A DNA stretch of 64,000 bases from Rubripirellula tenax (GTDB taxonomy: Bacteria; Planctomycetota; Planctomycetia; Pirellulales; Pirellulaceae): contig NZ_SJPW01000007.1 of assembly GCF_007860125.1 (NCBI RefSeq), positions 248,001 to 312,000 of the forward strand. The letters are read 5' to 3'. A model generated the notes under the pieces. The model searched no databases. It saw only the letters and a program-made list of their open reading frames with translations, and had not been told where the DNA came from. The translations under genes and the position numbers were made by a program. This document shows, piece by piece, positions 1 through 64,000 of the stretch; positions within the stretch are counted from its first letter, which is position 1; each line of letters begins with the position of its first letter.

Positions 1-203
1 TTCTTGTCGTCAGGTACCGATCCCATGTCCGAGATCAGGTCTTCGATGGACTTGCTTTCCAACGGAGTGCCAGCGATCGCATCGTTGACCTTGCTGATGT
101 ACGCCTGGTGGTGCTTGGTATGGTGGATTTCCATCGTCTTGGCGTCGATGCTAGGGGCGAGTGCATCGTGCGCGTAAGGCAATGCGGGCAAAGTATAGGC
201 CAT
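1..203 (-). CDS. sod: Superoxide dismutase (Fe/Mn family), N-terminal part, cut by window start
   Basis: Reading the minus strand from the ATG at 203 gives 67 codons that run off the window, beginning MAYTLPALPYAHDALAPS. This is the classic N-terminus of iron/manganese superoxide dismutase, which disproportionates superoxide to hydrogen peroxide and oxygen in the cytoplasm. His27, in the motif MEIHHTKHHQAY, aligns with the first metal ligand of the family, and Tyr35 with the conserved active-site tyrosine. The C-terminal domain with the other three metal ligands lies outside the window, so Fe and Mn specificity cannot be separated. A GGDEF protein gene ends 80 bases upstream on the same strand. 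Confidence 0.93.
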   Translation of the reverse strand, partial: MAYTLPALPYAHDALAPSIDAKTMEIHHTKHHQAYISKVNDAIAGTPLESKSIEDLISDMGSVPDDK

Positions 204-282
204 GGCCGAGGGCTCCTTGGAAAGGGATGGTGAAACCATAAGTTTCCAGGACGATAGCGGTCCGTCCAGCCCCCGCAAGTGC

Positions 283-2538
283 CTAGGCCGAATCCGGACG
301 CATCAATTCGCCCATCAAGTAGCTTCGCAGACTGTTTATTACCTGCGAAAAGCATGCTGCGACGTCCTGGCCGCGTCGATCGCGATTGCGAATTGGTTGC
401 AACTGGGCGTGCACATTGGTGCGATTGAAGGACCGACCGGTCGAACGCTCTTCGCGGCTCTCGCTAAGCGTCAATTGGACTCGCAGAGCCATTTGCTGGT
501 CGGCTCGCCGTCGGCCGCCACGCGAATACGTGGCGTTCATCTTGATCGACACTTGGTTTTCGTCCACGCTGATGATTTCGGCGTTGTGGTCGGCGATGAA
601 GCCTCGCAATTTTTCAATCACCAAATCAACAGGTACCGGCGAGACGATATCGAATTCACCGTTCTCGATCGGCCCTGACCCTGTCAACCATTCCAACCAA
701 CCGCGGGTGGCGACGGTTTCGTCGGCCGGTGACTGCATCACATTCCCGGCACCCAATTGGATGACGCGGTTGCGACCGTTGTCTTTTGCTTTCAACAGCG
801 CCCTATCCGATCGCGCCAGTACCGTTTCGGCGGTATCGCCCGATTGAAACTCGGTTACACCGAAACTGGCGGTGACGGCCTCGCCACCCAGCGACGGCAG
901 GGGCGTTGATTCGAGTGCAATACGAATCGCTTCGGCGCGTTTCGATGCAGTTGCGTTGTCACAATTCGGCGCCAACAGTAAGAACTCTTCGCCCCCGTAT
1001 CGTGCGACCGTGTCGCCATCGCGGCTGTGGGCACGAAGGACGGCGGCAAAGCTTTTCAACGCTTCATCACCGGCGGGGTGGCCGTGAACGTCGTTCACGC
1101 GTTTGAAGTGGTCAATGTCACAGATGATCAAACTAAAACTCGGACCGCCGGCGATTGTCGCTTCTGTCAGATCTTCCAATTGATTGTCGAAGTGCGCGCG
1201 GTTGGCAACGCCCGTCAATGGATCTTGTGTCGTTTGATGGTGAAGCGCTTCAAGACGCTCTTGCAGCGTCGCTTGATCCGACAAGTCACGCACCGTGACA
1301 ACGGTACCGTATACGCCGGGGACCGAACCGGCCACGGGCGATACATGCACTTGCACCGGAGTCGGAGTTTTACCGGGCTGCTCGATCATCATCGAACGGA
1401 CGATCGCGCTGCCCTGGGCCAGACAATCGCGGATCAGACAGGCGTCCTCGTCACGGACGAGGTCTTCGTCTCGCAATCGAAGCGAATCGTTGCTGAATCG
1501 TTGACCAACGATCGCGTCGGCGGCGATCGCCGTCAATCGCTGCATCGATGCATTCCAGTGAGTGATGGTGCCTTCGCCGTCGGTGAAGGCGACACCGTCT
1601 TTCTGGTTTGCAAACATTTGTTGAAAGAACAGCACTTCGCGTTTGTGGACGACACTCGATGCGGATTTGCGACTGGCGGGTGATTCGGCGACCGTCCCCC
1701 AAATCGACGGAGCCGCATTGTCCTGTAATTGACGCAACCAACGATCGACGACGATGCGGTGAAGCATCTCGGGCCGTTCTTCCAGCATGCGGCTGAATTC
1801 GCCGACCAATTCGGGATCGAATTGAGTCGACGCATGTTGGTTTAGTTCTTGAATGGCGCGTTCACGGCTCATGGCGGGCCGGTAAACCGTATCCGTCGTC
1901 ATCGCGTCAAAAGCATCTGCGATCGCCAGCATTCGTGAACCGATCGGCAACGCGCTGCCACGAGGACCATCGCCATGCCGGCGACTGTCGTACCACGTGT
2001 TGGCGTAACGGATGATGTCCAGCAATTCGTGATCGCCGGTGCAACCACGCAAGATCTCGCAGCCCAGTTCGGGGATCAGCTCCATCGTCAGTTGTTCGTC
2101 GACAGACAATTTGCCCGGCTTCCGAAGGATGCGATCGGGAATCCCGATCTTCCCCAAGTCGTGCAGCAACGCAGCGACCTCGATTCGGTCACGCGTATCT
2201 TCGTCCAAACCCAACCGTTGCGCCCATGCCGAACAGGACAGCGCGACTCGCAGGCAGTGCGCAGCGGTCGGGGCGTGCTTCGTTCGCAGCGAATAGAACA
2301 GCGACGTTGCCATTCCCAACCGAACGACTGCCAACCGATTCTCGAACGGCAAGTCGCTCGAATCGGCAGCGCCAAATTCCGCAGCAGCGACCGATTCTCG
2401 AAGGCCGGCCAGCAAGTTTCCTACCCGAGACGGTGTCGACTGGGAGCCGGAATTCAACGAAAAATCTCTGCTGCTCTCTACCATCACAACGGTACAGTCA
2501 GAGTTCGCCGGCATGTTTGTAGGGATTGTATTGGTCAT
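283..2538 (-). CDS. Degenerate HD / PAS / GGDEF signalling protein (probable diguanylate cyclase)
   Basis: A 751-residue cytoplasmic signalling protein. Roughly residues 70-260 form an HD domain: the HDLGK motif and a preceding His are kept. The HHE..DG.GYP stretch of HD-GYP phosphodiesterases reads YANTWYDSRRHGDGPRG, so several metal ligands are gone. A PAS domain follows (about 300-420), then a GGDEF domain (about 430-600) with an intact GGEEF signature and an RxxD inhibitory site (RDGD) five residues before it. This predicts c-di-GMP synthesis with product inhibition. The last ~140 residues are basic and not recognised. A TTG at 2547 would add three residues; the ATG at 2538 is preferred. 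No ribosome-binding site is obvious. Confidence 0.85.
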   Translation of the reverse strand: MTNTIPTNMPANSDCTVVMVESSRDFSLNSGSQSTPSRVGNLLAGLRESVAAAEFGAADSSDLPFENRLAVVRLGMATSLFYSLRTKHAPTAAHCLRVALSCSAWAQRLGLDEDTRDRIEVAALLHDLGKIGIPDRILRKPGKLSVDEQLTMELIPELGCEILRGCTGDHELLDIIRYANTWYDSRRHGDGPRGSALPIGSRMLAIADAFDAMTTDTVYRPAMSRERAIQELNQHASTQFDPELVGEFSRMLEERPEMLHRIVVDRWLRQLQDNAAPSIWGTVAESPASRKSASSVVHKREVLFFQQMFANQKDGVAFTDGEGTITHWNASMQRLTAIAADAIVGQRFSNDSLRLRDEDLVRDEDACLIRDCLAQGSAIVRSMMIEQPGKTPTPVQVHVSPVAGSVPGVYGTVVTVRDLSDQATLQERLEALHHQTTQDPLTGVANRAHFDNQLEDLTEATIAGGPSFSLIICDIDHFKRVNDVHGHPAGDEALKSFAAVLRAHSRDGDTVARYGGEEFLLLAPNCDNATASKRAEAIRIALESTPLPSLGGEAVTASFGVTEFQSGDTAETVLARSDRALLKAKDNGRNRVIQLGAGNVMQSPADETVATRGWLEWLTGSGPIENGEFDIVSPVPVDLVIEKLRGFIADHNAEIISVDENQVSIKMNATYSRGGRRRADQQMALRVQLTLSESREERSTGRSFNRTNVHAQLQPIRNRDRRGQDVAACFSQVINSLRSYLMGELMRPDSA

Positions 2539-2850
2539 ACGGGACAACGCGTCCGGGGAGAGCGGTAAAAGGGTATCGATAAGGAAGCCTACGTCACGTA
2601 ATCACGGCCGCACGACCGTGTTGTCAACTTGGTCACGCGATGGAGCCCCACCCAGGGGAATGGATCGATCGATCGGAATATCAGGGAATGCTTGCGATCG
2701 GCATCATTGCTACCTACTATGCGTCTATCCCTTATTCGTCGATTTCGGATGGGGAGATCGCCGTTTTTGGCGGATTCAACGACTCCCCCCCAGTCAGTGT
2801 GGCTTTCATTTGGGGCGATCGGTGAATTCGGCCAATCAGTTTTCCACCTA
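2539..2850. other. Divergent intergenic region, 312 bp
   Basis: This stretch separates the GGDEF gene (minus) from the sigma-factor gene (plus), so it should hold both promoters. An open frame continues upstream of the sigma factor to 2629, but its translation has no family-like character. I see no clear -35/-10 pair, dyad or RNA gene. Confidence 0.5.
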
Positions 2851-3444
2851 ATGATCGGTGCTTTTCGAGTGAGTCTCTCCGAAGTCGACCGTGCTCTGCT
2901 TCAACGATGCCTGGACCAAGCTCCACGCGCGTGGCAAGACTTCGTTGACCGATTCCTGGGGCTTGTCGTCCATGTCGCCAACCACACGGCCCAGTCGCGT
3001 GGTTTGACGATCGATATGGCGACACGCGACGATTTGGTGGCGGATGTCTTTCTGACGCTCGTCGCTGGCGACTATGCGGTACTGCGCCGGTTCCGTCGCA
3101 ACAGTTCGCTGGCGACTTATTTGACCGTCGTCTCGCGGCGAGTCATCGCAAGACGACTGACTCAATCCGCTGCCGAGGTCTCCGCATCAGGCCAGTCATC
3201 CAATGGGCAAGCGGGCGGGGAAGGTAACGGTCACCATGAATCCGACATCTCGCGAATCGATGACCGTGAAGAAATTCAGCAACTGATGATGCGTCTGGAT
3301 TCGACCGAAGCCAATGTGGTCCGGATGTACCATCTAGAAGGCAAGTCGTACGACGAAATCAGCCGCGCCGTTGGCATGAGTCTGAACAGCGTCGGCCCGG
3401 TGCTGTCACGCGCCCGTGACAAGATGAAAAACGGCCGCGGCTGA
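2851..3444 (+). CDS. ECF-like RNA polymerase sigma factor
   Basis: A 197-residue sigma-70 family protein. Region 2 lies around residues 20-95 (DDLVADVFLTLVAGDYAVLRRFRRNSSL, then an ATYLTVVSRRVI segment). A Gly/Ser/His-rich linker follows, then region 4 with EGKSYDEISRAVGMSLNSVG as the -35-recognition helix-turn-helix. The size and the absence of regions 1 and 3 fit an ECF or SigZ-like factor. The ATG at 2851 is chosen because homology-like sequence starts there (MIGAFRVSLSEVDRALL). No anti-sigma factor is adjacent: ClpS converges from downstream and the GGDEF protein diverges. The target regulon is unknown. Confidence 0.8.
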   Translation: MIGAFRVSLSEVDRALLQRCLDQAPRAWQDFVDRFLGLVVHVANHTAQSRGLTIDMATRDDLVADVFLTLVAGDYAVLRRFRRNSSLATYLTVVSRRVIARRLTQSAAEVSASGQSSNGQAGGEGNGHHESDISRIDDREEIQQLMMRLDSTEANVVRMYHLEGKSYDEISRAVGMSLNSVGPVLSRARDKMKNGRG

Positions 3445-3456
3445 TTCCTGCGGCCG
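3432..3456 (+). terminator. Possible hairpin at the end of the sigma-factor gene
   Basis: CGGCCGC at 3432-3438 and GCGGCCG at 3450-3456 are perfect inverted arms around an 11-base loop that contains the stop codon. It lies between two convergent genes and could end transcription on either strand. There is no U-tract, so intrinsic activity is doubtful. Confidence 0.3.
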
Positions 3457-3479
3457 ATTGATAACAACGGACTTCGCTG

Positions 3480-3836
3480 TTATTCCGTGACGGGTTCGAT
3501 CGTCGCCGACATACTGCCCTTGCACCGCGCGATCATCTCGTCTTTACCGAACGCCTTGATTTGGTCGCGTTTCAATTCGGCGTGCTCTAACGTTGTGGTC
3601 AGACAGATTGCCTTTCCACCTAGGTCGACCTGTTTGGCGATCTGGAATCCGGCTTCGATCGGATGGTGAAACAACCGCTTCATCATCAAAACGACGTAAT
3701 CGTAACTATGGTCAGGGTCATCCCAAAGCACCACGTTATAGCGAGGCTGCTTCTTGGGCTTCCGTTTTTCGTCGCGCTGCTGTCTTCGGCTGATCTCGAC
3801 TTCAGGCTCGGCCACCATTGATTGTTGTTCTGCCAT
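3480..3836 (-). CDS. clpS: ClpS-family adaptor of the Clp protease, variant
   Basis: A 118-residue protein with a charged N-terminal tail and a ClpS fold (YNVVLWDDPDHSYDYVV, MMKRLFHHPIEAGFQIAKQV, then AELKRDQIKAFG). ClpS delivers N-degron substrates to the ClpA/ClpC unfoldase. Two pocket elements of E. coli ClpS are altered: the LLNDD motif reads LWDDPDH, and the VHREG histidine that binds the substrate amino group is aspartate (QVDLGG). The ATG at 3836 is preferred because AAGGAG lies about 11 bases upstream; the GTG at 3848 sits on top of that site. No clp protease gene is nearby. Confidence 0.85.
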   Translation of the reverse strand: MAEQQSMVAEPEVEISRRQQRDEKRKPKKQPRYNVVLWDDPDHSYDYVVLMMKRLFHHPIEAGFQIAKQVDLGGKAICLTTTLEHAELKRDQIKAFGKDEMIARCKGSMSATIEPVTE

Positions 3837-4020
3837 TGTGGACCACACTCCTTGCTATTCAGACTCTTCGTATCATTTCGGCTCGGTACATACGTTTGGT
3901 ACCATCGCAACACGTTACTATCTGAATAATCGGTGTCCGCGATCGCTGCTTCTATTGTAGCGCGGGCGGATACCAACCGGCAGTCCCAAAAATCCACGAA
4001 AAATCAAAGTTGTCCCTTTC

Positions 4021-5409
4021 ATGTCGATGTCCTCGATTCTCAATGCCCTCGAAAAGGACTCTGACCGACACCTGGACGACCTGGTCCAATGGCTCCGTAT
4101 CGCCAGCGTTAGCAGCGATTCATCTCGGAAATCCGATGTTGCACGAGCGGCGGACTGGTTGATGGACAAGTTCCGCGGCGCCGGTTTGGCAGTGGAACTG
4201 GTACCCACCCAAGGCCACCCGATGGTGATCGCCGAAACCGCTCCGGTACCTGGCGCCCCGGTGGTCGTCGTTTATGGACACTATGACGTCCAACCCGTCG
4301 AACCGCTTGACCAATGGATCAGTGACCCATTCGACCCAACCGTCCGAAACGGCAACCTTTACGCACGCGGTGCGACTGACGACAAGGGCCAAGTCCTGAC
4401 GCACGTGCAAAGCGTTTGCGATTGGATCGCCAACGGCGAACCGCTTCCGATTCAAGTCAAATTCTTGATCGAAGGCGAAGAAGAAGTCGGCAGCGAGAAT
4501 CTGGAACGAATGCTTCCCGACTTGGCCGATCGGATGGCGTGTGATTGTGTCGTGATCAGCGACAGCGGTCAGTACTCCGACGGCCAACCGGCAATCACGT
4601 ACGGCCTGCGCGGCATTGCGACGTACGAATTGCGAATCGACGGTCCAAGCCAGGACTTGCACAGCGGATCGTTCGGCGGCGCGGTCATGAATCCGGCAAT
4701 CGCAATCTGCCACGTGCTTTCATCGATGGTCGACAAGACAGGCCGGATCCAGATCCCGGGGTACTACGACGACGTCGTCGATCTCGTCGCGTCCGAACGC
4801 GAAGCATGGCAGAACCTGCCGCAAGACGAAGCCGCGTTTGCGGATTCGATCGGCGTGAAAGAACTGTTCGGCGAAACCGGGTATACCGCCGATGAAAGGC
4901 GTTGGGCTCGTCCCACGTTCGACGTCAACGGCATCACGGCGGGCCATCAAGGCGAGGGCGTGAAAACGATCATTCCCGCGACCGCGTCGGCGAAATTCAG
5001 TTTCCGATTGGTACCCAATCAAGACCCGACGAAGATCACCGCGGCGCTAGAGAAACACCTTGCCGATCACATGCCGCCAGGCGTTCGTTACCAATTGTCG
5101 CCCGACCACGGCGCGCCGGGCATGTTGGCGGACACGAATAGTCGGTACATGGCTGCGGCCAACACAGCCATCGAAATGGCCTTCGGCAAGAAGCCCGTCT
5201 TGATTCGCGAAGGCGGATCGATCCCGATCGTCACGCGATTCCAAGAGGTTCTCGGGTGCGATTGCCTGCTACTGGGATGGGGTTTGTCGGACGATAACGC
5301 ACACAGTCCCAATGAAAAGTTCCGCATCGCCGATTACCATCGGGGCATTCGTGCTTCGGCTCTACTTTGGGACCAACTCGGAAAACTTCAACCTTCGGAA
5401 TCCAAATGA
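4021..5409 (+). CDS. M20-family metallopeptidase (dipeptidase)
   Basis: A 462-residue cytoplasmic zinc peptidase of the M20 dipeptidase/carnosinase group. Visible catalytic motifs are GHYDVQPVE (first zinc His and Asp), ARGATDDKGQ (bridging Asp), EGEEEVGSEN (catalytic base Glu and zinc Glu) and a late HSPNEKF histidine. The dimerisation lid lies between about residues 190 and 320 (QDLHSGSFGGAVMNPA). It probably hydrolyses dipeptides or related N-acyl amino acids; the exact substrate cannot be read. Its last codons overlap the start of the next gene (ATGA), so the two are co-transcribed. Confidence 0.92.
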   Translation: MSMSSILNALEKDSDRHLDDLVQWLRIASVSSDSSRKSDVARAADWLMDKFRGAGLAVELVPTQGHPMVIAETAPVPGAPVVVVYGHYDVQPVEPLDQWISDPFDPTVRNGNLYARGATDDKGQVLTHVQSVCDWIANGEPLPIQVKFLIEGEEEVGSENLERMLPDLADRMACDCVVISDSGQYSDGQPAITYGLRGIATYELRIDGPSQDLHSGSFGGAVMNPAIAICHVLSSMVDKTGRIQIPGYYDDVVDLVASEREAWQNLPQDEAAFADSIGVKELFGETGYTADERRWARPTFDVNGITAGHQGEGVKTIIPATASAKFSFRLVPNQDPTKITAALEKHLADHMPPGVRYQLSPDHGAPGMLADTNSRYMAAANTAIEMAFGKKPVLIREGGSIPIVTRFQEVLGCDCLLLGWGLSDDNAHSPNEKFRIADYHRGIRASALLWDQLGKLQPSESK

Positions 5410-6317
5410 AACGTCGTGAATTTATCCAATTGACTGCCGCGGGTTTGATGGCGACTCAGGGAACCACAACCACCTGGGGACGTGAACCGATCGAGCGGAC
5501 AGGTCCGCCCCGTTTCCAACTCGGATTGGCCGCCTACTCGTTCCGCGATTATTTCGGGTTCATGAAAGGCAAGCCGCAGAAAGCCGCGCCCGGCGGCCCC
5601 GCGCTCGACATGATCGGCTTTCTTGACTACTGCGTCGCCCAGAAGATCGATGCCGCGGAATTGACCAGCTACTTTTTTCGCCCCGACCCGGATGACCAGT
5701 ATTTCTTGGACATCAAACGCGAAGCCTTCATTCGCGGAGTCACGATCTCGGGAACGGCGATCGGTAACAACTTCACCGTCGGCCGAGGCCCCAAACTGGA
5801 CCGTGAAGTCGAAGACGCGATTCGCTGGATCGATCGTGCGGCGATCCTGGGCGCGCCTCACATTCGCTTCTTTGCCGGCACCGCTGCTCAATTAGCGTCA
5901 CACCCCGATCGCATTGTCGAAGCATCGGAAGCACTCGCGCGATGCGCCGAGTACGCGGCAACAAAGGGAATCTTTCTGGGCGTCGAAAACCACGGCAACC
6001 TGACCGGCCAACAGATGCTGGAATTGATGGAAAGGACCAACAGTCCCTGGGTCGGTATCAACTTGGACACTGGCAACTTCCTTTCGGATGACCCCTACGG
6101 CGACCTTGAAAAGTGTGTCCCCTTCGCCGTAAACGTTCAGGTCAAAGTCGCAATGCGGACGCCCGACAACCAACCCTACCCGGCCGATCTGGACCGGATC
6201 GCCAAGATCTTAGAACATGCTGGTTATCAGGGGTTCGTAATCCTAGAATTCGAAGAAGAGAATCCGTACGAACGGATCCCCAACATCATCGAAAAGTTCC
6301 GAACCGTTTTTGCGTAG
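5406..6317 (+). CDS. Exported sugar phosphate isomerase/epimerase-like TIM-barrel protein
   Basis: A 303-residue protein with an RR-type signal (MKRREFIQLTAAGLMAT), suggesting Tat export, followed by a xylose-isomerase-like TIM barrel (AP endonuclease 2 superfamily). Barrel metal-ligand motifs include GVENHGN (about residue 195) and GINLDTGNF (about 220). These proteins are very numerous in planctomycetes and most have no assigned substrate; sugar or cyclitol isomerisation is a family-level inference. The ATG at 5406 overlaps the dipeptidase stop and is preferred over an upstream in-frame start, because the signal sequence begins there. Confidence 0.85.
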   Translation: MKRREFIQLTAAGLMATQGTTTTWGREPIERTGPPRFQLGLAAYSFRDYFGFMKGKPQKAAPGGPALDMIGFLDYCVAQKIDAAELTSYFFRPDPDDQYFLDIKREAFIRGVTISGTAIGNNFTVGRGPKLDREVEDAIRWIDRAAILGAPHIRFFAGTAAQLASHPDRIVEASEALARCAEYAATKGIFLGVENHGNLTGQQMLELMERTNSPWVGINLDTGNFLSDDPYGDLEKCVPFAVNVQVKVAMRTPDNQPYPADLDRIAKILEHAGYQGFVILEFEEENPYERIPNIIEKFRTVFA

Positions 6318-6411
6318 TGCGAACAGCGAATAATTTCGTATCCAGCATTGGTAGTGGATTTTCATAGGCTGCTCGCCCAACACCATGTTTTCTGCCACGC
6401 CGATGCGTCGA

Positions 6412-7452
6412 CTACGAAGCCGGCGTGGGACGTCGCGCCGGCGTGTAAGTACAGCAATCGGCCGGGCACACGTCGTGCCATGGGCCGAGCGGGCCGATGG
6501 CTTGCTTGTCATCGGTGCGGCCGAGTCGTTCTTCGACCAGCATGCGAATCATTTGCACGAACGTCGGCGACGTGCCCGCCGTCTTCGCCCGTGCCATGGC
6601 GATACCACGCTGTTCGCACAACTGGGCCGCCTCTTCATCCAGGTCGAACATGACTTCCATGTGATCGCTGACAAAACCGATCGGAACGATGACCAACGAC
6701 GACAGTTTGGACGCGTCGTCGGTTTCTGCAATCGCATCCAAAACGTCCGGTTCCAACCACGGTTGTTGGGGCGGCCCGCTGCGGCTTTGAAAAACTAAAC
6801 GCCAATTCGCCGCGCCGACCGCATCGGCCACCAAACGACTGGACTCTTGCAACTGTTTCAAATAGTCACAATTGTCCGCCATCCCCATCGGAATGCTGTG
6901 GGCGGTGAACATGACCAGCGTGTCGTCCGGCTTCACGTCGATCGAAGCCGCCGCCTGACGCACCGCGTCGGCCATCGTTTCGATAAAGCGAGGATGGTTG
7001 AAGCCCATGCGAACTTTCTCGACGATCGGGGCGTCTTCGCCGACCTCTTCCTGAGCCGCAATGATGTTCTCGCGATATTGGCGGCAACCGCTATAGCAAC
7101 TGAACATACTGGTGAAGAATGCCAGCGCCCGCTTGCACCCGTCGTCCCTCATTTGACGAAGCGTGTCGGGAAATAACGGATCCCAATTACGGTTCGCCCA
7201 ATAGACCGGCAAATCAATGTTCGCCGAGGCAAACTCAGCCTTGATTGCCGCCATCAACTCGCGGTTGTGCTGGTTGATGGGGCTGACGCCGCCGAAGTGC
7301 TTGTAGTGTTCGGCGACTTCCAACATCCGCTCGCGCGGCACGTTCTTGCCACGCAAAACATTTTCCAGAAACGGCATCACGTCGTCCTGGCCCTCGGGTC
7401 CACCAAAGGAAACGAGCAGGAATGAGTCGTAAGGCATTTCGTTGTTTGTCAT
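6412..7452 (-). CDS. hemH: Ferrochelatase
   Basis: A 346-residue ferrochelatase, which inserts ferrous iron into protoporphyrin (or coproporphyrin) as a final step of haem synthesis. Characteristic sequences are FLLVSFGGPEG at the N-terminus, FGGVSPIN, the catalytic histidine His185 in FTAHSIP, and the acidic motif DHMEVMFDLDEEA with the conserved glutamate. No membrane segment is visible. It lies 65 bases downstream of manC on the same strand and may share its transcript. Supply of haem to the many cytochromes in this window is a plausible but general link. Confidence 0.95.
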   Translation of the reverse strand: MTNNEMPYDSFLLVSFGGPEGQDDVMPFLENVLRGKNVPRERMLEVAEHYKHFGGVSPINQHNRELMAAIKAEFASANIDLPVYWANRNWDPLFPDTLRQMRDDGCKRALAFFTSMFSCYSGCRQYRENIIAAQEEVGEDAPIVEKVRMGFNHPRFIETMADAVRQAAASIDVKPDDTLVMFTAHSIPMGMADNCDYLKQLQESSRLVADAVGAANWRLVFQSRSGPPQQPWLEPDVLDAIAETDDASKLSSLVIVPIGFVSDHMEVMFDLDEEAAQLCEQRGIAMARAKTAGTSPTFVQMIRMLVEERLGRTDDKQAIGPLGPWHDVCPADCCTYTPARRPTPAS

Positions 7453-7517
7453 GTTTGAACGCGGCTGGAGAGATCAGATGTCGAGTGAGTTACAGTTACC
7501 CGTCGTCAAGTCGCGGG

Positions 7518-8594
7518 CTAAAGTTTATCGCTGAAGCCCTTGTCTTCCAGAGCTTTCACCGCTTCGCGGACGCGTTCCTCGGCGTGTTTGGGCGCTACCA
7601 ATGTCGCGTCCGCCGTTTGCACGATGATCAAGTCTTCCACATCGATCGTGACAATCGTGTGCCCGGGCTGCGTCATAATGATCGCGCCCTTCGTGTCGAT
7701 GCCGATGTGCGAGCCGACGACGGTGTTGCCGTGCTCGTCAGGATCGTTCAACCGCGCCAGAGCTTGCCAACTGCCGACGTCATCCCAAGGAAACGGTGCT
7801 TCGATCACAACAACATTCTTGTACGTTTCCATGACCGCGTAATCGATCGAAGTTCCTTTGATCGCCGTGAATTCTCGCTCTAGCACGTCGTCGAAATCGG
7901 GACGTCCCATCGCGTCGGCAATCGCGTGCAGGTGAACGCTCATCGCCGCCGCATTCGTTTCCAGCGCGTCCAGAATGGTCGAAGCACGCCACACAAAAAT
8001 ACCGCTGTTCCAAAAGAACGTTCCGGCATCAACATAGGATTCTGCTGTCGCACGGTCGGGCTTTTCGCGGAACTTTTCTACCTTGTAGGCATCCACGCCA
8101 TCGGCTGCGATCTTGTCAGCTCGTTGGATGTACCCGAACGACTCGGCCGGGTAACTGGGCTTGATTCCGAAAGTCACGATACGCGTGGGATCTTCGTCGA
8201 TCAGCTTTTCCGCAGCCGCCAAAGCAGCCTGGAACTTCGCGTGGGAAGCAATCACGTGGTCCGACGGCATGACCACCATGGTCCCATCGGGATCCGTCCG
8301 CTTGATCATCGCGGCAGCCAAGCCCACGCACGGCGCGGTGTCCCGTTTGCAAGGTTCACCAACCACGTTGGCGGCGGGCAACTCGGGAAGTTGTTCGCGG
8401 ACCGCTTCGACCAGAATTTTATTGGTGACGATCATTTGACGCTCAGGCGGGATCAGGTCGCCCAGTCGATCGACCGTCGATTGGATCATCGTACGTTGAC
8501 CCGAGAGTGCCAGCAGTTGCTTCGGAACCAATTTACGACTCGCGGGCCAGAAACGAGTCCCGCTTCCCCCGGCCATGATCACAGCGTGCAACAT
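7518..8594 (-). CDS. manC: Mannose-1-phosphate guanylyltransferase
   Basis: A 358-residue nucleotidyltransferase that makes GDP-mannose from mannose-1-phosphate and GTP. It starts [20 protein letters not shown] with the following PKQLLAL, the diagnostic pyrophosphorylase loop. [14 protein letters not shown] followed by [10 protein letters not shown] is the sugar-phosphate-binding region. It lacks the C-terminal phosphomannose isomerase domain of two-domain enzymes. The open frame extends upstream to 8720, but the ATG at 8594 places the nucleotide-binding loop correctly. GDP-mannose would feed glycosyltransferases such as the GT2 enzyme at 19597-20340. Confidence 0.93.
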
Positions 8595-8839
8595 CGAACA
8601 AGCTTCCAAACAACGGTTTCTCGGAACGTCCAGCCCGCCTTGGACGCCAATGCAGACATCCCGCGGTACAACTAGCCGAAAACCGTAACCGACGTGGTCG
8701 CCGCCGTGAAGATCCCGCAACCGGCCATGGCCGTCACAACTCGATCGCCGAGTCGTGGCTTGCGACTTGTTGCCGCCGTCGCGTCGGCATAAAACGAAGC
8801 CGTCACGCTGGCTCGCCCAATCACTTAAAAGTTGAATCC

Positions 8840-9769
8840 ATGTTGCAACTCGGCTTTGTATCCGCCATCACCCCGGATTTGTCGCTCGAAGAAGTCTTTC
8901 GGACGGCTGCCGAGATCGGCTATGACTGTGTCGAAGTCATGTGTTGGCCGCTGGGCAAGTCGACGCGACGCTACGCCGGCGTGACTCACATCAACTTGGC
9001 CGAACTTGACGATCGCGGCATCGCCTCGATTCACGAGCTGTCCGCCAAGTACGGTGTCAGCATTTCGTCGTTGGGCTACTACCCTAACGCCCTTTCGCCC
9101 GACGCGGCCGAAGCCGAACACGCGGTCGAACACATTCGATCGGTGATCACGGCCGCGGCTTTGCTGGGTGTCGGCAACATGACAACCTTTATCGGCCGAG
9201 ACTGGACCAAAAGCGTTGACGATAACTGGACTCGTTTTTTGGAAACCTGGCAGCCCATCATCCGGCACGCTGAATCCGAAAACGTCAAAGTGGGCATCGA
9301 AAACTGCCCCATGCTGTTTACCGCCGATGAATGGCCGGGCGGCAAAAACTTGGCTCACAGTCCGGCGGTCTGGGATCGAATGTTCAATGACATCCCCAGC
9401 GATCACTTCGGACTGAACTACGATCCGTCGCACCTGGTGTTTCAACACATGGACTGCATCAAACCGATGCATCAGTTCGCCGACAAGCTGTTCCACATTC
9501 ACGCTAAGGACGTACGCGTGGATCACTCCATGCTCGATCAGGTCGGCATCTTGGCCCACCCGAACCTGTACCATTCACCGAAGTTGCCCGGCATGGGTGA
9601 TGTGAACTGGGGACAATTCTTTTCGACCCTGACCGATACGGGTTACCGTGGCCCGGTGTGCGTCGAAGTCGAAGATCGAGCGTTCGAAAAATCGGACGAA
9701 GATCGAAAGCTAGCGCTCGTTCAAAGCCATACTTTTCTGCGCAACTTCGTACCACGCCCAATGGTTTGA
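8840..9769 (+). CDS. Sugar phosphate isomerase/epimerase (cytoplasmic TIM barrel)
   Basis: A 309-residue xylose-isomerase-like TIM-barrel protein without a signal peptide. Family motifs are [21 protein letters not shown] near the start, the metal-site strand GIENCPMLF (about residue 152), LNYDPSHLV (about 193), FHIHAKDV (about 220) and a final [11 protein letters not shown]. It is diverged from the exported paralogue at 5406. Substrate unknown; inositol or sugar catabolic roles are typical of the family. It is divergent from manC across a 245-base promoter region. Confidence 0.88.
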
Positions 9770-9865
9770 CCGCGAACGATGCTTTCTGTCGCAATCAGAA
9801 TCCTAGCGGAAAGGCGCGAGCCGTTAACGAGTTCCGCTACGCGAATGCCACGCTGATGCAAACCG

Positions 9866-11215
9866 CTAGCCCAGTTGTGCAAGCGAACCGTTGCTGTCGC
9901 CAAACTTGTCGGTCTTGGCTCCCATTTGCTGCATCATCCATACGTACAGGTTGCAGAGCGGCGTCCCGTTTTCGTAGTTGATGTGGCGACCAGTCTTCAG
10001 TTTGCCGCCGGCCGCGCCTGCCAGCACGATGGGCAGGTCGTCGTGATTGTGGCGATCCCCGTCGCTGATGCCACTGCCGTATACCAACATGCAGTTGTCC
10101 AGAAGCGTGCCATTGCCCTCGGGAACCTGTTTCATACGCTCGAGCAAGTAGGCGAATCGTTCCAGGTGAAAGCGGTTGATCTTGGCGATATTGGCTTGCT
10201 TGTCTTCGCTCTTTCCATGGTGCGAAATCTCGTGGTGCCCTTCGCTGACACCGATTTCGGGATAACTGCGGTTGCTGCCCGCGTTGGTGAACATGAACGA
10301 AAGGATTCGAGTGCTGTCGGTCTGAAACGCCAACGTCACCATGTCCATCATCAGTTCGCAATGTTTACTCAGTTCCTTGGGCACACCGCTGGGCCGCGGA
10401 TAGTCGGGGACTCCGTCTTCAGTCATCCGCAAGCGTTCGGTACCTCCGATGCGTTTTTCGACATCGCGAACCGAGTAGAGGTACTCGTCCAGCTTGCGTT
10501 GATCAACAGCCGGCAACGTCTTGTGTAATTGGTTCGCGTCCTCGAGCACGAAATCCAGAATGCTCTTGCGATACTTCTCGCGAACACTCTGCGCCTGTTT
10601 GGTTTCCTTGACCGATTGGCCAGCGAACAAGCGATCAAACAAAGATCCCGGATCAATTTCCTTTGCCATCGGATTGGTGGGGCCACGCCATGACATATTC
10701 GACGCGTACGCACAACTGTATCCGCTGTCGCAGTTCCCGGCTTGGGCGCTGGCTTCCAAACCCAATTCGAGTGATGCAAACCGCGTCGCGTCACCCACAT
10801 ACTTGGCCGTCATTTGGTCGACGGAAATTCCGTTTTCGATGTCCGCGCCATTCGTTTTACGTGGGTGGGCTCCCGTCAGGAATGCCGCAACGCTGCGCGC
10901 GTGGTCACCACCGCCGTCGCCGTGTGCCCGCGCTCCATCGAGCGTCAAGCCCGATAACACATTGATTTGACCCTGGTGATCGGAAAGCTTCGCCAGCGTG
11001 GGTGGTAAATCAAACTTGAAGCCTACTTTCTGTGGCGTCCAGTCGGGCATGTGCATGCCATTGGGCACATAGAAAAAGCCCATCCGAACGGGTGGGCCAC
11101 TCTCGGGACTGGCGGCCGAAAGCAACCGCGTTGGCGACATCACGTCCAAAAATGGCAAGGCGATCGACGTCCCAATACCTCGCAAAACGGCGCGGCGAGA
11201 AAAAGAAACAGGCAT
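9866..11215 (-). CDS. DUF1552 protein with Tat-like signal (copy 1)
   Basis: A 449-residue DUF1552 protein. The N-terminus MPVSFSRRAVLRGIGTSIALPFLDVM is a twin-arginine-like signal. Conserved sequences include RMGFFYVPNGMHMPDW, VLSGLTLDGARAHGDGGGDHARS and a C-terminal GSGISDGDRHNHDDLPIVLAG. The fold resembles secreted sulfatase- and phosphatase-like DUF1501 proteins, but no activity is established. It commonly accompanies DUF1592/1588 cytochrome-like proteins in planctomycetes. Paralogue of 18005-19450. The ATG at 11215 is chosen over the TTG at 11218. It follows the heptaheme gene by 124 bases. Confidence 0.9.
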   Translation of the reverse strand: MPVSFSRRAVLRGIGTSIALPFLDVMSPTRLLSAASPESGPPVRMGFFYVPNGMHMPDWTPQKVGFKFDLPPTLAKLSDHQGQINVLSGLTLDGARAHGDGGGDHARSVAAFLTGAHPRKTNGADIENGISVDQMTAKYVGDATRFASLELGLEASAQAGNCDSGYSCAYASNMSWRGPTNPMAKEIDPGSLFDRLFAGQSVKETKQAQSVREKYRKSILDFVLEDANQLHKTLPAVDQRKLDEYLYSVRDVEKRIGGTERLRMTEDGVPDYPRPSGVPKELSKHCELMMDMVTLAFQTDSTRILSFMFTNAGSNRSYPEIGVSEGHHEISHHGKSEDKQANIAKINRFHLERFAYLLERMKQVPEGNGTLLDNCMLVYGSGISDGDRHNHDDLPIVLAGAAGGKLKTGRHINYENGTPLCNLYVWMMQQMGAKTDKFGDSNGSLAQLG

Positions 11216-11339
11216 CAAGAAACCTCGATCGGTAAGAACGACGAAGAGTGGCGTGCGGACAGCGAATCAATTCCAGTATAGCCCATCTGCCAACGAATCG
11301 ATGATCCGATCGCGGACTGAACGAAACCCACCCACTCGG

Positions 11340-13316
11340 TCAGGGCAAGACAAATCGGCGGTCCAACAGGTCAGCTCGCCGGTTCAATTCAAACGCGCTT
11401 GCGGGGTCAACGTTCTCATAGAGTCTTCCCAGCGAACGGTGAGGTTTGGCATAAACGGGGTTCAACAAGATCGCTTTTTGAAGCGCGAACTCGGCCTTTT
11501 CGAACTGTCTTAGCCGACCATAGACAAGCCCCAGATTGTACCAGTCCGACGCCACGCGGCGAATGCTGACGACCCGCTCGTACCGCAACGCTGATTCCTC
11601 ATTCTGACCGAACTCGTATGCGGCATCGGCAAGGATCGCGAGCGCTTCGGACCGCATGTATGCCGTGGCCTCTCCTGCCTTTTCAATAGGAGTCGCAAGG
11701 CCGACCGCCTCACGCCAAAGCAGAAGCTGACGATCGGAATCCATCTCGTCGCCCGCTTCAAGCAATTGTTCGTGGATAAGGCGAGCAAGAATGATGGCTG
11801 CCTCATTGGAGGGATTCGGCTCTTTCGAAATCGCTCGCCGCAAGTCATCCATCACCGTGGTCCAGTTTTCGGTCGTCATCACCGTTGCTGGAGCTTTGTT
11901 CAACCACCATTCGCCCATTGCAAGTGCTTCGTTCAGCTTACGGTCACTGGATTCGGGCACCGTCGAATCGAGCAAGGCTCGAGGATTCGGAAGTTGGCTA
12001 TTCGCGAACTGGGCCTCGGCGATCACTTCACCGCCACCATTTAGAACATCAGTAGCCTCGTACACGGCGATTCGATGATTCGTTATGTCCGCATGCGGCA
12101 CTTCACTTTCTCCACGAGGCATATGACAAGTCACGCACCTGTTGTCTGCCCGATCGATTCTATCCCGCAGGGTTACGCCGCATTCATTCTCCTGATGACA
12201 CTGGACGCAGTTTTGCTCTAACCGCTTCGCACGCTTATCATCGACGGTTCCTGCTGAGGCATCTGAATGATGCGGATCGTGGCAAGTCACACAGCTCATC
12301 GTTGCCGAATTCATGTAACACGCGCTCGCTTCCAACTGCGAAAAATGTCCAACAAACGCGTTATCGCTTTCCTTGCCCACGGCATACTCGCTTTTCGTAT
12401 CCGACAGCAGATTTCCGGGGCGAAAACTCCACGCGTCGGTCCCCGGTTTCTGGAGCGTCACGTCGCCTTGCAAATGACACTGGGCACAAATCGATTGAAT
12501 TCGATCTCGGTCAAGGCTCGCTGGATTAACGATCATCGTGGAAGCTAGTGGGTGACCCGATTTGTCACGTTGGCGAAACAACTGCACGTGAGCGTCGCCC
12601 GGGCCATGGCATCGCTCGCACCCGATCGCCATTTCATAAACGGTGAACTTCAATTCGTTGTTGTCTTCGCGAGACAGGATTCCCGCATGGCAAAACAGAC
12701 ACTCGTCACTGATTTGGCGTTGAAAGTCGACCGGATCAACAATGTCGAAACCTGGCGACATCTCATACGAATGCTTCTGGGTGTAGTAGGTCAGTGGCGC
12801 CTGGACGCAACCATCCGCTTCGTTAATCAGGTACGACTTACCGAAGGCACCGCTTCCAACGACCCAATCAATCGGCTTGCTGTCGACAAGTAGTTCCTCG
12901 TTACCGATCGACAGGACGATGTCGTGGATCAGTTGGTTTCCTTGACGAGTCACCCGATGTGAACGTGAACTTCGATCGTGACGGTAACTGACATCGACCA
13001 CTTCTTCGTCGAGATCCGGGAATCGCAACGAACGACTGTGGTCAGTCAACCGATAGCTTTCGTAGCGATCACGGTGACATTCGACACACTGGTCCGAGCC
13101 CGCAAATCCGTCGGGCATCTGGGGATCAAAGCGGAGCGACTTGCGATTCGGTACACTCGGTTCAGGTTCTGACGTCGTAGTTTCGGGGGGTGAAGACGAT
13201 GTGTCCCGTTCTCGCGAATCGGGACTGCTTGTTCGACGCGAACAGCCGATGTCCGCAACCAAACAAATTGCAAGGCAGACAAACAAGAAAATTCGCAAAG
13301 ACTGATTCGACTTCAT
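11340..13316 (-). CDS. Heptaheme c-type cytochrome lipoprotein with TPR domain
   Basis: A 658-residue exported protein. The N-terminus has a hydrophobic stretch ending in VADIGC, a lipobox-like cysteine, then a Ser/Thr/Glu-rich linker. Seven CxxCH haem sites follow: CVECH, CLFCH, CERCH, CAQCH, CVTCH, CVQCH and a second CVTCH. The spacing resembles cytochrome c554/NapC-like multihaem proteins. The last ~200 residues are alpha-helical with TPR-like units (ASDWYNLGLVYGRLRQFEKAEFALQKAI). It probably carries electrons in the periplasm while the TPRs bind partners. Substrate unknown. The ATG at 13316 is preferred over the upstream in-frame start at 13379. Confidence 0.85.
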   Translation of the reverse strand: MKSNQSLRIFLFVCLAICLVADIGCSRRTSSPDSRERDTSSSPPETTTSEPEPSVPNRKSLRFDPQMPDGFAGSDQCVECHRDRYESYRLTDHSRSLRFPDLDEEVVDVSYRHDRSSRSHRVTRQGNQLIHDIVLSIGNEELLVDSKPIDWVVGSGAFGKSYLINEADGCVQAPLTYYTQKHSYEMSPGFDIVDPVDFQRQISDECLFCHAGILSREDNNELKFTVYEMAIGCERCHGPGDAHVQLFRQRDKSGHPLASTMIVNPASLDRDRIQSICAQCHLQGDVTLQKPGTDAWSFRPGNLLSDTKSEYAVGKESDNAFVGHFSQLEASACYMNSATMSCVTCHDPHHSDASAGTVDDKRAKRLEQNCVQCHQENECGVTLRDRIDRADNRCVTCHMPRGESEVPHADITNHRIAVYEATDVLNGGGEVIAEAQFANSQLPNPRALLDSTVPESSDRKLNEALAMGEWWLNKAPATVMTTENWTTVMDDLRRAISKEPNPSNEAAIILARLIHEQLLEAGDEMDSDRQLLLWREAVGLATPIEKAGEATAYMRSEALAILADAAYEFGQNEESALRYERVVSIRRVASDWYNLGLVYGRLRQFEKAEFALQKAILLNPVYAKPHRSLGRLYENVDPASAFELNRRADLLDRRFVLP

Positions 13317-13404
13317 TCGCTTTACTAATTCGGATTGGGATGAACGCGATAGTCTACCTGAATTGGCTGATGCGATCATTCGGAATCGTTTGATGGCCTA
13401 TCGA

Positions 13405-14724
13405 TCACTCCACTGCCATTTCGCCCATCGCTCTTTCCATGTCGGCGTCTCGATCGATTGCTGGTTGAAGACTCTCTTGGGCGATCGCCTGAAGCCCCTT
13501 GAGTCGTTCGGCCAACGCTTGGTCAGCGATCGGTAGGCCAGCGGTGTTTTCCAGATCTTCGATCAGGCGGCGAATGGTGTCGACATCGAGGTAAAACATC
13601 GGCTCTCGTCGCGAAAGCGTTCCTTCAGCTCCGCCCCAGTACCCGGCCTGGCGGAGAATGATCTCGTCGGCTTGAACCATCATTCGATCGACGACCCAAG
13701 ACGCCGGCTGTTCGTTTCGAAGTGCCTTTGATATCTCGCCGATGCTCGGTTTCGATTCCGTCCGCATCGAATACTGGGGCTGTGGATCCCATGTCCTTGG
13801 GAAGTCGCCTTCGTTGTGCTGGTCCATCATTGCGATGGCGTCGGCGATGCTGCCGTCTAGCAGTTTCGCATCGACTTGATGAGCGAGCGAAAGTGCAGGC
13901 TGGAATCGAATCGCCCCAACAATAAGAACGCCCAACACAGCGAGGGGGATTGCCCAAGACGCGGCGCTGACGTTCGGCAGTGTTCGCGCGACACGTCGTC
14001 CGCCTCCTTTGCGCCGCATCCAGACGGTCAATGCGATTGCCGCGATCACCACCGGCAGAAACGACCACCACACCCCGCCCAAGATCACGCCTTGAAAGTC
14101 AACGATCATCTGCTGGGTCGTTGTCAGTCGAATCCCACCCATGATGGACACCATCGACATGATCGAATTGATCAACGCAAAGAACGCGATCACCATGCAC
14201 GGGACCAGGATCCAGAACAGAGACACGGCGAACGGAATTCGAAATTGGATCGACGTGACGCGTGCGAACAGCAAAACTCGCCAGATCGAAACGACGGACA
14301 AAGCGGTCAGGTTGTACCGAAGCGCCGTGACTTCATCGGTCATCGATTCGACCGGCACCGCGTAGATCCAAGCCAATGGCGCCGTCAACCAGTAGCCCGT
14401 CAAGAAAACGACGGCGTGCTTCCACGGCCCTACCAATCGAATCTTGCACGCGTTCAAACCCGCCCAAAACCACAAAAATAGCACAGACGAAAGCAACAGC
14501 GACGCCGCGAATGATCCGAGCAGGTCAGCCGGTTGATGCAACAGGCTGATCCCGTCGTATTCGCGGCCCAAGGCGGCGGTGCAAACGAGGAAACCGGTAA
14601 AGAGCCATCCTCGCCGCGCATGAATCACGCGATGAATGCTTGTTCGGACACCCACCAATGCCAAAAAGACATCCCACCACTTTGCATTGTTCGATCCCGC
14701 ACGCGTTTCGGAAACTTTTGTCAT
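13405..14724 (-). CDS. Multi-pass membrane protein of unknown function
   Basis: A 439-residue protein with about six hydrophobic segments between residues 35 and 275 (for example WLFTGFLVCTAAL, FAASLLLSSVLFLWFWAGL, PFAVSLFWILVPCMVIAFFAL). A hydrophilic C-terminal half of about 160 residues follows; it may face the periplasm. The topology faintly recalls Yip1-type proteins, but I do not assign a family. Its ATG overlaps the stop of the radical SAM gene (ATGA), which implies translational coupling and perhaps a shared pathway. Confidence 0.75.
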   Translation of the reverse strand: MTKVSETRAGSNNAKWWDVFLALVGVRTSIHRVIHARRGWLFTGFLVCTAALGREYDGISLLHQPADLLGSFAASLLLSSVLFLWFWAGLNACKIRLVGPWKHAVVFLTGYWLTAPLAWIYAVPVESMTDEVTALRYNLTALSVVSIWRVLLFARVTSIQFRIPFAVSLFWILVPCMVIAFFALINSIMSMVSIMGGIRLTTTQQMIVDFQGVILGGVWWSFLPVVIAAIALTVWMRRKGGGRRVARTLPNVSAASWAIPLAVLGVLIVGAIRFQPALSLAHQVDAKLLDGSIADAIAMMDQHNEGDFPRTWDPQPQYSMRTESKPSIGEISKALRNEQPASWVVDRMMVQADEIILRQAGYWGGAEGTLSRREPMFYLDVDTIRRLIEDLENTAGLPIADQALAERLKGLQAIAQESLQPAIDRDADMERAMGEMAVE

Positions 14725-16046
14725 GTTAGCTTTCGTACAAACGAGCGAACGGATTGGATGATCTTACTCCGACGCGCGTGCATGGCTGGACGAAAGACCT
14801 GGCTGATCACGTCGGCAAACGCCGATCGCAACTCGTCGGCGGTCATCAGGTCGGGATGGTACACGACATCGAACAACGTGTAACGAGAAAAGTCGCCCTC
14901 GAGCAGACGACCGCTTTGACGAAGCGATCGGTACATCGAAGTACCTGGAAACGGAGTTTGCAGAGTCAATTGAACTTCGCCGAAGGGAGCTGTTTCCAAA
15001 AAGTCGCCCAGACGTTCGATCGACTGACGTGTTTCGCCATCGGCGCCGACGATGAAGCACGCGTTGACGACAATGCCGGCTTCTTGGATCGCAAGGGCGG
15101 CGTCCACCATCCGTTGAAAACCGGCCGTTTTTCGGCCCATACCCGGGTATCGAAAGACGGTTGATTCCAAGCCGATCAAAATTTGCCGGCACCCGCTCCT
15201 GGCAATCGCCTTTAACAGTTCGGGCCGGTCGGCGATTCGCCAATCCGATTCGGTAAACCATTTCGCACGGGCACGTCGAAGCGATTCCAGCATGGGGCCG
15301 TGATCGCGATCGGATGCGAATGTGTTGTCATCCGCCAACTCGATCCACGGCCGCATATGATTCGCCGTAATAGCTTCGACCTCGAGTTCGATCTGACGAT
15401 CCGACTTTGTCCTGGGCGGACCTAGCATACGACTGGCCGCACAAAAGCTGCACGCCCAAGGACAGCCTCGCATTGTTTGCATCGCATATCGCGGCGGTGT
15501 TGCATCGCCCAACAGACTCCAATCGGGAACCGGTGACTCAGTCATCGCGATGGGTTCGTCCGCCCGCACAAATTGCTTCAGCCGTCCTTCACGCCAATCG
15601 CTTAGCAACTTTGGAAAGATTCGTTCTCCGTCACCGACGGCAACCGCGTCGAAGTGATCAACGCATGTTTCGGGCGCGGCGGTGGCGTGCAGACCTCCAA
15701 TCACGGTCGTCACCGATCGAGAACGAAGCCGGTTGCTAAGAAGGGCGGCTCGATTGACCGCAGGCGTCAAAGAAGAAAAAGCAACGACATCGGGATTCGT
15801 AGCCATGATCTGTTCAAGTGTCTGGTCCAGCGGCAGTCCGCCGTCATCCTGGACCAGCGAAACGTCCCAGCCATCGCCGACCGTCGCAGCAAGCGTCAAC
15901 AGCCCCAGTGGCGGCAGTGAGGCAATCGCGTTGGCCCGCTTTCGCAGACCGGGGAAGCTCAATCCACGACGGAGCAGGTCGGGGTCAACCACACGCAACC
16001 CGCTCATCGAAACGAGCGTCAATCGACGGACACGATCACTACGCAC
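14721..16046 (-). CDS. Radical SAM protein with B12-binding-like domain
   Basis: A 441-residue protein. Residues ~1-150 form a cobalamin-binding-like Rossmann domain (VSMSGLRVVDPDLL, then VAFSSLTPAVNRAALL and VIGGLHATAAPE). Residues ~180-400 form a radical SAM core whose 4Fe-4S cluster cysteines are in RGCPWACSFCAAS (CxxxCxxC). The architecture matches BchE-like class B methylases/cyclases and hopanoid-type radical SAM enzymes; the substrate cannot be read. The start is a GTG at 16046; a later ATG at 16007 would remove the first Rossmann strand. Overlaps the membrane-protein gene by 4 bases. Confidence 0.88.
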   Translation of the reverse strand: MRSDRVRRLTLVSMSGLRVVDPDLLRRGLSFPGLRKRANAIASLPPLGLLTLAATVGDGWDVSLVQDDGGLPLDQTLEQIMATNPDVVAFSSLTPAVNRAALLSNRLRSRSVTTVIGGLHATAAPETCVDHFDAVAVGDGERIFPKLLSDWREGRLKQFVRADEPIAMTESPVPDWSLLGDATPPRYAMQTMRGCPWACSFCAASRMLGPPRTKSDRQIELEVEAITANHMRPWIELADDNTFASDRDHGPMLESLRRARAKWFTESDWRIADRPELLKAIARSGCRQILIGLESTVFRYPGMGRKTAGFQRMVDAALAIQEAGIVVNACFIVGADGETRQSIERLGDFLETAPFGEVQLTLQTPFPGTSMYRSLRQSGRLLEGDFSRYTLFDVVYHPDLMTADELRSAFADVISQVFRPAMHARRSKIIQSVRSFVRKLT

Positions 16047-16109
16047 TCAAATTCTCTCGACAGCAGAACGGTGGCAAAACGATTCAAAGAGCCTTTGAAC
16101 GACTCAGCG

Positions 16110-18002
16110 TTAAAAGGCAGGATCGGATCGGTGCGTGAACGGGAAACTCTTGACGATCGCGATCACGAGGGATGAGAACCGATCGTCGTTCGCTTCAAGC
16201 GATTCCAACGCGTCATCGATGACGCAGGGATCGACTTCGCGATGGCCGCGGCCGAGTGCATAGATCAACAGGTTCTCGGCGAGCGTTTTTGCAAAGTCTT
16301 CCTTACGTGACAACAGCAAGTCCTTCAGGCCTTCGGGGCCCACAAAGACGCCCGACTTCGGCAACTCGCCCGATGCGTCAATCGGCTGTCCCGCGTCGTG
16401 GGTTCTCCAGCGACCGATCGCATCGTAATTCTCTAACGCAAAGCCGATCGGATCCATCTTCGCATGACAGGCGGCGCACTGAGGATCGGCGCGGTGCATT
16501 TCGAGCAGTTCCCGTAGCGTCAACGATTTCGTATCCGCGTCGTCGGTCACCAGGGCGGGCACATCGGGCGGAGGTGGCGGAGGCGGATCACCAAAGAACG
16601 TTCCGGCAATATAATTGCCTCGCCTGGGAACGTTTGTTCGACCCGGATCGGATTGCAACGTCAACAGAGCCGCCGATACGACCACGCCACCGCGACGTCG
16701 GTCGGGCAAGGCGACGCGATGGAAACCCGCATCGACTTGGCTAGGCAGCCCATAAAAGGACGCAAGCCGCTCGTCGACAAATGAGTAATTCGCATCGATA
16801 ATTTCGGTGATCGGCCGATCTTTACGAACGATCTCGATCAAAAGCCTCTCAACTTCGCGACGCATCGACCGCCGAAGCGACACCGTTGCTTCGGGGAACA
16901 GCGTCGCGTCCACTTGGTGCGTCGACAGGCTCCGCAGTTGCAGCCACTGTGCAAAGAAACCTCGCACCAGTCCATCGGCAACGCGATTGCTCTTCAGCAT
17001 TCTGCTAGCCTGACCTTGCAAAACCTCCGGTTCAAGGATCTGTCCTGATTCGGCAAGCTTGCGCAGGTCTTCGTCGGGCGGCGCTGCCCACAGGAAAAAG
17101 CTAAGCCGAGACGCGAGATCCCAGCCGTCCACCGGATACGCGGTTTCTTCGGGCTCGCCATCCGGCGGCGTTTCGATCCGCATGAAAAACCGAGGCGACA
17201 TCAACACGGCGGACATCGCATTTCGCATGGCTTCGGTGTGGTCCGAAGCTTGCTCGATGGACCGCAAATAGACCTGATTGAGTCCGGCTAGGAACGCTTC
17301 GTCGGTGGGGCGGCGAAACGCGCGATCTGCAAATCGGGCAAGCAGCGTGAAGGCGGCTTTGGGCGGGGGAGTATCATCAATCCCAAAGAAATGTTCCTTG
17401 ATCGTTTCGTCTGTTTCTGCGGCCAGCACAATCGCATCGGCGATCGACTCAGCGGCGACGTGGTAATGATTGACGTCGACAGGCGTCAGCCCACTTGCCG
17501 AACCGATACCGGCAAAACCAAAGCTGATAGGTTCAGGCGGAAAATCGTTGCCCGGCCGAATCGGCAGCCCCGTCAAGTCTTCGACGGCCAAGTTGTACTC
17601 GTGTCGTGTCAACCGGCGCGCGGCGGGTGTGCCGGGATCGCGCAGCGTCGTGCAATCGATTTGGCCCAGTGTAATATCCAGGAACGTGATGATCTTTTCT
17701 CGGTCGTCTGGATCGAGATGACGCGCATCTTCGGGTGGCATTTCGTTGCTGCGAAGTACGTCCGCGACGGCCTCCCATGTCTTTCGGTTGCGCAGAATCA
17801 ACCGAGGATTTTCGTCCTTGCGAAGATCGACGTCGCCATGGGTTTCATCGTTGCCGTGGCATCGATAACAGTGCCGCGAAACAAGCGGTTGAATGTCGCG
17901 GTCCCACGATGGACCGGAATCACCGATGCCTTGGGCGATAGCCGATGCGGCCAAGACGACGAGTGAAGTTCCAAACGATATGGCGGCGAGCGTCCGATTC
18001 AT
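16110..18002 (-). CDS. Planctomycete cytochrome-like protein (DUF1587/DUF1592/DUF1588/DUF1585, PSCyt1)
   Basis: A 630-residue exported protein. After a signal peptide (SFGTSLVVLAASAIAQG) comes a cytochrome-like haem site CYRCHG (PSCyt1). DUF1587 (RRLTRHEYNLAVEDLTGLP), DUF1592, DUF1588 (with GDPPPPPPP, usual in this family) and a second CAACH motif in CAACHAKMDPIGFALENYD follow, ending in DUF1585. Found mostly in planctomycetes and relatives; thought to be a surface redox or polymer-degradation component, with function unproven. It starts two bases after the stop of the upstream DUF1552 gene, so the pair is clearly one operon. Confidence 0.92.
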   Translation of the reverse strand: MNRTLAAISFGTSLVVLAASAIAQGIGDSGPSWDRDIQPLVSRHCYRCHGNDETHGDVDLRKDENPRLILRNRKTWEAVADVLRSNEMPPEDARHLDPDDREKIITFLDITLGQIDCTTLRDPGTPAARRLTRHEYNLAVEDLTGLPIRPGNDFPPEPISFGFAGIGSASGLTPVDVNHYHVAAESIADAIVLAAETDETIKEHFFGIDDTPPPKAAFTLLARFADRAFRRPTDEAFLAGLNQVYLRSIEQASDHTEAMRNAMSAVLMSPRFFMRIETPPDGEPEETAYPVDGWDLASRLSFFLWAAPPDEDLRKLAESGQILEPEVLQGQASRMLKSNRVADGLVRGFFAQWLQLRSLSTHQVDATLFPEATVSLRRSMRREVERLLIEIVRKDRPITEIIDANYSFVDERLASFYGLPSQVDAGFHRVALPDRRRGGVVVSAALLTLQSDPGRTNVPRRGNYIAGTFFGDPPPPPPPDVPALVTDDADTKSLTLRELLEMHRADPQCAACHAKMDPIGFALENYDAIGRWRTHDAGQPIDASGELPKSGVFVGPEGLKDLLLSRKEDFAKTLAENLLIYALGRGHREVDPCVIDDALESLEANDDRFSSLVIAIVKSFPFTHRSDPAF

Positions 18003-18004
18003 GA

Positions 18005-19450
18005 TCAGGTGAGCTTCGAAAATCCGTCGGTGCTGTCGCCGAACGAATCGCGGTCGATGCCGGCTGCTCGTAACATTTCTAAGTAGACGTTGCAGATCGG
18101 TGTTGGCTTGGATAACGACAAGTGCCGACCGCCCCGGAATCGGCCTCCGCCACCACCCGCAACCAAGACGGGCAAATCATCATGGTTGTGCTTGTTGCCG
18201 TCGCTAATACCGCTACCGTAAAGGAAAGCGACATTATCCAAAAGTGTCGAATCGCCTTCGTTGATTTGCGACATTCGATTCAGCATCCCCGCAAACAACG
18301 CCATGTGATGCGAATTGATGCGAACCAATTCGGCGTGTTTTGCGGCGTCGCCTTGATGGTGTGACGTCGAATGGTGCGACCCGGGGGCTTTGATTTCGGG
18401 ATAGGAACGTCCCGACTTTTCGAACGAGAACATGAACGACGCTACACGCGTCGTGTCCGTTCGGAAGGCCATCGTCAAAATGTCCAGCATCAAATCGACG
18501 TGTTCCGCGTACTCCGATGGTATGCCACGTCCGTCGGGCATCACCAATTCAGGCAAGTTGTCAGCCGACTCGCCCTCGTGAAGCGCGCGATTGGCGGGGT
18601 CTTCGTTGAACGAAGTCTCGTGGTGTGATGTAGGATCATCGACATGCGTGGCAATCCGCCTTTCAATGCTTCGCAAGCCATCAAGGTATTCTTCGAGTCT
18701 CCGCTGGTCCGCGAATCCCAATTGCCGCTGCAGCGATCGCGTGTCTTCCTGGATCAAGTCCAAGATGCTGCCACGGACGGGATCGATATCCACAATCGAT
18801 TCCGGAGCCGGCGGGACGTTCCAATTCGGGCTCTTGGGTTTGGAGTCCCGAAACAGCCGAGCGAACAATTCTTTGGGGTTTAGTTCCAAGGTCGCGGGCG
18901 TCGTACGACTGCGCCACGAGATGTGGGAAAGGTAGGTGCCGCTAAAACCGTGGTCGCCGCGGTGCCCGGGATCGATGCCCAACGCTAGCGAATCGATGGG
19001 AGTGCGAATTCCGATTTTTCGAGCGGCGAGCTGATCGACAGAGATGCCACCGACTTCGGGTTCTTCGGAGTGCTTGCAATGGGCGCCGACCAAAAAACCA
19101 CCGCCGGCCGGCTCGTGGCCTGCCCCTTTGGCAAAACAATGCTTGGCTTCCAAGTTGCTGACGACGACGACACGATCGGCAACCCGTTCGGTCTCCAACG
19201 GGCGAAGGATGTCGGGTAAGGCACTCAAGGGGCGGTCGAAGTCGGTGCGGTCGGCATCCTCATGCACCGGATCGGGTCGCCACTGAGGCATGTGGACGCC
19301 GTTGGGAACATAGAAGTATCCCAAGCGGACGGGCGGCTTGCCCGGCGTTGCTGCGATCGCCGTCGTTCGATGCATCGCTTCCAACCACGGCAGCGCGACG
19401 GCGGCGCCCAAGCCACGCAATACGGTTCGCCGAGAGAATACAGACGACAT
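18005..19450 (-). CDS. DUF1552 protein with Tat-like signal (copy 2)
   Basis: A 481-residue DUF1552 protein with an RR signal (MSSVFSRRTVLRGLGAAVALPWLEAM). Shared with copy 1 are RLGYFYVPNGVHMPQW, GGISVDQLAARKIG, SFMFSFEKSGRSYPEI and YGSGISDGNKHNHDDLPVLVAGGGGG. It is probably folded before Tat export and acts outside the cytoplasmic membrane with the PSCyt1 protein encoded two bases downstream. No catalytic residue can be named with confidence. It looks like the first gene of a minus-strand cluster that extends through the radical SAM and heptaheme genes. Confidence 0.92.
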   Translation of the reverse strand: MSSVFSRRTVLRGLGAAVALPWLEAMHRTTAIAATPGKPPVRLGYFYVPNGVHMPQWRPDPVHEDADRTDFDRPLSALPDILRPLETERVADRVVVVSNLEAKHCFAKGAGHEPAGGGFLVGAHCKHSEEPEVGGISVDQLAARKIGIRTPIDSLALGIDPGHRGDHGFSGTYLSHISWRSRTTPATLELNPKELFARLFRDSKPKSPNWNVPPAPESIVDIDPVRGSILDLIQEDTRSLQRQLGFADQRRLEEYLDGLRSIERRIATHVDDPTSHHETSFNEDPANRALHEGESADNLPELVMPDGRGIPSEYAEHVDLMLDILTMAFRTDTTRVASFMFSFEKSGRSYPEIKAPGSHHSTSHHQGDAAKHAELVRINSHHMALFAGMLNRMSQINEGDSTLLDNVAFLYGSGISDGNKHNHDDLPVLVAGGGGGRFRGGRHLSLSKPTPICNVYLEMLRAAGIDRDSFGDSTDGFSKLT

Positions 19451-19596
19451 GGACTACCTTCTTGGGATGCTTGGCCGAGACGCGAATCGCAATGAAAATT
19501 GCCGTCGGGGGACAAGGCCGCTTCGATACCGTCATTGTAGACGACAATCGAGCGCGCGTTCAAACAGCCGGTAATTTCTCGGCAACTGAGCCGTCA

Positions 19597-20340
19597 TTAG
19601 CGACGGAACGCCAGATTCAGTATCTGCCACGTCGAACGGATCGCTTCCCGGATCGTCAACTTGCTCTCGCCCTTGGTTCGGTCGGTGAAAGTGATCGGGA
19701 CTTCCGCCATCGCCGCATCCATCCGGTTCAACCGCACCAAAACTTCTTCAAGCACCGAGTACCCGTTGCTTCGCAGCGACGCCAGATCCATGCTGCCGAG
19801 CGACGAAACGCGGTAGCATCGCATCGAACCGCTACAATCTTTTACGGGCAGACGCAAACAGAGCGTTGCGAAGCGATTGACGATTCGACTCATCCACTTG
19901 CGATGGATCGGCCAGCCCACGATTTGTCCGCCGTCGATGTAGCGTGAGCCCACCACGACATCGACCGGTGGCTGCTGATCCGCGCGATCAAGCAACCGGG
20001 GCAAGTCGTCGGGGGAATGGCTGAGGTCGCCGTCTAAATTCAGAAAGAAGTCGTATTTCCCGTCCACTGCCGCTTGCATCGCTGTTCGGATCGCGCCGCC
20101 GAGGCCTCGTTCGTATCGGGTCAGCAACTTGACGTGCTTGTCCTGAGACGCCCATTGAGTCACCGCCTGCGACGTGCCATCGGACGAGTTGTCATCAACG
20201 ATGAGGACGTCAGCCTCGGGCAGCACCAGTCGCAGTCGCTCGATCATCGCCGTGATGTTGCCGACTTCGTTCAACGTGCAAACGCCAACCAGCACGCGGG
20301 GAAGAACGTTGGTTTCGATCGGCGCGGCTGCTTGGTTCAA
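19597..20340 (-). CDS. GT2 glycosyltransferase, dolichyl/polyprenyl-phosphate mannosyltransferase-like
   Basis: A 247-residue family 2 glycosyltransferase. The N-terminal sequence VLVGVCTLNEVGN, VLIVDDNSSDGT (nucleotide-sugar-binding Asp pair), LNLDGDLSHSPDDLP (DxD-like metal site) and VVGSRYIDGGQIVGWP identify the DPM1-like group, which transfers a sugar from an NDP-sugar to a polyprenyl phosphate. It has no C-terminal membrane domain. The start is TTG at 20340, because an in-frame TAG lies five codons upstream and no ATG precedes the nucleotide-binding strand. It follows a small coiled-coil gene. Confidence 0.88.
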   Translation of the reverse strand: MNQAAAPIETNVLPRVLVGVCTLNEVGNITAMIERLRLVLPEADVLIVDDNSSDGTSQAVTQWASQDKHVKLLTRYERGLGGAIRTAMQAAVDGKYDFFLNLDGDLSHSPDDLPRLLDRADQQPPVDVVVGSRYIDGGQIVGWPIHRKWMSRIVNRFATLCLRLPVKDCSGSMRCYRVSSLGSMDLASLRSNGYSVLEEVLVRLNRMDAAMAEVPITFTDRTKGESKLTIREAIRSTWQILNLAFRR

Positions 20341-20431
20341 TGCGTAAAACTAATCGAGTTGGGCAGTGTGAGTGACGAAGAAGCGACGCGTCGATTCTTT
20401 GTAAGGCAAAGCTTCGGGGAACCGGGCGAGC

Positions 20432-20465
20432 CAAACTTACCAGCGATCCCAAATTACCAGCGATC
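20432..20465. repeat. Short imperfect tandem duplication over a stop codon
   Basis: The 17-mer at 20432-20448 and the 16-mer at 20450-20465 differ by one inserted C (CAAACTTACCAGCGATC against CAAATTACCAGCGATC). The second copy contains the stop codon of the small coiled-coil gene and its last codons, so the gene end has been duplicated downstream. Confidence 0.7.
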
Positions 20466-20888
20466 TACCGGGCGATCAAAAATCTCTTTCATGAGAATCA
20501 TCTGCTGAACACCGCCGGGTCGCTGCATCGTTGAAATCAAGTCTTGAACCGTGTTTCCGGTAAACACTTTCTTCGCCTGAGCTTGGCGTGGCAACATTCC
20601 TCGGACCTGCCTCATTTTCGCGGCAGCCTCTTTTTCCATTCCCGCGGCGACACGTTTGGCTTCCTCGATTCGTTTCATTCGAACGGCGATCGAAGTGCCA
20701 TCATCGTCATCGTCCACGATTTCGGCCATCAGAATCTCTTCCTGCTGCTCGCTCGCGTTACGCTCGGTGCGACTGTCCGAATACTCCGGTGTTCGCCGTA
20801 CGTTACTTTCGCTTCGCGTTTGCTCGGCTGCCTTGGCTTGGCGGCGTTCGGCGGCGCGTCTTAGGAAGTCTTCGAGGTCGCCCGACAT
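20454..20888 (-). CDS. Small charged coiled-coil protein, unknown function
   Basis: A 144-residue hydrophilic protein, rich in Arg, Glu, Ala and Gln. Residues ~1-45 and ~60-105 are strongly helical or coiled-coil-like (RRAAERRQAKAAEQ; RMKRIEEAKRVAAGMEKEAA). There is an acidic patch IVDDDDDG and a conserved-looking tail (MILMKEIFDRPVDRW). No signal peptide or membrane segment is visible. It lies 48 bases downstream of floA on the same strand, so a membrane-microdomain partner is possible; that is inference from position only. Confidence 0.65.
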   Translation of the reverse strand: MSGDLEDFLRRAAERRQAKAAEQTRSESNVRRTPEYSDSRTERNASEQQEEILMAEIVDDDDDGTSIAVRMKRIEEAKRVAAGMEKEAAAKMRQVRGMLPRQAQAKKVFTGNTVQDLISTMQRPGGVQQMILMKEIFDRPVDRW

Positions 20889-20936
20889 GGATGATCCATT
20901 GGAGGAAAGGATGGAGTGTGAGGTCGAGGTCGTCGC

Positions 20937-22049
20937 CTAGGTCGAACTCGGCTCGCGAGCTTCCGCAGCCTCGGTTGCGCTCAGGGCCAACGATCGACGC
21001 ATCTCGGTATCGGCGTTCACGTTTTGCAGTTTGTAATAGTCCAGGACATTCAAATTGCCCGACCGAAACGCTTCGGCCATCGCGACCGGAACGGCGGCCT
21101 GGGCCAAAACGACCTGGGCTTTGCTTTGTTGAATCTTGGCCTGGTTCTCTTGCTCTTCGGCGACCGCGGCGGCTCGTCGGCCTTCGGCGCGTGCACGAGC
21201 GACTTGGGTGTCAGCCTCGGCTTGGTCGGCTTGCAGGCGAGCACCGATGTTGGCACCCACATCAATGTCGGCAATGTCAATCGAGACAATCTCGAACGCT
21301 GTTTGCGAGTCGAGGCGTTTGGCGAGCACGGCTTTGCTGATCACGTCCGGGTTTTCGAGAACGGCCTTGTGACTGGCGGCGCTGCCGATCGCGCTGACGA
21401 TGCCCTCGCCGACTCGCGCGATGATCGTTTCTTCGGTCGCACCACCGATCAATTGCTGCAAGTTGGCGCGAACGGTCACACGAGCCTTGACCTTCAATTG
21501 GATTCCGTCCTTGGCAACAGCGTCGAGCGATGGTTTCGACGAACCGCGTGGCGGGCAATCAATCACTTTCGGATAGACGCTCGTCTTCACGGCTTCCAAA
21601 ACATCGCGACCGGCCAAGTCGATCGCCGTTGCTTCGCGAAAGGTCAGCGAAATGGTCTTGGCTTTCTTGGCCGCGATCAGGGCACGGATGACCTGTTGAA
21701 CGTTGCCGCCGGCCAAGTAATGTGCCTCCAGCGCGCCGCTGGTCAATTCAGGATCCACGAGTCCCGCCTGCGTCGCCATGATCTTGCTGCGCACGATCGC
21801 CCGTGTGTTGACCTTACGAAAGGTCATCCCCAGCAGATCAAGAAACGAGATGTCGGCGCGAGTCAGTTGTGATTGAATCCACAACCCGAAATATCTCGCG
21901 AACACGAAAAAGAAGATCAGCAATAACCCGAACAGAATTGCCGCCACGACCAATCCGAACATGGTCGAGGTTTGCAACTTCTGCTGGGCCAGCAGTTCGA
22001 GAGGCAGGTTCAGTCGAAGCATATTACCGATCGCTAAGAAGTGGATCAT
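20937..22049 (-). CDS. floA: Flotillin-like protein FloA (SPFH/YqfA family)
   Basis: A 370-residue bacterial flotillin-like protein that scaffolds functional membrane microdomains. A single hydrophobic segment (about 28-52, [17 protein letters not shown]) is followed by the SPFH-like domain ([48 protein letters not shown]). Then comes a helical Ala/Glu/Gln-rich stretch ([29 protein letters not shown]). Length and motifs match Bacillus FloA. The ATG at 22049 is used; a TTG three bases earlier is an alternative. Confidence 0.93.
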
Positions 22050-22270
22050 CAAGAAAGCTAGACAACCCCATCAATTTCACGGCGGACCACTTCAATGTCA
22101 ACCAGAGCAACGGTTTACGCGACTCGTGGCGACGGAACCTCGCCTACGTTTGCATCGCTAAAGGAATGCGAAAGCGAATATCGGGCGTAAACGGGCGACT
22201 TTTCGTCGATCGAGCTGCTTTGCGGATTAAACGGCCCGACCGTTCCAGACGCCTCCAAGGTTGACGCCGC

Positions 22271-23365
22271 TTAGGTATCGCGGAGCGTCTTGGTGCTGGC
22301 GTTTCGAATTTGTTCCAATCCGACGGGGCCACGCTGGCGTGCTTTTCGTGGCATGGGGAGCCAATTGTTGGCAAAGTACCATTCGGCTGTTTGTCGAATC
22401 CGCGTCGCCATCGGCATTGCCTGTGCAAAACCAGTGTCTCCCATCAAGTTCGCGGCGCTACACGTCCACGAACCTGCGGTTGCTTCGCGGGCTTTGTCCC
22501 AATTCAGGATGTTTGGTCGTCGGCGGATGCGGCCAGCCAAGTCGCTGATCCCGGCGATGCCCCACACAACGGCCTTGGGCATGTGTGCGACAATTGCATT
22601 GTCACGACCGACCGCGCGTCCGATCATGCGACCAAGTTCGCCATAGGTGACCACTTCATCGGCGGCCGCAAAGTAGACGCCTGCCGAAGCGTCGTTGCCG
22701 TGAGAGCCCATCCGCTTGCCCTTTTCGGCGACCAAGGTGAGCGCACGCACCAAGTCCATGACGTCGATCATCGATACTTCGGTGTCCGCAAGGCCGGGCG
22801 AAAAATGAAGGCCCGTTCTGGCGATGCTTTGAAACATCGCGAATCCGTCGGCATCACCTTCGCCCATCACGATTGGCGGGCGTACGATGGTGGTCGGCAC
22901 GTGACCGGCGTAACGGCGTGCGATAATTTCGCCGGCAAGCTTGGTGATCCCGTAGGTCGATACCGGGTGCGGGATATCCGACTCTGTCAACGGACGGCCC
23001 AACCGTGATGGTCCTGCGGCAGCCAACGAGGAAACCAAAACCAGCGTCGTGTTGCCGCCTCGATCGCCGCACGCGCGAGCCACATTGTCAACGCCGCTCT
23101 GATTTACATCTAGAAACGTCGATCGGCGAAACGCTTTCGTGACGGCAGCAAGATGGTAAACGACATCAACGTCATGGACGGCCTTGGACACAGAGTCAAA
23201 ATCGGTCACGTCACCAGTAACGAAGTCCACCTTTGCCGAATCGACCACGCGTCGATTGGACGTTGAACGCACCAAGCAGGTGACGCGATCGCCACGGTCG
23301 ACCAAGTGCTTGACCAATTGTCGACCGATGAACCCCGTCGATCCGGTTACCAATGCATGAGTCAT
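22271..23365 (-). CDS. NAD-dependent epimerase/dehydratase, extended SDR
   Basis: A 364-residue extended short-chain dehydrogenase of the dihydroflavonol-reductase / 3-beta-hydroxysteroid-dehydrogenase-like group. The N-terminal TGSTGFIGRQLVKHL is the GxxGxxG nucleotide-binding motif. Then come VVYHLAAVTKAF, VSSLAAAGPSR (catalytic Ser region), YGITKLAGE (catalytic YxxxK) and RPPIVMGEGD. Substrate unresolved: hopanoid-related HpnA and sugar-nucleotide enzymes share this outline. The ATG at 23365 faces a 428-base divergent region upstream of the stress-protein gene. Confidence 0.87.
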   Translation of the reverse strand: MTHALVTGSTGFIGRQLVKHLVDRGDRVTCLVRSTSNRRVVDSAKVDFVTGDVTDFDSVSKAVHDVDVVYHLAAVTKAFRRSTFLDVNQSGVDNVARACGDRGGNTTLVLVSSLAAAGPSRLGRPLTESDIPHPVSTYGITKLAGEIIARRYAGHVPTTIVRPPIVMGEGDADGFAMFQSIARTGLHFSPGLADTEVSMIDVMDLVRALTLVAEKGKRMGSHGNDASAGVYFAAADEVVTYGELGRMIGRAVGRDNAIVAHMPKAVVWGIAGISDLAGRIRRRPNILNWDKAREATAGSWTCSAANLMGDTGFAQAMPMATRIRQTAEWYFANNWLPMPRKARQRGPVGLEQIRNASTKTLRDT

Positions 23366-23793
23366 GATGCCAGTCCTCGCTGTTCAAATTTTGGTCGACG
23401 CGGCTATCGCGTCAAACCCAATTGCCAATTCTGTTTATTCGATCGTGCGACTTCCCTCGGCATCGCACCTGCTTGAATCATCGGATCCGAGTGGGATCGG
23501 ATTGAATCGTTCAACCCATCTGCGGATGATTCAAGTCGCGCCTCGCCTGCCATCCATCGTGATCACGACAACTGCAACTTCAATGCTTATCATTCCGATG
23601 AACGAACGATCACATGACCGCGAAACAACGGTGCAATCGAATCCTGGTGGGGTTTAGGGGGGGCTTCGCAGGCGAGGTTCACCGGAAACTTGCCGGCAAG
23701 AGCTTTTTTTCAGGATATTCCGCTCGAGCTTGGTATAACAAGTGCAACGATTTTGTCGTGCTATCAACGCACACTTTGATCGAAGGACAACCC
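23366..23793. other. Divergent intergenic region, 428 bp
   Basis: Between the SDR gene (minus) and the universal stress protein gene (plus). It holds a 12-base palindrome CTTGCCGGCAAG at 23689-23700 followed by AGC and seven Ts, and a GG-N10-GC element at 23731-23746, annotated separately. No convincing ORF or known RNA gene is seen; the in-frame extension from 23614 is not family-like. Confidence 0.5.
23731..23746 (+). promoter_or_regulatory. Candidate sigma-54 (-24/-12) promoter upstream of the universal stress protein
   Basis: TGGTATAACAAGTGCA has GG and GC separated by exactly 10 bases, preceded by T and followed by A as in the sigma-54 consensus (TGGCAC-N5-TTGCW). The mismatches are mainly in the inner bases. 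Expected transcription start is near 23757, about 37 bases before the ATG at 23794. A sigma-54 activator gene lies 13 kb downstream at 36936. Confidence 0.4.
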
Positions 23794-24705
23794 ATGAAAG
23801 TTTTGTTAGCCACCGATGGCTCCGAGAACGCGATTGAAGCGGCGATGTTCTTGAAGCATCTCGCAAGGAAAGAAACATTCGACGTTTGTGTTTACACGGT
23901 CTCGTTTGTGCCACAGCATCCGCACAACAGCGCCTTCGAGCCTTGGTACCCGCAGTGGCTGGAACAGGAACGCGATCGTGTGACCATTTTTCAAAACCGA
24001 ATCAAGACGATCCTGGGTGACTCGTGCCGGAGCATTTCGGTCGGTCATGGATTCGGTGCGCCGATCCCCGAGCTTCTTGATGAAGCCAAACGCACGCAAG
24101 CGGACCTTGTTGTGGTCGGGGCGAAAGGGCATACGACGCTGCATCGACTTCTGCTAGGAAGCACGTCGGACAGCATCGCCACCCATGCCGAGTGTTCCGT
24201 GCTGGTCGTTCGCGGCCGAGTCGATTCCGAAGGCAAGCCCTTTTCGGTGATCGGCAATCCACCCAAGATTCTTTTTGCATACGACGGATCCAAGGGGTCT
24301 CGAGAGGCCATCGACGAGCAGTTATCGTTGAATTGGAGCCCTGCGACCCAAGTTAACGTGATCAGTGTGGCAACCGCGGCCTATGCGTTTTTTGACGACA
24401 CGTTCGCAGCCATGGCCGCGCAATTCGAAGCCGAACAAGCTGAACAAACTCGGCTAGAAGCGGAACACATCAGCGGTGAAATCGCAGCAAAGTTCCCCTC
24501 AACGACAGTCGAAGTCCCGCGTGCAAACCACATCGGTGACGCCATCGTTTCGGCAGCCGAAGCAAACGTGAACGACTTGATCGTGATCGGTGATTCCGGT
24601 CACACGCTGATCGGCGACCTGCTGCTGGGCAGCACGTCGAAATACGTGCTGCGTCACGCGCCCTGCAGCGTTTGGATCTCGCGACATCATCGTCGCGAAA
24701 AATAA
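23794..24705 (+). CDS. Tandem universal stress protein
   Basis: A 303-residue protein made of two UspA domains (about 1-145 and 155-300). Each carries the ATP-binding loop G-x2-G-x9-GS: GAKGHTTLHRLLLGSTS and GDSGHTLIGDLLLGSTS. Such tandem Usp proteins are commonly induced by low oxygen or growth arrest. The ATG at 23794 is chosen because GAAGGA lies 8-12 bases upstream and MKVLLATDGSENAIE is a canonical Usp start. It precedes the DHOD-like gene and the cbb3 operon on the same strand, which fits a hypoxia group. Confidence 0.92.
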   Translation: MKVLLATDGSENAIEAAMFLKHLARKETFDVCVYTVSFVPQHPHNSAFEPWYPQWLEQERDRVTIFQNRIKTILGDSCRSISVGHGFGAPIPELLDEAKRTQADLVVVGAKGHTTLHRLLLGSTSDSIATHAECSVLVVRGRVDSEGKPFSVIGNPPKILFAYDGSKGSREAIDEQLSLNWSPATQVNVISVATAAYAFFDDTFAAMAAQFEAEQAEQTRLEAEHISGEIAAKFPSTTVEVPRANHIGDAIVSAAEANVNDLIVIGDSGHTLIGDLLLGSTSKYVLRHAPCSVWISRHHRREK

Positions 24706-24799
24706 GTAGCATCACACCTTGAGAGTGCCCCGAATGTGAAATCTTTTCTAAGCGGCTGAATTAAGTCGCTGTTACCATCTTTTCTCGAGGGAGATTGCT

Positions 24800-25867
24800 G
24801 TGAGCATTGATTTGACCACCCGGTACGGGAGCCTGACGCTCAGGTCGCCGATTGTTGTTGGTGCCTGTCCGATGAGTGTCGACGAACAAACTCGTATTGC
24901 GATCGAATCTTCAGGAGCGGGCGCGATCGTTTTGCCATCGCTGTTTGAGGAACAAATCAGCCTTTGGAATCAATCGCGAGGCAAGTCGCTTTCCGATCAA
25001 GAGCAGCAACGGGTCACGCAGTGCAATGCATTAGCCGAAGCGACGTACTGTGGAAATGCCGAGACGTACCTGTCGATTGTCAACCGCGCCAGCGAGCAGA
25101 TGCACATTCCCGTCATTGCCAGCTTGAACGGCGAGAGCGAGGGAAACTGGCTCGATTTTGCCGGCGAAGTCGAAGAGGCCGGTGCGGCGGCAATCGAGTT
25201 GGCGGTCCACCATTCCGATGCCCTGCATCAATCAGGGCCGCGCCAGATCGAAGAGTCGTTGGTACGGTTGGTGACCAACATCAATCAAGCGATCTCGATT
25301 CCTTTGTACTTGAAACTGGAACGAGACTACACCAGCTTGGGCCATCTGTCGCGACAATTGAGTTCCGGCTGTCAGGGTTTGGTGATGTACGGTCGAAAAC
25401 CAAACGTCGAAATCTGCCTGGACTCGCTGTCGGTGCGGACGCATTGGGGTCTGACCGAACCGGGCAGCATCAATCAATCGCTCGGGGAGATCATGCGAGT
25501 TCATTCGTCTTGCCCAACGATGTCGCTGGCCGCGTGCGGCGGAATCAGCAGCAGCGAGGACGTGATCCGGTCCCTTTTGGCGGGCGCCGACGTCGCGATG
25601 GTGACGTCCGCGATCTATCGGCACGGACCCGATGTGATTCGCACGATGAACGATGGCCTGATGGAGTACATGAATCAGCACCAGCTGACGTCCATTGTAG
25701 AACTGCAAGAGCAGCGGCCGCTCGAATTCGACCAAGGTGCCCAGCGAAATGCCTATGCGAAAGCGCTGTCATCGCGAATCGATCCACCCGCCGACAGCAA
25801 CTCGAATTTTCATGGTGACCGATACGGGCACCTGGACCGAAGATCGGCAGAACAGGCTGGCCACTGA
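24800..25867 (+). CDS. Dihydroorotate dehydrogenase-like flavoprotein
   Basis: A 355-residue TIM-barrel FMN protein related to class 1 dihydroorotate dehydrogenase. It begins with the family start (IDLTTRYGSLTLRSPIVVGACPMS) and has VIASLNGESEGNWLDFA and LAACGGISSSEDVIRSLLAGADVAMVTSAIYRHGPDVI, the phosphate-binding end of the barrel. Proteins of this subgroup usually sit beside redox genes rather than pyr genes, so a role in pyrimidine synthesis is not implied. GTG start at 24800 with a good ribosome-binding site (GAGGGAG at 24787-24793). Confidence 0.85.
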   Translation: MSIDLTTRYGSLTLRSPIVVGACPMSVDEQTRIAIESSGAGAIVLPSLFEEQISLWNQSRGKSLSDQEQQRVTQCNALAEATYCGNAETYLSIVNRASEQMHIPVIASLNGESEGNWLDFAGEVEEAGAAAIELAVHHSDALHQSGPRQIEESLVRLVTNINQAISIPLYLKLERDYTSLGHLSRQLSSGCQGLVMYGRKPNVEICLDSLSVRTHWGLTEPGSINQSLGEIMRVHSSCPTMSLAACGGISSSEDVIRSLLAGADVAMVTSAIYRHGPDVIRTMNDGLMEYMNQHQLTSIVELQEQRPLEFDQGAQRNAYAKALSSRIDPPADSNSNFHGDRYGHLDRRSAEQAGH

Positions 25868-26233
25868 TCGGTGCGCCGACGAACACCGTGAAGGAAGTTC
25901 AAGCCATTGGCGGTGGATCGACGGCGACGCTTGGCAAGTATTCACGCTCACTTCAATGTGTGCTGAATCGATGTCCGCACAACACCGGGCGCGCATGAAC
26001 GCACACTCGGCAGTCTAAAGCGTGCGATTCGAGCGCGCTCGATTTTCGGGTTTATCGCGACTCGGGCTCAAAACCAAGTAAAACCAGCTCGAAAGTGTGG
26101 CGTTCCGACGCATTCACACTAGCGTTGCCGAATTGGGGCTCCAATGGCACCGCACTTGTTATCAAATGCATATGAAGCCATCTCAGTCGGTTGAGACGGC
26201 ACGGAAATCCGCCGACGCAAACAAACGCTCTCC
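25868..26233. other. Intergenic region upstream of the cbb3 operon, 366 bp
   Basis: No convincing gene. An open frame from 25737 to 26018 is not protein-like. No FNR-type TTGAT-N4-ATCAA site was found by eye. A candidate -24/-12 element at 26145-26160 is listed separately. Confidence 0.5.
26145..26160 (+). promoter_or_regulatory. Candidate sigma-54 (-24/-12) promoter of the cco operon
   Basis: TGGCACCGCACTTGTT matches the sigma-54 consensus TGGCACG-N4-TTGCW at TGGCAC and TTG with correct spacing. The -12 GC is GT, which weakens the call. Predicted start is near 26171, giving about 60 bases of leader before the ATG at 26234. The linked NtrC-type activator (36936-38429) makes sigma-54 control plausible. 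Confidence 0.4.
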
Positions 26234-28606
26234 ATGGCCACTGTTACCGATTCTGATTCACACGAATCGCCTTCACGTTCCACCAGCGATGCCCAACTCG
26301 AACACTTTAGCTACGACGACAGCATCGTCCGCATGTTCGTCACTGCCACGATCCTCTGGGGTTTGGTTGCAACCTTAGCGGGATTGATTGTCGCAATCAT
26401 TTTGGTGTTGCCATGGTTGACCGGCGGGTTGCCCTGGTTTTCGTTCGGACGACTGCGACCGCTTCACACCAATGCGGCCATCTTCGCATTTGCGGGCAAC
26501 GGTATCTTCGCGGCGATCTATTACAGCACCCAGCGATTGTGCAAGGCGCGAATGTGGAGCGACGCACTTAGCCGCATCCATTTCTGGGGCTGGCAAGCCA
26601 TCATCGTTTCGGCCGCCATCACGTTGCCGCTGGGGATCACCCAGAGCCGTGAGTACGCCGAATTGGAGTGGCCAATCGATTTGGCCATCGCCGTGATCTG
26701 GTTGTTCGTGTTCGGCGGCAATTTCTTGATGACGTTGATCCACCGTCGCGAACGCCACATGTATGTCGCGATTTGGTTTTACATCGCGACGATCGTGACG
26801 GTCGCGCTGCTTCATGTATTCAATAACTTGGTCGTGCCGGCCGGATGGTTCAAAGGCTATAGCGTCTACGCCGGTGTCCAAGACGCATTCATGCAGTGGT
26901 GGTACGGGCACAATGCGGTGGCCTTCTTTTTGACGACGCCGTTCTTGGGATTGATGTATTATTTCCTGCCCAAAGCTGCCGAACGTCCGGTATTCAGCTA
27001 CCGGCTGAGCATCATTCACTTCTGGTCACTCGTATTCATCTATATCTGGGCCGGTCCTCACCACCTGCACTACACCGCGCTTCCCGAATGGGCCAGCACG
27101 CTGGGCATGTTGTTCAGCTTGATGCTTTGGATGCCATCGTGGGGTGGGATGATCAACGGCCTGCTGACGCTTCGCGGCGCCTGGCACAAAGTCGCCGTTG
27201 ATCCGGTGCTGAAGTTCTTTGTCGTCGGCATCACATTCTACGGCATGAGCACCTTCGAAGGTCCGATGCTGTCGATCAAGGCGATCAACGCGCTCAGCCA
27301 CTACACCGACTGGACCATCGCCCATGTTCACTCGGGTGCGTTGGGTTGGAACGGGTTCATGATTTTCGGCATGCTGTATTGGCTGATGCCGCGACTCTAC
27401 CAAACCAAAATGTGGAGCCAGAAGCTGATCAGCTTGCACTTTTGGACGGGCACGCTGGGGATTCTTCTTTACATCATTCCGATCTATGCCGCGGGCCTGA
27501 TGCAAGGTTTGATGTGGCGAGCCATGGACGATACCGGTCACTTAGCCTATCCAGATTTCATCGAAACGATCCAATCGGTTGTACCACTCTGGTGGCTTCG
27601 TATCGGCGGCGGATTGTTGTACGTCAGCGGCGTGGTGATGCTATGCATCAACACGATCATGACGTGGAGCAACCGACCGGCCACGTACGAAGTGCCCGTT
27701 TACTCGGCGCCCCGCTTGACGAAAGCGTACGAAGACGAAGTCAGCAAAACCGATCCGCTCAAGGACGTGCCGATGTTGGAACTCGGCAAGAAAGTGGACG
27801 CCCTGGGTCGAATGGGCTGGCACCGCCGCTGGGAACGATTGCCGGTCAAGTTCACGGTCTTGGTGACGATCGCGGTTCTGGTGGCGACGTTGTTCGAATT
27901 GGTACCGACGTTCCTGATTCGTTCGAACGTTCCAACGATCGCAACGGTAAAGCCGTACACTCCGCTGGAACTCGCCGGCCGACACATTTTCGTTTCTGAG
28001 GGCTGTTACAACTGCCACTCGCAAATGATTCGGCCGATCGTTTCGGAAACCAAGCGGTATGGCGAGTACAGCAAACCGGGCGAGTTCATTTACGATCGCC
28101 CGTTCCAATGGGGAAGCCGTCGAATCGGACCGGACTTGGCGCGTGAAGGCGGCAAGCAAAGCAGTTTTTGGCATTGGACTCACTTCGAGAATCCAGAACT
28201 TGTGTCGCCCGGATCGGTCATGCCCAGTTACGAGCACTTGTTGACCCAAGACTTGAAGTTTGACGCCATCAAACCGCATGTCGTTGCCGCCCGTTATCTC
28301 GGTGCGCCGTACACGGACGACGACGTTGAAAACTGTGAATCCATTTCGCGGCGGCAAGCCGAATTTGTCGCGGCGGAAATCGTTGGACAAGGCGGTCCGG
28401 CGGCGATGCACGAAAAGCAAGCGACGGCGCTGATCGCATACCTGCAACGCATCGGCACCGACTTGTTCCGTACCGATCCACCGCCCGCCGACGCAAAACC
28501 GGCGGACGATGGGGCACCTGCGGATGAATTGCAAACGGGCGACGAATCAGCAACCGTCGACGAATCGGGTGCGGCCGAAGAGGAAGCTCAGGTTGCCGCC
28601 GAATAG
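26234..28606 (+). CDS. ccoNO: cbb3-type cytochrome c oxidase, fused subunits I and II (CcoN-CcoO)
   Basis: A 790-residue fusion. Residues ~25-480 are CcoN: about 12 membrane helices, the CuB ligands His226 (WYGHN) and His276/His277 (YIWAGPHH, with Tyr270 at the cross-linked position), and His364/His366 (HVHSG) for haem b3 and b. Residues ~540-760 are CcoO, with the haem c site CYNCH at 591-595 and the QMIRP motif. The high-affinity oxidase reduces oxygen to water and pumps protons under micro-oxic conditions. The last ~50 residues are an acidic Ala/Asp/Glu tail. First gene of the cco operon. Confidence 0.95.
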   Translation: MATVTDSDSHESPSRSTSDAQLEHFSYDDSIVRMFVTATILWGLVATLAGLIVAIILVLPWLTGGLPWFSFGRLRPLHTNAAIFAFAGNGIFAAIYYSTQRLCKARMWSDALSRIHFWGWQAIIVSAAITLPLGITQSREYAELEWPIDLAIAVIWLFVFGGNFLMTLIHRRERHMYVAIWFYIATIVTVALLHVFNNLVVPAGWFKGYSVYAGVQDAFMQWWYGHNAVAFFLTTPFLGLMYYFLPKAAERPVFSYRLSIIHFWSLVFIYIWAGPHHLHYTALPEWASTLGMLFSLMLWMPSWGGMINGLLTLRGAWHKVAVDPVLKFFVVGITFYGMSTFEGPMLSIKAINALSHYTDWTIAHVHSGALGWNGFMIFGMLYWLMPRLYQTKMWSQKLISLHFWTGTLGILLYIIPIYAAGLMQGLMWRAMDDTGHLAYPDFIETIQSVVPLWWLRIGGGLLYVSGVVMLCINTIMTWSNRPATYEVPVYSAPRLTKAYEDEVSKTDPLKDVPMLELGKKVDALGRMGWHRRWERLPVKFTVLVTIAVLVATLFELVPTFLIRSNVPTIATVKPYTPLELAGRHIFVSEGCYNCHSQMIRPIVSETKRYGEYSKPGEFIYDRPFQWGSRRIGPDLAREGGKQSSFWHWTHFENPELVSPGSVMPSYEHLLTQDLKFDAIKPHVVAARYLGAPYTDDDVENCESISRRQAEFVAAEIVGQGGPAAMHEKQATALIAYLQRIGTDLFRTDPPPADAKPADDGAPADELQTGDESATVDESGAAEEEAQVAAE

Positions 28607-28659
28607 CGAACGCGGTTCATCACCATATTCATTTTTTCAAACTCACAACGAACCATTTC

Positions 28660-28839
28660 ATGATCAAAGACCTAGTGTGCGCCTTGGACTTTTCGGCCTA
28701 TGCCGAAGTGGCGCTGGGGCTGTTTGTGGCCGCCTTTGCCGTCATCTTTTACGGCGCGATGAAACTCAGCAGCAATGCATCGGCCCGTTTCGCATCGATC
28801 CCGCTTTCCGACGATGTAGAGGACCCTCGCGATGAGTAG
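28660..28839 (+). CDS. ccoQ: CcoQ-like small cbb3 oxidase subunit
   Basis: A 59-residue single-span protein (MIKDLVCALDFSAYAEVALG, then LFVAAFAVIFYGAMKL, then a short acidic tail ending DPRDE). Size, topology and position between ccoNO and ccoP match CcoQ/FixQ, which stabilises the oxidase. It overlaps the start of ccoP by eight bases (stop TAG at 28837-28839, ccoP ATG at 28832), so translation is probably coupled. Sequence similarity within the CcoQ family is low, so the call rests mainly on context. Confidence 0.8.
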   Translation: MIKDLVCALDFSAYAEVALGLFVAAFAVIFYGAMKLSSNASARFASIPLSDDVEDPRDE

Positions 28840-29482
28840 TCACCAACGCCCCGCCGACGAAATGGCAAGCGACGACGTTCCAAAAATGGACCACTCCTAC
28901 GATGGGATCGAAGAATACGACAATCCGCTGCCGGGTTGGTGGAAGTGGTTGTTCATCGGATCAATCGTGTTCAGTCCCTTTTACTGGATGTTTTATCACG
29001 GTGGTGCGGCCGGCCGCAGCGTGGAAGACCAATACGGGATTGCCCTGGCTGCGAACACGCGGCTTCAATTCGCCGAAATCGGCGATTTGTCGCCCGATGC
29101 GGATACCATCGTCACCTATCTGCACAAAGCAAGTTGGGTGAAGGTTGGTGAATCGGTTTTCAAAGCGAACTGCATTTCGTGTCACGGGCGCGAGGGCGAA
29201 GGCAAAGTCGGTCCGAACCTGACCGATCAAATGTTCAAGAACGTTGTGAAAATCGAAGACATCGCTCGCATCATCAATGAAGGTGCGGGCGGCGGCGCGA
29301 TGCCAAAATGGTCCAACCGATTGCATCCCAATGAAGTCGTCTTGGTTTCGGCTTACGTGGCAAGCCTGCGCGGCAAAGAACTGGAAGGACGCATCCCCGA
29401 AGGGAAAGCCATTCCTCCCTGGCCCGAACCCAAACCAGAAGCCGACGTCGAAGCCAAAGCCGAGGCAGATCAAGGAAAATGA
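28832..29482 (+). CDS. ccoP: cbb3 oxidase subunit III, mono-haem CcoP
   Basis: A 216-residue membrane-anchored c-type cytochrome. DNPLPGWWKWLFIGSIVFSPFYWMF (about 28-55) is the CcoP membrane anchor. One cytochrome c domain follows with CISCH at 114-118 and a distal methionine in GGGAMPKW. Proteobacterial CcoP carries two such domains; here only one CxxCH exists. The C-terminus is a Glu/Ala-rich tail. It passes electrons from soluble cytochrome to CcoO/CcoN. Overlaps ccoQ upstream and ccoG downstream (ATGA). Confidence 0.92.
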   Translation: MSSHQRPADEMASDDVPKMDHSYDGIEEYDNPLPGWWKWLFIGSIVFSPFYWMFYHGGAAGRSVEDQYGIALAANTRLQFAEIGDLSPDADTIVTYLHKASWVKVGESVFKANCISCHGREGEGKVGPNLTDQMFKNVVKIEDIARIINEGAGGGAMPKWSNRLHPNEVVLVSAYVASLRGKELEGRIPEGKAIPPWPEPKPEADVEAKAEADQGK

Positions 29483-30990
29483 GTTTCGCGTTGCCGATAT
29501 CGTCTGCGCTATCCCCTTGCTCGGCATGTCCGTCCCAGCGGTGTGGAAACGTTTCTGCGGTGCATGCCTTTGCGACGGATTCCGGTGGATCAACATCGCC
29601 GCTCTTGGATTCGCCCGAGCACGTGCTGAGCACCTTAGAGGCAGACGGCAGCCGGCGATGGTTGCGGCCCAAATTGGCGCCCGGCAATTGGTGGAAGAAA
29701 CGACGTGTGGTCGCCTACCTGTTGATGGTTGTGTTTGTCGCGATCCCTCACTTGCGTATCGGGGGTAAGCCGCTGATCCTGCTTGACATCGTCGCTCGCC
29801 AATTCACGGTTTTGGGCCGAACGTTCTATCCGACCGACACGATGTTGTTAGCGTTGTTGATGCTTTCGGTATTTGTTTCGATCGTCTTGCTGACGGCGAT
29901 CACCGGCCGCGCCTGGTGTGGCTGGGCGTGTCCGCAAACGGTGTACATGGAGTTTCTGTTTCGTCCGATCGATCGGTTCTTTGAAGGAACAACGGGCAAA
30001 GGCGGAAAACCGAAGTCAGGCCGGAATGCGTTTTGGCATGTGGCAAGGATCGCGGTTTACTTGGTCCTTTGCATGTTCTTGGCGCATACGTTTTTGGCGT
30101 ACTTTGTCGGCACCGAAAAACTGGCCCAATGGGTTCGCAGTTCACCAATCCAGCATCCGGCCGCATTTTTGGTCATGGCCGGCACGACGGGACTGATGCT
30201 GTTCGACTTTCTGTTCTTCCGCGAACAGATGTGCTTGATCGCCTGTCCGTACGGACGTTTTCAATCCGTCATGCTGGACGAGCAGTCGTTGATCGTTGCC
30301 TATGACCCCGTCCGCGGTGAACCGCGGAAAAAGGGAAAGCGTGTCGTCGACGAAACGACGGGCGCGACCGCGGGTGATTGTGTCGATTGCAACCAGTGCG
30401 TGGTTGTTTGTCCCACGGGAATTGACATTCGAAACGGCTTGCAAATGGAGTGCATCAATTGCACTCAATGCATCGACGCGTGCGATTCGGTCATGGACAA
30501 GGTCGACCGACCTCGCGGCTTGATCCGCTACAGCTCGCAAGACGCGATCGCCCGAAAACCGAAGAAGCTGGTTCGCGCAAGAACAATCATCTATCCGCTG
30601 ATCCTGTCGATCGTGCTAGGCGGATTCGCATATGCGATCGGTGTGAAATCAGGCTTCGACGCACGGGTCATTCGTGGCAAGGGCAACCCGTTTACGGTCG
30701 AAAAAGGCGGAATGGTTTCCAATTCGTTTCACTTGCGGATTGTGAATCGGACCGATGTTCAACAAAACTATCAGTTGACGGTTATTTCCCCGGATGGCGC
30801 GAAGCTTGAGGTCATCGACGTGGATAAACTGACACTGCAACCTGGCGACTCGAGACTTGTACCTTTTAGTCTTCGATTTCCGACTCGCACGACCTTTGGC
30901 GACGGGAACGAGGAAGCAAAGTTAGAGATCGCGGACGAGAGCGAAAACGAGCGAGTCGTCGATTTCCGAATCCTCGGACCAAGAATATGA
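29479..30990 (+). CDS. ccoG: CcoG/RdxA/FixG polyferredoxin
   Basis: A 503-residue membrane iron-sulfur protein, implicated in copper reduction during cbb3 assembly. After a Ser-rich N-terminus come membrane helices, the motif WCGWACPQTVYMEF and MCLIACPYGR. Two 4Fe-4S ferredoxin motifs (CVDCNQCVVVCP and CINCTQCIDACD) follow, then a further helix and a C-terminal Ig-like FixG domain. Starts four bases before the ccoP stop and ends overlapping ccoH. The N-terminal ~60 residues are not conserved-looking, so a later start is possible. Confidence 0.93.
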   Translation: MSFALPISSALSPCSACPSQRCGNVSAVHAFATDSGGSTSPLLDSPEHVLSTLEADGSRRWLRPKLAPGNWWKKRRVVAYLLMVVFVAIPHLRIGGKPLILLDIVARQFTVLGRTFYPTDTMLLALLMLSVFVSIVLLTAITGRAWCGWACPQTVYMEFLFRPIDRFFEGTTGKGGKPKSGRNAFWHVARIAVYLVLCMFLAHTFLAYFVGTEKLAQWVRSSPIQHPAAFLVMAGTTGLMLFDFLFFREQMCLIACPYGRFQSVMLDEQSLIVAYDPVRGEPRKKGKRVVDETTGATAGDCVDCNQCVVVCPTGIDIRNGLQMECINCTQCIDACDSVMDKVDRPRGLIRYSSQDAIARKPKKLVRARTIIYPLILSIVLGGFAYAIGVKSGFDARVIRGKGNPFTVEKGGMVSNSFHLRIVNRTDVQQNYQLTVISPDGAKLEVIDVDKLTLQPGDSRLVPFSLRFPTRTTFGDGNEEAKLEIADESENERVVDFRILGPRI

Positions 30991-31538
30991 ATACGAATCC
31001 AAACAACATGGCCGATATGTCAACGTCAAGTCTTGGGCAATCCGATGCATCAAAGAACGAACGCCGAGCGAAACGGTTTTGGGTCTCGTTGGTCGTGACG
31101 CTTCTAGGCATCCAATTGCTGATCGGATTTGTCGCCATCCGGCTTGCGACGGGCGATCCATCCGCGGCGATTGTTCCCGACTATCACAATGCGGCGCTGA
31201 ACTGGGACGTGTCGCAACGTGCGATCACCGCGGCGGACCGAATGGGGTGGACCGTATCGATCGCGACGTCGGATGTTGCCGACGCACGGGGTATGCGGGC
31301 AACAGAAATTTCGATCTTGGATGATCAAGACCAGCCTGTCGATGATCTGCGTATCATGGCCAGTATTTACCACCACGCGCGGGCTGCGAACGTTCAAACC
31401 TTTGCGATCGAATCCATCGGTCAAGGTCGTTACCTGACGCTCGCTCCGATGCAACGACCGGGGCTTTGGCAAATGGAATTGATGATCGAGGGCGCAGAAC
31501 AGTTGATCAAGAAGTCCAGCGAGATCACCGTCTTGTAG
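30987..31538 (+). CDS. ccoH: CcoH/FixH assembly protein
   Basis: A 183-residue protein with one N-terminal membrane span (FWVSLVVTLLGIQLLIGFVAIRLA, about 31-55) and a periplasmic FixH domain containing PDYHNAALNWD, a recognisable FixH/CcoH motif. A beta-rich portion ending LWQMELMIEGAEQ follows. CcoH binds and stabilises newly made CcoN and CcoP. The ATG at 30987 overlaps the ccoG stop. Confidence 0.88.
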   Translation: MNTNPNNMADMSTSSLGQSDASKNERRAKRFWVSLVVTLLGIQLLIGFVAIRLATGDPSAAIVPDYHNAALNWDVSQRAITAADRMGWTVSIATSDVADARGMRATEISILDDQDQPVDDLRIMASIYHHARAANVQTFAIESIGQGRYLTLAPMQRPGLWQMELMIEGAEQLIKKSSEITVL

Positions 31539-31593
31539 TGGGTTACCGACTGCGCGGCCCAAACGTAAATCTTTCACTTTCGTCGAATCAAGC

Positions 31594-32466
31594 ATGTTGA
31601 TTTTGATCACTGCCGTCGTCACCGCCAGCCTGCTTGGCAGCATGCACTGCGTAGGCATGTGTGGCCCGTTGGCCATGTGGGCCAGCGGGATCGGTGATCG
31701 TGCGTCACGAAGTACGGTCGTGGTGGCGACGTCGATGTATCACATCGGACGATTGACAACGTACGTGATCGCTGGCTTGATCGCCGGATGGATCGGCAGT
31801 GCGCTGGACGTCGGCGGAAACTGGATCGGCGTTCAAGTGGCTGCGGCGCGAGTGGTCGGTGCAATCATGGTACTGATCGGCGCGTGGAAACTGTGGTCGA
31901 TCGTTGGTGGTTCATCGGCAGGTGCCAAACCGTTGAAGCTGTCGCGCGTCAGCGGCGTGCTGGTGAAGTTGCGGCCACGTCTGTTTCGCTTGCCGATCGT
32001 GACGCGTGCCTTTGCGACGGGACTTCTTACGACGCTGCTGCCCTGTGGGTGGCTTTACTTGTTTGCGTTGTTCTCGGCCGGAACCGCGGATCCGATCAAG
32101 GGCGGCGTGGTGATGGCGGCGTTCTGGGTGGGCACCGTTCCTGCGTTGACTGCGCTCGTCGCCGGGTCGCAGATGCTGTCTCGCAGGTTCACGATGGCAG
32201 TTCCCGCGATCGCCGCCGCAATGCTGATTTTGACGGGTTGCTTTACGGCATCGGGACGCGGTTTCGCAAACCTGGATGCAATTGCCCGCTTGCAGTCGTC
32301 GGTCGATGTGGGGCTGGACGGCGTTGATCCCGCCGAATTGGTTTCGGAAGTTCAAGATTCGGCTTCAAAGCCGTTGCCTTGCTGCTGTGTGGGCGAGAAG
32401 GTTTGCGACGGCGAAGTTTCCGAAGAACTTGACGTGGATCACGAAGCAATTCTGGCCGGTCCCTAG
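31594..32466 (+). CDS. DsbD_2/TauE-SafE-like membrane protein of the cco operon
   Basis: A 290-residue protein with about six membrane helices. The first helix contains GSMHCVGMCGPLAMWA, the cysteine-pair motif typical of the DsbD_2/'sulfite exporter TauE/SafE' family members encoded in cco operons. TLLPCGWLY in the fourth helix is the matching second cysteine motif. The C-terminal tail has a CCC cluster and acidic residues. It probably moves copper or reducing equivalents for oxidase assembly; sulfite export is not implied. It lies between ccoH and ccoI, whose start region carries a duplication. Confidence 0.85.
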   Translation: MLILITAVVTASLLGSMHCVGMCGPLAMWASGIGDRASRSTVVVATSMYHIGRLTTYVIAGLIAGWIGSALDVGGNWIGVQVAAARVVGAIMVLIGAWKLWSIVGGSSAGAKPLKLSRVSGVLVKLRPRLFRLPIVTRAFATGLLTTLLPCGWLYLFALFSAGTADPIKGGVVMAAFWVGTVPALTALVAGSQMLSRRFTMAVPAIAAAMLILTGCFTASGRGFANLDAIARLQSSVDVGLDGVDPAELVSEVQDSASKPLPCCCVGEKVCDGEVSEELDVDHEAILAGP

Positions 32467-32492
32467 AGCCATGCCAGCTAGAGCCATGCCAG
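32463..32492 (+). repeat. Perfect 15-bp tandem duplication at the ccoI start
   Basis: CTAGAGCCATGCCAG occurs at 32463-32477 and again at 32478-32492. The first copy contains the stop codon of the upstream gene. Each copy provides an in-frame ATG for ccoI (32471 and 32486), giving the N-terminus MPARAMPGQ. Confidence 0.9.
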
Positions 32493-34966
32493 GACAATCA
32501 ACACGTGACGTCAACGGTTCGACGTCGTCCGGACGTGTCGAATTGGATTGCATCCATTGCGGACTTCCGACGCCGTGCGCTTTTGATACGGATCCGTCGA
32601 CCGTGTTTTGCTGCAACGGTTGCCGTGGTGCGTATGACCTGATCCACGGCTGGGGCCTGCAGGACTACTACGCGCTTCGCGACCAAGTGTCGGGGTCACC
32701 GGCCGGTCCGGCGGGCGGCGAGAAGTCTCGCTACGATGCGTTCGACAGCGACGCCTTTTTAGGTGATTCGGCGCCAAGATTGCAAAGTGATGGAATGGCG
32801 ACCGCCGAGTTTGCCGTTCACGGACTGCACTGTGCCGCGTGCGCTTGGTTGATTGAGAACGCAGCAGCCCGTACATCGGGCTGGCAATCCGCCCGTGTGC
32901 AAATGAGCGATCACACGCTAAGAGTGATGTTCGATCCCAGCCGGATCGTACTCAGCCAGATCGCAAGGTTGATGGATCGACTCGGTTATGAGTTGGCCCC
33001 CTTGGCGGGCAAAAGGCATGACCATTTTCGAATCGAGAATCGTCGGCTGTTGATGCAAATCGCGGTGGCGGGTTTCTGCGCCATGAATGCGATGTGGATT
33101 GCGATCGCCCTGTACGCGGGCGATGCATCGGGCGTGGAAGCGAACCATCGGTTTTTCCTTCGCGTGATCGGTACGGGATTGGGCGTCGTCGCTGTCTTGA
33201 TTCCCGGACGCACGTTCTTTCGCGGAGCCCTGGCGTCGTTGCGGACAAGGACGCCGCACATGGATTTGCCGGTCGCATTGGGGCTTTCCGTCGGCACGAT
33301 TGCGGGGCTGGCCAGTGCCGTTTCCGGTCGGGGCGACGTTTATTTTGATTCACTTGCCGTTCTGGTGTTCCTGCTGCTGATCGGTCGATGGATTCAATTT
33401 CGTCAACAACACCGCGCCGCCAAGGCGGTCGATTTATTGCTGCGAGTGACACCGATGCACGCCCAGCGTGTGACCACCGACGGGGCTACCGAATGGGTGC
33501 TTGTCGACGTCCTTGCCATCGACGACGTCATCCGAGTTGCAGCTGGGGAAAGTATCGCCGCCGACGGATACATCGTCGCTGGCGAAACGATGCTGGATCG
33601 TTCGCTGCTCACCGGCGAGAGTCAACCGGTCGGGGCTAACCAGGGTGACGAAGTCTCGGCGGGAACGATCAACCTTGTTCGCAGTGTTGACGTGCGCGTT
33701 GCGGCAACCGGCCGTGATAGCCGCATTGGCAAAGTCATGCAGTCGGTCGAATTGGCGGCATCGACGCGAACTCCGATCGTCCAGTTGGCCGACCGAATCG
33801 GTGGAGTGTTCGTGGTGGTCGTCACTTTTTTGGCGTTGCTGGTGATGGTGGTGTGGTGGTCGTCGGGGTGGGAATTAGCGGCGGCGCACGCGACGTCGTT
33901 GCTGATCGTCGCGTGTCCCTGTGCGCTTGCCTTGGCAACACCGCTTGCGATTGCCGTCTCGTTGGGTCGCGCCGCGAAACAGAAGATACTTATACGTGAT
34001 GGTTCTTCGCTTCAACAACTTGCAAAGCCAGGCACGCTTTGGTTCGACAAGACGGGGACGTTGACCCAAGGTCGCCCGACGGTGGAATTGATCTTCGGTT
34101 CCGACGAAGCTGTCCGTTTGGCCGCCCAGATCGAACGAGGCTGTTGTCACCCGACCGCCGAAGCGATCGTGCGATTCGTCGGTCAGGGCGTCGATACTTG
34201 GCCCGATGCGAAATCGGAGTTTTTCCGAAACGGAGTGATCGGAGTTGTCGACGGCTTGACCGTCGCGGTCGGCAATGTCGACTTCATGGAACAGCAAAGT
34301 GTCCTCGTCGGCGATCCGATCTTCGACGCAATTTGCACGGCCGTCGGTCGCCATGCCAGTCCCGTGGTGATCGGGGTCAATGGGGAAGCCGTGGCCGTGG
34401 TCGGAGTCGCGGACCCGTTGAAACCACACGCGGCCGAAACGATCCAGGAATTGCAAAGGCTCGGCTTTCGCGTCGGAATTTTGTCGGGTGATCACAGGGA
34501 CATTGTCGACCGGGTCGCGGTTCAACTTGGCGTCGATTCCGAATTGGCCCACGGAGGCCTTTCACCGGAAGATAAACTCTCTATCGTTCAGCAGCGAAGC
34601 GATGGCAACGTTGTGATGGTGGGCGACGGTGCCAATGACGCTGCTGCTCTGGCTGCCGCCGACGTGGGGATCGCGGTCCGTGGGGGTGCGGAAGTCAGTT
34701 TGCAGGCGGCGCCCGTTTTCATTGCATCAGGTGAGTTGACGAGTGTGATCTCGCTGATCGGCGGTGCGCGTCGCACGTCATGGTTGATCGTTGTCGCATT
34801 CACGGTTTCTCTGGCTTACAATATCGTGGCGGTTGGGTTGGCGATGTGCGGTATCATCAACCCGTTGTTGGCCGCCATTTTGATGCCCATCAGTTCGGTT
34901 TCGGTATTAACATTGACGTTGCTATGGCCGACCTTTCGTGCGGCCAAAGAAAGAACAAATTCATGA
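32471..34966 (+). CDS. ccoI: Copper-exporting P-type ATPase CcoI/FixI
   Basis: An 831-residue P1B-type ATPase that exports copper for cbb3 assembly. The N-terminus has a cysteine-rich metal-binding domain (Cys27/Cys30 of CIHCG, then FCCNGCRGAYDLIH), followed by an HMA domain with CAAC at 121-124. It has eight predicted membrane helices, with the CPC transport motif at 482-484. Asp526 in DKTGT is phosphorylated; the HP motif is in CCHPTAEA and the hinge is MVGDGANDAAAL. Starts at the ATG at 32471, or at 32486 in the duplicated copy. Ends overlapping ccoS (ATGA). Confidence 0.95.
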   Translation: MPARAMPGQSTRDVNGSTSSGRVELDCIHCGLPTPCAFDTDPSTVFCCNGCRGAYDLIHGWGLQDYYALRDQVSGSPAGPAGGEKSRYDAFDSDAFLGDSAPRLQSDGMATAEFAVHGLHCAACAWLIENAAARTSGWQSARVQMSDHTLRVMFDPSRIVLSQIARLMDRLGYELAPLAGKRHDHFRIENRRLLMQIAVAGFCAMNAMWIAIALYAGDASGVEANHRFFLRVIGTGLGVVAVLIPGRTFFRGALASLRTRTPHMDLPVALGLSVGTIAGLASAVSGRGDVYFDSLAVLVFLLLIGRWIQFRQQHRAAKAVDLLLRVTPMHAQRVTTDGATEWVLVDVLAIDDVIRVAAGESIAADGYIVAGETMLDRSLLTGESQPVGANQGDEVSAGTINLVRSVDVRVAATGRDSRIGKVMQSVELAASTRTPIVQLADRIGGVFVVVVTFLALLVMVVWWSSGWELAAAHATSLLIVACPCALALATPLAIAVSLGRAAKQKILIRDGSSLQQLAKPGTLWFDKTGTLTQGRPTVELIFGSDEAVRLAAQIERGCCHPTAEAIVRFVGQGVDTWPDAKSEFFRNGVIGVVDGLTVAVGNVDFMEQQSVLVGDPIFDAICTAVGRHASPVVIGVNGEAVAVVGVADPLKPHAAETIQELQRLGFRVGILSGDHRDIVDRVAVQLGVDSELAHGGLSPEDKLSIVQQRSDGNVVMVGDGANDAAALAAADVGIAVRGGAEVSLQAAPVFIASGELTSVISLIGGARRTSWLIVVAFTVSLAYNIVAVGLAMCGIINPLLAAILMPISSVSVLTLTLLWPTFRAAKERTNS

Positions 34967-35154
34967 GCGTCATCTACATTGCCCTTCCGATCGCATTGGC
35001 CCTCGGCGCGGCAGGCATGATTGCTTGTGTCATTTGCATTCGAAGCGGACAGTACGACGACATGGATACGCCTTCGATGCGGATGTTGATCGACGATCGT
35101 CAGCTTGATGAAGACATCGACACTGATTCTCCTTCGACGAAACAACAGCCTTGA
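34963..35154 (+). CDS. ccoS: CcoS cbb3 oxidase maturation protein
   Basis: A 63-residue single-span protein (MSVIYIALPIALALGAAGMI) with the family signature RSGQYDDMDTPSMRMLIDD. CcoS is needed to insert cofactors into cbb3 oxidase and normally follows ccoI. The ATG at 34963 overlaps the ccoI stop, and its own TGA overlaps the TTG start of the histidine-kinase gene, so all three are translationally coupled. Confidence 0.93.
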   Translation: MSVIYIALPIALALGAAGMIACVICIRSGQYDDMDTPSMRMLIDDRQLDEDIDTDSPSTKQQP

Positions 35155-36647
35155 GTACCGACGAAAAGCTGCTCGAAAGCGAGCGCCGCTTGCGGTCAGT
35201 CCTAGAGGCAGTCGTCGACGCGATCATCACGATGGGTGAGAACGGGTTGATCGAGTCGTTCAACCCGGCGGCTGAACGAATCTTTGGGTATCGAGCCGAG
35301 GAAGTCATCGGCGAGAACGTCAAGATCCTTATGCCCGATCCCTATCGCACGAAACATGACGACTATCTGCGTCACTTTCGTCGTACCGGCGAAAAAAAAA
35401 TCATCGGTATCGGCCGTGAAGTCGAAGGCCGCCGTAAAGACGGAAAGATCTTTCCGATGGACTTGGCTGTCAGCGAAGTCTTTCTTCCCGATCGAAAATT
35501 GTTCACCGGAATCATCCGCGACATCACCGATCGAAAAGCGGCTGAGGCTGCGATCGTCGAGAGCGAACGGCGGCTGTCGACTCTCTTGGGCAACTTACCC
35601 GGCGCAGCCTACCGACGTTGGAACGATGAAAATTGGTCGTTCCAATTCATCAGCGATGGTTGCCAAGACATTTGTGGCTATACGCCAGACGAATTGGTCG
35701 CAGGCGATCCGACTTGGTGCGATTTGATCGATTCTGGCGATTGCGACGAACTTCGCGAACAGGTTCGAGATCGACTGCAACGAAGCTTACCTTTCCAAGC
35801 GGTCTACCGTATTCGCCATCGCCTTGGCGAGATCCGAGTTGTCTTAGAACAGGGAGTCGGAATTTTTTCGGATGACGGAACCTTGTTGGCGATCGAAGGG
35901 TTCATCTCTGATACGACCGAGTTGCAGAAGGCTCGCGAGAAACTGATGCAGTCCGAGCGTTTGGCGGCGATGGGTCAAATGTTGTCGGGGATCGCGCACG
36001 AGAGTCGAAACGCGTTGCAGCGGATCCAGGCCAGTGTGGACATGCTCAACATCGAAATCGCGGAAGACTCCGAAGCGGCTGGCGACGTAGCGAAGATCGC
36101 CCGAGCCCGCGATGACCTGCAACGATTGTTTGAAGAATTGCGAAGCTTCGCCGCGCCCATCCACTTAGAAACATCCATCGCGGATGTATCGGCAGTGCTG
36201 CAACAAGCCTGGAGCCATTTGGAAGCGACCGTCGGCGGTCGTGAAGTGCAATGGAATGTCGAAAACAAAGATTGCGATTGGACATGCCGTGTCGATGTGT
36301 TTCGTATCGGCCAGGTTTTCCGAAATCTGATCGAGAACAGTTTGGCGGCATGTAGCGATCCGGTGCGACTGGATGTGCTTTGCGAACCTACAAGTCTGGC
36401 GGGCGAATCTGCCATAGCAATCACGTTTCGCGACAACGGGCCTGGATTGACCGACGAACAAAAACGGCGAGTCTTCGAGGCCTTCTTCACCACCAAGACC
36501 AAAGGCACCGGGCTTGGGATGGCGATTGCCCAACGCGTGGTCGAATCCCACGGCGGAACGCTCTCGACGGGCACCGGCGATCACGACGGAGCCGAATTTG
36601 TGGTCGTGTTGCCGCGGGCGACGCCGTCGGACGCGGCCGGTTTCTAG
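35151..36647 (+). CDS. FixL-like PAS-PAS sensor histidine kinase
   Basis: A 498-residue soluble kinase. PAS1 (about 8-130) matches the FixL haem domain: His69 in PYRTKHDDYL and Arg89 in IIGIGREV lie 20 residues apart, the spacing of the proximal His200 and Arg220 of Bradyrhizobium FixL. PAS2 spans about 140-255. The H-box is MLSGIAHESRNAL with phosphorylated His283; the ATPase has NLIENSLAACS, DNGPGL and GTGLGMAIA. It probably senses oxygen and phosphorylates the response regulator encoded 288 bases downstream. TTG start overlapping the ccoS stop. Haem binding is inferred from alignment only. Confidence 0.85.
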   Translation: MSTDEKLLESERRLRSVLEAVVDAIITMGENGLIESFNPAAERIFGYRAEEVIGENVKILMPDPYRTKHDDYLRHFRRTGEKKIIGIGREVEGRRKDGKIFPMDLAVSEVFLPDRKLFTGIIRDITDRKAAEAAIVESERRLSTLLGNLPGAAYRRWNDENWSFQFISDGCQDICGYTPDELVAGDPTWCDLIDSGDCDELREQVRDRLQRSLPFQAVYRIRHRLGEIRVVLEQGVGIFSDDGTLLAIEGFISDTTELQKAREKLMQSERLAAMGQMLSGIAHESRNALQRIQASVDMLNIEIAEDSEAAGDVAKIARARDDLQRLFEELRSFAAPIHLETSIADVSAVLQQAWSHLEATVGGREVQWNVENKDCDWTCRVDVFRIGQVFRNLIENSLAACSDPVRLDVLCEPTSLAGESAIAITFRDNGPGLTDEQKRRVFEAFFTTKTKGTGLGMAIAQRVVESHGGTLSTGTGDHDGAEFVVVLPRATPSDAAGF

Positions 36648-36935
36648 CGGCACGCGTGGAAGATTCCCATTGATGGAATGCAACTTGCGTTTTATCCATT
36701 CGGAACCGTTTCACTGGGAAACGTCACACCGATCCGCCGGATCGGATCGACCGCCTGGCCTCGAAAACACGTTGCTTTGCGTAATCGACTCCCCTTTTCG
36801 CCGGGGCGTTTCGGAATCCAAGCAACCCTTGGCCATGTGAGCGTCTGAAGACCGTAGGTGTGCACATTAGCGCGCTTTCGCGGATCTGAGCTATTCTTGA
36901 ACGTGACGACTCGACGAACAAAAAGTATTTTTGAA

Positions 36936-38429
36936 ATGAACGACACCTCGATCGAACTCTTGCTCGTCGAAGATGAAGACGATTTCCGAGAGACCTGTGC
37001 CCGTTGGATGGAGCGAAAAGGGCACCGCGTCACGGCAGTATCCAACGGTGCCGAAGCACTTGGACTTTGCGAGAGTCGCAGTTTTCAAGTTGCCGTTTTC
37101 GATATGAACATGCCGGGTATGTCGGGCATCGAACTGCTGCAACGTGTCCAACAAGCGGGTTTCGATATGGAGGTCATCATCTTGACGGGACAGGGAACGA
37201 TCGAGTCGGCCGTGTCAGCGATGAAGATGGGTGCGTGTGACTATTTGACGAAACCCTGTTCACTCGGCGATCTTGAACATCACTGCATGCTGGCGCGGAC
37301 GCGCGGTGAATTGCGTCGCGAGAACGTGCAACTCAAAGCGGTCATTTCTCGCAGTCGGCCCAAACTGCCCTTGGTTGGCGAAAGCGGATCGATGCGAGCG
37401 GTCGCGAGAATGATCGAAAAGGTCGCGCCGACGGACCGACCTGTACTGGTTCAAGGCGCCAGCGGTACCGGGAAGGAAGTGGTGGCTCGCGAGATCCAGC
37501 AGCGTAGTCCGCTTCGCGACAAGCCCTTTGTGACGATCAACTGCGCGGCGCTTCCGGAACAGTTGGTCGAAAGTGAACTGTTCGGCCACCAAAAAGGTTC
37601 CTTCACCGGAGCCACGGCAGAGAAGCCTGGGTTGTTTGAAATCGCTGACGGGGGCACGTTGTTCATTGACGAGATCGGCGAATTGCCGCTCACGCTTCAG
37701 CCGAAATTGCTGCGCGTGTTGGAGGATGGATCGATGCGGCGGATCGGTTCGGCCAAAGAGCGAATGGTGCACGTCCGGATCATCGCAGCGACCAATCGCG
37801 ACCTTGCCGCGGAAGTCGAAAAGGGTAACTTTCGCGAAGACCTCTTCTATCGCATCAATGTGCTGCCGCTTCAGCTTCCGTTGCTTAGCGAGCGTGAAGG
37901 AGACATCGACCGCTTGATCGAACACTACCTGCCAAAGCCATGGATCGTTGAACCCGACGTCCGTGCGGTATTGAATCAATATCCCTGGCCTGGGAACATT
38001 CGCCAATTGATCAACGTGATCCAGAGGGCCACGATCCTGGCCGAGGGCACTCGAATCACGATCAACGATCTTCCACCGGAAATTGTGAATTCCGTGAGAA
38101 ACGACTTGACCCTACGATCAACCCGAACCGTCGTCGATCAACCGGGCGAGTTGAAGGGGCTGGGCACAAACACGTTCCAGGCGAACCCGTTACCTGCGAA
38201 TACAACGTCGACTCGTACCACCGCTTCGACGGCGAGTCCTGATGGCGGAGCGGCCACGCTGGATGACATCGCCAAGGCACACGTGCTCGATGTTCTTGCG
38301 TCAGAAAATGGCAACAAGGCGCGAGCCGCACGGAGACTGGGAATCCATCGTCGCAAACTCTATCGGTTGCTTGAGCGATTCCAAGAATCGGATGTTGTCG
38401 AAGACTCGCGTGACGAATCAAACGTCTGA
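36936..38429 (+). CDS. NtrC-family sigma-54-dependent response regulator
   Basis: A 497-residue activator. The receiver domain (1-120) has the acceptor Asp56 in [13 protein letters not shown]. The AAA+ domain (about 145-385) has Walker A GASGTGKE at 174-181, GSFTGA at 221-226 (usual form GAFTGA, the sigma-54 contact loop), and Walker [14 protein letters not shown]. The C-terminal Fis-type helix-turn-helix is [21 protein letters not shown]. Expected partner: the FixL-like kinase upstream. The ATG at 36936 is chosen; the upstream frame to 36858 is not receiver-like. Its last 12 bases overlap the convergent winged-helix gene. Confidence 0.93.
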
Positions 38430-38861
38430 TTTGCGATTTTCGTCCGCATGGTTTTTTCCGATCAGGTCCAGCAGTTCGCCGATCTGGCGATGTGATTCGA
38501 TTGGGTGGCGTAACGATTTATCGACAAGAACTTCATAGCGATTTTGTCGACCCACCTTTTCGCGTCGGATGAAACCTTCTTCTTCTAAATCCTGCACGAT
38601 CCGCTGAACCGCTCGTTCGGTAATACGAACACGCGCCGCAACCTCTCTGAGAACCATTTCTGGATCGGCGTGTAAAACGACCAAAACGTGAGCGTGATTG
38701 GTCAGAAACGTCCAACGATGCGAGGCCTCTTTGGGCTTCGGTGCGTCGGATCTCGAGCTCTTGGGTTCCGCCGCCTGGGAGGAACGACCGGCGGACGTGG
38801 TCTTCGATGCGCGAGTGGCCAAAACGCGAAATCCATGATTTTGCGGGTTCGGGCACCGCAA
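38418..38861 (-). CDS. Winged-helix transcriptional regulator, divergent from dabB-dabA
   Basis: A 147-residue protein. Residues ~50-115 form a winged helix-turn-helix ([55 protein letters not shown]), ArsR/MarR-like. The tail reads [17 protein letters not shown]. The N-terminal ~45 residues are basic and probably disordered; the start (TTG 38861) is uncertain. No metal-binding cysteine pair is visible. It faces the dab operon across 222 bases that contain a perfect 7-2-7 palindrome, its likely operator. Ends convergently inside the last codons of the sigma-54 activator gene. Confidence 0.75.
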
Positions 38862-39015
38862 CCGCTGCGAAATCTGCCCGTCGCCTCCACTCTAGCACAC
38901 ATCGTGCGAAAAAACATTCGTGAAACAGCGGACGTAAAAACTCGTATTTTGGCCGATTTCCGCGTTTTCGTGGCAATGAATCCTCATGACGGGCATCAAA
39001 ACACACGAAGAACAA

Positions 39016-39042
39016 TTGACGACAACTTTGTCGTGTTATATG
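39016..39042 (+). promoter_or_regulatory. Probable dab promoter with embedded palindromic operator
   Basis: TTGACG at 39016-39021 and TATATG at 39037-39042 resemble -35 and -10 boxes, with a short 15-base spacer. Between and over them lies the perfect inverted repeat ACGACAA (39019-39025), CT, TTGTCGT (39028-39034). A weaker dyad TCGTG/CACGA follows at 39045-39057. A bound repressor would block this promoter. Confidence 0.55.
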
Positions 39043-39083
39043 TTTCGTGTCACACGATTCACATTTCTTAAAGGTTGCATTCG

Positions 39084-40703
39084 ATGAACGGCGCGCTACT
39101 TTGGATGATCACGCTACCCGCGGCCGGGATGGTCAGTTTTCTGCTGATTCCGTCGGCGGTGGCTAATCGACACGTGCATTCGATCCGGTCGGTCGCCACC
39201 GGCTTAGCGGCGGCTCAGTTCCTGATCTCGGTCGCCGCAATGCTGTTTTGGCTTGCCTCCGGTGGCGCCGCCCAGCAAGTCAGCCTGTTCCCGCCCGGCG
39301 GGTCGTCGGCGGTCGCAGTGAGCCTGAGGTACGACGGCGTTTCAGCACCGATGCTGGCACTGGTCAGCTTCATTGGCTGGGTGATCTGTCGCTACTCGAT
39401 CCGTTACCTCGACGGCGAAGCGACGCAGGGTCGGTATTTTCGTTGGACCGCCGGCACGATCGGCGCGGTGACGTGGATGGTGATCTCGGGCAACCTGTTG
39501 ATGTTCTTTGCGGCCTGGGTTGCGACCAGCATGGGTCTGCATCATTTGCTGTTGCACTATCCCGATCGACCGCTAGCAGTCCGAGCGGCTTGGAAAAAAT
39601 TTGCGTTCAGCCGCCTGGGCGACGCTGCTTTGATTGGCGCGATCATTATTGTCTATCGCCAATTCGGAACGTTTGAGTTCGATCAACTGTTCGCAGCGGT
39701 CGAAGGTCTTCAGGCCAGCGGCCAAGCTGATGCGACTGGCTTGAATGCAACCCACTTGATCGGTTGGCTGATCATGTTCGGCGCAGTCACCAAGTCGGCC
39801 CAGTTGCCATTTCATTCTTGGTTGCCATTGACGATGGAAACTCCGACGCCCGTGTCTGCTCTGATGCATGCGGGGATCGTCAATGCGGGCGGCTACCTGA
39901 TCATCCGGACCAGCCCGTTGGTCGCGTCGGCTCCCATGGCGATGACCGTTTTGGCAATCATCGGCGCCACAACCACTTGCTTCGCAGCGACCGTCATGCT
40001 GACCCAAAACAGCATCAAGCGATCGCTTGCCTATTCAACGATCGCACAAATGGGATTCATGATGTTGCAGTGCGGCCTCGGCGCATTTTCCGCAGCGATG
40101 CTTCACATTCTGGCTCACTCGCTGTACAAGGCCCATGCGTTCCTTGCCAGCGGTAGCGTCATCGCCAATCGGACGGCGACGGACGTTCCCAATCAGATCC
40201 GACAAGAGACGCGATCGGCAACAAACGATTCGGGAGCTCTGGCATCCAAATTACTGTGTGTGGCCGCTGCGGCGATTGCCATCGCCATCATGTCTGCATC
40301 TATGTACGCATTCGGAGTTTCGCCGTCAGCCAAACCGGGCGGCTACGTGATGGGTTTCACGTTGGCGATCGCGTTAACGTTCTGGTTGGTCCAAACCTTT
40401 GCTACCCGAAAGGCTGGCTCGATTCTGATCGGGATCGCAACAACGATTGGGTTGTCCACTCTGTATTCGGCGACGTTCTTCGCAACAGACCGTTTGGTTT
40501 CGCCATTTGTGCCGACCGTCGACTCGGCACCCTCCTGGGTCGTGGTTGTGATGGTGGCGATCACATTTGTGGGAATGTTCTATCTCAGCCACTCCGGTGC
40601 AAGCCGATCAATCGGCGGTTGGCGCTCGTCGTTGTACGTCCACGCAACCAATGGATTTTATGTCGATGCGTTCATCCGGCGAATCGTCGGATTCAGAGCT
40701 TAA
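39084..40703 (+). CDS. dabB: DabB: proton-channel subunit of the DAB inorganic carbon pump
   Basis: A 539-residue NuoL/MrpA-like membrane protein with about 14 helices. Antiporter-like motifs include FAAWVATSMGLHHLLLHYPDRP, a lysine-containing TKSAQLPFHSWLPLTMETPTPVSALMHAG and HILAHSLYKAHAFLASGSV. In DAB systems DabB conducts cations to drive hydration of CO2 by DabA. There are no other complex I genes nearby, and dabA follows after 44 bases, so this is DabB rather than NuoL. ATG 39084 with AAAGG about 9 bases upstream; a TTG at 39075 is less likely. Confidence 0.92.
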   Translation: MNGALLWMITLPAAGMVSFLLIPSAVANRHVHSIRSVATGLAAAQFLISVAAMLFWLASGGAAQQVSLFPPGGSSAVAVSLRYDGVSAPMLALVSFIGWVICRYSIRYLDGEATQGRYFRWTAGTIGAVTWMVISGNLLMFFAAWVATSMGLHHLLLHYPDRPLAVRAAWKKFAFSRLGDAALIGAIIIVYRQFGTFEFDQLFAAVEGLQASGQADATGLNATHLIGWLIMFGAVTKSAQLPFHSWLPLTMETPTPVSALMHAGIVNAGGYLIIRTSPLVASAPMAMTVLAIIGATTTCFAATVMLTQNSIKRSLAYSTIAQMGFMMLQCGLGAFSAAMLHILAHSLYKAHAFLASGSVIANRTATDVPNQIRQETRSATNDSGALASKLLCVAAAAIAIAIMSASMYAFGVSPSAKPGGYVMGFTLAIALTFWLVQTFATRKAGSILIGIATTIGLSTLYSATFFATDRLVSPFVPTVDSAPSWVVVVMVAITFVGMFYLSHSGASRSIGGWRSSLYVHATNGFYVDAFIRRIVGFRA

Positions 40704-40747
40704 CGTTCAACTCCTGACCCGCACGTTCTTTCACTTCAGCAGCAATC

Positions 40748-43339
40748 ATGTCCCCCACTTTATCGATCCCCTCGGTCGCTGACCCTAGTCTCGCAGCCTC
40801 ATCCGCACATTCGGCGCCTTGGTCGGATGGCGGGGCACGGATCCGCGAAATTCTTGAACAAGTCTGCAGTTCCATGACAGCCGTTTGGCCGTTGAAGGAC
40901 TATGTCGCGGTCAACCCGCTGGGAGGCTTTACCGAACATCGTTTTCTCGACGCTCGAAAGAAACTGCGAGTCTATTCGGACTGCGAGACGCTGATGCCGC
41001 TTGCGTATTACGCCAACGAACTCAAGCAAGGACGATTGACGGTCGAAGCAATCGAACTAGCGATAAAGGAACTTGCAACCGATGAATCGATCGCAAACGC
41101 GAACCTAACTTCGGAATCGATGGTAAAGCAACTCCGTTCATTTGATCCGTTGCCGTTGTTGGTTCAGCCGACGGGTACGTCAACCAACAAAGATCGGTCG
41201 CTTCGAACCATCTCGGAATTCGTCGACGGTCAAAAGGGGACGGATTGGACAACGACCATCCGCGAGGAAGTATCAAAACACTGCGCCGCTCACTACGATG
41301 ACGGTCAAGCGGCATGGCAAAGCCCATGGAAAGATCTGCCGCTGTATCAGGCATGGTTATCCGCAGCATCACGAGATCGCAAAATTGAGATCCTGGGACT
41401 GCAAGGATTTCGAAAATTTGTGACCGCGATGCCAGCGACGCCGGAGGAATCGATCGCGATGTGCCTGAACTCGCTCGGCGTTCCATCGCCGTTGTGGGAA
41501 GGCTTTCTGAGTTGTCAGATGCAATCCGTGTCAGGGTGGGCTGCGTGGGCAAAGTTCCAAGTTGACATGGCAAGTCGAAAGGATGAGCTGTCGACCGACT
41601 TGATTGCATTGATCGCGATGCGACTTGCCTATGACGTTGTCCTTGCCAATCAAGCGACGGTTTCCGTGCCGTGGGACGCGATGGCGGCGGGCGATCAAGA
41701 TCAAGTCGACGTGAGTTCGTCAGGGGCATGGTCGAACCGAGACGATATTGCCCTTCGACACCTGTTACTTCGCGCTTGCGAAATCGAATTTCGCGAGCGA
41801 CTTCTCCTTCGGTTGAACGTTTTGCCCGATGTACCGGACACCGCAGTTCCGTCGTCGACGGTTGCCCAAATGGTATTCTGTATCGATGTTCGGTCCGAGC
41901 GGATGCGACGCCACCTGGAAGCGACCAGCAACCGTGAAATCGAGACATTTGGCTTTGCGGGCTTCTTCGGCTTGCCGATCGAGTTTGTTCCGATCGGATC
42001 CTCATCGGGGAACGCGCAGGTACCGCTTTTGTTGTCCCCGAAATTCCAGGTTCACGAAGGACTGCGGGGCTCTGGTGAACAAGCAGCGTTGGACTCGATT
42101 GCTCACCGAACCACCATTCGCGGTTTCCGTCAGGCGTGGAAGCGATTCAGCACTTCGGCGGTCGGGTGTTTCGCGGCCGTTGAAACAGCAGGGTTGCTGA
42201 ATGGTTTCTCACTTTTGAAACGCACGCTTCGTTGGGATCTTGGCTTGTCCGACGGCCACCGTTTTGACGGAGTTGCGAAGGCGGACCGCGAACATTTGGG
42301 GCCGATGCTGTGTGGGCTCAACGCACAGGGCATCACAACCACTCACCAAGCCGATATGGCGGAAGGCGTCTTGCGAGGAATCGGCCTGACCAAAAACTTC
42401 GCTCCGCTTGTCGTCTTCTGTGGCCACGGCAGCCGAACGGACAACAATCCATTGGCCGCCGGACTTGACTGTGGCGCGTGTGGCGGGCATACCGGTGAAT
42501 CGAACGCGCGATTCGCCGCGATGCTGTTGAACCAACCGTTCATTCGAACGAATTTGGCCGAGCGAGGTATCGAGATTCCCGACGGCACCCGTTTCGTTGC
42601 CGCGTTGCATAACACGACCAACGACGAGATCGCATTCTTTGAAACCGACGAGCTGCCGGAGGAATCGCTTGGCGACTTCCAGCAACTGGCGAAGATGACA
42701 CGATCGGCATCCGAGCGAAATCGGGCCGAACGTCTTCCCATCATCGCTTCGAAATCAGTCGCGGACCTGATGGACCGCTGTACGGATTGGTCGGAAGTTC
42801 GTCCCGAATGGGGTTTGGCGGGAAATGCGGCATTCATCGTCGGCTCCCGACGAATGACCGAGTCGACGGACTTGGACGGTCGAACTTTCCTTCACACGTA
42901 TGATCATAAAGACGATCCATCGGGCTCGATTTTGGAATCGATCATGACGGCACCCATGGTGGTGGCTCACCTGATCAACATGCAATATTACGCATCAACG
43001 GTGGACAATCTTCATTTCGGCAGCGGGACGAAAACGGTTCACAACGTGGTCGGGCGGTTCGGGCTGTTTTCAGGCAATGGAGGTGACTTGATGACCGGAT
43101 TGCCTTGGCAGTCACTGCACACCGGCACGTCGTTTCAACACCATCCGCTGCGGTTGCTTTCGGTGATTGCCGCGCCCCGAGCGTCCATAGAGCGGGTCCT
43201 GGCAAAACATGCCGGGGTCGCCCAATTGTTGACAAACCAATGGCTACATTTGGTCGCGATTGATGAAAGTCAGCTTTTCCGCTACACCGACTCTAGTACC
43301 TGGGAACCGATCACGTCAGTTTCCGCCCTGTCGAACTGA
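40748..43339 (+). CDS. dabA: DabA (DUF2309): carbonic-anhydrase-like inorganic carbon pump subunit
   Basis: An 863-residue DUF2309 protein. The zinc-site residues are all present with the spacing of Halothiobacillus DabA: Cys378 and Asp380 in FCIDVRSERM, His560 in FCGHGSRTDNNP and Cys575 in GLDCGACGGHTGE. DabA hydrates CO2 to bicarbonate unidirectionally, energised through DabB. No RuBisCO or carboxysome gene is seen in the window, so an anaplerotic role (for example supplying bicarbonate to the PEP carboxylase at 51715) is an inference. Followed by the exporter genes after 8 bases. Confidence 0.95.
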   Translation: MSPTLSIPSVADPSLAASSAHSAPWSDGGARIREILEQVCSSMTAVWPLKDYVAVNPLGGFTEHRFLDARKKLRVYSDCETLMPLAYYANELKQGRLTVEAIELAIKELATDESIANANLTSESMVKQLRSFDPLPLLVQPTGTSTNKDRSLRTISEFVDGQKGTDWTTTIREEVSKHCAAHYDDGQAAWQSPWKDLPLYQAWLSAASRDRKIEILGLQGFRKFVTAMPATPEESIAMCLNSLGVPSPLWEGFLSCQMQSVSGWAAWAKFQVDMASRKDELSTDLIALIAMRLAYDVVLANQATVSVPWDAMAAGDQDQVDVSSSGAWSNRDDIALRHLLLRACEIEFRERLLLRLNVLPDVPDTAVPSSTVAQMVFCIDVRSERMRRHLEATSNREIETFGFAGFFGLPIEFVPIGSSSGNAQVPLLLSPKFQVHEGLRGSGEQAALDSIAHRTTIRGFRQAWKRFSTSAVGCFAAVETAGLLNGFSLLKRTLRWDLGLSDGHRFDGVAKADREHLGPMLCGLNAQGITTTHQADMAEGVLRGIGLTKNFAPLVVFCGHGSRTDNNPLAAGLDCGACGGHTGESNARFAAMLLNQPFIRTNLAERGIEIPDGTRFVAALHNTTNDEIAFFETDELPEESLGDFQQLAKMTRSASERNRAERLPIIASKSVADLMDRCTDWSEVRPEWGLAGNAAFIVGSRRMTESTDLDGRTFLHTYDHKDDPSGSILESIMTAPMVVAHLINMQYYASTVDNLHFGSGTKTVHNVVGRFGLFSGNGGDLMTGLPWQSLHTGTSFQHHPLRLLSVIAAPRASIERVLAKHAGVAQLLTNQWLHLVAIDESQLFRYTDSSTWEPITSVSALSN

Positions 43340-43347
43340 AAATATAG

Positions 43348-45573
43348 ATGACTGCAGACTCAGAATCCAACGACCAGCCTTCGGCGAACCCGTCCTCGGC
43401 TGACGAAGCGACCTACACCGAAGAAGTGCTCTACGGTGCGATCACTCGCATCGCCTCGGCACTTGGGTTTGGGATCGACCGTAGCACCGTGGACTTGTAC
43501 GAAGCCAAGTTGTTGGTGCATCCCGACCGCGAAATCCCCGCATCGTGCGGCGGGTTGGTCGAGGGTTGCAAACAGGCCGGGATCTATTTGAAGCTGATCG
43601 AATTGTCGGACGTCGACGAAGTCTACGACCTGATTGGCGAAGGATTTCCCGTCGTTTCGGCAAACCAGGATGGATCGATCGCGGTGCTGGAGAAGCTTGC
43701 CGGTCGCAAGATCGATATAAGTATCGTGGGTGGTCCGGTTGCGCCTCGCGCGATCGGAAAGTCTCGCCTCCGACAGATGCTTTTCGGTTCGGAGCCGCAG
43801 GCCGTGTTTGTCGCGAAGAAAGAATTGGAATGCGACTCGTTCGCCGCAGGCGGTCATGCCGGAAAAGGCCACGGTGGCGGTGGGCATAGCGGCGGTGGGC
43901 ATGGTGGCGGGGGCCACGGTGATTCGGCCCATGGCGCGCACCATCACGACCATCCCAAACCGCTGCGCCGATTCATCGGGATGCTGCAGTTGGACTTACG
44001 AGACATTCTGACCATCTCGCTGTTCGCTTTTGTCGCTGGGGGCCTCTCGCTCGCAACGCCGCTTGCCATCGAATCGATGGTCAACGTTGTCAGCTGGGGC
44101 ACCTATGTGCAGCCGCTGTTGGTGATCGCGATGATGTTATTGGCGTGCTTGGGGATCAGTGGCTTTCTAAAGGTCTTGCAAACCGTGCTTGTGGAAACGA
44201 TTCAGCGACGACAATTGGTTCGGATCGTTGGCGATCTGGCGCACCGGTTCCCGCGCGCAAACCGCGAATCGCTTGCCGGCGAATACCCTCGCGAGTTGGC
44301 CAACCGAGTCTTCGACATCATGACGATCCAGAAAGCAACCGCGGTGCTGTTGATGGACGGTGTCTCGATCATCTTGACGACCGTTTTGGGATTGGTATTG
44401 CTGGCGTTCTATCACCCGTTTTTATTGGGATTCGACATCGTGTTGGTGATTAGCATGATTTCGATCACCTGGATTCTGGGACGCGGCGGCGTTCGGACCG
44501 CGATTGATGAATCGATCGTGAAGTATCGGATCGCGCATTGGTTACAGGATGTGATTGCGTCGCCGTCGGCATTCAAGATCAACGGCGGCGAAGGTCTGGC
44601 CGTTTCTCGCGCCAACCGATTGGTGTCGCTCTATCTGGAACAGCGGCGCAAACAGTTTCGTGTGGTTCTTCGTCAAGTCACGTTTGCCATTGGGTTGCAA
44701 GTCATTGCGTCGACGGCCGTGCTCGGGTTGGGCGGATGGTTGGTCATCCAAGGCCAATTGACGCTCGGACAATTGGTGGCCAGCGAGTTGGTCGTCACCG
44801 TGGTTGTGGGCGCTTTTGCCAAAGCGGGCAAGTCGCTTGAGAAGTTCTATGACTTGATGGCCGGAATCGACAAGGTCGGTCACTTGCTGGACGTCCCGGT
44901 TGATCCTCGATCGTCGATCGGAGTGAGTCCCGATGGTCCGGCCAGTGTCCGTTGGGACGATCTTGAATTTCATTTCGCGACGGGAACATCAAAGATTTCA
45001 GCGACTGAAATTTCGGCGGGTTCGCGTGTCGCGATCGTTGGAGATGACGTCAGTGGAAAGTCTTCGCTGGCAAAATCTTTGGTGGGACTGGTCGCACCAA
45101 ATCACGGTGTCGCCGAAGTGGCAGGATGGGACGCGGGTGACGCCGGTCGAGCCAGCGCCGGTCAAATGATTGCCTATGCCGGTGACGTCGAAGTCTTCCA
45201 TTCGACATTGGCTGAAAATATCGACTTGGGTCGATCCGGGATTGGGCAAAATCGAGTGCGGGAGGTACTGCATTTGGTCGGCCTTTGGGAGGATGTCTTG
45301 CGACTTCCCGATGGCATTCAAACCAAGTTGCAATCCAATGCCTATCCGCTCAGCCGCACCCAGTCTGAGAAATTGATGGTGGCAAGAGCGATCAGTAGCC
45401 ATCCAAAACTATTGGTCATTGACGGGATTCTCGATCACCTTGACGCAGACTCTCGCGACTCGCTTTTCCAAGTCCTGGCCGATCCGAATGCGCCGTGGAC
45501 GCTCGTCATCGTGACCAATGATGACGCGTTGGCTTCTAAGTGCGACCAACAAATATCCGTCCGAACAAATTGA
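43348..45573 (+). CDS. ABC exporter with His/Gly-rich segment and degenerate ATPase (type I secretion-like)
   Basis: A 741-residue HlyB-like half transporter. Residues ~25-165 resemble a non-catalytic C39-like domain. Residues ~168-204 are a His/Gly-rich run with ten histidines in GGGH-type repeats. The membrane domain spans about 215-510. In the ATPase domain Walker A is kept (GDDVSGKSS, from 565), but the Q-loop Gln is Gly612, the signature is LSRTQ (668-672), the Walker B Glu is Gly693 and the switch His is Asn724. ATP binding without normal hydrolysis is predicted. Starts eight bases after dabA and precedes HlyD-like and TolC-like genes. Confidence 0.85.
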   Translation: MTADSESNDQPSANPSSADEATYTEEVLYGAITRIASALGFGIDRSTVDLYEAKLLVHPDREIPASCGGLVEGCKQAGIYLKLIELSDVDEVYDLIGEGFPVVSANQDGSIAVLEKLAGRKIDISIVGGPVAPRAIGKSRLRQMLFGSEPQAVFVAKKELECDSFAAGGHAGKGHGGGGHSGGGHGGGGHGDSAHGAHHHDHPKPLRRFIGMLQLDLRDILTISLFAFVAGGLSLATPLAIESMVNVVSWGTYVQPLLVIAMMLLACLGISGFLKVLQTVLVETIQRRQLVRIVGDLAHRFPRANRESLAGEYPRELANRVFDIMTIQKATAVLLMDGVSIILTTVLGLVLLAFYHPFLLGFDIVLVISMISITWILGRGGVRTAIDESIVKYRIAHWLQDVIASPSAFKINGGEGLAVSRANRLVSLYLEQRRKQFRVVLRQVTFAIGLQVIASTAVLGLGGWLVIQGQLTLGQLVASELVVTVVVGAFAKAGKSLEKFYDLMAGIDKVGHLLDVPVDPRSSIGVSPDGPASVRWDDLEFHFATGTSKISATEISAGSRVAIVGDDVSGKSSLAKSLVGLVAPNHGVAEVAGWDAGDAGRASAGQMIAYAGDVEVFHSTLAENIDLGRSGIGQNRVREVLHLVGLWEDVLRLPDGIQTKLQSNAYPLSRTQSEKLMVARAISSHPKLLVIDGILDHLDADSRDSLFQVLADPNAPWTLVIVTNDDALASKCDQQISVRTN

Positions 45574-45594
45574 TGCACCGGAATTGAACCTGAC

Positions 45595-46944
45595 ATGCCG
45601 AATTCAACCGAATTGGTTTCCGACTTTCCTGCGTTGCAATTGGTGCGAACCGGACGCTTCATACGAACGTTGGGGCGTTTGACGTTTTTCCTTTTGACGA
45701 TCTCGATCGTCGCGATGGTTTTCGCGCCGTGGCGGCAAACAGCGCGTGGCACGGGATCCGTCGTGGCCATCGATCCCCAGGACCGCCCCCAACCGGTGAT
45801 GAGCCCTACGAAGGGAGTGATCCGATTCGTGCGACCCGACTTGCGCGAAGGCAGCTATGTCGAGAAAGATGAACTGCTGATGCGATTAGCGCCCTTTGCT
45901 GAAGGCGGCGTATTGCAAATCGATACGCAGATTTTCGCAATCGACCAGAAACGGGAAGCAGCCGAACTTAGCCTTTCCGTCGCCGAGCAAGCGGAGCAAT
46001 TGCAGCAAGCCAGCGGACTCAACCTGACCGAATCACTGAACCAGGACTATCGCGCCGCGAATCAGAAATGGGAACAGGCGAAGAACGAAGTGCAGGCGAT
46101 GCAAGCTGAATTGAATGATAAACGCAACCAACTTCGCATCGCCGAAGCCGTTGCCAGCAAAGGCTTGATTCCGCAGGAAGAGTTATTCTCCAAAAGACAG
46201 GCTGTTGAAGGCCAGCAAGCCAAGGTGTTCAAAGCAGAAAGTGGCGCCGAGGAAGCGTACGCGGCCCTGAAGTCGAAAGAGGAAGAGATCGAATCGAAAA
46301 AGCGTGACATCGACATCAAAAACCGCGAAGCCAATCAAAAGGTTCTCGAATCCATCCAAAAGTTAAGAACGATCGAGAAAGAAGCGATCGATTTGGAAAC
46401 CAAACGCGACGAATTCGATCGACTGGACATTACCGCGCCCCGGTCCGGCTTCATCCAGCAGTGGAGCGGATTGGTGGGTAGCGACGCGATCAAAGAGGGA
46501 GATCAGTTGTTCACCATCGTGCCGGACACGGACGAATTGGGCGTGGAAATGAAAGTGACCGGCAACGACATGCCGCTGATTCATGAAGGCGATCGTGTAC
46601 GACTGCAGTTTGAGGGATGGCCGGCCGTCCAGTTCGTCGGATGGCCTTCGGTGGCAATCGGAACATTTGGCGGTAAAGTCAACCGAGTCTTCCCAACCGA
46701 CGACGGGAAGGGTAATTTCAGAGTGTTGATTGTTCCAGAGGAACCGAATGGGCAAGAGAATGCATGGCCGGATGACCGATACCTTCGTCAGGGAGTGCGT
46801 GCCAACGGTTGGGTGCTCTTAAAGCAAGTTCCGCTCGGTTACGAAATATGGCGTCAACTCAATGGTTTTCCGCCGGTCATCGCCAACGACGAACCTGGAA
46901 AATCGAAAGACAAAGGCGGAAAAGTAAAGCTGCCCAAAGGGTAG
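45595..46944 (+). CDS. HlyD-family periplasmic adaptor (membrane fusion protein)
   Basis: A 449-residue protein with one N-terminal membrane span (FFLLTISIVAMVFAPW, about 30-46). A split lipoyl/barrel region comes next (PVMSPTKGVIRFVRPDLREGSYV and ITAPRSGFIQQWSGLVGSDAIKEGDQLF), surrounding a long coiled coil of about residues 115-275, and then a beta-barrel domain. It would link the ABC protein 21 bases upstream to the outer-membrane TolC-like protein that starts two or three bases after its stop. The very end is Lys/Gly-rich. Confidence 0.9.
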   Translation: MPNSTELVSDFPALQLVRTGRFIRTLGRLTFFLLTISIVAMVFAPWRQTARGTGSVVAIDPQDRPQPVMSPTKGVIRFVRPDLREGSYVEKDELLMRLAPFAEGGVLQIDTQIFAIDQKREAAELSLSVAEQAEQLQQASGLNLTESLNQDYRAANQKWEQAKNEVQAMQAELNDKRNQLRIAEAVASKGLIPQEELFSKRQAVEGQQAKVFKAESGAEEAYAALKSKEEEIESKKRDIDIKNREANQKVLESIQKLRTIEKEAIDLETKRDEFDRLDITAPRSGFIQQWSGLVGSDAIKEGDQLFTIVPDTDELGVEMKVTGNDMPLIHEGDRVRLQFEGWPAVQFVGWPSVAIGTFGGKVNRVFPTDDGKGNFRVLIVPEEPNGQENAWPDDRYLRQGVRANGWVLLKQVPLGYEIWRQLNGFPPVIANDEPGKSKDKGGKVKLPKG

Positions 46945-46946
46945 TT

Positions 46947-48728
46947 TTGCATCGGCTTTGGATGGCGCGTTTGGTCGCCGGGTTCGTCACCACAATCGCG
47001 ACATATTCGCCTTCCGCCGTTGTCGCACAGACGCCCCCAGAGCAACCAGCCTGGGTTTCGTTTCCGGCACTGTTCGTCGCACAGCAGGAAGTCGCTGAAC
47101 CGATTGTGCCTGAGGGCGACGCAGCGGTTCCCCAGATTCCGAATGACCCAGAATCTGCGGCGGTTTTGGATAGCGAGCCGACGTCGTCACCGCGATACAC
47201 GCCGGATCCAGATGCCAGTTCATCAGGCGAAGCCGCGGTCACGCGAGGCGAAGGCGATCTAAGGTTGGCAGACGTCATCGCCAGCCTGTACCGCGACTAC
47301 CCATCGATAGCCGCCGCACGCCAACAGAATGCGTTGGCGAACGGCTTATTGGTCGAAGCCTATGGCGCCTTCGACACCAAACTGCAGGGCTACTCGCTGA
47401 ACGAACCGGTTGGGTTCTACCAGAACTATCGACATGGCATTGGCGTGGCCCGTGATACGTGGTGGGGAGGCTACGTTTCGGCTGGCTATCAAATCGGACG
47501 TGGTGAATTCGAGCCTTGGTATCAGGAACGTGATACCAACGATGGTGGCGAATTCAAAGTCGCGATCGTGACGCCGCTGCTGCAAGGACGGGCCATCGAC
47601 CCGCGACGTGTCGCCGTCTTTCAAGCATCGATCGATCGCCAGATGGCCGAGCCTATCGTTCAGCAATCGATCCTGGACGCTTCTCGCGACGCCGTCAACG
47701 CCTATTGGCAATGGGTTGCCGTCGGTGCGATGGTCGAAGCGCAGCGCGAACTCTTGAAGTTGGCAGAACTGCGAGGCGAACAATTCGAAGTCGGCTTCGA
47801 GGCGGGCAAGTTTGCCGAAATCGATCTGATTCTTAACCGGCAATTGATCGCCGAGCGACGCGCGAAGGTACTGGAAACGGAACAGAAGTTTCGTTCCACA
47901 GCATTCAAGTTGTCGTTGTACTTGCGAAACGAAACCGGCCAACCGTTGGTGCCACCGGATAGTTGGTTGCCGATGCACTTTCCGGTCATCGAATTGCCCG
48001 AGCTGAACGATTTCGAATCCGACTTGGCCGCGGCGCTGGCACGTCGCCCCGAGCCGCGACTGCTGCAGCTAGAGATTCGACAGATCCAATTTGATCGTCA
48101 ATTGGCTTGCAATCAAATGCTGCCGCGACTGGATTTTGTTGCCGATGGTTCGCAAGACATGGGAGCGGCCGCATCCTCAAAGAGAGACAAAGGCGACTTT
48201 GAATTGGTCATCGGCATTCAAGGCGAAGTACCGATTCAGCGGCGCAAAGCACGCGGGAAGATTCAATCGACAACCGCCAAAATCTTTCAATTGAACGAGA
48301 AGCTTCGGCTTCAGCAGAACCGAATTGGCGCCGAACTGCAAACGGCTTACAACGCGCTAGTGTTGTCTTCCCAAGTCGTCGAACAGGCCGAAATTTCACT
48401 GCGGGCCGCCTTCGATTCGCTGGAAAGGTACCGGTTTGCTTTTGAGCGTGGAAAGATCGACTTGATCTACTTGAACCTGCTGGAATCGAAAGCTAACGAA
48501 ACAGAAATCAAGCTGGTCGAAGCGCAACAGCGCTGGTTCGCAGCCCTGGCCGACATGCAGCTTGCGCTCGGTCTCGATCCTCTGGATCAGGCGATGATTG
48601 TGTCACAGTTGCCCGCATCAAGTCGGCCCGGCCCACGCAATCTGCCGCCGGCCAAGGACCTAAAACTTGATCAGTTCGAAGAAGACTGGAAGATGCACAC
48701 CCAGCCTCGCGGAGCGGACGCCGAGTGA
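46947..48728 (+). CDS. TolC-family outer membrane channel protein
   Basis: About 593 residues: a signal peptide (LVAGFVTTIATYSPSAVVAQ), a Pro/Glu-rich linker to about residue 95, then the TolC repeat with long helices (LRLADVIASLYRDYPSIAAARQQNALANGLL, RDAVNAYWQWVAVGAM, LFPLSQ-type strand regions, and FERGKIDLIYLNLLESKANETEIKLVEAQQRWFAALADMQLALG). It completes a tripartite envelope-spanning exporter with the two preceding genes. The TTG at 46947 sits about 6 bases after AAAGGG and is favoured; ATG 46962 is the alternative. Confidence 0.88.
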   Translation: MHRLWMARLVAGFVTTIATYSPSAVVAQTPPEQPAWVSFPALFVAQQEVAEPIVPEGDAAVPQIPNDPESAAVLDSEPTSSPRYTPDPDASSSGEAAVTRGEGDLRLADVIASLYRDYPSIAAARQQNALANGLLVEAYGAFDTKLQGYSLNEPVGFYQNYRHGIGVARDTWWGGYVSAGYQIGRGEFEPWYQERDTNDGGEFKVAIVTPLLQGRAIDPRRVAVFQASIDRQMAEPIVQQSILDASRDAVNAYWQWVAVGAMVEAQRELLKLAELRGEQFEVGFEAGKFAEIDLILNRQLIAERRAKVLETEQKFRSTAFKLSLYLRNETGQPLVPPDSWLPMHFPVIELPELNDFESDLAAALARRPEPRLLQLEIRQIQFDRQLACNQMLPRLDFVADGSQDMGAAASSKRDKGDFELVIGIQGEVPIQRRKARGKIQSTTAKIFQLNEKLRLQQNRIGAELQTAYNALVLSSQVVEQAEISLRAAFDSLERYRFAFERGKIDLIYLNLLESKANETEIKLVEAQQRWFAALADMQLALGLDPLDQAMIVSQLPASSRPGPRNLPPAKDLKLDQFEEDWKMHTQPRGADAE

Positions 48729-48764
48729 TTGACGAAGCAGGTTCCACAACCAGGAGCCATCGCT

Positions 48765-49811
48765 TCAATGTTCCGAAGTGTCGCCTTCGCAGTGCCCCGC
48801 CGCCGCGCGATGGATCCGATCCATGATGGCTCGCCCAAGTCCCACCGGTTCGCATTGATCGATCAGAATGACTTGCAGTCCGGATTGATCAAGCCGGCGC
48901 AGCGCCGCGAAAAGATTGTGACTGACTTCGGCAAGGACACCGTTTTGGCTGAGCGTTTCGACGCGTTCATATCGCGATGCAATTTCCGACGTCAGTGCGC
49001 GAAACGCGATCCTGCCCGTTCCGGGCGGCACAACCGAATTGACTTCGTCGTCACCAATCAATCGCAGCGGCGTTCGCGGTGAATAATGTTCGCGCATCGT
49101 TCCGGGCGAAATGAACGATGGATCGCTTTCGGACTTGTCGTTGTCGACGACGATTAAATCTGACACCTCGACCTTCAACCGGCTGGCCAGATCTTCCGCG
49201 CAAATCGTGCCGGGACGCAGGAGTCGCGGCCCCCTTTCATCGAGCAACAGGATTGTCGACTCAAGCCCCAGGTCGCAGGGGCCTCCGTCAAGAACCAGGG
49301 CGACATCATCTCCCAATCCCGATACGCAATGGTCCGCGGTCGTCGGGCTGACATACTTCGATTTGTTGGCGCTGGGTGCCGCGATCGGAAACGGACACCG
49401 TCGCAGTAGTGCCGACGCAACCGGATGTGACGGCACACGAACGGCAACCGTGTTTCGACCAGCCGTGACCAGCGATGGGATTCTTTCGTTCACCGGCAAT
49501 ACCACGGTAAACGGTCCTGGCCAAAGATCGACCAACGAATCGAGTTGCTTTTGCAACGGCCTCGACAATGGCATCCGAACCGCCCGCCCGATTTCGTCGG
49601 CCGAAGCAACGTGGACAATCAAAGGATTGCTCGAGGGTCTTCCCTTGGCCAAAAAAATCTTGGCAACGGCATCCGCATCCCAAGCATTGGCGGCCAAACC
49701 GTATACCGTCTCCGTAGGAATCGCCACCAGTTCGCCGCTGCTTAGCAATTCGCAGGCTCGATCAAGCGAATCATCGTTGGCCGGCAGGATGGTCGCTCGG
49801 ATCGGTACCAT
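48765..49811 (-). CDS. tsaC: L-threonylcarbamoyladenylate synthase (Sua5/YwlC type)
   Basis: A 348-residue Sua5-type enzyme that makes threonylcarbamoyl-AMP from threonine, bicarbonate and ATP, for the t6A37 modification of tRNAs. The YrdC domain has GELVAIPTETVYGLAANA, FLAKGRPSSNPLIVHVA, LWPGPFTVVLP and the KSKYVSPTTADH-like region. A C-terminal Sua5 domain follows the SPGTMREHYSPRTPLRLI linker. The ATG at 49811 is preferred over the TTG at 49862. It uses bicarbonate, but so general a role gives no specific link to dabAB. Converges with the TolC-like gene across 36 bases. Confidence 0.9.
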   Translation of the reverse strand: MVPIRATILPANDDSLDRACELLSSGELVAIPTETVYGLAANAWDADAVAKIFLAKGRPSSNPLIVHVASADEIGRAVRMPLSRPLQKQLDSLVDLWPGPFTVVLPVNERIPSLVTAGRNTVAVRVPSHPVASALLRRCPFPIAAPSANKSKYVSPTTADHCVSGLGDDVALVLDGGPCDLGLESTILLLDERGPRLLRPGTICAEDLASRLKVEVSDLIVVDNDKSESDPSFISPGTMREHYSPRTPLRLIGDDEVNSVVPPGTGRIAFRALTSEIASRYERVETLSQNGVLAEVSHNLFAALRRLDQSGLQVILIDQCEPVGLGRAIMDRIHRAAAGHCEGDTSEH

Positions 49812-49926
49812 TGGCGGAACAAACAGCGTAGAAAGGCAAGTGAATTGAAAACGCAAGGACAAGGCTACTGACTATCGTAGGCCAGCGCCGCGCCACGCGA
49901 CAGCATCGAGACGACAATTGCGTCGT

Positions 49927-51456
49927 TCATCGCAAGAACATTTGGTAGACGGGATTTTGCGTTTCTTCGACGCATCGATAACCAATTCGACCGAGAAACT
50001 CTTCCAGCACGTCTTGCCCACTTCGCCCCATCTGTACGCCAACAAGAATGCGCCCGAAATCGGCGCCCTGATTTCGATAGTGAAACAGGCTGATGTTCCA
50101 ATTCGGTGGCATGCAGGAAAGGAATCGCATCAAGGCACCCGGTCGCTCCGGAAACTCGAAACGGAACAGACGCTCGGTATCGGTTTCCGCCGTTAACGGG
50201 CTTCGACCGCCGACCATGTATCGCAGATGTTCTTTCGACAATTCATCGTCGACCAAGTCGATCGATTCGAAACCGGCATCGGCGAGCGTCTTTTGGATCG
50301 TACGGGCTTCATCGCGTCCGTCGGTCACCAATCCGACCAACACATGAGCTTCGCCGTGACTAGAAAAGCGATAATTGAACTCCGTGACACTGCGATCGCC
50401 TATCGCTTGGCAGAGATCTTTGAAACTTCCGCGCTCTTCGGGGATCGTTACCGCCAACAACGCCTCGCGATCTTCGCCGACTTCGGCCCTTTCAGCAACA
50501 AATCGCAACCGGTCGAAGTTCATGTTCGCGCCGCAGGTGATCGCGATCAGGCTTTCGTCTTTCAGGTTGTGAAGGGCGGCGTACTGTTTCAGCCCTGCGA
50601 TGCCGATCGCTCCGGCCGGTTCAAGGATGCTGCGTGTGTCTTCGAAGGCGTCTTTGATCGCTGCGCAAACGTCGTCGGTGTCGACGACAATAAAATCGTC
50701 GACCAATTCGCGAGTCAATCGAAACGTCTCTTCGCCGACAACCTTCACGGCGGTTCCGTCGGAAAACAATCCAACTTCGCCAAGCGAAACGCGTATTCCC
50801 GCTTTTACGGAACGGATCATCGCATCAGAGTCTGTCATTTGGACACCGATGATGCGAATATCGGGGCGGACGGCTTTGACGTAAGCGGCAACACCCGATA
50901 TCAATCCGCCGCCGCCGATCGCAACGAACAGAGCATGTATCGGATGTTGATGCTGACGCAGGATCTCCATCCCGATCGTTCCTTGGCCTGCGATCACATC
51001 GGGATCGTCAAACGGGTGAACGAAAACCAATTGGTCGCGCTGGGCCAGGACCATCGCGTGGCCATGGGCCTCGGAGTAGCTCTCGCCGAAAAAAATGACG
51101 TCACCGCCGAGTGCTTTCACCGCATCGGACTTCAATTTCGGCGTCGTGACGGGCATCACGATGGTTGCGCGGCATTCCAACCGCGCTGCGGCCAGCGCGA
51201 CCCCCTGGGCATGATTGCCAGCCGAAGCGCACACGACACCGCGCGCCCTCTGATCGGGCGACAACCGAATCATCTTGTTGTACGCCCCGCGCAGCTTGAA
51301 ACTGAAGACAGGCTGAGTGTCCTCGCGTTTCAGCCAGACGCGATTGCCCAGTCTTGAAGAAAGCTTTGGAGCAATCTCGAGCGCAGACTCAATGGCGACG
51401 TCGTATACCGGAGCTGTGAGGATCCGTTGCAAATAGTCGAGAAGTGTGTTTTCCAT
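49927..51456 (-). CDS. ilvA: Biosynthetic threonine ammonia-lyase
   Basis: A 509-residue PLP enzyme converting threonine to 2-oxobutyrate, the first step of isoleucine synthesis. Lys54 in FSFKLRGAYNKM is the Schiff-base lysine; VCASAGNHAQGVALAA and AIGGGGLISGVAAY are the substrate- and phosphate-binding loops. Two C-terminal ACT-like regulatory regions (about 325-500) mark the feedback-regulated biosynthetic form. ATG 51456 chosen; the GTG at 51474 is possible. Divergent from ppc. Confidence 0.95.
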   Translation of the reverse strand: MENTLLDYLQRILTAPVYDVAIESALEIAPKLSSRLGNRVWLKREDTQPVFSFKLRGAYNKMIRLSPDQRARGVVCASAGNHAQGVALAAARLECRATIVMPVTTPKLKSDAVKALGGDVIFFGESYSEAHGHAMVLAQRDQLVFVHPFDDPDVIAGQGTIGMEILRQHQHPIHALFVAIGGGGLISGVAAYVKAVRPDIRIIGVQMTDSDAMIRSVKAGIRVSLGEVGLFSDGTAVKVVGEETFRLTRELVDDFIVVDTDDVCAAIKDAFEDTRSILEPAGAIGIAGLKQYAALHNLKDESLIAITCGANMNFDRLRFVAERAEVGEDREALLAVTIPEERGSFKDLCQAIGDRSVTEFNYRFSSHGEAHVLVGLVTDGRDEARTIQKTLADAGFESIDLVDDELSKEHLRYMVGGRSPLTAETDTERLFRFEFPERPGALMRFLSCMPPNWNISLFHYRNQGADFGRILVGVQMGRSGQDVLEEFLGRIGYRCVEETQNPVYQMFLR

Positions 51457-51632
51457 CACTGCTATTTTCGCCACCCGCGATGCTTCCGCAATGGTGATCC
51501 GTGCGGAAAACCGCCGATCTTAGTCGACGAAACTCGTACCGTCTGGAAATCACGTCTCGAAGTCGGGGGTGTCAGGTGCCGCCAGCGGCGTTTGTGGTCA
51601 AAACAGACGACGCTAGTAATGCGCCCGACTTG

Positions 51633-51653
51633 CCTTTTGGCCGCGTCAAAAGG
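51633..51653. promoter_or_regulatory. Inverted repeat between ilvA and ppc
   Basis: CCTTTTG (51633-51639) and CAAAAGG (51647-51653) are perfect arms around GCCGCGT, 62 bases upstream of the ppc start in a 258-base divergent region. It could be an operator or a leader hairpin. No regulator gene is adjacent. Confidence 0.35.
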
Positions 51654-51714
51654 AAACTGCAGTTCCGTTCGCCCATGCAAGCTACATCTTCCCGCCACAA
51701 TCTTGGATAGTGAA

Positions 51715-54492
51715 ATGCCAACCGAGTCGAAATCGTCGGAACGCCTACGTGATGAAATCGCCATGTTGGGGCATCTGCTGGGCGAGACGATTCGCGAGGT
51801 CGCGGGCGATAATGCACTTTACATCGTGGAAGATTTGCGTCGGTTGGCGTGGGACAATCGCACCGGCCAGCCCGCCGCAGCGAGTCGGCTGAGCGGATCG
51901 ATCGCGTCGTTGAAGCCGCCCCAACTTCGCGTGGTCATTCGAGCCTTCAGTATATTCTTGGATTTGTTAAACCTGTCCGAGGACCGCCAACGCGTCCGAG
52001 TGCTTCGGGCACGAGAGCAAAATACATTGGCGAGCGAACGGGGCGAAACGATCGCCAGCGCGATGATGCAATTGAAAGCAGCCGGTCGGACGGAAGGCGA
52101 GATCCAGCACCTGTTGGATCAACTGCACGTCGAATTGGTGTTCACGGCGCACCCCACCGAAGCGAAGCGACGAAGCGTCAGAAGCAAGTTGAAGACAATT
52201 CGCGAACTGTTGAGCGAACATGACGTCGAAACACGGCCGGACAAAATCGCTCGTATTGAACGGTTGATTCAAACGGAGCTGGCAAAGCTGTGGCAGACCA
52301 ACTTCATTCGCCCCTGGCGACCGTCGGTGATTCAAGAGGTCCAGCGCGCGCTTTCGATCAAGCCCATCCTGTGGGAAGTCGTGCCGCAAAACTTGAGCGA
52401 GCTTCGTCAGTCGCTTGCCGAGGCCTACCCCGGTCACAAATTCAAAATCAAACCGTGCGTCACGTATGGTTCGTGGATCGGCGGCGACCGCGATGGGCAC
52501 CCGGGTGTTACGGCGGAGGTTACCGAGCAAACATTTCAGTGGCTAAGAGAAGCCGCGTTCGAATTTCATTCGTCCACCCATCATGATTTGTATGACTCGT
52601 TGAGTTTGTCGGATTTGCAAACGACTTGGGGACATGATTTGGGCCAACGGATCACCGAGGCGGTGGTGCGATGGCCGGAAGTGGAGGCGCGCATTTCAAA
52701 AATCCCACCCGATGAACTGTGTCGTCGTTGGCTATCCGTCATGAAATGGCGACTCGACAAGACGGCAAAGATCGCACTGGGCGGCGAGCCCGTCTTTGGC
52801 AGCTACGCGGATCCAGACGAGATGATCGAAGACGTCGACGCGTTGCTTGAATCGGTCACCAAGTACCCGGGCGGTGATCTATTGGCGGAAGAAGTCAACG
52901 TTTGGCGAGATCAGATCGCGGCGTTCGGTTTCCATTTGACGTGTTTAGATGTGCGCCAAGATGCGAGACAGTATCGCGGTGTCATGAACGAAATCCTTGC
53001 CGCATGCGGATTGGGCGCCAGCGCCGAGGCCGTGGATGCTCTCGACGAAAAACAGCGTCAGAAACTGTTGATCGAATCGCTCGATCGAGACTTGGTTTTT
53101 GGCAAAGATCCGATGGATGCGGCGACGCTGTCGCCGGAAGCTCGTGATACGTTGGAATTGTTTCGCGTTTTGCACCAAGTGATGCGATCCTATGGTCAAC
53201 GTGCGATCGGCGAACACGTCATCAGCATGACGCAGACGCCCAGCGACGTGCTGACGGTCCTTTGGTTGTGGCGTCAAACAGGAAAGAATTTTTCCGATTG
53301 CGACGAGTACAAAACGCGATTGCCGATATCGCCATTGTTCGAAACGATCGAAGACCTGCAGAACGGACCTGCGATTTTGAAGGACCTGTTTGCCATTCCC
53401 GAATACCGCGATCACATCACGGCCCAGGGAAATCAACAACCGGTTATGCTGGGGTATTCCGACAGCACGAAAGACGGCGGCTATCTGTCGGCATGTTGGT
53501 CCCTGTACCGGGCACAGCAGCAGTTGCAGTGCGTTGCGTCAGAGCTGGGCGTTGAGCTGACGTTTTTCCATGGTCGCGGAGGATCGCTGGGCCGAGGGGG
53601 CGGACCGACCGCGCGAGCGATTCGGTCGTTGCCCGTCGGCACGTTCCGCGGTGCGTTGCGATTGACCGAGCAAGGCGAAGTGTTGGCGGATCGTTACGAC
53701 GACAAGCACATCGCCCATCGACACCTCGAACAAGTCGTTTGGTCGTCATTGCTGGCCGGCGGCGATCCGCCGACGGCTGACCCGAACGAGTGGACGGACA
53801 TGCTAGACGGGATGGCGAAACAATCGTTCGCGCATTACCGCAAGTTGATCGAACAGCCCGATTTCGTTCGCTTCTTTCGGCTGGCAACTCCGGTTGATGA
53901 AGTCGAACAACTGCCGATCGGCTCGCGTCCGTCGCGACGACGCGGGGGTGCCAGCCTATCGGATTTGCGAGCGATTCCGTGGGTGTTCTCTTGGACGCAG
54001 TGTCGATGCTTGATTCCCGCCTGGTACGGATTGGGCACCGCAACGGCGACGGTGCTGGAAACGCCCGGTGCTGTTGAGCAGTTGCAAGCGATGTACAAGC
54101 AATGGCCCTTCTTTCAAGCAACCATCGACAACGCAGAGCTGGCAATCGCGAAATCCGACATGGAGATTTCAGGATACTATGCGTCGTTGGCGGACCAGAG
54201 CGAGAACCTGAAGACGATCAGTGAAATGATCAAAGACGAACACGCGCGGTCGCTGGGTGCGATTCTGCACATCACCGGGCGCGAGTCTTTGCTGGCGGGA
54301 ACGCCTTGGTTGAAGGAATCGATCCGAGTTCGAAATCGTTACATCGATCCGCTGAACTTGATCCAAGTCGAACTTCTCAGCCGGTTGCGAGCTGGATCAC
54401 AGGACCCAGACGACGAGAGCCAAAAAGAACTGCAACACCTGGCAAGGCTTTCGATCAACGGTCTCGCGTCGGGGATGCGGACGAGTGGCTAG
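51715..54492 (+). CDS. ppc: Phosphoenolpyruvate carboxylase
   Basis: A 925-residue enzyme that carboxylates PEP with bicarbonate to oxaloacetate, the main anaplerotic reaction. Diagnostic motifs: VFTAHPTEAKRRS with His146, GSWIGGDRDGHPGVT, LGYSDSTKDGGYLSACW and FFHGRGGSLGRGGGP with His619, the catalytic glycine-rich loop. The C-terminus ends SINGLASGMRTSG; canonical enzymes end in NG-type termini for allosteric binding, and NGLASGMRTSG is close. ATG 51715 chosen over the long upstream in-frame extension. Bicarbonate dependence links it to DabAB 8 kb upstream (inference). Confidence 0.95.
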   Translation: MPTESKSSERLRDEIAMLGHLLGETIREVAGDNALYIVEDLRRLAWDNRTGQPAAASRLSGSIASLKPPQLRVVIRAFSIFLDLLNLSEDRQRVRVLRAREQNTLASERGETIASAMMQLKAAGRTEGEIQHLLDQLHVELVFTAHPTEAKRRSVRSKLKTIRELLSEHDVETRPDKIARIERLIQTELAKLWQTNFIRPWRPSVIQEVQRALSIKPILWEVVPQNLSELRQSLAEAYPGHKFKIKPCVTYGSWIGGDRDGHPGVTAEVTEQTFQWLREAAFEFHSSTHHDLYDSLSLSDLQTTWGHDLGQRITEAVVRWPEVEARISKIPPDELCRRWLSVMKWRLDKTAKIALGGEPVFGSYADPDEMIEDVDALLESVTKYPGGDLLAEEVNVWRDQIAAFGFHLTCLDVRQDARQYRGVMNEILAACGLGASAEAVDALDEKQRQKLLIESLDRDLVFGKDPMDAATLSPEARDTLELFRVLHQVMRSYGQRAIGEHVISMTQTPSDVLTVLWLWRQTGKNFSDCDEYKTRLPISPLFETIEDLQNGPAILKDLFAIPEYRDHITAQGNQQPVMLGYSDSTKDGGYLSACWSLYRAQQQLQCVASELGVELTFFHGRGGSLGRGGGPTARAIRSLPVGTFRGALRLTEQGEVLADRYDDKHIAHRHLEQVVWSSLLAGGDPPTADPNEWTDMLDGMAKQSFAHYRKLIEQPDFVRFFRLATPVDEVEQLPIGSRPSRRRGGASLSDLRAIPWVFSWTQCRCLIPAWYGLGTATATVLETPGAVEQLQAMYKQWPFFQATIDNAELAIAKSDMEISGYYASLADQSENLKTISEMIKDEHARSLGAILHITGRESLLAGTPWLKESIRVRNRYIDPLNLIQVELLSRLRAGSQDPDDESQKELQHLARLSINGLASGMRTSG

Positions 54493-54499
54493 GGCGACA

Positions 54500-55408
54500 A
54501 TGCGATTGCTGCTCTTGATCGGTTACGGGATTATCGCGGTGACGACGCGAGCCGAGGATCATGCTGTCGTTGGTTACCTTCCCGATTACCGAATCGATGC
54601 ATGGTTGGGTGATCCGGGGCCGGTCACTGACCTTGTCTATTTCGGGCTGCAACCGAACGAAGATGGCACACTCAGCGATGATGTGATCAGTGATAAAGTT
54701 GTCGAAAAGCTTCGACGAATCAAAAGCCGATCGAGTGTCACGCTTTGGTTGACCGTGGGCGGCTGGGGACGATCGACGGGCTTTTCAAAGCTGGCGGCTG
54801 ATCCTGCCGATCGGAAACGTTTCATCGACGCTTTGCGCAGACTTTGCTTACGAACGGGTTTTGACGGCGTCGATTACGACTGGGAACATCCACAGAATGA
54901 CGCCGAGTCTCAGTCGTATTCAGCCTTGATTTGCGAAACGAAAAGTACGCTGGGCCCCATCGGATTGCGGGTCTCGGTCGCGCAGGCGGGATGGCAGGAT
55001 TTGGGTGCCGCAACTTACCGATGCCTCGATCGCGTTCATTTGATGGCCTACGATCATGATTTCCCACAAGCGACTCTGGAGAAAGCGAAAGAAGACGTCC
55101 AGAAGCTCATCGACTTTGGGTGTCCCAGATCAAAAATCTGCTTGGGCATCCCTTTCTACGGTCGCAACGCAGCAAGGCAGTCGCGAACCTATGCGGAGCT
55201 GACGTCTGCGGGCGCCGTGAATTCCAAGGTATCGACGATCAACGGGTTCGCATTCAATTCCGTCGGCGATGTTTGCGAGAAGGTTGGATACGCGAGTCGC
55301 GAGGGATTGGCCGGAATCATGATTTGGGAGATAACGCAAGATTCGAACGGGTCGCTATCGTTGCTTGACGCGATCGAGAAGGAATACGCAGCGCAACCGC
55401 GACGTTAA
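54500..55408 (+). CDS. Secreted glycoside hydrolase family 18 protein
   Basis: A 302-residue protein with a signal peptide (MRLLLLIGYGIIAVTTRAE) and a GH18 barrel. The catalytic signature DxxDxDxE is complete: Asp122, Asp125, Asp127 and Glu129 in FDGVDYDWEHP. VVGYLPDYRID starts strand 1, and GLAGIMIWEITQDSNG is the conserved tryptophan strand 8. Chitinase or N-acetylglucosaminidase-type activity is likely; the exact glycan is unknown. No carbohydrate-binding module is present. ATG 54500 chosen; a GTG at 54485 would overlap the ppc stop. Confidence 0.88.
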   Translation: MRLLLLIGYGIIAVTTRAEDHAVVGYLPDYRIDAWLGDPGPVTDLVYFGLQPNEDGTLSDDVISDKVVEKLRRIKSRSSVTLWLTVGGWGRSTGFSKLAADPADRKRFIDALRRLCLRTGFDGVDYDWEHPQNDAESQSYSALICETKSTLGPIGLRVSVAQAGWQDLGAATYRCLDRVHLMAYDHDFPQATLEKAKEDVQKLIDFGCPRSKICLGIPFYGRNAARQSRTYAELTSAGAVNSKVSTINGFAFNSVGDVCEKVGYASREGLAGIMIWEITQDSNGSLSLLDAIEKEYAAQPRR

Positions 55409-55467
55409 CGGTGGCCGCGACGAATCGAGCTACCGATTTGATGTCGGCCGTCTTCCGTTCCGCGAAA

Positions 55468-55507
55468 GTTCGCTTCCGAAACATGGTTTCGCGGGGCGAG
55501 AGCGAAC
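55468..55507. terminator. Nested hairpin in a convergent region
   Basis: Outer arms GTTCGCT (55468-55474) and AGCGAAC (55501-55507) enclose inner arms CGAAAC (55477-55482) and GTTTCG (55486-55491) with a three-base ATG loop. It lies in the 181-base gap between the convergent GH18 and MerR-like genes and is a plausible bidirectional terminator. No U-tract. Confidence 0.4.
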
Positions 55508-55589
55508 CAGTGATTTCCGAAAAAGAACGGATAGGCCGTTGACGACTTACGCTACAGCTTCGGCCCGTACAACGCGTTGCCGTGGAAAG

Positions 55590-56483
55590 CTAGTTTCCAG
55601 CGAGGTCCAACAGCATTACCGCCGCGAGAGCGGACAACTGCTGCAGGTTGTCACAGTGGGCCGTGTATCGCATCCGTGAACGAATCGAGTCCGTCAACGC
55701 GCGGCCGCCCATAATCAGCGTAACATCGTCGTTCAACTGACCGGCAAACCGAACTTCTTCGGCAACGAACGTCGTGGCATTGGAGATCGACGAAACGCTC
55801 ATCCAAACCAACTTTGCATCATGATCGAATGCCGCCTGACGAAAACTCTCTAGCGGCAGATCACTGCCAAGGTTGATCGTGTTCCAACCCGATTCCCGCA
55901 GCGCCAAGTCGACGAGCGCCGTCGGAACTTGGTACGGGTCACCAGATGGTGTTCCACCTATGGCGGTAGGAGCCGACTCACTGCAGGAAGGCAATTCTGA
56001 TTTCATTTCGTCAATCAAGCGTATGCAAATTGCGCATGCACGTCGCTCTTGGTAGGGATCCACTTCCTTGGATTTCCAAGCATCTCCCATTTCATGCATG
56101 GCTTCGGTGACCAAACCGCCGACTACTTCGGATCGACTGCCCCCGTCCTGAAGCCGCTTCCTCAATAGTCGGCGGCAACCGGCTTCATCGCCGACAGAAA
56201 TCATTCGGCAAAAATCGGCCGAATCGGACGTCGACTCGCCCGGAATGGATTGGCAGCGAGCAACGCCCAACATCGGAAGTCCGAGTACTTCCGGCGCCAC
56301 CAAGGCTCGCCCCGATGTCCGCAAATAATGCTGCAAGCCGTCCAGGGTGATCCTGCGATGGCCACCCGCTGTGCGAACCGTTGGAATCGCGCCCGAATCA
56401 CACCATCGCTTTACCGACGACTCACTCGATAAAAGAGCCTCGGAAATCTGCTTGGGCGAATATTGCGGCTGGTGAGCGGCCAT
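55590..56483 (-). CDS. CarH/LitR-like MerR regulator with altered B12-binding residues
   Basis: A 297-residue regulator. Residues 8-60 form a MerR helix-turn-helix (SPKQISEALLSSESSVKRWCDSGAIP, RTAGGHRRIT). Residues ~95-180 match the helical B12-binding-2 domain, and 180-295 the cobalamin Rossmann domain (TALVDLALRESGWNTINLGSDLP). In CarH the W-x9-EH motif and the DxHxxG His bind B12; here the first is W136-x9-E146-Arg and the second D182-P-Y184. Cobalamin binding through His is therefore not expected. The ATG at 56483 is used; the upstream extension is not conserved-like. Divergent from a sigma-70 gene. Confidence 0.8.
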   Translation of the reverse strand: MAAHQPQYSPKQISEALLSSESSVKRWCDSGAIPTVRTAGGHRRITLDGLQHYLRTSGRALVAPEVLGLPMLGVARCQSIPGESTSDSADFCRMISVGDEAGCRRLLRKRLQDGGSRSEVVGGLVTEAMHEMGDAWKSKEVDPYQERRACAICIRLIDEMKSELPSCSESAPTAIGGTPSGDPYQVPTALVDLALRESGWNTINLGSDLPLESFRQAAFDHDAKLVWMSVSSISNATTFVAEEVRFAGQLNDDVTLIMGGRALTDSIRSRMRYTAHCDNLQQLSALAAVMLLDLAGN

Positions 56484-56501
56484 GGGTCCCCGACTACTAA
56501 A

Positions 56502-56514
56502 TGAACGTTTTGAA
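56502..56514. promoter_or_regulatory. Half-site resembling the sigma-gene operator
   Basis: TGAACGTTTTGAA, just upstream of the CarH-like start, differs from the left half of the palindrome at 56675 (TGGACGTTTTGGA) at two positions, both A/G. It may allow autoregulation by the same protein. Confidence 0.3.
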
Positions 56515-56674
56515 TGCTTTATTCGTTTTGCGAGTATAGCTGCCAAGACAAGACATGTTGCGAATCGAGTAAAAAAACGGCCAAAAAACGATAAAGAACG
56601 ACTCTTTTCAATGTTTTTACGATTTTCATCGACGGCAACCATTGATGAGCAGCCTCCCCGCCGATATAACTACA

Positions 56675-56702
56675 TGGACGTTTTGGACCCCTAAAACGTC
56701 CA
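56675..56702. promoter_or_regulatory. Perfect 10-bp inverted repeat, candidate operator upstream of the sigma factor
   Basis: TGGACGTTTT (56675-56684) and AAAACGTCCA (56693-56702) are exact inverted arms around GGACCCCT. The site is 62 bases upstream of the sigma-factor ATG in a 280-base divergent region. MerR-family and CarH operators are palindromes of similar arm length, so the adjacent regulator is the likely ligand. Confidence 0.55.
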
Positions 56703-56763
56703 CTCGCCTCGCGGATCATTCCGCTGGCGATCCAAGCCTCACTCTCGCGAAGGAATCTTTGAA

Positions 56764-57864
56764 ATGCCTACGATCATGACTGAGCCATCGGCAATCCAGC
56801 CTCCCTCCTCCGAAGCTGTCGCCAAGCGATCTCTGGCAGGAGAGCCGGCGAAGACGGCATCGGACATCCCCGCAAGATTCCCCGGGTGGCTCAAGTCACC
56901 CGAACTCGCCGTGGCGAACCGAGATGTCGACCAGATTCTTTCGTCATTGAAAGGATTGGATACGGACGAACTGAAAGTCAGGACGAAGTCGTGGCTGAAG
57001 CGAGAAATCGGCTTCATGACCAACCCTTCCTTCTCCAGTCGCGGCGCAGGTCGGGTAATGTTTGGCGACGCTCTGGAACTAGCCCCGCGAAAGAGCGAAC
57101 TCGGCTTAGCCGCGCTGCGAAAAAGCGGAGTCGATTTGCCGATTCACCTCAGCCGTTTATGCGAGGCAGCTCTATTGAAACCGGAACAAGAGGTGATGCT
57201 GTTTCGCCGTATGAACTTTTTGCTGCACCAAGCTTCAGTGCATCGAAGTCTGCTTAATAGCGATCGTCCGTCGCGAATCAGACTGGAATTGGTCGAAAGG
57301 TTCGTTGCCCTGGCCGAATGGCATCGCGACCGAATCGTCGAAGCTAATCTGCGTCTGGTCTTTTCGATCGTTAAGAAGTTCGTGAATGCCAATAACACAT
57401 TTGACGATTTGTTGAGCGATGGGATCGTGGGTTTGATCCGCGCGGTCGAGAAGTTCGACTTTGATCGTGGCTTCCGGTTCAGCACTTACGCGACCCAAGT
57501 TGTTCGCAGGAATTCGTACCGCACGGTCGTGCTGAATCAACAGGATCGCCAACGGGTCATCGGCGGCTTGCAAGATATGGATGTCGAGATTTGCGAAGAA
57601 GATCGTTCGTCCGCTATCAGCGAAAAGCGTTGGCACGAACTGAGAAGCCGAATGGCTGTGATGCTGGACGACCTGGATCGTCGCGAGAAGCTGATCATTC
57701 GTGCGCGGTTTTCACTCGGTTCACATAGCAAGGTACATACCTTGCAATCCCTGGCCGATCGCCTTGGTATTTCCAAAGAACGGGTTCGCCAACTCGAACG
57801 CCGCGCAATGGAGAAACTGCGTGACATGGCGAGCGACATTCAGTTCGCGCCGCTGGACGCGTAG
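56764..57864 (+). CDS. Sigma-70 family RNA polymerase sigma factor (group 2-like)
   Basis: A 366-residue sigma factor. After a variable N-terminus (~130 residues) come a region 1.2-like segment (LSRLCEAALLKPEQEVMLFRRMNFLLHQAS), region 2 (RIVEANLRLVFSIVKKFVNANNTFDDLLSDGIVGLIRAVEKFD, FRFSTYATQVVRRNSYR), a short region 3 and region 4 (LQSLADRLGISKERVRQLERRAMEKLR). It is too complete for an ECF factor and too short for RpoD. The divergent CarH-like regulator suggests stress- or light-type control, as with litR/litS of Streptomyces. ATG 56764. Confidence 0.9.
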   Translation: MPTIMTEPSAIQPPSSEAVAKRSLAGEPAKTASDIPARFPGWLKSPELAVANRDVDQILSSLKGLDTDELKVRTKSWLKREIGFMTNPSFSSRGAGRVMFGDALELAPRKSELGLAALRKSGVDLPIHLSRLCEAALLKPEQEVMLFRRMNFLLHQASVHRSLLNSDRPSRIRLELVERFVALAEWHRDRIVEANLRLVFSIVKKFVNANNTFDDLLSDGIVGLIRAVEKFDFDRGFRFSTYATQVVRRNSYRTVVLNQQDRQRVIGGLQDMDVEICEEDRSSAISEKRWHELRSRMAVMLDDLDRREKLIIRARFSLGSHSKVHTLQSLADRLGISKERVRQLERRAMEKLRDMASDIQFAPLDA

Positions 57865-57885
57865 CATCTGAAAGTCACGACCCCA

Positions 57886-57899
57886 TTCGCCCAAGCGAA
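57886..57899. terminator. Small hairpin after the sigma-factor gene
   Basis: TTCGC and GCGAA arms around CCAA, 22 bases after the stop. A second, larger dyad (AGGGCCAG at 57949-57956, CTGGCCCT at 57990-57997) follows in the same convergent gap before the ExbD gene end. Neither has a U-tract. Confidence 0.3.
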
Positions 57900-58014
57900 A
57901 GAATATCTTGCCACCTCCAGCGGCGTCTGAATCGGGGCGCCATTAATCAGGGCCAGATTCTAGAACCGGCCATTCCCGTAGACGAGTGGCTGGCCCTTAC
58001 AAGCGAATTGGCAT

Positions 58015-58461
58015 TCAATCGAGGTGAAAAAATTGCGATACCTGCATCTGGGAGTAGCCCGCGATGGTGCCGGCGTCGAGGCAGTCGACGAGTGACTTTA
58101 GTTTTGCGTCTTCGTGAACTCTCACGATTAACCGCATGTCACCGCTCGCTCCCACCATTGCATCGCTAAGCGAACCGAGCAGACTCTGCTTACTTGGCGT
58201 CTCACGTTCCCAGTTCGGTCCCAGCAATAAAAAGTTGCCGCGATCATCGATCTGGACTTCGACGGACTCGAGTTGATCGACGGTCATAGGATCAATGCTC
58301 GGACTTGGCGCGTCGGATTGTTGCCGCGGCATTTGAATTGATTTCTGCAGACTAAACGAAGCCGTCACCATAAAAAAGATCAGCATTAAGAACGTGACGT
58401 CGACCATCGGAGTCATATCCAATTCGCTGCCGTCGCAATTTGGTCGCTTGGGTGAATCCAT
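58015..58461 (-). CDS. ExbD/TolR-family biopolymer transport protein (orphan)
   Basis: About 148 residues. SELDMTPMVDVTFLMLIFFMVTASFSLQ is the ExbD/TolR membrane span with the conserved Asp that couples proton flow to work on an outer-membrane partner. A periplasmic domain follows. ATG 58461 gives the usual short cytoplasmic head; in-frame ATGs at 58503 and 58524 would lengthen it. No exbB/motA-like or tonB gene is near, so it probably joins a complex encoded elsewhere, or has been separated from it. Confidence 0.8.
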   Translation of the reverse strand: MDSPKRPNCDGSELDMTPMVDVTFLMLIFFMVTASFSLQKSIQMPRQQSDAPSPSIDPMTVDQLESVEVQIDDRGNFLLLGPNWERETPSKQSLLGSLSDAMVGASGDMRLIVRVHEDAKLKSLVDCLDAGTIAGYSQMQVSQFFHLD

Positions 58462-59159
58462 CTTCGTTTCCAACAGTCGAACACCAGCAGCACTAGCCAA
58501 CATCAACGCCTCGCGTTTCGTCATAGAGTCTCGCACCCGATCCAGAACCAAGACGGGCGGGACACTCCGGTAGACCATCTCAATGAATGACCGCCGTACA
58601 GAACAGATACACGACAAATTCAGCGGCCGGCGAACAACTGACGTTCGCTCACGAACAGATTCCAGCAAATAGCGGCTCAAACATCATTTCGCCGAATCAC
58701 TCGACTTACACGCGCGCACGATCAACTCCTCAAAACAGCCATGTCGAACGAGTTGATCTGATTCGCCCTAGATCAGGAGGACAGGCTTGAGCGAACGCCT
58801 ACTCCCACCGGCTTTTGACCGACCACCCGCCACGGCATGTCCTGCAGCGAACACTTCGACCAATCTAGGATTGTCGCTTCGCAATCATCACTCCGCTTGC
58901 AAAGAGCGGCAGGTTCAAAATGGACACGAGACGTGCCTAAGTGGTTCCCTTGAAAGCACTCCATGGCACGCTGGTAGTCGAGCCAGACAAGCCGAGCAAC
59001 GCGGAGTAGTTTGAACAGATCGACAAGCCGTCAGGACTTTCGGCAGGCTTCGAAAGGGAACTCCGCGACGCAGCTGGATTCGCCTCAGCCCGGTGATTCG
59101 TTAGACGCGCTGAAGTCTGGCGACTGATGAAACCCGTAAGACTCAAATTGGTCGAAGAT
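58462..59159. other. Unassigned stretch, 698 bp
   Basis: No recognisable gene, repeat or RNA. One small open frame (58787-59014, plus) starts at TTG six bases after a perfect AGGAGG (58775-58780), rare in this window. Its 75-residue product is Ser/Ala/Arg-rich, without a motif. Low-complexity or decayed sequence is equally possible. Confidence 0.4.
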
Positions 59160-60083
59160 CTAATTCGATTCCAGATTCAGACCTAGTTTTTCAAGGTCCG
59201 CGACACGCTTCGACCAATCGATTTGGCAGGGCTCGCCAATGGGTTGGTCAAAACTGTAGACGCCCAGCGACAAAGTGCGAATTCGGTCGTGGCGCACTTG
59301 CTTGTCGACCAACGGCATAGACGACGATTGGTCGTGCTGGGCTTCCAGTTGTTGCTGCTCGACTTCGGCGAGCCACGCAATCGCGATGCGGTGCAGTGCG
59401 ACTATCCGGAACCAATGCCAAGGCTTTTCGACCGAGACGCTTTGCCGACACCATTTCCAATCTGCGAACCGCCCCAAATCATCAGGGCGAATCAGGAAAC
59501 AACGCACACACTTTTTACGGACCACCGTTCGATCCTCGCACGTCATTGCGAACAGCCAGGGTTCGCGGGGTATCGACGTAACGGCGAACAGACCGGCGAT
59601 GTGCCCCATCGCGTCGTTGACCAGTTCAAAACCAAGAGTCCCTTCCGTCCTTAGAATGGGGTCGGCGAGCGTGCAACTGTTGGCCGCTTTCTCAACGGCC
59701 TCCCGCACGGCAATGTTGTCGTACAGATCATTCAGTGTCGTCTTCGGAGCTAAGTTACGAAACAACAGCACCCAACGCTGTGCTGTCGGATCATCGGCAT
59801 GCGTCGCGGTTGCCTCGGAGTTGTCGGCGGACGAGACATCGCCACTGTGACCAGGATTGGATTGCGTGCCATCGGGCGACAAATGATGCACTTGAAACAC
59901 GAAGTCGTCAGAGTCACCGGATTGCAGACGCTGGATCGCATTGAGCCGACGCCGAAACAACAAGAACCAACTGACAAAAATTCCCGCCAGAAAGCCGCCT
60001 GCCTTCCCAATGAACTCAGGGAGCAATCGCTCCCACTGCAGCGTCATGAGCCAGTCGATGAAAGGTTGCAAATTTCTATCCAT
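59160..60083 (-). CDS. Hypothetical protein with one N-terminal membrane span
   Basis: A 307-residue protein I do not recognise. Residues ~22-42 (FIGKAGGFLAGIFVSWFLLFRRR) form one membrane helix ending in Arg, so the bulk is probably cytoplasmic. A Ser/Asp-rich linker (about 60-90) precedes a compact domain with two Cys (VRKKCVRCF), several Trp (FADWKWCRQ, KPWHWFRIV) and a charged C-terminus. The ATG at 60083 starts MDRNLQPFIDWLM; a start nine codons upstream is less likely. Its neighbours, an orphan ExbD and a PEP-CTERM protein, give no function. Confidence 0.6.
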   Translation of the reverse strand: MDRNLQPFIDWLMTLQWERLLPEFIGKAGGFLAGIFVSWFLLFRRRLNAIQRLQSGDSDDFVFQVHHLSPDGTQSNPGHSGDVSSADNSEATATHADDPTAQRWVLLFRNLAPKTTLNDLYDNIAVREAVEKAANSCTLADPILRTEGTLGFELVNDAMGHIAGLFAVTSIPREPWLFAMTCEDRTVVRKKCVRCFLIRPDDLGRFADWKWCRQSVSVEKPWHWFRIVALHRIAIAWLAEVEQQQLEAQHDQSSSMPLVDKQVRHDRIRTLSLGVYSFDQPIGEPCQIDWSKRVADLEKLGLNLESN

Positions 60084-60257
60084 CCGTTGGTGAGGGAGTC
60101 GCTGACACACGAAGACCGAGATTCGCTAAGCGTCAAAAAACCACGTTGCCAGTGCAATCCGCCGATAGCCAACAGCAAGGTAAATGGGCACAGCGAATCG
60201 AGGGAAATTCGCTTTAACTGGAACGAAGCAAAGCCAGCCACCGACTGAACTGGTTCA

Positions 60258-61763
60258 TTAGACGTTTGGTCCAGACCGTCGTTTCCGAAGCGCCGCAATG
60301 ATCACGGCGCTGACGAACGTCGTCAATAGGAAAGACGACGGCTCGGGAACGGCCACCAATCGAAGGACGCCGCCAGTTCCGGCAAGACTCGATGTCTTCA
60401 CCACCCGAAGATCCCAGCCAAGTCCCGACGGCAGAACGATCGCGCCAAGATCGCCGATGATTTGATCTGCGATCAACAGGTCAAAAGCCATCGAGACATC
60501 GGGTGAGAAGCCATCGAGGAGGCGAATATTTATAGCACTGGACGATCCGAGACTCAGAATGCCATCGACGTTGATCGAATCGAAACGACCAACACCGGCA
60601 AGCTCCATTATTATTGCACCGTTGATGAGGACGTCGCCGGTGAAATCAAGATGGCCAACCGAGAGCCCGGGGCTTAGCGTTGATGCGGATCCGAAGCTGA
60701 CGGCCCCTGTAACGGCGCCATTCCCACTGAAACTTCCGCCCGCAATATCGACCGTCGAAGCATGGAGGGTTCCATCTGCAATCGTTTCACCATCGGTTTG
60801 TAGGTAACTCCCGTCGCCGGAAATAGCGCCCGCATAAAACTGCCCACTATTCGCAATCGATCCAGAGTTATAGAGAGCGCTGTCGTTGCGAAAGACTCCG
60901 CCGGCCAAATTGTTGATCGAGCCTCCCGCGCTGTTTTCGAGACCGATTCCGGATGGGTGATTGTCGAAGACACCGGCGTTGTTCAATTCGCCAGTGTTGA
61001 ACCACCGCTGACGGTTCGTGACTGTGCCGTCGGCAAAGTTATTCAACGTTCCTCCGTTTCGGAACACGCCTCGATTGACGCCAGAGTTGAAGTTCACCGT
61101 GTTTGAGATGTCGCCATGGTTATTGATCGTGGCCACATTCAGAACTTCGCCATGATTCAGAAACGTTGCGGCCGCTTGGTTGTCAAAGTCGCCTCGCTGC
61201 ACCAGGTAACCGCCCGCGCCGCTGCCCGGTGTTGCATTTTGGAACGTCCCGAAATTCGTTAGCGTCCCGTTAAACGCTGCGCCTTGCTTATTGGTAAAGA
61301 TGCCACCAACGGCATTGGTGAACTGGCTCCCCTCGGCCAATTGAATTGACCAGTCCGCACTGATATCGCCCAGGTTGGTCACGACACCACTGACATTGAA
61401 GTGCGAGACGGAATCGAAATTCATTTTCGATCCTGCCGTCGTTTCCAGCAGGCCACCCGCTCCAATGTTCACGGTCGATAGACTGCCACCCACTTCTTGG
61501 AACAAGATGTCCATTTGGCCAACGTTCCGAAGCGTGCCTCCACTGACGACATTGATGGCTCCGAAGTTTTCAAACGGGTCTGCGTTGTTCGTGCCAACGT
61601 CTCCGGACAACACAGTAATCGTGTTGTTCCCTACGTTCGGGTTTGGAAAAATCTCGTACTCGATAGCCGTTGAACGCGAGGCAAAAAGACACGCGGCGAT
61701 CGCGGCAGATACAAGCGGCTTTCGGTACCAACCGACGGAGTATCCATTAGCCATGGCATTCAT
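60258..61763 (-). CDS. PEP-CTERM surface protein with Asn/Gly-rich beta-helix repeats
   Basis: A 501-residue exported protein. After a signal peptide (SAAIAACLFASRSTAI) come about 20 short degenerate repeats rich in N, G, F and V (NFGTFQN, NHGEVLN, NNHGDISN, NGGTLNNFADGTV, NSGSIANSGQF), as in pectate-lyase or autotransporter-like parallel beta helices. It then has the sorting tail VAVPEPSSFLLTTFVSAVIIAAL followed by Arg residues. The tail is cleaved by an exosortase (not in this window), and the protein is delivered to the cell surface. Adhesion or matrix function is inferred. ATG 61763; 61754 also possible. Confidence 0.88.
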   Translation of the reverse strand: MNAMANGYSVGWYRKPLVSAAIAACLFASRSTAIEYEIFPNPNVGNNTITVLSGDVGTNNADPFENFGAINVVSGGTLRNVGQMDILFQEVGGSLSTVNIGAGGLLETTAGSKMNFDSVSHFNVSGVVTNLGDISADWSIQLAEGSQFTNAVGGIFTNKQGAAFNGTLTNFGTFQNATPGSGAGGYLVQRGDFDNQAAATFLNHGEVLNVATINNHGDISNTVNFNSGVNRGVFRNGGTLNNFADGTVTNRQRWFNTGELNNAGVFDNHPSGIGLENSAGGSINNLAGGVFRNDSALYNSGSIANSGQFYAGAISGDGSYLQTDGETIADGTLHASTVDIAGGSFSGNGAVTGAVSFGSASTLSPGLSVGHLDFTGDVLINGAIIMELAGVGRFDSINVDGILSLGSSSAINIRLLDGFSPDVSMAFDLLIADQIIGDLGAIVLPSGLGWDLRVVKTSSLAGTGGVLRLVAVPEPSSFLLTTFVSAVIIAALRKRRSGPNV

Positions 61764-61877
61764 CGATCAAATAAAAGTTTGGTTGTGTGACTACCCTAAA
61801 ATATAGCGATCGTCGCGGCGAGTTGAAACGGTTTCCGCCCCAAAACAAGTCGTGCAAACAACAGACGCACTCGTACG

Positions 61878-61936
61878 TTGCAAACATATGTGAACGGTGC
61901 AAACCATCTGCACATGTTTCAACTGTTGCACATGTG
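61878..61936. repeat. Cluster of CACATGT/AAACAT repeats upstream of the PEP-CTERM gene
   Basis: TGCACATGT occurs at 61909-61917 and 61927-61935, 18 bases apart start to start. AAACATATGTG (61882-61892) and ACATGTTTC (61912-61920) form related inverted copies. The phasing suggests a multi-site binding region, about 115 bases upstream of the PEP-CTERM start. Confidence 0.45.
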
Positions 61937-62286
61937 TCGCCGTGGCGCGCTTGCCAATTTTGTCCGCAAGTCTATTCGGCGCCGAAATCATTCGGGATGC
62001 GAAATCCACGTCGCCGACCGCGGTTGATTTGGCGCCCTGCATCCCAAGAACGATGTCCCCATTCACCGAATGGTTGGATCGGTGACAGCAACACGTACTC
62101 TGAGCACGTCGTGGCAGCCGATACTGCAATGCCAATGAACAATTACGACGCAATCGATTCAAGAGCTTTGCTCAATCCGATGCGTCGACGTTCGGTACAC
62201 AGGACGGGACACTGCTGATTCGGGGCAGGTTGGCTGCATCGCGCCAACGCGAAATCCGCCTGTTCAGGAACAGCGAAAAACCTTCC

Positions 62287-62339
62287 TTGACAGCAATCCC
62301 TGGATGTCAATACATTAGCACGTGTCAGTGGATTGACAC
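62287..62339 (+). promoter_or_regulatory. blaI promoter with overlapping operator dyads
   Basis: TTGACA (62287-62292) and TACATT (62311-62316), 18 bases apart, form a good sigma-70-type promoter. TTGACA and TGTCAA (62305-62310) are perfect inverted arms 12 bases apart. A second dyad GTGTCA (62322-62327), spacer of 6, TGACAC (62334-62339) overlaps the expected start site. BlaI-type repressors bind such dyads, so autorepression is predicted. Confidence 0.65.
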
Positions 62340-62354
62340 ACGAGCGGGTTTCCG

Positions 62355-62756
62355 ATGGCAAAGAAAAGACAGAAGGCTGAGCCGCTGAAGTTGGGGGCTC
62401 GCGAGCGTCAGATTTTGGATGCGGTCTATCACGTGGGCCGGGCTTCGGTTTCGGATGTGCGGTCTTTGTTGAAGGACCCGCCCAGCTATTCGTCCGTCCG
62501 CACGATGATGGGAATACTGGAAGAAAAAGGGTTCCTGCGCCGACATCGCGACGGAATTCGACATCGGTATTCAGCGACGAAATCGCGTGAGAGTGCTGGT
62601 CGAAGTGCGATTGCACATTTGATGTCCACGTTCTTCGAAGGCTCGGCCAGCAAAATGTTTGCGGCACTGCTGGACGAATCGGCATCGCAGTTGACGGATG
62701 ACGAACTTGCTCAATTGCAGCAGGCCATCGACAAAGCTCGTGAACAGGAATCCTAA
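62355..62756 (+). CDS. blaI: BlaI/MecI/CopY-family transcriptional repressor
   Basis: A 133-residue winged-helix repressor. LGARERQILDAVYHVGRASVSDVRSLL is the DNA-binding half, SYSSVRTMMGILEEKGFLRRHRDGIRHRYSA holds the recognition helix and wing, and the C-terminal dimerisation helices run from about residue 85 (LMSTFFEGSASKMFAALLDESASQL). The partner peptidase starts one base after its stop, so this is a BlaI/BlaR1-type two-gene switch. Planctomycetes have many such pairs, and a beta-lactam signal is not implied. ATG 62355 without a clear ribosome-binding site; short leader of ~30 bases. Confidence 0.9.
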   Translation: MAKKRQKAEPLKLGARERQILDAVYHVGRASVSDVRSLLKDPPSYSSVRTMMGILEEKGFLRRHRDGIRHRYSATKSRESAGRSAIAHLMSTFFEGSASKMFAALLDESASQLTDDELAQLQQAIDKAREQES

Positions 62757-62757
62757 G

Positions 62758-64000
62758 ATGCTGTGGCAATTGTTTTTTTTGGACGTCGCTTTGAAGTCGT
62801 TTGTCGTGATGGCTGTCATCGCGATTTTGGTGGGCGTCAGCACACGATCATCCGCGGCGATCAAGCACCGAATGTGGACTCTCGGAATCGTGGGTGTCAT
62901 GTTGGTTCCGTTGTGGAGTGCGTTGCTGCCGACCTGTCAACTTGCTCTCTTGCCCGCTGATGTGGTGACCGACGCGGACTCCATCGCGATGCAATCGGTT
63001 GCACCGGATCCTCAGGCGGCCAAGGTTTCGCGAGCCGAAATTGCGCCAGACTTTCCGCCCGCAAACGCCAACCCGATGATGCATGAATCGCCTGCCGCGA
63101 ATCTTGCTGGCCAAACCGATCCGTTCGCTTCGGTCGAACCGTCTCTCGCATCCACGACTCGAGAACTTTTACAAGCCGACTCGGATACTCCCGTCGCAAA
63201 GACTTCGCCGGATCAGTGGACGTCACGGTTACTGGTCGTTTGGACGATGGGCACCGTTGTCTTCATTCTGCCTTGGATCGTTCGAGGGATACGAACTCAG
63301 CGTTGGATCGCCAGCGGAGTTCCGGTTCAGGACACGGTCCTGAACTCACTGCACGACGAGGTTTGCCGCAGCTTGCATGTAAGTGGCTGTCCTGGACTGC
63401 TACAGTGCCCCGACTTGACGATGCCGTGCGCTGCGGGATGGTTTCGCCCGGTCGTAATGTTGCCCAGCGCCGCGATCGCTTGGCCGGTCGGTCGTTTGCG
63501 ACCGGTTCTATTGCACGAAACGGCTCATGTGGTTCGCCATGATATGTTGATCCAATCGTTGGCGGAGCTTTGCCGAGCAGTTTACTGGTTCAACCCGCTC
63601 GTATGGCTTGCCGTTTCGCGAATGCCACTGGAGCGTGAACAAGCTTGTGACGATCACGTGCTTCAATCGGGAGTCGAAGCAAGCGACTATGCCCAGGTTT
63701 TGCTGGATGTCGCCAAAGACTTTCGACGCGATCAACGTGGCGTCGGCTTGGCGATGGCTCGCCCAAACGACTTGCCCCGTCGAATGAAATCGCTACTCGA
63801 CAAAACGCGGTCCCACATTCCGTTGAGACGATCCACTGCGATTCTAATGTTGATCGCAACGCTATGGGTCAGCGGCGCGACATCCGCAGTTCGATTGGTA
63901 GCCAAGGCCCAAGATGCCACGGCGGATCCCACCCTTGTCGAAGGATCCGATCAATGGATCGAAGGTGCCGGCGAATCCTTAAAGATTCGTGTGCGTGGCG
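62758..64000 (+). CDS. blaR1: BlaR1-like M56 membrane metallopeptidase, cut by window end
   Basis: The open frame runs from ATG 62758 to the window end without a stop (at least 414 residues). N-terminal membrane helices (FFLDVALKSFVVMAVIAILVG, LGIVGVMLVPLWSALLP), a linker, and another helix (VVWTMGTVVFILPWIV) lead to the M56 zinc site HETAH at 253-257 with downstream EREQACDDHV. A last helix (TAILMLIATLWVSGAT) precedes an extracellular portion. BlaR1-type proteins sense a ligand outside and cleave the cognate BlaI. The C-terminal sensor domain lies outside the window, so the ligand is unknown. Confidence 0.88.
   Translation, partial: MLWQLFFLDVALKSFVVMAVIAILVGVSTRSSAAIKHRMWTLGIVGVMLVPLWSALLPTCQLALLPADVVTDADSIAMQSVAPDPQAAKVSRAEIAPDFPPANANPMMHESPAANLAGQTDPFASVEPSLASTTRELLQADSDTPVAKTSPDQWTSRLLVVWTMGTVVFILPWIVRGIRTQRWIASGVPVQDTVLNSLHDEVCRSLHVSGCPGLLQCPDLTMPCAAGWFRPVVMLPSAAIAWPVGRLRPVLLHETAHVVRHDMLIQSLAELCRAVYWFNPLVWLAVSRMPLEREQACDDHVLQSGVEASDYAQVLLDVAKDFRRDQRGVGLAMARPNDLPRRMKSLLDKTRSHIPLRRSTAILMLIATLWVSGATSAVRLVAKAQDATADPTLVEGSDQWIEGAGESLKIRVRG

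Follow-up and report, generated by a model that had tools for sequence, protein, structure and literature searches.

We wondered what a protein built like an ABC exporter might do once the residues for ATP hydrolysis, the defining trait of ABC exporters, appear to be gone. The case lies in the window, a stretch of 64,000 nucleotides from Rubripirellula tenax, where the gene in question (abc) has the following surroundings:

38418..38861, minus strand: MarR-like winged-helix regulator (Pfam MarR_2/HTH_24), single copy in the window's genome
39014..39039, no strand assigned: predicted operator AATTGACGACAACTTTGTCGTGTTAT between regulator and dabB, 25.5 bits, the window's best site
39075..40703, plus strand: DabB, NuoL-like proton-channel subunit (Pfam Proton_antipo_M)
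40748..43339, plus strand: DabA, inorganic-carbon accumulation subunit (Pfam PF10070, 2.9e-246)
43348..45573, plus strand: pseudo-ABC exporter, 741 aa (open reading frame; Pfam ABC_membrane and ABC_tran above cut-off)
45595..46944, plus strand: HlyD-type periplasmic adaptor (Pfam HlyD_3, HlyD_D23), conserved neighbour
46809..48728, plus strand: TolC-type outer-membrane factor (Pfam OEP, 1.8e-31), true start probably after 46944, conserved neighbour
51427..54492, plus strand: PEP carboxylase (PEPC), 2.7 kb past tolC; as a seed it matched PEPC loci, and the family was named via a homologue

The gene order is dabB-dabA-abc-hlyD-tolC, with abc third. Because the spacings are close (44 bp from dabB to dabA, 8 bp from the dabA stop to abc, 21 bp from abc to hlyD), these first four genes likely share one transcript. 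An earlier note had read the ATPase domain as having lost almost all catalytic residues, so that both sites of a homodimer would be dead, and had suggested a regulated gate or a pseudo-transporter, perhaps driven by DabB or by proton motive force.

The protein itself is laid out as follows, all on the plus strand:

residues ~23-165: C39-like N-domain (domain layout)
43843-43956, residues 166-203: His/Gly-rich linker (domain layout)
43960..44907, residues 205-520: transmembrane domain (TMD) with family-specific polar residues
44938..45570, residues 531-741: degenerate nucleotide-binding domain (NBD; translation and alignments)
45040..45066, residues 565-573: Walker A GDDVSGKSS (G565-DDVS-G-K571-S-S), intact (translation, alignment)
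45163..45198, residues 606-617: Q-loop region, one residue short, Gln absent (alignments)
45349..45363, L668-Q672: signature LSRTQ in place of LSGGQ (alignments)
45406..45426: Walker B KLLVIDG, Glu replaced by Gly693 (alignments; Gly in 60 of 104 family members)
45517..45519: switch position Asn724 (T723-N724), not His (alignments)

Pfam placed ABC_membrane at residues 223-489 and a weak ABC_tran match at 554-692, and in a genome-wide search with PF00005 the window NBD ranked low (51.7 bits versus up to 130 for others in the same genome). An AF2 model of the 741-aa protein reached a pLDDT of 78, and its top Foldseek matches were HlyB (8dck) and PCAT1, full length over ~735 columns. A family member free of all motifs (L277) was modelled with a pLDDT of 75 and a modest pTM of 0.52 and matched the PCAT1 core across 533 columns; with global TM-scores of ~0.5, both comparisons speak for the fold class and not for its details. 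The models thereby support retention of an HlyB-like exporter fold, TMD and NBD being joined in a single chain. A sequence search of the PDB with the TMD alone returned no match. The linker between N-domain and TMD reads GHGGGGHSGGGHGG...HHHDH in the window protein; it varies in length, many orthologues have just a short His-containing stretch, and metal binding by it is possible.

The region singled out in the earlier note, 44950-45573, agrees with the NBD (residues ~535-741), and translation and alignments bore out every residue it had named, from the intact Walker A through Gly612 and LSRTQ to Gly693 and Asn724. The Q-loop reads IAYAG612DVEVF against the canonical VEQDVFLF, one residue fewer and without Gln, and Walker B reads LLVID692-G693. 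When solved P-gp chains were aligned, 'LLLDE' fell against 'lllidG' and LSGGQ against 'LsesQ', with a one-residue gap at the Q-loop; these chains and canonical exporters rule out a shifted alignment that would rescue Gln, Glu or His. Both sites of a homodimer would be without catalytic Glu, switch His, Q-loop Gln and signature glycines, in line with the dead-site claim. The window protein thus lacks the competent NBD (Walker B Glu, switch His, LSGGQ, Q-loop) of a type I secretion system (T1SS) member, and ATP hydrolysis is probably not used.

The motif loss is, on the alignments, a trait of the whole family of pseudo-ABC proteins and not an error. Close planctomycete homologues, the comparison proposed in the earlier note, carry the same substitutions, and a sequencing error, which it had allowed for, is contradicted by the open frame and by the same losses in nearly all homologues. 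Sixty relatives were searched and, besides the gene itself, yielded 27 matches at ~40-64% identity, far above other exporters. Among 104 non-redundant members (<80% identity) from Planctomycetota, Acidobacteriota and Gammaproteobacteria, LSGGQ was found in none, LSxGQ in nine, the Walker B Glu in 12, the switch His in 12 and all three together in five; a Q-loop Gln is conceivable in at most about five. Because the GK[S/T] of Walker A is kept in 71 of the 104, ATP binding is still possible, as is some hydrolysis at a slow rate. The less degenerate forms with LSxGQ, Glu and His group in Gemmataceae/Isosphaeraceae, a cluster that could be active, and one Pirellula lineage (L040) keeps DE and H; for these, unlike the family at large, 'almost all lost' goes too far. 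At the other extreme, divergent gammaproteobacterial members (L272-L279) have no motif left, Walker A included, and keep the TM5-6 signature GG.LV..GQLSLGQLVAAE.

The family stands well apart from ordinary exporters. In profile searches of six genomes its members scored E <= 1e-223 versus >= 5e-47 for every other ABC protein, and the tree placed them in a single clade against ordinary exporters with a support of 100, the inner root being uncertain and the order of motif loss not settled by the tree. Members occur in 44 of 392 sampled Planctomycetota genomes and in 11 of 274 genomes of the class to which a Methylobacter member belongs; named records with the family come from Acidobacteria and Methylobacter. 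Some members are without the N-domain. One Methylobacter MAG contig carries two identical inverted operon copies (G449:C124:6313-8376 and 21669-23732), likely an assembly palindrome. Literature searches of open-licence papers found no description of the family.

Selection has treated the two domains differently. Mean pairwise identity within the family is 0.56 for the TMD and 0.39 for the NBD, versus 0.41 and 0.54 in ordinary exporters from related genomes, giving NBD/TMD ratios of 0.69 and 1.33; the NBD is the less conserved domain in 7717 of 7727 family pairs. Across 34 close pairs the median dN/dS is 0.043 for the TMD and 0.114 for the NBD. Purifying selection thus acts on both domains; it is weaker on the NBD than on the TMD but still present there. 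Family-specific TMD residues include E283, R292, N319-R320, K329, H356, E388, K392, Q475, E480 and D502. One canonical peptidase-ABC was compared and differs at the H356 and E480 positions, which, going by the usual exporter topology and the model helices, would lie near the periplasmic side. The label 'pseudo-transporter' undersells such strong TMD conservation.

We then considered what surrounds the gene elsewhere. The order ABC-hlyD-tolC is held in nearly every locus long enough to be judged, and in the window, as seen from the genes alone, HlyD-type and TolC-type partners are encoded adjacent to abc as in a T1SS. Several of the 149 loci are duplicates or near relatives, so the neighbour counts are not independent: winged-helix regulator 25, NhaR-like LysR 19, dabA 10, PEPC 6, purK 4, beta-carbonic anhydrase (beta-CA) 2 and SulP-type 2. 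PEPC is thus a recurrent neighbour beyond the window. Clustering of the neighbours brought out no recognised gene for a secreted substrate. Beside one pseudo-ABC operon lies a gene for a fusion of SulP transporter and beta-carbonic anhydrase domain (L097:2682-4973, minus strand). The NhaR-like LysR gene (NCBIfam NF008284, above cut-off) stands beside the ABC operon or regulator-dabBA at loci including L032, L041, L043, L055, L126, L136, L218 and L219, in many cases in genomes without a winged-helix gene at the ABC locus.

The winged-helix regulator is a single-copy gene in nearly every genome that has it and in most loci examined adjoins ABC, dabB, sbtA (PF05982), SulP-CA, beta-CA, PEPC or purK; about ten sampled regulator loci have no recognised carbon gene within 1.5 kb. 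PEPC is a bicarbonate consumer. PurK uses bicarbonate as well (PMC10880623). Upstream of the regulator lies a palindrome, approximately AATACACGACA-N4-TGTCGTCAATT, that scores >12 bits in 39 of 45 divergent loci and whose word counts exceed those of shuffles. The operator was found upstream of ABC in 11 of 139 cases versus 1 of 1480 shuffles, with the motif learned from the regulator upstreams themselves, ABC-divergent regions included. ABC promoters far from any regulator are the independent tests, and four of these scored 27.7 (L037), 22.7 (L069), 21.9 (L175) and 18.7 bits (L098). In one 7.2-Mb genome (G032) the best site of all is at the ABC promoter (1 mismatch), with the dabB promoter tied second (2 mismatches) 0.7 Mb away; in another (G128), 3.1 Mb separate dab from the ABC site. 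ABC or regulator/dab likewise carries the site with the fewest mismatches in G034, G013, G049, G002 and G357, and the window operator is one of two such sites in its whole genome; 3-mismatch matches are at background level by a reversed-pattern control.

In a subset of genomes, the window's included, the ABC operon and dabBA thus have a regulator neighbour and predicted operator in common, which suggests, from sequence, control of the pseudo-ABC operon together with CO2/bicarbonate-uptake genes. Across Planctomycetota, the MarR-like regulator and its palindromic operator seem to tag a set of bicarbonate genes as one regulon (dabBA, sbtA, sulP-CA, CA, PEPC, purK), of which we found no description in searches of open-licence papers. 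Loci of this kind are the window (38418-38861, minus strand, and 39014-39039), L242, L232, L233, L235, L236, L230 and L231. A second operator-like site in the window's genome (G000:C4:328443-328468, L314; 2 mismatches) has no recognised carbon gene within 2.5 kb, and one regulator homologue (L228:1888-2931, minus strand) lies beside genes for cytochrome bd subunit II and an HlyD-like protein.

Linkage to dab itself exceeded expectation under a simple chance model in which shared descent was treated by collapse to genus only: six genomes versus 0.17 expected, or three after the collapse (P ~7e-4). For regulator linkage the figures were 8 of 19 versus 0.06 expected. An independent case of dab linkage is a gammaproteobacterial locus (L287), where dabAB points away from a LysR gene and ABC-hlyD-tolC; no dab was seen at the remaining gammaproteobacterial loci. 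DabA occurs in two forms, with open frames of ~840-930 aa and ~1000-1130 aa (for example G000:C16:14866-17655 and G349:C1:2454076-2456925), and the short form is the one in ABC-operon linkages within 10 kb. The carbon link is not universal, because DabA went unmatched in 22 of 67 ABC-bearing genomes, some of them incomplete, and at most loci the start of ABC is without a nearby operator; many of these loci have an NhaR-like regulator or none. That the ABC system is an obligate accessory of DabAB, which is described as a PMF-driven CO2-hydrating complex (PMC13144422), is ruled out by those 22 genomes. Of the proposed dependence on DabB, a regulatory and genomic tie to DabAB stands, but a direct drive is not supported, given the same genomes and the absence of dab next door at most ABC loci. 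Proton motive force is a possible drive.

What, then, might the protein do? We favour, at somewhat better than even confidence, an HlyB-like protein that hydrolyses no ATP and forms the inner-membrane part of a tripartite conduit belonging to a CO2/bicarbonate regulon, with nucleotide as its gate or an ion gradient as its drive. The ATPase of a tripartite HlyB-like/HlyD/TolC system would have been retired, with the exporter fold and the strongly constrained TMD retained. By its predicted regulation, the ABC operon would be switched with DabAB upon a change in CO2 or bicarbonate supply; the membrane domain would serve as a transporter or conduit that nucleotide gates or an ion gradient drives, and the ion or solute that it moved would support bicarbonate or pH balance. 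An engineered exporter without its NBD, LmrA-MD, performs H+-Na+-Cl- symport (PMC2704374), and transport without an NBD is therefore possible in principle. At normal membrane potential bicarbonate would leak out of the cell through a passive pore, so coupling to an ion gradient would be needed if bicarbonate were the cargo. Carried further, this leads to a tentative proposal that we would place well short of even: an envelope-spanning tripartite transporter of ABC fold that hydrolyses no ATP, is driven by an ion gradient via residues of the E480/H356 type, moves bicarbonate or a counter-ion and is an unrecognised part of CO2/bicarbonate acquisition.

Could the system still be ATP-driven, a slow ATPase with other acids in place of the lost base, secreting peptides or proteins under CO2 limitation? 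We think this unlikely: the frequent Walker A, purifying selection on the NBD, D696 (95% conserved) and the HlyD and TolC partners, which type I secretion also has, would all fit, but LSGGQ, Q-loop, Glu and His are lost jointly and drift is faster in the NBD than in the TMD. As a replacement base D696 is weakened, since it persists in gammaproteobacterial members without Walker A, where it replaces nothing. We rate just as low a CFTR-like channel whose pore opens on nucleotide binding without pumping. The degenerate site of CFTR holds ATP for minutes. Degenerate sites in other type I exporters likewise bind and do not hydrolyse ATP (PMC7756269), and the window protein has its Walker A; CFTR, however, closes by hydrolysis at a second, intact site, the alignments offer no such hydrolysis-competent site here, the signature motif needed for ATP sandwiching is lost too, and members without Walker A are conserved as well.

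A scaffold or regulator that holds HlyD/TolC or senses something without transport seems less probable again. The many invariant polar residues and very low dN/dS of the TMD do not suit it, nor would a bare scaffold need a full TolC conduit, although the NBD is pseudoenzyme-like and ABC proteins such as SUR work as regulators. That the protein is half of a heterodimer whose intact ABC partner is encoded elsewhere is very improbable. Heterodimers in which one site is degenerate are frequent among exporters (PMC7756269), but such a partner is made very unlikely by the absence of an adjacent half in 149 loci, save a few unrelated ABC matches, and by the weak next-best matches in six genomes, which start near TM5-6. 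A decaying pseudogene or sequencing error we regard as negligible: many motif residues are missing, yet the frame is open, orthologues share the losses, selection is purifying and the operon is conserved, which already refutes it.

If the non-hydrolysing conduit that we favour holds, a family that is conserved, has two apparently dead sites and comes with a full HlyD/TolC conduit would offer a direct test of physiological ABC-TMD transport without hydrolysis, for which the arguments have hitherto come mostly from truncated or mutant proteins, LmrA-MD among them. Through the dabBA link, the inorganic-carbon toolkit of heterotrophic bacteria would gain a component that spans the envelope; a review of the dissolved inorganic carbon (DIC) toolkit does not mention HlyD (PMC10880623). 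The regulator and operator would give a simple handle on the bicarbonate regulon.

Among known systems, type I secretion ABCs (HlyB, LapB/LssB type) and PCAT1 share the full-length fold including a C39-like N-domain, and the former come with HlyD and TolC partner genes. Unlike them, the family has no catalytic ATPase motifs, carries its own TMD residues, sits in a carbon-regulon context with no substrate gene seen, is without the N-domain in some members and falls far under the curated T1SS family cut-offs (best NCBIfam match TIGR03375, 130 bits versus 693; TIGR01846, 122 versus 726). TM287/288, TmrAB, TAP and BmrCD, heterodimeric exporters each with a single degenerate site, likewise have non-canonical ATP sites without the Walker B Glu and often with a changed H-loop; unlike these, the pseudo-ABC proteins have lost signature and Q-loop too, belong to a tripartite system and had no intact partner half-transporter in the 149 loci and six genomes. 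LmrA and LmrA-MD give a precedent for an ABC membrane domain that works without NBD catalysis (PMC2704374); LmrA, unlike the pseudo-ABC proteins, is a normal ATPase and not tripartite, so the analogy is functional only. DabAB, finally, is the CO2-hydrating complex itself (PMC13144422) and ABC-hlyD-tolC an unrelated protein system, which in some genomes has operon, regulator and predicted operator in common with it.
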